The notes under the pieces were generated by a model. It did no database searches and was not told where the DNA came from. It was given only the letters and a program-made list of their open reading frames with translations. A DNA stretch of 28,358 bases from a virus. This document shows positions 1 through 28,358 of the stretch, one piece after another. The position numbers and the translations under genes are program-made. Position 1 is the stretch's first letter. The number at the start of each line of letters is the position of its first letter. The DNA lies in IMG/VR virus record IMGVR_UViG_3300031603_000021, positions 1 to 28,358 of that record, one strand, 5' to 3'.

Positions 1-137
1 TTACAAGTTAATTTTATTAGCTATGTGTATGTTAATAACATAGAAGTTAGATAAATAAGCATGAGGACCTTTAAACGATTGTATTATCACAGAACTTCTC
101 CAATGTTTTTAAAGTTGTAAGTAACTTCTGTGTTATT

Positions 138-156
138 AAGGCAGTATGCCTTTTTT
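138..156 (+). terminator. Possible Rho-independent terminator
   Basis: AAGGCA (138-143) pairs with TGCCTT (147-152) around a 3-nt loop, and the run of T continues to 156. This is a compact hairpin plus U-tract on the plus strand. No gene ends just upstream inside the window, so it may end a transcript entering from the left. The stem is short, hence moderate confidence. Confidence 0.45.
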
Positions 157-233
157 AGTATATAGTTATACTATCGGTATAGAAATAAGTAGGTGAGAAG
201 TGTTATTTGTTAATAAGCTAATAGTACTGTAGT

Positions 234-266
234 AGTAAACTATTAGTAAACTATTAGTAAACTATT
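234..266. repeat. Three tandem copies of an 11-bp repeat
   Basis: The unit AGTAAACTATT occurs three times head to tail (234-244, 245-255, 256-266) without mismatch. It lies in non-coding AT-rich DNA. Short direct repeats of this kind can be iterons or slippage products; neither is shown here. Confidence 0.8.
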
Positions 267-476
267 AAAAGACAGTAATCTGATACTTAAATAGTCTATT
301 CTAGACACATACAGATATTATAAGATACAACATACCAGTTAAGACAATACAGCTTATTAAGAGTATGTATAGCTCGATATAGAGTATAAGAGATATTAAC
401 ATATTAATACATTACAAGGAGGTATAAGAGTATGTATATTATATAAGAGTGTATGTAGTTTGTTATAAGATAATCA

Positions 477-521
477 ATACGTGTGCGTGCGCGTATATAA
501 CGCACGTATGTGCGCGTGCGC
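477..521. other. Alternating purine-pyrimidine (Z-DNA-prone) tract
   Basis: Bases 477-499 alternate purine and pyrimidine perfectly. After one phase slip at 499/500 the alternation resumes through 521. The tract is rich in GC and GT/AC steps in an otherwise AT-rich region, the composition most able to adopt left-handed DNA. It also holds short inverted repeats, such as CGCAC(501-505)-GTAT-GTGCG(510-514). Its function is unknown. Confidence 0.7.
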
Positions 522-600
522 CTTGAGGATTTGTAAAGCGTTGAGGTACAAGGCTCTTTAAGGATACTATCCAGATTTGTGTATTTGTGTATTTGTGTAT

Positions 601-632
601 AAACAATAAGCCCTGCTACCCGAAGGTAGCAG
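601..632 (-). terminator. UUCG-tetraloop terminator for the minus-strand gene
   Basis: On the minus strand CTGCTACC (632-625) pairs with GGTAGCAG (620-613) around TTCG, giving an 8-bp stem closed by a UUCG tetraloop, followed by GGCTTATTGTTT. It sits 9 bases past the stop codon of the gene at 642-884 on the same strand. The T-run is interrupted but the stem is ideal. Confidence 0.7.
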
Positions 633-641
633 AGCATAGAG

Positions 642-884
642 TTACTTACTGGAAGAATCAAGGAGCTTGAGTTTGTGAGCAGCGATGCGTGCTTGGAGGT
701 CGATGCGTTTGATGTCAGCGTCATTAGCTGAGGTGTCCTTGATGATGGACGTTTGGGATTGAAGAGCTGAGGCCATGTCATCAATTGCAGTGGCGAGCTT
801 AGTGGTAGCACCGAGTATGACGGTTGCTGATGTGAATAGGCCTGTGAAGGTAGACCATAGGGTAGCCTTGTCGGTTGTAGTCAT
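642..884 (-). CDS. Small hypothetical protein, 80 aa
   Basis: An 80-residue reading frame on the minus strand, the only one in the window that looks genuine on this strand. Its ATG at 884 is preceded on the coding strand by AGGAG with a 7-nt spacer, and a UUCG-loop terminator follows the stop. Residues about 9-35 (LWSTFTGLFTSATVILGATT and onward) are hydrophobic and could form one membrane segment or amphipathic helix. The C-terminal half is charged and helical (DADIKRIDLQARIAAHKLKL). I do not recognise the family. A small lysis or membrane protein is conceivable from the profile, but nothing proves it. It is divergent from the plus-strand block beginning at 1223. Confidence 0.7.
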   Translation of the reverse strand: MTTTDKATLWSTFTGLFTSATVILGATTKLATAIDDMASALQSQTSIIKDTSANDADIKRIDLQARIAAHKLKLLDSSSK

Positions 885-926
885 GGTGTGACTCCTAATA
901 GGTGAGGACTTAAGTGCCCGTTGCTA

Positions 927-940
927 AGGCGGTACCGCCT
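927..940. promoter_or_regulatory. Perfect 14-bp palindrome, possible operator
   Basis: AGGCGGTACCGCCT is self-complementary over all 14 bases. It lies 43 bases upstream of the divergent minus-strand start, the usual place for a dimeric repressor site. The regulator is not in the window, and no second copy was found by eye. Confidence 0.35.
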
Positions 941-1075
941 ATAGTTGTTTGAAAAACGAGGAGTGAAAAGTTACAGGTATCGGGGGGTGGGTTTGCTTTT
1001 TAGGCTCTTGTGGAGCAGTACTGCACTGTTAGGTAGGTGTAACCAAAACCAATACTGCAAAATCTACCTACACAC

Positions 1076-1099
1076 GTAGCTTTGTAGCTTTGTAGCTTT
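1076..1099. repeat. Three tandem copies of an 8-bp repeat
   Basis: GTAGCTTT occurs three times in a row (1076-1083, 1084-1091, 1092-1099), followed by a partial GCAGC. It is non-coding and about 50 bases upstream of the promoter for the plus-strand block. Confidence 0.75.
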
Positions 1100-1149
1100 G
1101 CAGCGAATCCCAAATTACAGATCCCGATAACATGCCTATACCTTTTCCC

Positions 1150-1177
1150 TTGACAAAGTTTTCTAAATATATAATAT
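1150..1177 (+). promoter_or_regulatory. Sigma70-like promoter for the early small-gene cluster
   Basis: A perfect TTGACA lies at 1150-1155. TAATAT at 1172-1177 is spaced 16 nt from it; an exact TATAAT at 1170-1175 is also present but only 14 nt away. A start site near 1183 would give a short leader carrying AGGAGA before the ATG at 1223. This geometry also argues against translation from the earlier in-frame ATG at 1178. Confidence 0.5.
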
Positions 1178-1222
1178 ATGAATTCTGTGTATGTGCATTC
1201 TAACCCTTTAGGAGAAACAAGT

Positions 1223-1693
1223 ATGAAAAAATTTATTAGTGTGAAATTGGTAGATGGGGAACCTATGACCCGTGGTGATTATAACAAATACAGAGGCTGG
1301 ACTATTCCTGCTGATGAGAATCCAGAAGACCCTGGCTATTTAGTTAAGTATGAGGATGATTATATTTCCTGGTGTCCTAAAGTTTACTTTGATAAACACA
1401 CTTTACCTATCGTTGGCGAAAAGAATACTATTACTCAGGCAGATGTTGATAATTTCATTGGTTCAGCTACTGCAAATACCCTCAAAGTATTTGGTGTGGA
1501 AAAGTCCACCATACTCACTGTTGTTTTAAAGAATGGCTTTGTCATGCATGAAACAAGTTCCTGTGTGGACCCAAATAATTACAATGAGCAAGTGGGTGCA
1601 GATGTATGTATGGAAAAGATCAAGGATAGGATTTGGTTTTTACTTGGGTTCCTTTTACAGAGTGGGGTAGATGGTTTTAAGGCGGTGAAATGA
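1223..1693 (+). CDS. Gp49/Sf6 gp66-like phage accessory protein
   Basis: The protein is 156 residues from the chosen ATG at 1223, which has AGGAGA at 1210-1215. An in-frame ATG at 1178 lies inside the promoter and is rejected. The N-terminal half carries a motif set common in phage accessory proteins (MTRGDYNKYRGW, then GYLVKYEDDYISWCPK). The C-terminal half has the pattern of the N4 Gp49/Sf6 gp66 family: a conserved LKNGF, then SSCVDPNNYNEQVG and a terminal IWFLLGFLLQ. The role of that family is poorly defined. It overlaps the next gene by ATGA, so the cluster is probably one transcript. The family match rests on remembered motifs, not a search. Confidence 0.75.
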   Translation: MKKFISVKLVDGEPMTRGDYNKYRGWTIPADENPEDPGYLVKYEDDYISWCPKVYFDKHTLPIVGEKNTITQADVDNFIGSATANTLKVFGVEKSTILTVVLKNGFVMHETSSCVDPNNYNEQVGADVCMEKIKDRIWFLLGFLLQSGVDGFKAVK

Positions 1694-1875
1694 TGAACTC
1701 TGTCATGCAGTATTTTAACTATGAGCATTTGCCTGTAAAGTTACAGGAGATTAGTAAGCCAATTTGTGACATAGCTCGGGAGTACGAGAATAACCTCCCA
1801 GACAGTGCAGAGAAGAGTGCTGGATTACGTAAACTATTAGAAGCCAAGGATTGCTTGGTAAGGGCGGCGTTGTAA
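1690..1875 (+). CDS. Small helical protein, possibly Acb2/Tad1 hairpin type
   Basis: A 61-residue protein starting in the ATGA overlap with the preceding gene; AAGGCGG lies just upstream and ATG 1693 is an alternative start. It is predicted to be all helix: an amphipathic N-terminal helix (LPVKLQEISKPICDIA), a PDSAEKSAGL turn and a second helix (LRKLLEAKDCLVRAAL). The pattern S/P-x-E-K/R-x2-AL-x-KL-x-EA resembles the helical hairpin of phage proteins annotated as Acb2/Tad1 domain, which include sponges that bind immune cyclic nucleotides in CBASS and Thoeris evasion. That assignment is from memory and needs a profile search. A plain hypothetical is the alternative. Confidence 0.65.
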   Translation: MMNSVMQYFNYEHLPVKLQEISKPICDIAREYENNLPDSAEKSAGLRKLLEAKDCLVRAAL

Positions 1876-2162
1876 TGAAGACTTTAGGTAATATAGATGT
1901 CAATAGTGGCAAGAAAAACGTTAAGGATACCGTGGTATTTGGTGATGGAGATATGTTCCAATTACTGAGTAAGGCATCCAGTGAAAAAGAGGGTTGGATG
2001 GAATCCACCAAGGCCTTGGAGACTCCGGTTGGGTGTGTAATTCAAGTAACAACTCAGCAGAGGAACCCTGATGGCTCTTATGCATTGGCTGAAGCTCTTA
2101 CCTTTGTGCCTGGCGTGAGGGTTAATTCCAATGCAGCAGGTAAGAAGTTGGTGTTGATCTGA
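1875..2162 (+). CDS. Conserved small phage protein, 95 aa
   Basis: The protein is 95 residues from ATG 1875, which overlaps the previous stop as TAATG and follows AGGGCGG with a 7-nt gap. A longer reading from TTG 1851 is less likely. The sequence has a characteristic stretch GWMESTKALETPVGCVIQVT followed by QQRNPDGSYALAEALTFVPG, which I recognise as recurring in many phage genomes without known function. It looks beta-rich with no membrane segment. It sits third in the overlapping small-gene cluster upstream of terminase. Confidence 0.75.
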   Translation: MKTLGNIDVNSGKKNVKDTVVFGDGDMFQLLSKASSEKEGWMESTKALETPVGCVIQVTTQQRNPDGSYALAEALTFVPGVRVNSNAAGKKLVLI

Positions 2163-2437
2163 TGGCTACTGAAGAGGGTCCTAATCTGTGTAAGTGCTGT
2201 GCTACTAATCTTGAGATATTCCCTAAAGTAACATGTAAAGGAAATCCTTTTAGTGAAGGTAATTGTAAGACTGAGTGTAGCAGGTATATGACAGAAGAGG
2301 ATAGTGAAAACATACTGTCTGTTGTTTTTAGGTATCCCGATGAACATAGGGCTGTCAAAAAACTGGAAGATGCTCTTTTTTGGCTGAAGCATAGTATTCG
2401 AAAAAGAGAAAGGGAGAGAGTCAGATGCAACCAATGA
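2162..2437 (+). CDS. Cys-rich small protein with KLEDA-type helical tail
   Basis: The protein is 91 residues, starting in a TGATG overlap with the preceding gene. The N-terminal half has six cysteines (C10, C12, C13, C24, C34, C38), suggesting a small zinc-binding or disulfide fold. The C-terminal half is helical with EHRAVKKLEDALFWLKHSI, similar to the KLEEA-x-W motif in Acb2/Tad1 hairpin proteins, and ends in a basic RKRERERVR tail. It is therefore the second candidate of that type within 500 bases. It overlaps the terminase small subunit by 13 bases. Function is unproven; the motif may be coincidental in a charged helix. Confidence 0.65.
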   Translation: MATEEGPNLCKCCATNLEIFPKVTCKGNPFSEGNCKTECSRYMTEEDSENILSVVFRYPDEHRAVKKLEDALFWLKHSIRKRERERVRCNQ

Positions 2438-3102
2438 CAGAGAATGAATTTAAAGAAGCTCTACCTGTAGAGTTTAAGAAGTCAGTTAATCCTATATTGA
2501 TGAAACAGGTTAATGGTATTTTGGCTGATCCAGAAACCATGCAATATTTTAGGGAGAATCTACTTAGCTATACCAGTGTAATGAAAGAGGGTAGATTTAA
2601 GACCAGTCAGTACATTAATGCTATTAGGTACGTAAGTTTTAAGTTATTTGGTGCATCTAATAAAGATGCATATGCAAAGACTTTCCCTGAGAAGATGGTG
2701 TATTACAAGAAGCAAGGAACATCATCTAAGGACATTGCCAGCTATTCCACTGCGTATAACAAAACCAAGTTAGTGAATCTTATATTTGCCCAGACAATGA
2801 TTCCTGTGCATATTTTGAATGCTTCTACTTTTCAGGCAGCATTAAACGTTCAGGCTGGATTGATGATGACAGCGTATTCAGAGAAGGTTAGGTGTGATGC
2901 AGCAGATAGTGTATTGAAGCACCTTAAACCTCCTGAGATAAAAGCTCAGGTTGAGTTGGATATTGGTACTCGTCAGGATAAGACTCTTGATATACTTAGA
3001 GATACTACCTCTGCTTTAGTTAATCAACAAAAAGCAATGATGCGTCAGGGTACGTCGGTTAAGGATATTGCTGAAGGAGCCTTAATTGTCGTTAACTCTT
3101 AA
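2425..3102 (+). CDS. terS: Putative terminase small subunit
   Basis: A 225-residue, mostly helical protein immediately upstream of and overlapping the large terminase gene, the usual place for the DNA-recognition subunit of the packaging motor. I see no diagnostic motif, so the call rests on position, size and helical character. The N-terminal part (EFKEALPVEFKKSVNPILMK, then an FRENLLSY segment) may hold the DNA-binding region, and the C-terminal 60 residues (LDIGTRQDKTLDILRDTTSA onward) look like an oligomerising coiled coil. The start at 2425 is preceded by GGGAGAG. Confidence 0.6.
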   Translation: MQPMTENEFKEALPVEFKKSVNPILMKQVNGILADPETMQYFRENLLSYTSVMKEGRFKTSQYINAIRYVSFKLFGASNKDAYAKTFPEKMVYYKKQGTSSKDIASYSTAYNKTKLVNLIFAQTMIPVHILNASTFQAALNVQAGLMMTAYSEKVRCDAADSVLKHLKPPEIKAQVELDIGTRQDKTLDILRDTTSALVNQQKAMMRQGTSVKDIAEGALIVVNS

Positions 3103-4735
3103 GGAGAACTTGGCTACGCTTGTTGAAGAGTTGGTTGAAGATGAGGAGCGTGTTGTTAACCAGAAAAGCGTAGAGGATTGGTTGAGAGATATCAGTTATG
3201 AGGAAGATCCTAACTATATGCCTACGGATTTTGCTTTGGAGTTTGTCAATTTTATTAAATTAGTGAATGGTGATAGTGGTGAGGAGAATGTCACTCCTGT
3301 AGTCCATTACAAGATGTTGGATAACATTCAGCATAATGACAAAGACACAATTAATATGTGCCACCGTGGTGTAGCAAAAACCAGTGTTCTTGGTACTTAT
3401 TTGATACTGTATTGTGCTGTATATGGGGATATTCCTGGATTCGGTAAAGTACCATATGTTTTGTATGTATCTGATGCGGTAGAGAATGGTATTAAGAAGA
3501 TGAGGAAGGATTTAGAGTTTAGGTGGGATAACTCTGAATTCCTTCAGGAGTGGTTACCACACAAGCGACTCACAGATGTGAGATGGGAGTTTGCAAATAA
3601 GGATGGTGTGTATTTTGTCTGTAGCGGGCACGGGGCCAAAACAGGCGTGAGAGGTACCAGAGAGTTGGGTACTCGACCATTACTTGCGATACTTGATGAT
3701 TTAATTTCTGATGATGATGCTCGTTCCCCTACTGTTATTTCTTCTGTTGAGGACACAGTTTATAAGGCAGTGGATTACGCATTACACCCAGCCAGGAGAA
3801 AGATTGTTTGGAGTGGTACACCATTTAATGCAAAGGATCCGTTGTATAAGGCAGTTGAGTCTGGTGCATGGCATGTAAATGTGTACCCAATTTGTGAGAA
3901 GTTTCCTTGTAGTCGTAAAGAGTTCAGAGGTTCCTGGGAGGACAGATTTAGTTTTGATTATGTACAGAAGCAGTATACTAAAGCCTTATTGTCTAATAAG
4001 ATAGACACGTTCAATCAGGAGTTGATGTTGCGTATTATGTCGGAAGAGGATCGGTTAATTACAGATGATGAGATTATATGGTACAGCAGGGACCTGTTGA
4101 TCCAAAACAAAGACGCATACAATTTCTACATCACTACTGATTTTGCAACCAGTGATAAGCAATCGGCTGACTTCTCAGTAATATTCGTTTGGGCATACAA
4201 TGCTAAAGGACAGTGGTTTTGGGTAGATGGTATATGTAAGAAACAGACCATGGATCACACCATGAATGATTTGTTTAGGTTGGCTCAGAAGTGGGATCCT
4301 CAGCAAGTAGGTATTGAGATCAGCGGCCAACAGCAGGCATTTATTCCTTGGATTCAGGATCAAATGATGGTACGTAAGATATGGTTTAATCTTGCGAAGG
4401 ATAAAGATCAGACCAAACCTGGGATCAGACCAAACACAGATAAGATGAAAAGATTTAATATCGTTGTTCCTTGGTTCAAATCCGGAATGATATTCTTCCC
4501 GCGTGAAATGAAATTGATGCCAATTATGGGTGAGACCGTTGATGAGTTATCGTTGATATCACTTAAGGGGATGAAAAGTAGAAATGATGATACCAACGAT
4601 TGTGTATCAATGTTAGCCAATTTATCACCATGGAGACCAAGTGAACAATTACCTCTTCCAGAAGAAGAACTAAATATGTGGGAGACAGAATCAAAAGATA
4701 GTGGTATAAGTGGAATTGATTCGTATACTCCTTAA
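3086..4735 (+). CDS. terL: Terminase large subunit
   Basis: The packaging motor ATPase/nuclease, 549 residues. The start is TTG 3086, supported by GAAGGAG at 3073-3079; it overlaps terS by 17 bases. Visible motifs are an adenine-site/Walker A variant CHRGVAKTS (92-100), a Walker B LLAILDDL with acidic D204/D205, and a coupling motif WSGTPF (242-247). The RNase H-like nuclease core shows D352 in TTDFATSD, E411 in GIEIS and acidic residues D501, D502 and D505 in the RNDDTNDCVS stretch. The HRG-x-AKT/S form of Walker A is typical of N4-like and related podovirus terminases. Complete and intact. Confidence 0.93.
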   Translation: MSLTLKENLATLVEELVEDEERVVNQKSVEDWLRDISYEEDPNYMPTDFALEFVNFIKLVNGDSGEENVTPVVHYKMLDNIQHNDKDTINMCHRGVAKTSVLGTYLILYCAVYGDIPGFGKVPYVLYVSDAVENGIKKMRKDLEFRWDNSEFLQEWLPHKRLTDVRWEFANKDGVYFVCSGHGAKTGVRGTRELGTRPLLAILDDLISDDDARSPTVISSVEDTVYKAVDYALHPARRKIVWSGTPFNAKDPLYKAVESGAWHVNVYPICEKFPCSRKEFRGSWEDRFSFDYVQKQYTKALLSNKIDTFNQELMLRIMSEEDRLITDDEIIWYSRDLLIQNKDAYNFYITTDFATSDKQSADFSVIFVWAYNAKGQWFWVDGICKKQTMDHTMNDLFRLAQKWDPQQVGIEISGQQQAFIPWIQDQMMVRKIWFNLAKDKDQTKPGIRPNTDKMKRFNIVVPWFKSGMIFFPREMKLMPIMGETVDELSLISLKGMKSRNDDTNDCVSMLANLSPWRPSEQLPLPEEELNMWETESKDSGISGIDSYTP

Positions 4736-4746
4736 AGGAAAAACAG

Positions 4747-5445
4747 ATGGTATTACAAGAATTGTTCGATGAACTGGCAACCGGGGAGTTCTCCAATTTA
4801 GCGATTGGTAATTCCATTAATGGTTCAATTGAACCCGATGCTTACAAGAAGGTGATAACACAAATCAATGGTGGCTTGCGGGAAATCTACAAGAGGTTTT
4901 TGTTAAGACAAAAAACACTACTCATTGCTCGACCACTTGGTACGACTGAACATTTTCTGAGGGATGCCAATACAGCTATTACTGTGAGTGTAGAAGCGGA
5001 AGGTGAGACTCCTACAGTTGCTGATCTTTGTCGGGTGATAGATGTTTACGATCCGTTGGAAGAAACACTTGTTTACCTGAATGACCCAAACCAACCATTA
5101 AGTGTGTTTACCAAAGGGCATGACCATATAATCATAAAGGACCCACTTCCGGTAAACTTAGGTGTTGTGTATCAAGCCTACTATCCCAGGATTGTTTTAA
5201 CGGAAACTTTTAACCCTGAAGAGTATGTCCTGTATTACCCTGAATATATTTCTTATGCCTTAAAGTGTTATGTGGCTTCGGAACTATTCACTGGTAAAAC
5301 ATCCAAGGCAACTGAGGGTGAGGCTCAAATCTATAACACTTTTCATGGTAAATTTGAAAAGGCATGTAGACTTATTGAAGACAAGGGTTTTGCAGAAGAT
5401 GTCACTATTGAGAATAGTAAATTTGTAGATGGAGGATGGGTATAA
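4747..5445 (+). CDS. Head-tail connector/adaptor-like protein
   Basis: A 232-residue protein 11 bases downstream of terL, with AAGGA before ATG 4747. The N-terminal half is helical (ELFDELATGEFSNLAIG, then a YKKVITQINGGLREIYKRFL helix), followed by a beta-rich middle and a C-terminal helical segment with many aromatics (LYYPEYISYALKCYVASELF). The pattern of an N-terminal LATGE-SNL segment and an INGGLREIY-RF helix resembles podovirus adaptor or tail-tubular-A-like proteins that join portal to tail. The match is to general family appearance; a neck protein of another type remains possible. Confidence 0.6.
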   Translation: MVLQELFDELATGEFSNLAIGNSINGSIEPDAYKKVITQINGGLREIYKRFLLRQKTLLIARPLGTTEHFLRDANTAITVSVEAEGETPTVADLCRVIDVYDPLEETLVYLNDPNQPLSVFTKGHDHIIIKDPLPVNLGVVYQAYYPRIVLTETFNPEEYVLYYPEYISYALKCYVASELFTGKTSKATEGEAQIYNTFHGKFEKACRLIEDKGFAEDVTIENSKFVDGGWV

Positions 5446-5840
5446 TGGTTCCAGGTAACTATGACATGACCATCTTTAAAGGTGGTACATTCGCAATCAC
5501 AATGTCTGCTAAGAATAAGCTTGATATGCCTATGAATTTTAATAACTACGATGAGATTCGTATGCAGATAAGACCCACTTGGGCAAAGTCTCCATACACC
5601 GAAGAAGCCTTGATGGATCTAACTGTTGCTAACGGTAGGATTGTTATACCTGGTGATGGTTTGTCTTTATCATTGAATATTGATGCCGCAGATACTGAAG
5701 TAATAACATTCAAAGATGGTAAGTATGGCCTTGAATTAATCAAGTATGTGGACCTTACAGCTAATCCAGAAATTCCTGTAGAGATTGTAGATAAGTTCTT
5801 TACGGGTTTGATTGCTGTTGTAGGCGAGGTGATTGAATGA
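5445..5840 (+). CDS. Small beta-rich virion protein, probable tail
   Basis: The protein is 131 residues from ATG 5445, which overlaps the upstream stop as TAATG and lies 9 nt from GGAGG (5431-5435). The in-frame ATG at 5436 abuts the ribosome site and is rejected. The opening NYDMTIFKGGTFAITM followed by a YDEIRMQIRP segment is the pattern of small beta-sandwich proteins found before phage tail-fibre genes (BppU N-terminal-like). It overlaps the next gene by ATGA, so it is translationally coupled to the fibre. An exact role, such as a fibre attachment adaptor, is inference. Confidence 0.6.
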   Translation: MVPGNYDMTIFKGGTFAITMSAKNKLDMPMNFNNYDEIRMQIRPTWAKSPYTEEALMDLTVANGRIVIPGDGLSLSLNIDAADTEVITFKDGKYGLELIKYVDLTANPEIPVEIVDKFFTGLIAVVGEVIE

Positions 5841-7492
5841 GTGACGAAATTGTAATTGTAGAGGTGGAACCAACCAGTGTAGATGTGCTTGCTGATACAG
5901 GTACTCCTATAGTAACAATTACAGATGACACAACCGGTTTAGTGTCAGTTGTAGACGCATCACCTGTAGTGGCTACTTTGGTGGATGAAAGACCTATTGT
6001 AGTGGTTCGTACTGGTAGTGGTGGATCCATGGATCTTTCATCTATTATGACTATGCTTACAGGACGGTTAACTACAGGTCATATGGATCCAAATCTGTAT
6101 AGTGATTTTAATATGTTACGAGATCTTTGGGCAAGAATAGGTACTGATCTTCTTCTTACTTATCCGGAAGGTGTAGCCATTCAGGAGGCAGGAAGATCAT
6201 ACACAACCCAGTCGATTACGGATGCAGTTAATGACATAACAGTTTCCACCGATGGGAAGATTGAGGCTAACACCACTTTGGTTCAACAGACAGAGTTGGC
6301 TATTACTCAATCGGTGAATCAATTCAAGCAGGATACAAATGGTACTTTTTTTACACATGACACCAGGATTACCCAGACAGCCGCCGAAATTGCAAGTACT
6401 GTTCTCGCCTTGGAAAGTACTGATGGTCTTGTTAGTTTGGCTCGATCTGATATTGATCAAAATGCAACTAATATTGATCTTAAAGTTACCCAACAACAAG
6501 TTGATGAAAGTGGTACTATAGTTACTCTTGGGTCAAGAATCTCCCTTACAGAAGCAACCATTGATTTGGCTGTTGAAGCTTTTGATGAAACCACTGGGCG
6601 TGTATCTGCTGCTGAAATTGCAATTGAAAGTAATGCAATTACTTTATCTGCCAGTAGCCAGTATTTGTCTCAGAAATTAGAAACTGTACAAACCATTCTG
6701 GATAACCAATGGGGTGTAACCGTTGAAGAAGATATTAACGGAAATTCTTATGTCGCTGGTTTTAGTTTACTTTTACACCCTACATGGGCTTTAGGTGAAG
6801 GTTATGATGTAGATGATACTGTTTATTTCTATACTGATGGTGCTGATAAGGCATTTGAGTGTATACTTACAAATATCGGTGATATCACAAATTCTCCCAG
6901 TAACGCCATTTATTGGACTGAAATACCAGGTGGGGCCAAATCAGTATTCACAGTTAATGCCGAACAGTTTCAAGTTACTGGACCTAATGGTGGTCCTGTT
7001 CCTTTGTTTCTGGTAGATGGTGTAACCAATGCAGTTACAATTAATGGTGCCCTTGTTGTTCAACTTATTAAATCTGATACTTGGGAAACTCGGGAAACTA
7101 CAGGTGATTCTGCTTTTAAATTAGATCCAGAAACAGGGCTTGCAGAATTTGTCAATATGATGATGACATTCTCTAATGGTACTGCTAAAACTGATGCACA
7201 AGCTGCTTTAGATATTGTTCCGATACTCTTTCTTTGGGAGGGTGACGAACCAATAAATCTCCAGACAACCATTGTCGGAGCTGATGAATGGCTCTTTGAT
7301 GGTGGGTTAGACGGTGGGTGCCTGATCCAGCTTGAAATTCCTGATGCTTTTGAGGGTATACTTGACGTTGCCCTGAATGGGGAAAATTTGATAGTAACAG
7401 ATTGGGAGAGTGGAAGTCTTATAGATGAGGTGGCCCAGGTAATTGATTTGAATGAAGAAGGTGAAACGATAGATTTAGGGGGATTAGTCTAA
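5837..7492 (+). CDS. Tail fibre / host-specificity protein with CBM-like module
   Basis: A 551-residue fibre-type protein. Residues 1-60 are beta-rich and valine-rich. Residues about 120-290 are a long helical, Thr/Ala-rich region with repeated DITVSTDGKIE and TQTAAEIAST-like segments, as in the central and C-terminal helical parts of lambda gpJ-like proteins (DUF1983 type). Residues about 316-362 (HPTWALGEGYDVDDTVYFY through SPSNAIYWTEI) match the W-x-GxxYxxxDxVxY ... YW pattern of chitin-binding type-3/CBM5-12-like modules. It continues into FTVNAEQFQVTGPNG, also typical of gpJ tails. Coupled by ATGA to the previous gene and abutting the next. Confidence 0.8.
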   Translation: MSDEIVIVEVEPTSVDVLADTGTPIVTITDDTTGLVSVVDASPVVATLVDERPIVVVRTGSGGSMDLSSIMTMLTGRLTTGHMDPNLYSDFNMLRDLWARIGTDLLLTYPEGVAIQEAGRSYTTQSITDAVNDITVSTDGKIEANTTLVQQTELAITQSVNQFKQDTNGTFFTHDTRITQTAAEIASTVLALESTDGLVSLARSDIDQNATNIDLKVTQQQVDESGTIVTLGSRISLTEATIDLAVEAFDETTGRVSAAEIAIESNAITLSASSQYLSQKLETVQTILDNQWGVTVEEDINGNSYVAGFSLLLHPTWALGEGYDVDDTVYFYTDGADKAFECILTNIGDITNSPSNAIYWTEIPGGAKSVFTVNAEQFQVTGPNGGPVPLFLVDGVTNAVTINGALVVQLIKSDTWETRETTGDSAFKLDPETGLAEFVNMMMTFSNGTAKTDAQAALDIVPILFLWEGDEPINLQTTIVGADEWLFDGGLDGGCLIQLEIPDAFEGILDVALNGENLIVTDWESGSLIDEVAQVIDLNEEGETIDLGGLV

Positions 7493-8488
7493 ATGGCATT
7501 AGCTAAAAAAGCAACAGCATTACAAATCCGAAGTGGGACAACTATAGAGACCGATTCGTTTACGGGTCTGAAGAGTGAAATCACTATTGACACAGACAAG
7601 AAGGCTATAGCTGTTCATGACGGTGTAACTCCTGGTGGTTTTATTGTTGGGGAAGCACAAACACTTGCAACAGAAGCAGATGTACTACTCACGCATGCAG
7701 ACGTTGTACTTACACACGCCGATGTTGAACTCACGCATGCAGACGTTATATTAGCAGAGGCTGACAAAGTACAAACTGGATTGGACGCAACAGCGACTGC
7801 CGCTGATCTGGTACAAACCAATCAAGATACCCTTGATACTGCCGCTGATGTTCTTTCTATTGCAGAATCAGAAGCAGCAACCGCAGCAGATGTTGTATTG
7901 ACGAATGCTGATGTTCTTTCCTCCGAAGATTCCAATTTAGAGGCAAATGACTGGGCAAACAGAGCAGAGGATTTATTGACCAGGACGTTTCTTGATGGCG
8001 TAGGGACAAACAGGGCAGCAGGTAATTATTCAACTCTCCATTGGAAAGCTAAAACAGTCGCAGATAAGTTATTGACTGATGCTGACAGCGCACAGACTGC
8101 TTCAGATCGGGTTGCTACCGCAGCAGATAGGGTGGTGACATCCCAGGATGCCTTAGACACAGCAGCGGATGTGGAGCTTACTAATGCAGATGTAGTGTCT
8201 ACTAACGCCGATGTTGTTACTTCTGGTGCAGCAGAGTTAGCAGCAGAGTTAGCAGAGACTAATGTCGCAGCAGATTTAGTTCTTACAAATGCAGATGTGG
8301 TTTCAACAAATGCAGATGTGATTTTAGCTGGGATTGCGGAGACCGGGTCGTTAGGTTATAGTAATGCCTCGGCAGCAAGTGCAGTACAATCGGCAGAAAG
8401 TGCGTTGGAAACTTCTCATGATCTTGATGGTGGAGTTGCCAGTTCAATATATTCAATAGGACAAAGTATAGATGGAGGAGGTGCGTAA
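7493..8488 (+). CDS. Tail fibre with Mtd-like head and heptad-repeat shaft
   Basis: A 331-residue protein starting directly after the upstream stop, with AGGGGGA at 7477-7483. Residues about 8-52 (LQIRSGT, then ITIDTDKKAIAVHDG and TPGGF) resemble the N-terminal attachment domain seen on Mtd-type phage fibres. Residues about 60-150 and 190-285 are runs of 7-residue units of the LTHADVV, LTNADVV, DTAADVL kind, predicting a trimeric coiled-coil shaft. The first three units are encoded by near-identical 21-nt repeats (about 7687-7749). It ends in a Ser/Ala-rich stretch without a receptor domain, and the DGR target gene begins 2 nt after its stop. Confidence 0.8.
   Translation: MALAKKATALQIRSGTTIETDSFTGLKSEITIDTDKKAIAVHDGVTPGGFIVGEAQTLATEADVLLTHADVVLTHADVELTHADVILAEADKVQTGLDATATAADLVQTNQDTLDTAADVLSIAESEAATAADVVLTNADVLSSEDSNLEANDWANRAEDLLTRTFLDGVGTNRAAGNYSTLHWKAKTVADKLLTDADSAQTASDRVATAADRVVTSQDALDTAADVELTNADVVSTNADVVTSGAAELAAELAETNVAADLVLTNADVVSTNADVILAGIAETGSLGYSNASAASAVQSAESALETSHDLDGGVASSIYSIGQSIDGGGA
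7687..7749 (+). repeat. 21-nt coding repeats for heptad units
   Basis: Three consecutive 21-nt units encode LTHADVV, LTHADVE and LTHADVI. The first and third share CTCACGCATGCAGACGTT exactly; the middle copy uses different synonymous codons. More degenerate units continue downstream within the gene. Confidence 0.7.
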
Positions 8489-8489
8489 A

Positions 8490-10115
8490 ATGGCTGAGCG
8501 TATACAAATAAGACGAGACACAGCAGCTAATTGGACTAATGTAAATCCAGTTTTGGCTGATGGTGAGTTAGGTTGGGAAACGGATACGGGTTATATAAAA
8601 GTAGGAGACGGGACAACGGTATGGACAAGTTTATTATATATGATAATACAGGTAGATGATGCAGCGTATGGTGCTGGTTGGAATGGGGAAGCATCTTTAG
8701 CCCCAAGTCAAAATGCTGTATATGATAAGATTCAGACTTTAGCGTTAGCCGGTGTTAACCCCGACATAACCAGTATGACTAATCTTGATGATGGTGGGAT
8801 ACCACAGTCAGCAATAGCCTATACCGGGATAAATGACATAGGTATTGCAGGCAAGCAAGGATTCGGGGTAGGGATATGCCCTGCCGATCTTCTCCCCCCA
8901 GGAATGTCAGAGATGGCAGGAACACGCATTACTGGGCATGATGATTATGGAAATTATCAGTTTCAAGACGGATCAATTGATTGTTATGTACCTATACACT
9001 ATATCAAAATCGGGTCAGGATTAAATGGCATACCAGTTAATCAATTTTCGACAGTTAAATACTTAGCTTTTGTGGATGAAACCGAAGCGAATACAGCAGG
9101 TTATTTTATACCAAGATGTTTTATTGATGGCGGATCAGTTCAAATGGGATACTTTGTGGACAAGTATGAAATATCCAAGAATGCTTGGGGAACAGGTTTT
9201 ATTGGCAGCTCAATTAAAAACGGACTGCCTATTTCTACCGCATCGACTCACAATCCTATTGCAGACTTGACGGCTTGTGCTGGTAATTACTACTATGAAA
9301 TGATTAATGCCGCCCATGCCCGAGATGGTGTTGATGGTGCTGTTAATGCTAACTCGAATTGGTTTGAAACATCCCGGTTTATTCACGTCAACCTTGCTAT
9401 GCTCTCAATGGCCCACGGCCAGGCAGCTTCTGCAACAACTTATTGCGCATGGTACGACGGTGCTGGGGTAACTAACTATCCTAAAGGCTGTAATGATAAT
9501 GCCTTGGGTGATGTGGATGATGGAACGGTACTGTACATTACTGATGGATATTCTAACTGCGGGAAAACGGGTTCAGGTGTTCCTTTTGCCAAGACAACTC
9601 ATAACGGGCAAAATTGTGGTGTTGCAGACTTAAACGGTAATATGTATGAAATTTCTATCGGCGTGACTTCTGACGGTACAGATTATTTTGTTGCCAATGA
9701 ATCAACGGCGATGAAGGATTTTACCGCAGGTAACTCTGGTGCTACTGATCACTGGGGGGCCACTGGTCTCGCTGCAATGATGACAGCTTTTGATATTCCT
9801 TATATGGCAGCGGGGGCTTGGGTCTATATGGGCTCTGGAACAAATCAAGTTCTATCGGAAGCATTAACCGGAAATGATGCTGTGCTTACTTCTTTAGGGC
9901 TACCAAAAGATTCTGGTGGGTATGATGCTACGGGTACTAATCAATTTGGTAAAGACGGAATGTATCAGTATCAATTGAGAAATGAACTATGCGTGCTATC
10001 CGGTTTGGCTTGGAGCGGCGGGTCCTCTGCGGGCGTTTGGGGTTCCCCTTGGAGCAGCGCTCGCGCGCTCTCGAACTACATCCTATCGGGCCGCTTCGCC
10101 TGTTACCCTGTATAA
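8490..10115 (+). CDS. DGR target: hypervariable fibre/receptor-binding protein
   Basis: The protein is 541 residues from ATG 8490, which is 7 nt from GGAGGAGG (8475-8482); an in-frame ATG at 8472 lies upstream of that site and is rejected. Residues 4-48 (IQIRRDT, LADGELGWETDTGYIKVGDG, then TTVW) form the Mtd-type N-terminal domain that anchors fibres. Residues about 140-541 have features of the C-type-lectin/FGE-sulfatase fold used by many DGR targets: PRCFIDGG, GYFVDKYEISKN, HNPIADLTACAGNYYYE and NGQNCGVADLNGNMYEIS. The last 40 residues are the variable repeat, with changes from residue 503 on, ending GRFACYPV. The DGR would diversify this presumed receptor-contact surface. Intact, with avd following at 35 bases. 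Confidence 0.93.
   Translation: MAERIQIRRDTAANWTNVNPVLADGELGWETDTGYIKVGDGTTVWTSLLYMIIQVDDAAYGAGWNGEASLAPSQNAVYDKIQTLALAGVNPDITSMTNLDDGGIPQSAIAYTGINDIGIAGKQGFGVGICPADLLPPGMSEMAGTRITGHDDYGNYQFQDGSIDCYVPIHYIKIGSGLNGIPVNQFSTVKYLAFVDETEANTAGYFIPRCFIDGGSVQMGYFVDKYEISKNAWGTGFIGSSIKNGLPISTASTHNPIADLTACAGNYYYEMINAAHARDGVDGAVNANSNWFETSRFIHVNLAMLSMAHGQAASATTYCAWYDGAGVTNYPKGCNDNALGDVDDGTVLYITDGYSNCGKTGSGVPFAKTTHNGQNCGVADLNGNMYEISIGVTSDGTDYFVANESTAMKDFTAGNSGATDHWGATGLAAMMTAFDIPYMAAGAWVYMGSGTNQVLSEALTGNDAVLTSLGLPKDSGGYDATGTNQFGKDGMYQYQLRNELCVLSGLAWSGGSSAGVWGSPWSSARALSNYILSGRFACYPV
9989..10102 (+). repeat. DGR variable repeat (VR)
   Basis: Aligned without gaps to the template repeat 565 bases downstream (10554-10667). 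Of 114 positions 25 differ, and every difference is at a template adenine: 12 A to G, 9 A to C, 4 A to T. Ten of the 35 template adenines are unchanged. Homology fails at 10103 on the right and before 9989 on the left. It forms the 3' end of the target gene, with the stop codon at 10113-10115. Confidence 0.97.
10084..10098 (+). other. Probable IMH (initiation of mutagenic homing) segment
   Basis: The 15-base GC-rich block TATCGGGCCGCTTCG at the 3' end of VR is identical to TR 10649-10663. Just beyond it the two differ at 10099 and 10102 and then diverge completely. A GC-rich invariant block at this position is where target-primed cDNA integration is thought to start in studied DGRs. Confidence 0.75.
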
Positions 10116-10131
10116 GGGTGCGATAGCACCC
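10116..10131 (+). promoter_or_regulatory. DGR target hairpin with GATA loop
   Basis: GGGTGC (10116-10121) pairs perfectly with GCACCC (10126-10131) around GATA. It begins at the base after the target stop codon and 13 bases after VR. A short GC-rich stem with a GRNA-type tetraloop just past VR is known from phage DGRs as a hairpin/cruciform that promotes retrohoming; GATA fits. It has no T-run, so a terminator is unlikely, and avd follows directly. Confidence 0.8.
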
Positions 10132-10150
10132 GGCTATAAGGAGTTAATAT

Positions 10151-10537
10151 ATGTCCGAACCTGCTCTTAACAGAAAATTTATGGAGACAATGAAATTGTT
10201 GAATGTATACCTAAATCACTTTCCATCCCATGAAAAATACGCACTGTCAAATCAGATCAGAAAAACAGCGTATAATTTATATGATTTTATCACTGAAGGG
10301 CAGAAAAGATATTACAAAAAGACCACCTTAACAAATTTAGATATCAATCATGAAAAACTAAGAATGCAAATTTACTTGGCGTATGAACTGGGATATTTCA
10401 ATTTTAAAGATGGTAAGAATTCTAAAAAGAACATTGAAAAGAGAAGATTTACAGCCATTTCCAGGCGAGTAGATGAATTAGGAAAAATGATTGGCGGATG
10501 GATAAAAAAGATTAAAGAGCAAAACCAATGGAAATAA
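10151..10537 (+). CDS. avd: DGR accessory variability determinant (Avd)
   Basis: A 128-residue, basic, all-helical protein with AAGGAG at 10138-10143. Avd is a small four-helix-bundle protein that forms a pentameric barrel, binds the DGR reverse transcriptase and template RNA and is needed for retrohoming. Matching features are the size, high lysine/arginine content and four predicted helices: residues about 4-23, 27-52, 65-82 and 92-123. They include KYALSNQIRKTAYNLYDFI and HEKLRMQIYLAYELGYF, the latter a typical Avd third-helix pattern. The position between target gene and TR is canonical. Confidence 0.9.
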   Translation: MSEPALNRKFMETMKLLNVYLNHFPSHEKYALSNQIRKTAYNLYDFITEGQKRYYKKTTLTNLDINHEKLRMQIYLAYELGYFNFKDGKNSKKNIEKRRFTAISRRVDELGKMIGGWIKKIKEQNQWK

Positions 10538-10553
10538 AGGGAATGCCATTAAC

Positions 10554-10667
10554 ATGCGTGATATCCGGTTTGAATTGGAACAACAGGTCCAATGCAGGCG
10601 TTTGGAGTTCCAATTGGAACAACAATCGCACGAACTCGAACAACAACATATCGGGCCGCTTCGACTA
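10554..10667 (+). repeat. DGR template repeat (TR)
   Basis: This is the invariant copy, between avd and the reverse transcriptase. Read in the target frame it contains 12 AAC/AAT codons (for example NWNN and NSNNN), the standard design for maximum diversity. All 25 differences from VR are at adenines here. TR is followed by 137 bases before the RT start, close in length to the spacer of the BPP-1 template RNA, which primes cDNA synthesis. The whole avd-TR-RT interval is on one strand. Confidence 0.97.
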
Positions 10668-10804
10668 CAATACCTCAAACCCAGAACCTTGGGACAGTGG
10701 AATTACAGGGATGGTGTTTCCTGCATTATGCGAAATCAACAAGACATGCGTTTTTGGTAGGCCTTTATGGTTCGAAGATCAAGCATGTTTAAATCGGGGG
10801 TAAT
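10668..10804 (+). ncRNA. Spacer part of the DGR template RNA
   Basis: The 137 bases between TR and RT contain no supported gene. In the well-studied Bordetella phage DGR the equivalent spacer of about 140 nt folds, binds RT-Avd and provides the priming site for cDNA. By position this stretch should have the same task. I cannot fold it reliably by hand, and the RNA ends are unknown. Confidence 0.5.
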
Positions 10805-11833
10805 TTGAAACGAGTAGGAAATTTGTTTGAAATTATATTCAGCAGAGAAAATCTTTATCAAGCATACATTGATGCCCGAAAAGGTAAACGGAAAAAGCAG
10901 GCGTGTTTTAATTTTGAAACATCCCTTGGCAGTAATCTGGAATCTTTATATGTAGAAATCCATAGCGGGGGTTACCAACCAATACCCTATAAGAAATTTA
11001 TAGTGTATGAACCAAAAGAACGCATAATTTACGCACCTGCGTTTCGGGACACAGTAGTACAGCATGCTATTTATCGGGTTGTTTATCCAATTTTCGACAA
11101 GACTTTTATTGATCAATCTTTTGCATGTCGGAAGGGCAAGGGAACCCATTTATGTAGTCAACAGACACAAAAGTATATGAGATCATGTAGAGACGATGAG
11201 TATACACTGAAGCTTGATATACGGAAATTTTTCTATTCAATTAATAGAGCAATTCTCAGAAAATTAATTGAAAAGGAAATTAAAGACCAAAGATTGGTTG
11301 ATATTATGATGCTATTTGCGGAGATGGATGCCTTAATTGGTATTCCTATCGGCAATCTGCTAAGCCAGTTATACGCATTAATTTTTATGAACCCAGTGGA
11401 TCATTTTATCAAGCGTATACTTAAGATCAAAAAGTATGTTCGGTATGTTGATGATTTTATTTTGATTGGGCTTACACGGGACCAATGTCTTAAATACCGG
11501 GAAAGAATAATTGAATTTATTGATAAAGAACTGAAATTGAGATTATCAAAATCAACAATTCAGAAAGTCAAGAAGGGCTTGAATTTTGTGGGCTACAGGA
11601 CATGGAAATCAAAGAAGTTTATTCGGAAATACAGTTTATACAAATTTAGAAAAATGGTGAAACAAAACAATCAAGCTGCTACAGTATCAATTTTGGGGCA
11701 TGCAAAATACACTAATTCAATTTTTTACATGTTTAGCATTTTAGAGGAGATTAAAAATGATATTAAAATACCAAAAGGCTTTAGAAATTTTCGACGACAG
11801 GCACTCAACAACCTACACTCTCAGAGAACCTGA
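10805..11833 (+). CDS. DGR reverse transcriptase
   Basis: A 342-residue RT, the mutagenic polymerase that misincorporates at template adenines. The start is TTG 10805 after a GGGGG run; the resulting MKRVGNLFEII is a typical DGR-RT beginning. Motifs in order: RT-1/2 region KFIVYEPKERIIYAPAFRD (64-82), QSFACRKGKGTH (104-115), catalytic D138 in LKLDIRKFF, motif 4 IPIGNLLSQ (180-188) and catalytic YVDD (214-217). A downstream LNFVGYRTW (259-267) follows. The I-G-x3-SQ form of motif 4, in place of QGxxxSP, separates DGR RTs from group II intron and retron enzymes. All catalytic residues are present. The gene end overlaps the next by 77 bases. Confidence 0.97.
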   Translation: MKRVGNLFEIIFSRENLYQAYIDARKGKRKKQACFNFETSLGSNLESLYVEIHSGGYQPIPYKKFIVYEPKERIIYAPAFRDTVVQHAIYRVVYPIFDKTFIDQSFACRKGKGTHLCSQQTQKYMRSCRDDEYTLKLDIRKFFYSINRAILRKLIEKEIKDQRLVDIMMLFAEMDALIGIPIGNLLSQLYALIFMNPVDHFIKRILKIKKYVRYVDDFILIGLTRDQCLKYRERIIEFIDKELKLRLSKSTIQKVKKGLNFVGYRTWKSKKFIRKYSLYKFRKMVKQNNQAATVSILGHAKYTNSIFYMFSILEEIKNDIKIPKGFRNFRRQALNNLHSQRT

Positions 11834-12215
11834 CTACCAGGAGGACGATCCTCGCTGCACTGAGCTTTGCACAATAGGAGAAGACACTTATGTACATGTG
11901 CCTGACAGTGTTATTCTACCGGTCCAGCCGGAACAAATCACATTCTCAACCGTAACTCTTACAGATGCACTCAAGGCAGAGATCAAAGCGTTGTCTCCTC
12001 ATGTTCAACTGTCATACTCCAGGCTCCAAGAGCGTATCAGGACAAAATATAATATAGAAGACGAGCAATATATTACACGTATTTCGGTTGGAGATTTATC
12101 CGGAACATATGTGATGCACGATGATGAGCCTGGATTGATCACAGTGTACCAGGCCTGGGTAGAAGAATGCAGAGAAATTGCCAGGTTGGAACGTGTTGGA
12201 TTAGGTTTGGGTTAA
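11757..12215 (+). CDS. Hypothetical tail-region protein overlapping the RT
   Basis: A 152-residue protein whose start (ATG 11757, GAGGAG at 11744-11749) lies inside the RT gene, giving a 77-base overlap in another frame. The C-terminal part has DALKAEIKALSPHVQLSYSR, then RIRTKYNIEDEQYITRIS and YQAWVEECREIARLERVGLG. A pattern of this kind (residues in VQL, a Y-x-I-x-DE segment, a final Y-x-x-x-ECR helix) occurs in small phage proteins near tail-fibre genes. I know no function. The overlap suggests translation coupled to the RT message. Confidence 0.7.
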   Translation: MILKYQKALEIFDDRHSTTYTLREPDYQEDDPRCTELCTIGEDTYVHVPDSVILPVQPEQITFSTVTLTDALKAEIKALSPHVQLSYSRLQERIRTKYNIEDEQYITRISVGDLSGTYVMHDDEPGLITVYQAWVEECREIARLERVGLGLG

Positions 12216-12241
12216 AGTAAAAAACTAACAGGAGCTGAAAA

Positions 12242-12265
12242 ATGACTAATGGACTGGACAGATAA
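12242..12265 (+). CDS. Possible 7-aa minicistron MTNGLDR
   Basis: A short reading frame with AGGAG at 12230-12234 and a 7-nt gap to the ATG. It ends 15 bases before the next gene start. It could be a translation-coupling leader or the relic of a gene end. No homology can be judged at this length. Confidence 0.25.
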   Translation: MTNGLDR

Positions 12266-12280
12266 TTAGGAGTTGAACCA

Positions 12281-13243
12281 ATGAAGACAATAACAGTTTT
12301 TGCTAAAAATCTACAGAAGACAGGGAACTCCTTGAAGATATGGTCGAGGGGCAGTACACCTGTAAGCATAACAGGTATTAAAGTCTTTCAGTCAGAGGAA
12401 GCTGGGGAGCTCGCAAAAATGTCTGCTCCTCATTCCCTTGAGTATGCTGCGGTGAATGCAGGGTCGGTCAATACTCTGGCGAATATCGTAGCAGCAGCCT
12501 ATGCACAAGCTAAGGCAGATGCAGCCGAATTAGCAGCCAAAGGGCATACAGAAGCCTGGAGTGACTATGGCGCTGATGTGACCGGCTCTAATATCGCATT
12601 ATCTGTGGTAGACCAAGGAACTCTTGCTTTACTTAATGAAATTAGCAAGAACGAGCTTGACACTACTGTTATTGAAGCCGGAAAAATAGCAACAGGTCTT
12701 GTGGTTGCTAATTCAATAGTTGGTAATTCTATCACAGCTACCCAAATAGCAGCCAATACAATTACCGCAAGTCAGATAGCAGCCAATGCCATTACAACAT
12801 CAGAACTCGCAGCCGGTTCAATTACTGCTGCAAAAGGGCAGATAGCAGACCTTGCTGTTACTACAATAAAAATTGGCGCACATGCAGTTACGATTCCTTT
12901 GTATACTTCAACAACAAGTGTCAGAAACGGAGCGCCCAGCAATTACGCCTGGGAAACTGTTTTATCTGCAACGGTCGCTCTTAGTTCGGCTGGCGAGTTG
13001 GCTGCTTGGGGTATGGTAGATTTAGAGTTTTGGGATAATGTTGCTTGGGGTGTGAGAATTTTAATTAACGGCACTCAAACAGGGATAGTAACCAATGGTG
13101 GTGGTATGCAAAATGCCGTGCCCGTAGTAGGAGCAAGAACATGTAATGCAGGTAATCGAACAGTTTTAATACAATGGTACGGCCCCACGACTCACATTCG
13201 ATTTAATGCAGCGCACATGGTAATACAAGGAGCTTACAGATAA
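12281..13243 (+). CDS. Tail fibre-like protein with 10-aa repeats
   Basis: A 320-residue protein; TTAGGAG precedes ATG 12281. Residues about 55-110 are Ala-rich helical (coiled-coil-like). Residues about 145-190 hold four 10-residue repeats: NSITATQIAA, NTITASQIAA, NAITTSELAA and GSITAAKGQI. Repeats of this kind are common in the shaft of gpJ/host-specificity-type proteins. The last 110 residues are beta-rich with many Trp and Gly residues and probably form a terminal knob domain. It may be a second receptor-binding fibre beside the DGR-diversified one; no variable repeat is visible in it. Confidence 0.75.
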   Translation: MKTITVFAKNLQKTGNSLKIWSRGSTPVSITGIKVFQSEEAGELAKMSAPHSLEYAAVNAGSVNTLANIVAAAYAQAKADAAELAAKGHTEAWSDYGADVTGSNIALSVVDQGTLALLNEISKNELDTTVIEAGKIATGLVVANSIVGNSITATQIAANTITASQIAANAITTSELAAGSITAAKGQIADLAVTTIKIGAHAVTIPLYTSTTSVRNGAPSNYAWETVLSATVALSSAGELAAWGMVDLEFWDNVAWGVRILINGTQTGIVTNGGGMQNAVPVVGARTCNAGNRTVLIQWYGPTTHIRFNAAHMVIQGAYR

Positions 13244-13716
13244 TGGGAAACTTTACTGTTTACAATGCTTTTGACGAAATTTTAAGAACTGGTTCCGGGC
13301 CTGATGAGTGTATCCCATTACAGGCACAAACGGATGAATTTGTGATTGCTCAAACAGTTAACCCAGAAACTCAAAAAATAGTAGATCATCTTGTTTTTGA
13401 TAAAACTCAAACAGAAATAGATGAATACCGGTTAACCCGACAACACATGAAACGCTTGTATTTCACAGGGGTTGAAAACGACAAAGAATTAAATCAAATT
13501 ATTTCAGATCATTTTTACGCCTTGATTGATGTTGTTCAATGGCGAGTTGAAAACTATGCGTTATTGCGGAAAGCTTTTTATCCCCCGATTGACAATTTTA
13601 ACGATGCTCAAGTTAAAAAGAAACACACAGATAAATATGGTGTGGAAGGTGCAGACCAAGAAGAATTGTATTTAATTGAATGTGAGGCAGTAAAACTTAG
13701 ATTCCCAAAAGAATAA
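13243..13716 (+). CDS. Hypothetical protein after fibre gene, possible fibre chaperone
   Basis: A 157-residue protein overlapping the preceding stop by one base, with AAGGAG at 13227-13232. An N-terminal beta part (NFTVYNAFDEILRTGSG, with an IPLQAQTDEFVIA segment) is followed by a long helical, charged C-terminal half. A one-base overlap with a fibre gene and this two-part build fit a fibre-assembly chaperone or small tail protein. I recognise no diagnostic motif, so this remains inference. Confidence 0.65.
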   Translation: MGNFTVYNAFDEILRTGSGPDECIPLQAQTDEFVIAQTVNPETQKIVDHLVFDKTQTEIDEYRLTRQHMKRLYFTGVENDKELNQIISDHFYALIDVVQWRVENYALLRKAFYPPIDNFNDAQVKKKHTDKYGVEGADQEELYLIECEAVKLRFPKE

Positions 13717-13738
13717 CAAACATACTAAAGGAAATAAA

Positions 13739-13774
13739 ATGAAAATCAAAAACAGATACTTTGAAATACTGTAG
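13739..13774 (+). CDS. Possible 11-aa leader peptide
   Basis: ATG 13739 follows AAAGGA with a 6-nt gap and encodes MKIKNRYFEIL before TAG. A small hairpin (AATACT 13765-13770 with AGTATT 13777-13782) overlaps its end. The peptide lies just upstream of the portal promoter. It may be a leader or a gene remnant; no product is assured. Confidence 0.25.
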   Translation: MKIKNRYFEIL

Positions 13775-13787
13775 TAAGTATTACTTG

Positions 13788-13816
13788 TAGACAACCCTTG
13801 GTTTATCAGATACAAT
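13788..13816 (+). promoter_or_regulatory. Sigma70-like promoter for the head genes
   Basis: TAGACA (13788-13793) and TACAAT (13811-13816) each match consensus at 5 of 6 positions, with the optimal 17-nt spacer. The predicted start near 13823 gives a short leader with AAGGTG before the portal ATG at 13847. It would allow head genes to be transcribed apart from the fibre/DGR block. Confidence 0.6.
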
Positions 13817-13846
13817 CACCCCAATCAGTAACTAACAAGGTGAACT

Positions 13847-16018
13847 ATGACTGAAGATACAACTATAAGCACAGAGACAACTAAACTCCAGCCTACATGG
13901 GCGAATGAGCCTACGGTGGAGAACCTGAAACTTGACCTGGACAATGCAGATCAAGATCAGGATACACATAATTGGAATGTTGAAAGATGGCTCAACAACC
14001 TCATGGTTACTGGTGCTGCTAAACCCAAGACAATCAAAGGAAGGTCTTCCATTGCTCCTAAATTAATTAGGAAGCAAGCAGAATGGAGATATCCTGGTTT
14101 GTCTGAACCTTTTCTTAGTTCTCCTGATATATTTAATGTTCTGCCCACTTCTTCTGGAGATAGGTCTAGGGCACTACAGAACTCTCAGGTGCTGAACAAT
14201 CAGTTTAATCATAAGATTGATAGAGTTGCTTTTATTGATGAGTACACTCGTGATATGATAGATATTGGCACCGTTATTTGTAAAGTGGGTTGGCTAACTG
14301 AAGAAGAGGAACGCACTACAATAATTCCTGTTTATCAGTTTACACCTGCAACTGATCCAGAACAGTATCAGCAAGTAGCCCAACAATACACACAACTTGC
14401 TCAATTATACACTGAGAACAAGGACCTCTTTTATGAGTATTCTAATCCTGGTATTGAGCAGGCTATCCAGATATTCATGACTACAGGTCAAATTGTTATT
14501 CCTGAGCAAGTAGGTGAAGAACCTGAAACAAAAATAGTTGAAACTGTTAATCAACCAACAGTAGAAGTATGTATATCAGCCAATCTGATTATGGATCCGT
14601 CATGTAATGGTGATTTAGATAAAGCTAATTTTGTTGGTGAGAAGTTTAAGTCAAGCCTCTCTGATTTGAAGAAGGACGGTAGATACACAAATCTTACTAA
14701 AATCAATGCATCAGATGTAGATCCCATTGCTAATCCGGATTATGAGGAAACCAAAGATGTTGAGTCATTTGGTTTTACCGATGAAGCACGGAAACAATTT
14801 GTAGTACATTCTTATTATGGTCATTGGGATATTGACAATTCTGGTATAACTAAACCTATTGTTGCTTTTTGGGTCGGAGATGTGATGATTAGATTGGAGG
14901 AGAATCCCTTCCCAGATAAGAAACATCCTTATATTAGTGTACCCTACATGCCCATGCGTAAATCACTATTCGGTGAGCCTGATGGTGAGTTGCTCTTTGA
15001 AAATCAACAGATTATTGGGGCAGTTACACGTGGTGCAGTTGATCTGATGGGTAAGGCAGCCAACGGTCAGACAGGTTTTAAGAATGGTTTACTTGATGTA
15101 ACTAACCAGCGTAAGTTTGATCGTGGTGAACACTATAAGTTCAACTCCAATGAGGACCCAAGACAGGGAATTCACACACATACCTATCCTGAAATACCTG
15201 GTTCAGTATTTAACATGATCACCATGCAAACCAATGATGCCGAAAGTATGTCAGGTGTTAAGGCCTACAGTTCAGGAATCACTGGTGCTTCCCTCGGTGA
15301 GTCAGTAAGTAATGGTAGGAGCGCCCTTGATGCAGCTAGTAAACGTGAGATGAGTATTCTTCGTAGAGCAGCTTCTGGTATAGTCAAGATTGGGCATAAA
15401 TTCCTTTCTATGAATGCCGAGTGGTTATCTGAAGAGGAGGTTGTCAGAATTACTAATGAGAAGTTCGTTACTGTACGTAGAGATGACTTGGCTGGTCACT
15501 ACGATTTGACACTCACTATCTCCACTGCTGAGGAAGATAACAAACAGGCAGAGGAACTTGCCTTTATGCTCCAGACAGATGTCAATATGGACCCGGATAT
15601 GCGTAAGATGTTATTGGCTGATATGGCTCGACTCAGGAAGATGCCTGATATGGCTAAGAAGATTGAAGAATATCAACCACAGCCTGATCCAAAAGCTGAG
15701 ATGAAGTTTGAACTTGAGATGAAGCTACTTGAAGCACAGATTGCTAAAGAACAATCACTCGTTGCTAAACATCATGCTTCTGCAGAACTTAATGGAATGC
15801 AGGAAACCAGAGAGATTAGCCAGTCAGGATTGAATACCGCTAAGATAGCAACTGAACAGGCAAAAGCAAGGGATCTCGGTAGTACTGCAGATGGTAAAGA
15901 TTTAGATTTTATTGAGCAGGAGGCAGGTGTACACCAAGAAAGAGACTTGCAGAAAATAGAACATAGTGCTAAGGTTAAGCCTAAAGAGGCATCTAAGCCT
16001 AAAACAAAAACCAAATAA
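13847..16018 (+). CDS. Portal protein
   Basis: A 723-residue portal, the dodecameric ring at the head vertex through which DNA is packaged and ejected. Evidence is its size, position upstream of scaffold and capsid, and features common to large podovirus portals. Those are an N-terminal WNVERWLNNL segment, KTIKGRSSIAPKLIRKQAEW, an SSPDIFNVLP strand and YTRDMIDIGTVICKVGW. A central ENPFPDKKHPYISVPYMP clip-like segment precedes LLFENQQIIGAVTRGAVDLM. The C-terminal 130 residues (about 600-723) are a charged helical barrel/tail rich in Gln, Glu and Lys. The gene is intact and follows its own promoter. Confidence 0.88.
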   Translation: MTEDTTISTETTKLQPTWANEPTVENLKLDLDNADQDQDTHNWNVERWLNNLMVTGAAKPKTIKGRSSIAPKLIRKQAEWRYPGLSEPFLSSPDIFNVLPTSSGDRSRALQNSQVLNNQFNHKIDRVAFIDEYTRDMIDIGTVICKVGWLTEEEERTTIIPVYQFTPATDPEQYQQVAQQYTQLAQLYTENKDLFYEYSNPGIEQAIQIFMTTGQIVIPEQVGEEPETKIVETVNQPTVEVCISANLIMDPSCNGDLDKANFVGEKFKSSLSDLKKDGRYTNLTKINASDVDPIANPDYEETKDVESFGFTDEARKQFVVHSYYGHWDIDNSGITKPIVAFWVGDVMIRLEENPFPDKKHPYISVPYMPMRKSLFGEPDGELLFENQQIIGAVTRGAVDLMGKAANGQTGFKNGLLDVTNQRKFDRGEHYKFNSNEDPRQGIHTHTYPEIPGSVFNMITMQTNDAESMSGVKAYSSGITGASLGESVSNGRSALDAASKREMSILRRAASGIVKIGHKFLSMNAEWLSEEEVVRITNEKFVTVRRDDLAGHYDLTLTISTAEEDNKQAEELAFMLQTDVNMDPDMRKMLLADMARLRKMPDMAKKIEEYQPQPDPKAEMKFELEMKLLEAQIAKEQSLVAKHHASAELNGMQETREISQSGLNTAKIATEQAKARDLGSTADGKDLDFIEQEAGVHQERDLQKIEHSAKVKPKEASKPKTKTK

Positions 16019-16033
16019 CCCAGGAGAACTACC

Positions 16034-16363
16034 ATGTCAGAACTAACAGAAATTGAAGTAAGTGTTGATGAAGCCAAAGCAAAAATTAAAGTAAAAGACG
16101 ATATGCTTACGCTACAGAAGAACCCGCTATTCAAAAGAGTAATGATGGACGGATATTTGAAAGATTATGCACTAGGGCTTGTCATGTTTAAGGCTTCACC
16201 GCCTGCTGCCAATGAACAAGCCCAGTCTCGTATTGAAGCTGAGTTGAACGGTATCAGCCGTTTTAACAACTTTATGAGGATGGGTATTAACGAAGGTCTT
16301 CGGGCAGAAGCAGACTTGGCCGATTATGAACTGGAACTTGTTGTAGCGGAAAGCGAGGAGTAA
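16034..16363 (+). CDS. Small hypothetical head-region protein
   Basis: A 109-residue, acidic, helical protein between portal and scaffold, with AGGAG at 16022-16026 and a 7-nt gap to ATG 16034. It includes a central hydrophobic DYALGLVMFKAS segment too short and polar for a firm membrane call, then a helical C-terminus. N4-like phages carry a small gene at this place between portal and scaffold equivalents. I do not recognise a family. Confidence 0.7.
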   Translation: MSELTEIEVSVDEAKAKIKVKDDMLTLQKNPLFKRVMMDGYLKDYALGLVMFKASPPAANEQAQSRIEAELNGISRFNNFMRMGINEGLRAEADLADYELELVVAESEE

Positions 16364-16366
16364 GCA

Positions 16367-17506
16367 ATGTCTGATCAGGAAACAGATGTACTGAATATGT
16401 CCGATGAGGACTTCCTCAAACTGCCAGTTCCTGAACCAGTAGCGGCAGAAGGGGAAATTGATCCGGAAGTTGGCAAGATTGCTGATCCCGATAAGGACGC
16501 AGTCATTGTCCCTGATGTGAGTAAAGAAGACGAGATCAAGGTAGAACTTGACGTGAGTAAAGAGGACAAAGATGTAGTCATAGACCCTGTAGCAGATCTA
16601 AAGGGTAAAGTAAAAACAGATGACTCCGACGTCTCTGTTGTTGTCCCCGATCCAAAAACAGAGGAAAAAGGGGCTATTGATTATAAGGCCGAGTACGAGA
16701 AAATGCTCGCTCCCTTTAAAGCCAATGGTTCAGAGATGACAGTTAAGAATGGTGAGGATGCACGGACCATGATGCAAATGGGTGCCAATTACCATAAGAA
16801 TATGGCTGCACTTAAGCCGCAGAAAAAGATTCTGAAGCTTCTGGAAAAAAATGGTCTAATGGACCAGAGCCAACTGAATTACTTGATTGACCTCAATAAC
16901 AAAAACCCCGAGGCAATCACGAAGCTTTTAAAAGATAGTGGTATGGATCCTTTAGATATTGTAGAAGATGTCAAAAAGGACAGTAACTACTCGCCAACCC
17001 AACGTGAGGTTAGTGACACAGAGATGGCATTAGAGGGAGTACTCGAAGACATTCGGTCAACCCCTACTTACAGCCGAACTCTCAATATCATTACCAAAGA
17101 GTGGGACGACACAAGTTGTGATGCGCTTGCTACTACGCCAAATATCATTAAGACGATCAATGGGCATGTGGAGAGTGGTATTTTCGATAAGGTCACAGAG
17201 GCAGTTGCATATGAGCGTAGCTTAGGACGGTTATCCGGCGTTAACGATTTTGAGGCCTACAAGCAAATGGGAGATGTCCTTGAGCAGGCAGGCGCATTTT
17301 CACAACCAACCGAATCCGAACCGAAGACAGCGATCATTAAAAAGACTGAAAGTTCATCAAAGACAGAACTTGAAAGGATTGCTAAGAAGAAAGGAGCTGC
17401 GCCCGTGAAGATTGTAAAGGCCCCAGCAACGACTAAGCATAAAGATCCTTTAGATATGTCTGATGAGGACTTTGCCAAACTCGATAAGAAACTATTTCGC
17501 AGTTAA
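16367..17506 (+). CDS. Capsid scaffolding-type protein
   Basis: A 379-residue acidic protein directly upstream of the capsid gene, with GAGGAG at 16355-16360. A low-complexity Asp/Val/Lys-rich stretch (residues about 25-105) precedes a helical core and a basic C-terminus, the usual build of scaffolding proteins, which fill the procapsid and bind capsid protein through a charged C-terminal helix. The motif LNMSDEDFLKL at residues 9-19 recurs as LDMSDEDFAKL at about 362-372. Assignment rests on position, composition and this terminal motif, common in podovirus scaffolds. Confidence 0.8.
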   Translation: MSDQETDVLNMSDEDFLKLPVPEPVAAEGEIDPEVGKIADPDKDAVIVPDVSKEDEIKVELDVSKEDKDVVIDPVADLKGKVKTDDSDVSVVVPDPKTEEKGAIDYKAEYEKMLAPFKANGSEMTVKNGEDARTMMQMGANYHKNMAALKPQKKILKLLEKNGLMDQSQLNYLIDLNNKNPEAITKLLKDSGMDPLDIVEDVKKDSNYSPTQREVSDTEMALEGVLEDIRSTPTYSRTLNIITKEWDDTSCDALATTPNIIKTINGHVESGIFDKVTEAVAYERSLGRLSGVNDFEAYKQMGDVLEQAGAFSQPTESEPKTAIIKKTESSSKTELERIAKKKGAAPVKIVKAPATTKHKDPLDMSDEDFAKLDKKLFRS

Positions 17507-17528
17507 CCCTAATTGAAGGAAAAGACAA

Positions 17529-19040
17529 ATGGTAGCAATTTATGGTGATGGATCCAATAGCTCTATTGGAGTACAACTAACCGAGCATTATTGGTGGAAG
17601 AAAGCCCTTATTGATTTGGTTAAAGAACGGTACTTTGGCAACCAGGCCAGTACTATCAATATGCCCAAAAACATGGGTAAGAAGATTAAACGGTATCATT
17701 ATCTGCCCTTGCTGGATGATGCCAATGTAAATGACCAGGGTATTGACGCCAATGGTGTAACCGTAGATAACGATTATGTGGAAACCTCTATTGTTGTTAG
17801 AATGGTTGACGGTGCAGTTCCTGACATTCCTCCTTACTATGGTCCTGCTTCTGATTTTGCCGTGTATTTTGTCGGTATTGGTGCTACTGCAGAAGATGCA
17901 GAAGATGACGCTGCTGAAAAGCTTCGTCAGTTCTTTGTTGGTACTGTTGCAGGTGGTGGACTTGGTTTGGTAGCTGCTGATGAAGCTGCTGTCATTACCG
18001 CAATGGCTCCCGCCGGTGGTGCCTATATACTGGGTTTCCGGTTCTTTAATACCGATGGTGACGAGATTGCAACTACGGCTACTCTTAGCGCAGTAGCAGT
18101 TCCGCATTCTGGTAATCTTTATGGTTCCAGTAAGGATATTGGTACTATTGCCGGGAAAATGCCCACATTGACTGAGGTTGGTGGCCGGGTCAACAGGGTT
18201 GGTCATAAGAGAATTGACTTGGAAGGTACGCTTGCCAAGTTTGGTTTCTTTGATGAGTATACTCAGGAAAGTCTGGACTTCGATACTGATGATCAGCTTC
18301 TTTCTCATATCTCACGGGAAATGCTTCGTGGTGCTAATGAGATCACAGAAGATGCCCTTCAGATTGATTTACTCAATGGTGCAGGTGTTATTCGGTTCTC
18401 TGGTGCTGCAACTGCCTTAACGGCTATGTCGGGTGTGGCTGCTTCTTTGACTGAGGTAAATTACTCTGATCTGAGTAAATTGTCCATTTCCTTGGATAAC
18501 AACAGATGTCCCAAAGCAACCAAATTGATCTCCGGGTCAAGAATGGTTGATTCCAGGACAGTTGCTGCTACCCGGTTGATGTATATTGGTTCCGAAATGC
18601 AGACTACTTTCGAGAAGATGAAAGATCATTTTGATAATGCAGCATTTATCCCTGTACAAAACTATGCTGCTGCTGCAGACATTCTTAATGGGGAGACCGG
18701 TACTGTTGGTCACTTCAAAATCATTGTCGTTCCTGAGATGATGCATCATGCAGGTATTGGTATTGCTGAAGGTGTAAATGCTGGCTACCGTGTAACTGGT
18801 GGTAAGTATGATGCGTATCCCATGCTAGTAATCGGCGATGAAGCCTTTACTACAATTGGTTTCCAGACATCTGGTAAATCTGTGAAGTTTAAAATCTATC
18901 ACAAGAAACCGGGTGAGGGCATGGCAACCAGGGAAGATCCTTACGGTGAGCTTGGGTTCATGAGCATCAAGTGGTATTATGGTTTTATGCTTTTGCGCCC
19001 CGAACGCCTCGCGGTGACCTGGTCTGTCGCACAATGGTAG
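17529..19040 (+). CDS. Major capsid protein, N4 gp56 type
   Basis: A 503-residue shell protein with GAAGGA and an 8-nt gap before ATG 17529. Features recalled from the N4 gp56 family are the early KKIKRYHYLPLLDDANVNDQ segment, a long beta/extended region, and RVNRVGHKRIDLEGTLAKFG. A domain rich in MSGVAASLTEVNYSDLSKLS and the C-terminal WYYGFMLLRPERLAV strand follow. An unusual insertion (about residues 110-185; Ala/Asp-rich, with DAEDDAAEKLRQFF) may form an extra surface domain. A strong terminator follows 43 bases after the stop, as expected for the most highly expressed head gene. Confidence 0.88.
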   Translation: MVAIYGDGSNSSIGVQLTEHYWWKKALIDLVKERYFGNQASTINMPKNMGKKIKRYHYLPLLDDANVNDQGIDANGVTVDNDYVETSIVVRMVDGAVPDIPPYYGPASDFAVYFVGIGATAEDAEDDAAEKLRQFFVGTVAGGGLGLVAADEAAVITAMAPAGGAYILGFRFFNTDGDEIATTATLSAVAVPHSGNLYGSSKDIGTIAGKMPTLTEVGGRVNRVGHKRIDLEGTLAKFGFFDEYTQESLDFDTDDQLLSHISREMLRGANEITEDALQIDLLNGAGVIRFSGAATALTAMSGVAASLTEVNYSDLSKLSISLDNNRCPKATKLISGSRMVDSRTVAATRLMYIGSEMQTTFEKMKDHFDNAAFIPVQNYAAAADILNGETGTVGHFKIIVVPEMMHHAGIGIAEGVNAGYRVTGGKYDAYPMLVIGDEAFTTIGFQTSGKSVKFKIYHKKPGEGMATREDPYGELGFMSIKWYYGFMLLRPERLAVTWSVAQW

Positions 19041-19083
19041 AACTAACTTGACACTCTGTGTTGAGTAGATAATTAATGTATAA

Positions 19084-19116
19084 TCCCTCCCCTGGAAATT
19101 AGGGGAGGGAACTTTT
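19084..19116 (+). terminator. Strong terminator after the capsid gene
   Basis: TCCCTCCCCT (19084-19093) pairs perfectly with AGGGGAGGGA (19101-19110) around a 7-nt loop, giving a 10-bp GC-rich stem. ACTTTT follows the stem. It is the longest perfect hairpin I find in the window. It sits between capsid and the next gene, so it should reduce read-through. Confidence 0.8.
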
Positions 19117-19134
19117 AAACCTGGAGATTAAACC

Positions 19135-19785
19135 ATGACCGATCCAAAAGATAATGCAAGTCCCTTTGATGTGAATGCTGATGATGTGCTGGAACCAATT
19201 AATGAGTTGGACTCTCTGAAAGCACGAGCAGCTACCATGGGAATTTCTCATCACCCTTCCATTGGAGTGGACAAGCTGAAAACCAAAATTAATGCATCCC
19301 TTAAAGGTGAACCAGATCCTGATGAAGTGGTACTCGAACCTGAAGTACCTCTTAAAGGGAAACCCGAACCTCTGGCCAAAACGGCTAAAAGGACCCGGAG
19401 TAAGAAAGAATTGACTGCCTTATATCACACCAAACTCCGCAAAGATGCCAACCGACTTGTCCGTATCAGACTTACGTGCATGAATCCTGACAAGACTCAG
19501 TGGCCCGGCGAAGTAATTGATGTGGGTAACTCAGTTACTGGTTCAATTAAGAAGTTCGTTGATTTTGAAGCAGAAGAGGGCTACCATGTTCCATACATGA
19601 TCTATGAGGCACTGGTTGATCGTAAGTACCAACAGCACAAAAAAGTTAGACTGTCTAATGGGGCATGGGGGATCAAGTCTGGATTAGTAAGAGAATTTTC
19701 AGTGGAATTGCTCACTCCCTTGAAGAATATTGAGATGCAGGAGCTGGCTACCCGACAAGCACTTAATCATAGTATTGACGTATAA
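19135..19785 (+). CDS. Hypothetical head protein with SAP-like helix pair
   Basis: A 216-residue protein; GGAG at 19122-19125 precedes the ATG. Residues about 27-57 (LDSLKARAATMGISHHPSIG, then VDKLKTKINASL) have the L-x2-x3-GI-x-H...L...I pattern of a SAP/HeH-like helix-turn-helix, which often binds DNA. The middle (about 70-110) is basic (KTAKRTRSKKELTALYHTKL). The C-terminal half is more globular (IRLTCMNPDKTQWPGEVIDV). Its position after the capsid gene fits a minor head or head-completion role, perhaps holding DNA. That is inference. Confidence 0.65.
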   Translation: MTDPKDNASPFDVNADDVLEPINELDSLKARAATMGISHHPSIGVDKLKTKINASLKGEPDPDEVVLEPEVPLKGKPEPLAKTAKRTRSKKELTALYHTKLRKDANRLVRIRLTCMNPDKTQWPGEVIDVGNSVTGSIKKFVDFEAEEGYHVPYMIYEALVDRKYQQHKKVRLSNGAWGIKSGLVREFSVELLTPLKNIEMQELATRQALNHSIDV

Positions 19786-19794
19786 GGATAAAAA

Positions 19795-20376
19795 ATGACA
19801 CTTACACGTATTGTTAATACACCTGTTTTTGATAACCTGGCAAATGCTGTTAAAATTATTGATTCTCCGCATTCAAAAGTACATGACGGATTTGCTTTTC
19901 ATGTCAGTGCATATGACGTTATTTTAGATGCTGATGATGTTCTCAGTATTACGTTTAAGATTCCTAATATCTCTACAAAACGTATGCACTTTACAGCCAA
20001 TGGTGATTGTACTTCTGGTGCGTTGTTCGAGGTATTGGAAGGCCCTACTATAACTGGATCTACTGGTGTTAATAAAACCATTTTAAACAGGGATCGAGAT
20101 AGTGAAAATCAGTCAATGGTGCTGTCCATGAATGCTACAGCCAATACTGTTACCGTAAACGCTACTGTAACTCATGATGGTACTATTATTGAAGCTGTAC
20201 CACTATCTGCTGGTAAATCAAAGATAGTTGGCCAATCTCGTGGTGAAGAAGAGTGGTTGCTGAAAACTAATTCGTTATACACCATAAGAATCACAGGTTT
20301 AACAAATGGTGGTATAGCAAGTATTAATCTAAATTGGTACGAGCACACAAGTATACTCAGACCAATAGGTAATTAA
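19795..20376 (+). CDS. Putative capsid decoration protein
   Basis: A 193-residue beta-rich protein with AAGGA before ATG 19795. It has alternating hydrophobic strands (FAFHVSAYDVILDADDVLSI, an FEVLEGPTITGSTGV turn) and ends with NSLYTIRITGLTNGGIASIN and an LNWYEH segment. A jelly-roll-like strand order and its place two genes after capsid suggest a decoration or cement protein. I recall similar proteins beside phage capsid genes, but without a named family. A fibre or neck protein is possible. Confidence 0.6.
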   Translation: MTLTRIVNTPVFDNLANAVKIIDSPHSKVHDGFAFHVSAYDVILDADDVLSITFKIPNISTKRMHFTANGDCTSGALFEVLEGPTITGSTGVNKTILNRDRDSENQSMVLSMNATANTVTVNATVTHDGTIIEAVPLSAGKSKIVGQSRGEEEWLLKTNSLYTIRITGLTNGGIASINLNWYEHTSILRPIGN

Positions 20377-20378
20377 CC

Positions 20379-21419
20379 ATGACAACTGATATCGATAAAA
20401 TCCTACTGACCGATAGTGCCACACTTAAGGCACCTGATGTTGCTCGGCTTACCACACAGAGCTTAGCAGGTACAGGAGTTTTTGATATTTTGATGAAGAC
20501 TACTAAACTGCACCTTATGGAGGAGTACACCGCTAACCGAATTACGGGTGAGGAATACACTACAGTATATCTTGGTGCTCTTAATAGTGTAATGTCTGCA
20601 TCAATTCAGTTCCTCTTAAATTTTCAACAGGAAGAGAAGATCCAATCTGAAATTGCTCTTGTTAGGCAGAAGACAGTTACTGAATTAGCTAATACAGACA
20701 ACGATATACCATTGGGTCTTGGCTTTAATGGTGATGCAAACATCGAAGGTCTTGTTGCATTGCAGAAAGAGAAATTGGAATTGGAGAAGGATTTAGCTTC
20801 TGCACAGATTATTCAGTCTACTCGTGACGGAGCGTTAACCGGACAGAAGATCGTTACTGAATTGGCTCAAACATCTGACAATATCTCACAAGCTGGCCTC
20901 AATGCCATGGGTTATAATGTTGAGGTTTCTGTTGAAGGTGCAATGCGAGCACAGATTGATAAGGCTGCTAAAGAGACTATACTGCTTGAACAGAAAGTGG
21001 CTACTGAGGTTGCTCAGACAAGTGATGTTAAACCTATTACATTAGGGGAAATGGATAGCACTACCTTAATTGATGGTTTAGCTAAAACAGCCAGAGAGAA
21101 AGCAGCCGCTGAGGTTACTCTCCTTTCCCAGAAAGCAAATACTGAATTGGCTCAAACAGGCGACACAATGAAGATGGGTGTACCATATTTAAACGCAGCT
21201 ACTGCTGTAACAGGTATGATAGGTAAACAGAAAGCACTTTACCAGGCACAAGCTGATGGCTTCAAACGAGATGCTGAACAGAAGGCTGCTAAGATCCTTA
21301 CTGAAGCTTGGTCAATTGATGCATCATCTGGTGATGCTACAAGGAATGGTACTAACCAGTTGGATGACACTGATGTGGGTTCTTTAATTGGTCAATTAAA
21401 AGCAGGTGTTATAGCTTAA
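20379..21419 (+). CDS. Virion protein with four QK-x-TELAQT repeats
   Basis: A 346-residue, strongly helical protein 2 nt downstream of the previous gene. The motif QK-x2-TE(L/V)A(N/Q)T-x-D recurs at residues about 97, 156, 205 and 251, each near a Gly/Pro break (for example DIPLGLGF). Between motifs lie charged helices (LQKEKLELEKDLASAQIIQS), so the protein is probably a long rod of coiled-coil units. The location among head/internal protein genes suggests a structural or ejected virion protein. Function is unknown. Confidence 0.65.
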   Translation: MTTDIDKILLTDSATLKAPDVARLTTQSLAGTGVFDILMKTTKLHLMEEYTANRITGEEYTTVYLGALNSVMSASIQFLLNFQQEEKIQSEIALVRQKTVTELANTDNDIPLGLGFNGDANIEGLVALQKEKLELEKDLASAQIIQSTRDGALTGQKIVTELAQTSDNISQAGLNAMGYNVEVSVEGAMRAQIDKAAKETILLEQKVATEVAQTSDVKPITLGEMDSTTLIDGLAKTAREKAAAEVTLLSQKANTELAQTGDTMKMGVPYLNAATAVTGMIGKQKALYQAQADGFKRDAEQKAAKILTEAWSIDASSGDATRNGTNQLDDTDVGSLIGQLKAGVIA

Positions 21420-21427
21420 ACTGTAAC

Positions 21428-21447
21428 AGGGGATCAAGTGATCCCCT
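21428..21447 (+). other. Intergenic hairpin without T-run
   Basis: AGGGGATC (21428-21435) pairs with GATCCCCT (21440-21447) around AAGT, an 8-bp perfect stem between two genes. No U-tract follows, so it is either a weak terminator or an mRNA stability/processing element ahead of the ATG at 21466. Confidence 0.5.
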
Positions 21448-21465
21448 ACCATCAATGAGGTGCTC

Positions 21466-23799
21466 ATGGGCATATTTAGTAGGAAAACAAATATCTATGT
21501 TTCTTCCATGACATACCAATTGGGGGAAACCGATCCAGATGCTTTAGCTACTAATACCTTTTTAGCTATATACACCCAAACACCATTAAGTGCTATGCTT
21601 AAAAATATGGCCCTTAATGGTATGGCTAATAAGGTCCGTCAAGTTAGAGAGTACGCCAAAGAAGAGTATACTTTAGGATTACCTTCGGGTAGCTTTAAGA
21701 CTCTTATACAAGCCAGCGATTCTGAGCTATCTACGATAATTGCTGCTAATATCGGTTATTCTCCCGGTGTGGTGATAGAGCATAGTTCGGTTGAACCACT
21801 CATTCCTTTTCATTTTGTACGAGAATACCTCCTTATTAATCGTGATTGGGATCTTATAGAAAATCGTATGGGTATATTCCCACCTGCTACATTACCCTCG
21901 GGACCAGCTTCAGCCAGTCGTCCAACTACCCATACCTGTGAACTAACAGATATCGAGCCTACTTCGGATGGTACGGAAGTAACCATCATATATACTATAA
22001 AATCTTATCAGACTGTCTATTCGCTTAGGTGTATTCATTTTGGCCCTGGTGGTTACATATGGGATTGGTACCCAACATTATTCAACACACAAGAAGTGAC
22101 TGAGGTTTTACCTATACCAACAGGTTACACCTTAAGTGCAGAATACTACATTGTTGTTTACAAGAAAGTAACTGTAGACGGCTTTGACCCCATTGGATAT
22201 ACTTGGTATTATCATATTGGTGATAACATTTACCCAGCACTGGAAAAAGAACAAGATACTGTAGACACATACTCTGGATTACCTGTAGTACCCTTACGAT
22301 ACAATAATGTGGATATGACTTCAGTAGCCAAACAGGATACAGATCTGTACATTACCAGTGCTAAACTAATAGGTAAGCTTGGTTTAAACATAAACGATAT
22401 CTCTGAAAAGATTAACGAGAGCCCAGATGTTGCTGAGATAGACCATGCATATATTATGTTTGGTATCGATATGCAAACAGTGGCACAAAATAGTATTGCT
22501 TATTTAGTTTACTTTTTTGATAAACTTGCTGATGAGGCAAGAACATCAAGGATTGACCGTGCACATGCATATTTGACGAGTGGACTCACTGTAGTTTCAG
22601 GTTCATATGGATCTGTTAATATTAACGATCCTTCAGCAACCAGTACATTTTCTTTAACCGAGCATGGATTGGATATCCAGGTATCATACAATTGGGTTAC
22701 ATCTGAATTACGAGAAGGGCGTATTGGTAATAAGGGTTTTGCCACCAAAGAATACATTCGGCAAGATCCGGGAGAGGCTTACACAACGTATTCTTACATT
22801 GGTACTGATATCCGCACGGGGTTAGAGAAAACTTACACAGGGAAGTCTTACTACACTTGGGAGAAATCCAGGCTTATCCTTAAATTACAAATCACTGATA
22901 ATATTTACCAGTATGTAGAGGTTGAGGGTTTACGACAGGATAACCGTGTTTATACTGGTATGGATATCAGTACTACTCTCACGAATGTAATAGATGATCC
23001 TGATGAGCATAATTTAATTGTTCCTATTGACTACAATATTGCAATGCAACTTGGTATACTGGATAGGAACGCTTTGTATGAGGAATCACTGCAGTTGGTT
23101 ATGAATAGTGTCAAGTTTGTTAAAGAGAAGTGGTATCAGACTGGTTGGTTTAAGATGGTATCTTTTATTGTTATGGCAGTTCTTATATACCTTAGTAAGG
23201 GTACTTTAGGTCCTTACCTTATGGGGATCTTTAAATCACTTGAAGCTTTTGTAACATTTGTACTTATATCAGTGATAGGTGGCTATGTCATGAAGAGAGC
23301 TTTCTCATGGTTGGCATCACAAATAGGCGCAGAATGGATGGCCGTTATTGGTGTTGTAATTGCTGCTGTTTCAATTTATTTAGGTTATGCTCATCCAATG
23401 ATTCATTCTATGACTACATCTCAAATGTGTCTTAAGATGTCAATAAGTATGGTTGAAGCTGGTACAGAAGAACTAACCAGTCAAATTGAAAACATTGGGC
23501 AAGAGTATGAACAATTCTTGTTAACATCTTCGGAGCAGATGGAGAAATTGGAAGCTGCTCAGGAACTATTACAAGTTGACCCATTAGGAGCAGATCTATT
23601 ATATGCTCAAACACAACAGTTTGATGTACACCCATTAAGTAATGATCCAGCTATGTTCTTTGCATTAACAATACATACAGGGAACATTGGTACTATTGTA
23701 TTAGACATCATCCCACAGTGGCACACTGTACAGACTACATTACCTACTACACGGACTACATTAGGTATGGGTAGTTACAGTCCTACTGCTTTAGCATAA
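21466..23799 (+). CDS. Large virion protein with C-terminal membrane segments
   Basis: The protein is 777 residues from ATG 21466, which follows GAGG (21457-21460); the GTG at 21460 overlaps that site and is rejected. The first 550 residues are globular with much beta structure (IYTIKSYQTVYSLRC, SYNWVTSELREGRIG). Residues about 560-645 hold three hydrophobic stretches likely to be membrane helices: MVSFIVMAVLIYLSK, AFVTFVLISVIGGYVM and WMAVIGVVIAAVSIYLGYA. A coiled-coil-like part follows (EELTSQIENIGQEYEQFLLT). Podovirus ejection proteins often carry such hydrophobic segments to cross the envelope, which is the likely role here. The family is not recognised. Confidence 0.7.
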   Translation: MGIFSRKTNIYVSSMTYQLGETDPDALATNTFLAIYTQTPLSAMLKNMALNGMANKVRQVREYAKEEYTLGLPSGSFKTLIQASDSELSTIIAANIGYSPGVVIEHSSVEPLIPFHFVREYLLINRDWDLIENRMGIFPPATLPSGPASASRPTTHTCELTDIEPTSDGTEVTIIYTIKSYQTVYSLRCIHFGPGGYIWDWYPTLFNTQEVTEVLPIPTGYTLSAEYYIVVYKKVTVDGFDPIGYTWYYHIGDNIYPALEKEQDTVDTYSGLPVVPLRYNNVDMTSVAKQDTDLYITSAKLIGKLGLNINDISEKINESPDVAEIDHAYIMFGIDMQTVAQNSIAYLVYFFDKLADEARTSRIDRAHAYLTSGLTVVSGSYGSVNINDPSATSTFSLTEHGLDIQVSYNWVTSELREGRIGNKGFATKEYIRQDPGEAYTTYSYIGTDIRTGLEKTYTGKSYYTWEKSRLILKLQITDNIYQYVEVEGLRQDNRVYTGMDISTTLTNVIDDPDEHNLIVPIDYNIAMQLGILDRNALYEESLQLVMNSVKFVKEKWYQTGWFKMVSFIVMAVLIYLSKGTLGPYLMGIFKSLEAFVTFVLISVIGGYVMKRAFSWLASQIGAEWMAVIGVVIAAVSIYLGYAHPMIHSMTTSQMCLKMSISMVEAGTEELTSQIENIGQEYEQFLLTSSEQMEKLEAAQELLQVDPLGADLLYAQTQQFDVHPLSNDPAMFFALTIHTGNIGTIVLDIIPQWHTVQTTLPTTRTTLGMGSYSPTALA

Positions 23800-23811
23800 A
23801 AATGTCTTTCG

Positions 23812-23835
23812 TATAAGAGTATAACAATATATAAT
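23812..23835 (+). promoter_or_regulatory. AT-rich motif with TATAAT, weak promoter candidate
   Basis: TATAAGAGTAT (23812-23822) followed by TATAAT (23830-23835) lies in the 67-base gap before the gene at 23867. The 11-mer also occurs at 423-433. There is no good -35 hexamer, so this is either a weak sigma70 site or a motif for a phage polymerase. Confidence 0.3.
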
Positions 23836-23866
23836 AAACAAAATTTTAACAGAGAGGTAAACGATT

Positions 23867-24433
23867 ATGGGTTTTATGGGGCAAGATTATCAACCGACAT
23901 ACGGTAAAGACTTCCTATCAGGTTTAGGCAATCGAAGTAGTTTTATGGATATACCCTATGAAGATTATGCAAAACTGACTATACCCAGTTTGGGTAGTGG
24001 CAGTGAGACATACCCTGGAAGTGATTATACTTTTGGGCAAAATGCTGGGAATAGTTTCCAAATACAAAACCTTCCTTCAGCACAAAGTCCTTCTTCTATT
24101 AGTTTCATGGATAAGTATCTTCCGGGTTTTCTGGATAAAACCAATCAAAAGACCGGTATGACCACACAAGGTTATGGTAGTTTTGGCCTTGGTGCATTAC
24201 AGGCTGGTGCTGGTTTCTACCTGGGTAACCAACAATTAGGTTTAGCTGAAGACCAGTTTGCTGAATCTAAACGCCAGTTTGGTGCAAACTTTGGTGCCCA
24301 GGTTCAGAACTACAATACTGATATCAAGGACAGACAAGATAGAAGATACTCCGGTGCTGGTGGTAGTGCTGTAGCTAATAACCCATATGAGACTACTGCC
24401 ACTTACATGGATAAAAACAGGCTGGTGGGCTAA
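23867..24433 (+). CDS. Small internal virion-type protein
   Basis: A 188-residue protein with GAGAGG and a 9-nt gap before ATG 23867. The N-terminal half is Gly/Ser/Tyr-rich and probably disordered. Residues about 100-128 (GYGSFGLGALQAGAGFYLGN) are a Gly-rich hydrophobic segment, followed by an amphipathic helix (EDQFAESKRQFGANFGAQVQ). Small proteins of this build precede large ejection proteins in T7- and N4-like phages and may interact with membranes. It overlaps the next gene by one base. Confidence 0.65.
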   Translation: MGFMGQDYQPTYGKDFLSGLGNRSSFMDIPYEDYAKLTIPSLGSGSETYPGSDYTFGQNAGNSFQIQNLPSAQSPSSISFMDKYLPGFLDKTNQKTGMTTQGYGSFGLGALQAGAGFYLGNQQLGLAEDQFAESKRQFGANFGAQVQNYNTDIKDRQDRRYSGAGGSAVANNPYETTATYMDKNRLVG

Positions 24434-26325
24434 TGGGAATCCCTATTACATGGAAAAATGTCGGGGCAACCGTAAGTGGTAATACCGCCGGTGAGACTAT
24501 GGAAGGTGGTGTCAAAACTGTCATGGGTGCATTTGATCCTTTAAACCGATTAAAGAAAGAAGCTCAAACCATTTCAGATCAGAACGAAACTCAGGTTGGT
24601 GTAAATCTGAACCAAGCAGAGCAAGATAGGGTTAATCAGATTGACTCCCTTACAGAGTACAACCAGATGCGTAAAGCAGGTGCATTTGACCCTTCTGCAG
24701 GACGGGAGAGGGTTGGCTATCAGTTTGACGCTGCTGGAGCTAAAGCAGCGCAAGAAGGTCAACGTGACATCCTACGACAAGCTGCTGGTGAGAGTGCTAT
24801 GGTTGCTGGTAATCTTGCAGGTGATACAAGTCTGTCTGGTCTTGATGCTACTGAGGCATATGCTGCAGACCTAAGAAGGCAAGGTGCAAGTGAAGATTAC
24901 ATCAGAACAGCCAGTGCAGATTATGATACCAAGAATGCTTTAAACAAGGCTCGGTATAAAGAGGCCAAAACAGAGGAATTGGAGTCTTTACTACTTAATA
25001 CAAAACCTCTTAAGACACCGGGAGAGATTCAAACGGCCAGGGATAATGCAGAAAGAGATGGATTCAAGGGTGACCTTGATGCCTATCAGGCAGCTCTTAC
25101 TAAGGAGATGAAAGGTAATAGAATTGAGGGTGATTTTCAAAAAACAAAGCGTGAAGAGGCTAACCAAGAGCAGTATAGTGCTGGTGTTATGACTGCTATT
25201 GGGAATGGCGAAGATCCCCGTAAAGCAATAAGGAACTGGAGTAAAAAATCAAATCTTACTGGTAAGCAAGCAATGCAGGCTACAACTGACACACTGAATT
25301 ATGTTGAACAACAAAAATCACTTGATGGTGCCCAAGAAGGTGTTTATACTCAGCTTAAAATGGAAAGTACTTCTGCACTTAATCAGAGACAAGTTGCTGG
25401 AGATACTCACATTGGTACCCTTCAAAAGAAGTTATCTGGCATTACTGGACTTGATGACAATGTTATCCGTTTTGCCGAAGAAGCCAGTATAAGAGATGGC
25501 GGCATGGTTGGGACAATTATGAGCAGCCTCACTGATACTGGTATGGAACCTTCTGATTGGTGGTCTACTTTAAAAACAAGCCCAAGCACTGTCAGTGCGA
25601 TACTTAATAGAAAGTACCAGCAGATAAGGAGTATTCCCGGAATTAATGATGTGAAAGCATCTGCCCTTCTTTGGCAAGCTTACCAAGATTCCGTTGGCGA
25701 TAGCTATGGTTTTGGTGGCGCAAAAGGTGTTGCTGCTAAATCTTTGGATGCCACTGTCCTATCTCGTATTGAACTATACGACAATGGTGAAGGTCTTAGA
25801 AATCAAATAGTCACAGATACTGCTTCCCTGGAAAAAGAGTTAACAGAAGCAGCAATTGATTATAGTGGTTCATTGATTGAATGGAGACAAAAACAAGGTA
25901 CTGGCAATCTTACGAGTACACCAAAAGTAGATAGCAATTCTTATGCACAACAAATAAAAGCTGGTATGTCAGAATTCTCAGATAAACCTTCTCCTACTCT
26001 ACAGCGGGAAGAGACAAAAGTTGCTGAGGCTAAAATAGAAGCACGGATTGCCCAAGAGAAATTAGACAAAGAAAAAGCTGAAAACCTTAAAACCGAGAAG
26101 GCTAATAAGGCTGCCTCAAATAAGTTAAGAGAAGAAGCTAAAGGAGAGTCACTGGGGAATGTTGGTAAGTTGAAACTTCCTGTTTTTAAAACTCCAGAAG
26201 GTGACAGAGTTGAGGATCGTAATGGGGTAATGCGCCCTCTCACGGAAGCGGAAACCCAAGAGTTATTTCCGCAGGTATACAAGCAGCTTGGTGCCAAATT
26301 TTATGATAAATTAATAGTTGAGTAA
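24433..26325 (+). CDS. Internal virion (ejection) protein
   Basis: A 630-residue, mostly helical, Gln/Ala/Lys-rich protein beginning in a TAATG overlap with the previous stop. No enzyme motif or membrane segment is evident. The central part has repeated charged helices, and the C-terminal 120 residues (about 520-590) are a Lys/Glu/Ala coiled coil with alternating charges, EEAKGESLGNVGKLKL near its end. Composition, length and neighbours fit an internal head protein ejected with DNA. A structural capsid-core protein is an alternative. Confidence 0.65.
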   Translation: MGIPITWKNVGATVSGNTAGETMEGGVKTVMGAFDPLNRLKKEAQTISDQNETQVGVNLNQAEQDRVNQIDSLTEYNQMRKAGAFDPSAGRERVGYQFDAAGAKAAQEGQRDILRQAAGESAMVAGNLAGDTSLSGLDATEAYAADLRRQGASEDYIRTASADYDTKNALNKARYKEAKTEELESLLLNTKPLKTPGEIQTARDNAERDGFKGDLDAYQAALTKEMKGNRIEGDFQKTKREEANQEQYSAGVMTAIGNGEDPRKAIRNWSKKSNLTGKQAMQATTDTLNYVEQQKSLDGAQEGVYTQLKMESTSALNQRQVAGDTHIGTLQKKLSGITGLDDNVIRFAEEASIRDGGMVGTIMSSLTDTGMEPSDWWSTLKTSPSTVSAILNRKYQQIRSIPGINDVKASALLWQAYQDSVGDSYGFGGAKGVAAKSLDATVLSRIELYDNGEGLRNQIVTDTASLEKELTEAAIDYSGSLIEWRQKQGTGNLTSTPKVDSNSYAQQIKAGMSEFSDKPSPTLQREETKVAEAKIEARIAQEKLDKEKAENLKTEKANKAASNKLREEAKGESLGNVGKLKLPVFKTPEGDRVEDRNGVMRPLTEAETQELFPQVYKQLGAKFYDKLIVE

Positions 26326-26338
26326 CATAGGATAAAAC

Positions 26339-28358
26339 ATGCCTGATAGTACACTTACCCAAGAGAAAAAGTCCAACCTGCACAAGGCTGTTGTGGCTAA
26401 AGAAAATGTGCTTAATCAGAAAACTTTAGAAAAGCAGGGTAATACTGTTACCAATAATATGTTAAATAAGTTGCAGCAGGAACAAAAACTCCTTCTTGCT
26501 GAACCACAAGATTCAACTACCTACCTTGAAGATTACGATGAAAATGTGGCTGAAGGTTTTTATCGTGGTGGTAAAGAAGCAGTTGAGGGCATGGGCAATC
26601 TTGGATTTGGTGTAGCAGCCGGAGTTGGTGCAATAGGAGAAAGTGCATTTGGTGAGGGGGGATTCTCTACCCAGCTCAAAGAGGCTGCAGTTGAGAAGTA
26701 TGTGCAGGGTCAGCAGAAAATGACTAAGAACGCTGAACTTACAGACTCCTTTACATATTCATATGATCAGGCCAAACAGGGTAACATAAAAGCTCTGTTT
26801 GATTGGACAATACATGGTTTAGGTTATACTACAGCTCAGTTGGCCACTATGTTGATGGGAGCTGGTGTCATAGGAAAAGGTGTAGAGCTTACTGGTAAAG
26901 GTGTCATTAAACGGGCACTGAGTGGTATGGTTGATAAAGAGGTCAATCGTATGGTGGCTCAGGGTATAGTAAGGGGTGGTCAGCAAGTAGGCATTGACAT
27001 ATTACATAAACAAGCTGTAGCCACTGTCACTAAACAAATCGGTATGCATGCTGGTATGGCTTCCATGGGTACAGGTATGGAGTTTGGTGAAATTATGGGC
27101 GGCCTGGCTGAGCAGTCTACACAAAGACCAGAAGGTGAACAGGTTCTTTCTGGAAAAGAGATCGGTAAAGGTCTTCTTGCTACTGGAGCTGCTGGTGCTG
27201 TTGAATATGCTGAAACACTCTTAGGTCTAAAAGCACTCAAAGGTAAGCTCCCAGGAGTATCTGGAAATACAGTAAGTGGTATGAAAGGTAGGGCACTTCG
27301 AGCAGGTATATCGGCTGGTGAAGTTGCACCTGCTGAAGGAGTTCAAGAGTACGTGCAGACTGGTCTTGAACAATGGGGTCAAGGCCAAGATCTGTCCACA
27401 GAAGAAGCTAAAAGAGAGCGTGTTGATGCTGGCATGCTTGGTACGCTTAGTAGTGGTTCTGCTGCTGTAGGTGGTGCTGTATCCAGTTCAACTAATGAGC
27501 AAGTCAAAGCAGCTCGTAAAAAAGCCAATAAGAAACTAAGTACCCCTGAGACTGCTTTTGGTTATAAAGATAAAGTATCCACGGTTGCTGAATCCGGTAA
27601 TACTTCTGAGTACACTGATCCAAAGAAAGACACATACTCCCCTGGTATTGCAGTAGCTGGTCTTAAAGAGCAGAACATGGCAGAGGGTGCAACTACAGCT
27701 AAGAAGGTTGAAACTTACGATGAAGCTGCAGCAATTGTTGACACAATGAAGACTGAGCTTAATTCAATCAAAGAAGAGTTTGCCATTATAGAAGCAAAAG
27801 GTGATAATTTAAATGAAAAAGACTCAGAGAGAGTGGAGTATTTAATGAGTAGGTCAGATGCCCTATTAACTCTTGAGCCTAAGCTTGATAAGATGCTGGA
27901 AAGCATGAAAGCTGACAAGACCAAGGCTCCTGAATTAATGGAGCAACTCCGGACAATGGTAAAGGAAAGCAATGATGAAGGTGCAATCAATACTGTAAAG
28001 GAAATGTTTGGTTCCCATGGTGGGGCATACCTTGGAAAGGAAGACAGTATTGCCCTGGATGACATTATTGGTAAACCTGATATTGCTCCCGAAGTGAGAG
28101 AAACTCTTAAGCAAGCCAAAGCATACATAAATTCGTCTACCATTGTACAGAAAGCAAGTGGTAAAAGTATGGCTGCCGTTTCACAGGGTATTAAAGAAGG
28201 TGATAAACACTTTGTTGGTACTGATCAGTACATGCAGGATATTGGTTCAGCTCCCACCGCCAAAGTAGCAAATGCTAAGTTGGCCAAACTAAAAGAATTT
28301 GCTAGTGGTATACAACTTAAGGCTGAAACCTTTCAAACTATTTATGACAGTGAGCATG
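26339..28358 (+). CDS. Large internal virion protein, 5' part (runs off window)
   Basis: An open frame of at least 673 codons from ATG 26339 (AGGA 7 nt upstream) to the window edge without a stop. The start is MPDSTLTQEKKSNLHKAVVA. It is helical with several Gly/Ala-rich hydrophobic stretches (for example NLGFGVAAGVGAIGESAFGE at about residue 88, TTAQLATMLMGAGVIGKGVE at about 165 and AAVGGAVSSST at about 378), then Lys/Glu-rich coiled-coil stretches. Hydrophobic, glycine-rich segments in a giant protein at the end of the structural block recall ejected internal proteins of podoviruses. In N4 the corresponding place is held by the virion RNA polymerase, but no polymerase motif is seen in the visible part. 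Confidence 0.75.
   Translation, partial: MPDSTLTQEKKSNLHKAVVAKENVLNQKTLEKQGNTVTNNMLNKLQQEQKLLLAEPQDSTTYLEDYDENVAEGFYRGGKEAVEGMGNLGFGVAAGVGAIGESAFGEGGFSTQLKEAAVEKYVQGQQKMTKNAELTDSFTYSYDQAKQGNIKALFDWTIHGLGYTTAQLATMLMGAGVIGKGVELTGKGVIKRALSGMVDKEVNRMVAQGIVRGGQQVGIDILHKQAVATVTKQIGMHAGMASMGTGMEFGEIMGGLAEQSTQRPEGEQVLSGKEIGKGLLATGAAGAVEYAETLLGLKALKGKLPGVSGNTVSGMKGRALRAGISAGEVAPAEGVQEYVQTGLEQWGQGQDLSTEEAKRERVDAGMLGTLSSGSAAVGGAVSSSTNEQVKAARKKANKKLSTPETAFGYKDKVSTVAESGNTSEYTDPKKDTYSPGIAVAGLKEQNMAEGATTAKKVETYDEAAAIVDTMKTELNSIKEEFAIIEAKGDNLNEKDSERVEYLMSRSDALLTLEPKLDKMLESMKADKTKAPELMEQLRTMVKESNDEGAINTVKEMFGSHGGAYLGKEDSIALDDIIGKPDIAPEVRETLKQAKAYINSSTIVQKASGKSMAAVSQGIKEGDKHFVGTDQYMQDIGSAPTAKVANAKLAKLKEFASGIQLKAETFQTIYDSEH

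Follow-up and report, generated by a model that had tools for sequence, protein, structure and literature searches.

N4-like phages are a large podovirus family. The diversity-generating retroelement (DGR) of BPP-1, a Rauchvirus and not an N4-like phage, is arranged as mtd-VR-avd-TR-brt; a tail lectin carries the variable repeat (VR) at its C terminus, and a GRNA-loop hairpin follows the target gene. For phage DGRs, Guo et al. gave a consensus for this loop, and hairpin stems of 7-10 bp have been reported (PMC3240598). Among isolates, the closest counterpart of the locus described here is in Pseudomonas phage Bise (OR683401), which has a contractile tail and baseplate genes. A recent Schitoviridae study sought a DGR in its own phage and found none (PMC13220884), and in PMC13001222 DGRs are just mentioned. 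No DGR in an N4-like phage was found in the literature and collections that we searched; few papers name both, and absence there is not proof.

We analyzed a stretch of 28,358 nucleotides (hereafter the window), positions 1 to 28,358 of the IMG/VR virus record IMGVR_UViG_3300031603_000021, and we read it, at a probability of about 0.95, as carrying a canonical, probably active DGR among the tail genes of a Schitoviridae-like phage, uncultured and related to E. coli phage N4. The preliminary description of this DNA had claimed a complete DGR in canonical order on one strand, and this holds: target, hairpin, avd, template repeat (TR) and reverse transcriptase (RT) all lie on the plus strand with open frames, in the order known from BPP-1. 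The parts and their immediate neighbours are:

7493-8488, plus strand: Mtd_N-bearing tail fibre protein without a VR, directly upstream of the target (context)
8490-10115, plus strand: DGR target, a tail/receptor-binding protein of 541 aa with Mtd_N at the N terminus and the VR at the C terminus
9989-10102, plus strand: VR; 25 of 114 bases differ from the TR, each at a TR adenine
10086-10098, plus strand: probable IMH core, the G+C-rich 3' end of the VR, same in the TR (TCGGGCCGCTTCG)
10116-10131, plus strand: hairpin GGGTGC-GATA-GCACCC with a 6-bp G+C-rich stem, directly 3' of the target stop codon
10151-10537, plus strand: avd (accessory variability determinant), Pfam bAvd (PF22296) at 60.7 bits, cut-off 40
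10554-10667, plus strand: TR; read in the frame of the target, 12 of its codons are AAY
10805-11833, plus strand: DGR RT of 342 aa with a TTG start and the motifs GIPIGNLLSQ and YVDD
11757-12215, plus strand: small gene of 152 aa overlapping the 3' end of the RT gene, without PHROG or Pfam match

The locus resembles that of BPP-1 in gene order and strand logic, in the Mtd_N adaptor, in Avd, in the placement of the VR and in the GRNA-loop hairpin, and it differs in that its RT is only 34% identical, its hairpin stem is 6 bp and its target lectin is nearer to TaqVP than to Mtd (Z 31.6 vs 13). Bise is closer in sequence (RT 57%, avd 65% identical), has a VR/TR pair with 9 adenine-only changes and shares the hairpin stem GGGTGC/GCACCC, there around a GGTA loop, but apart from its different tail its target falls outside the lectin family of the window. 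The assignment of avd is further supported by a match to the PHROG family 'Avd protein of DGR' (1.6e-17), while against NF033474 it scored 68.3 bits, slightly below the cut-off of 80; an accessory protein of the Avd kind is thus present.

A gapless alignment of 114 bases between TR and VR had been claimed from inspection by eye. When recomputed, it ran from VR 9989-10102 to TR 10554-10667 at an offset of 565, and it returned the same 25 mismatches. These comprise 12 A>G, 9 A>C and 4 A>T changes and are confined to TR adenines, and all 79 non-adenine positions of the TR are identical in the VR. The TR has 35 adenines, and the probability that 25 randomly placed mismatches would all fall on these is 1.8e-17. 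Over the 101-base TR core, the VR matched 70/70 non-adenine positions, whereas the next-best site in the window on either strand matched 35/70. The locus therefore has a TR/VR pair that differs only at template adenines. In the target frame these adenines are found mostly at the first two codon positions (17, 14 and 4 at positions 1, 2 and 3), no TR codon can be turned into a stop codon by an A-to-N change, and the number of protein variants encodable through them was computed to be ~10^19.

The target begins with the Pfam Mtd_N adaptor (4.4e-17) and its C-type-lectin domain starts at about residue 119. Modelling of the full-length protein was poor (pLDDT 57.8) and was superseded by a model of the C-terminal 423 residues (119-541) built from 71 relatives, which reached a pLDDT of 93.9, and on this model the VR is borne by a C-type lectin. 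Its closest fold is TaqVP (5vf4), the DGR variable protein of Thermus aquaticus (Z 31.6, 294 residues, 2.8 A), although identity over the aligned part is 18%; Mtd variants (Z 13), a Treponema variable protein and formylglycine-generating-enzyme folds follow. The target would act in host recognition. In the majority of related loci the small gene at 11757-12215 neighbours the lectin target, whether the DGR is present or absent, and its product is perhaps a dedicated tail assembly helper or folding partner of the lectin. The fibre protein encoded upstream at 7493-8488 contains a repetitive stretch of the ADVVLTHADV type.

The GATA loop of the hairpin fits the published GRNA consensus, although its 6-bp stem is shorter than those reported (PMC3240598), and folding was weakly better than that of shuffled sequences (z -1.9). 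Under a strict test that required a stem of at least 3 bp, 12/31 relatives were positive, since in many of them the stem below the loop motif is shorter, and we therefore used the motif CGRTAG instead, which was found 15-27 bases 3' of the VR in 29/30 related DGR loci as compared to 3.4% of shuffles. The G+C-rich 3' end of the VR at 10086-10098 is, on the analogy of BPP-1 (PMC3240598), the probable IMH core, so that a putative IMH is followed by a GRNA-loop hairpin, as in other DGRs. If the locus works as BPP-1 does, the RT and Avd would reverse transcribe a TR-containing transcript, random bases would be inserted opposite the template adenines, and the VR, which forms the 3' end of the tail protein gene, would be overwritten with the mutated cDNA. 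The G+C-rich end common to both repeats and the downstream GATA hairpin would guide this step. In the resulting phage population the receptor-binding tip of the C-type lectin would carry varied residues, and no variant would have a new stop codon.

The closest relatives of the DGR, contigs L002/L003 and L004-L007, keep the gene order including the downstream gene (RT 75-86%, avd 74-92%, target 62-75% identical). In this DGR lineage, two pairs of contigs from different metagenomes are nearly identical. L002 and L003 differ at 6 of 11,372 shared bases, and 6/6 are in the VR at TR adenines while the TR itself is unchanged. Between L006 and L007, 24 differences were counted over 5,092 aligned sites, of which 20 fall in the 117-base VR, and 20/20 of the latter are at TR adenines. 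The RTs of the two pairs are 86% and 75% identical to that of the window. The excess variation at VR adenines that had been proposed as a check is thus present, in the contigs of near-identical relatives rather than in reads of this phage. These sequence comparisons show recent activity in close relatives, and the DGR of the window is probably active now.

The surrounding genes place the DGR in an N4-like genome:

3086-4735, plus strand: terminase large subunit, phrog_38 at 1.4e-92, 55% identical to SP-076 TerL
13847-16018, plus strand: portal protein of N4/Schitoviridae type, phrog_1216 at 2.6e-213
17529-19040, plus strand: major capsid protein of the N4-gp56 family, TIGR04387 at 288 bits

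The capsid had been described as N4 gp56-type, which the TIGR04387 score (cut-off 60) bears out, and the location of the DGR between the fibre and portal genes of an N4-like structural module is likewise supported. The portal is 51% identical to Schitoviridae portals. The order phrog_2109, terminase, virion protein, portal, tape-measure-like protein, capsid and following genes is that of Salmonella phage FSL SP-076 (Schitoviridae), with near-equal spacing of the shared genes, and the DGR sits where SP-076 has tail spike and lysis genes. N4-type portal, major capsid protein and terminase large subunit are thus all found in the order of the family. At 503 aa the capsid is long against the 324-position model, with ~105 residues (roughly 82-186) beyond the SP-076 capsid, which perhaps form an inserted surface domain. 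The window ends inside an ORF (26339-28357) for which no PHROG match was found; 66 of its residues match the SP-076 vRNAP region (E 3e-4), and from this similarity it may be the start of a virion RNA polymerase. The record, a 28 kb viral contig, is probably a fragment; the whole genome would be expected to measure about 70 kb.

How common such an arrangement is among N4-like phages was examined from several sides. RVT_1 is present in 0/80 of the contigs that are closest by their N4-type portal (many are fragments; 43/80 hold both terminase and portal), and recognisable Schitoviridae, judged by name and size only, were absent among the RT-bearing phage records listed (~100 of 158). On these two results we reject the idea of the DGR as a family-wide N4-like trait. 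A nucleotide search with window positions 8000-13000 gave no match among phage records. Contig L144 has an N4-type portal with the lectin and its partner gene but without a DGR. L188 has a capsid of the N4-gp56 family and an intact DGR (1295-8992) with the same lectin family; it was ruled out as a second N4-like case because phrog_334 is a far better fit for its capsid than phrog_1357, the family of the window capsid, and its remaining genes belong to a podovirus of another type.

Neither an N4 capsid nor an N4 portal was found in the contigs that carry the closest relatives of the DGR. L002 instead encodes a tail tape measure of 1,590 aa, and L019 has tape-measure and other tail genes of long-tailed phages. 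Since it is phages lacking N4 genes that carry the closest copies, the lectin and DGR look like a horizontally exchanged module. The target region common to relatives mostly starts near residue 103-118, past the adaptor, and the first 50 residues of the target share 68% identity with a lectin-free Mtd_N tail protein of the N4-like contig L110. The adaptor therefore looks N4-derived while the lectin and DGR look shared with other phages, and a recombination event behind the adaptor probably brought the module into the N4-like genome. Modular DGR targets and intragenic recombination have been suggested earlier (PMC8144416); a statement of horizontal movement of DGR cassettes was not found in PMC6642488.

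Relatives also differ in how much of the cassette they keep. Full-length avd and RT accompany the target lectin in 47 distinct contigs, 12 distinct contigs have the lectin and the equivalent of the 11757-12215 gene without avd or RT, and in 5 (L136, L145, L153, L161 and L181) only fragments of RT or avd lie between an intact lectin target and the partner gene; the fragment calls are based on tblastn and may include assembly errors. The remnants point to repeated loss of avd-TR-RT. The preliminary description had foreseen neither this loss nor that the nearest kin of the module would lie outside the N4 lineage. We hypothesize, at what we judge to be even odds, that lectin and DGR move as a unit between tail types (long-tailed, other podoviruses, Schitoviridae) behind a lineage-specific adaptor, and that avd-TR-RT is later deleted once a useful lectin has been fixed, leaving lectin and partner gene.

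Three other explanations were weighed. The RT could derive from a group II intron or retron, with the repeat a coincidence, and the best-scoring NCBIfam model for it is indeed the group II intron RT family (TIGR04416), at 117.8, far below the cut-off of 300. The RT also has matches to RVT_1 and to the reverse transcriptase family of PHROG, and its best solved relative is a DGR RT (8ub7, 6.7e-53), with group II RTs next at 2.4e-21. In a tree of 23 RTs (19 DGR-side rows, three group II RTs and the phi3 RT) it grouped with the DGR RTs of BPP-1, Bise, crAss, VHML, BalMu-1, hankyphage and Nostoc, its immediate sister being L002, and with 100/100 support the DGR side separated from the phi3 RT and the group II RTs, which answers the question of clade raised in the preliminary description. 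It is thus a DGR-clade RT, and in motif 4 it has SQ where group II RTs have SP. Retron RTs were compared through family models only. Together with a TR/VR pattern that chance does not explain, this leaves the group II or retron reading with a vanishingly small probability. In several relatives, L002, L006, L021 and L023 among them, the RT frame is open upstream through the TR to avd, which is not so in the window.

That the DGR looks intact but is inactive, with a fixed VR, would fit the relatives that lack the cassette (12) or keep remnants of it (5, vs 47 with full avd and RT) and the shortish hairpin stem. All open frames and RT motifs are, however, intact, TR and VR would diverge without homing whereas 79/79 non-adenine positions are identical, and close relatives were recently active, so we consider decay unlikely. 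The other concern is that the DGR module of another phage was misassembled onto an N4-like contig. The junctions rest on a single assembly, because the DGR is not covered by any other contig from this species; the sister contig L009 begins just upstream of its own portal and so cannot confirm the junction, and the nearest DGR relatives lie in contigs without N4 capsid or portal. Against this, the target is one open frame that joins the L110-like N terminus to a lectin matching other phages, the N4 genes on both sides of the insert keep the order and nearly the spacing of SP-076, and base composition runs without a break at 36-45% G+C throughout, which makes a chimera very improbable.

Taken together, our results describe a DGR of known kind, built from standard parts, in an N4-like phage; what is new is the Schitoviridae-like host lineage and the evidence that the module is exchanged and the cassette lost, and the interest lies in that lineage and in the exchange. 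The finding means that a receptor-diversifying module reaches N4-like phages, and its relatives, in which the cassette is intact, partly deleted or gone, provide a graded series for studying how hypermutation is gained and lost.
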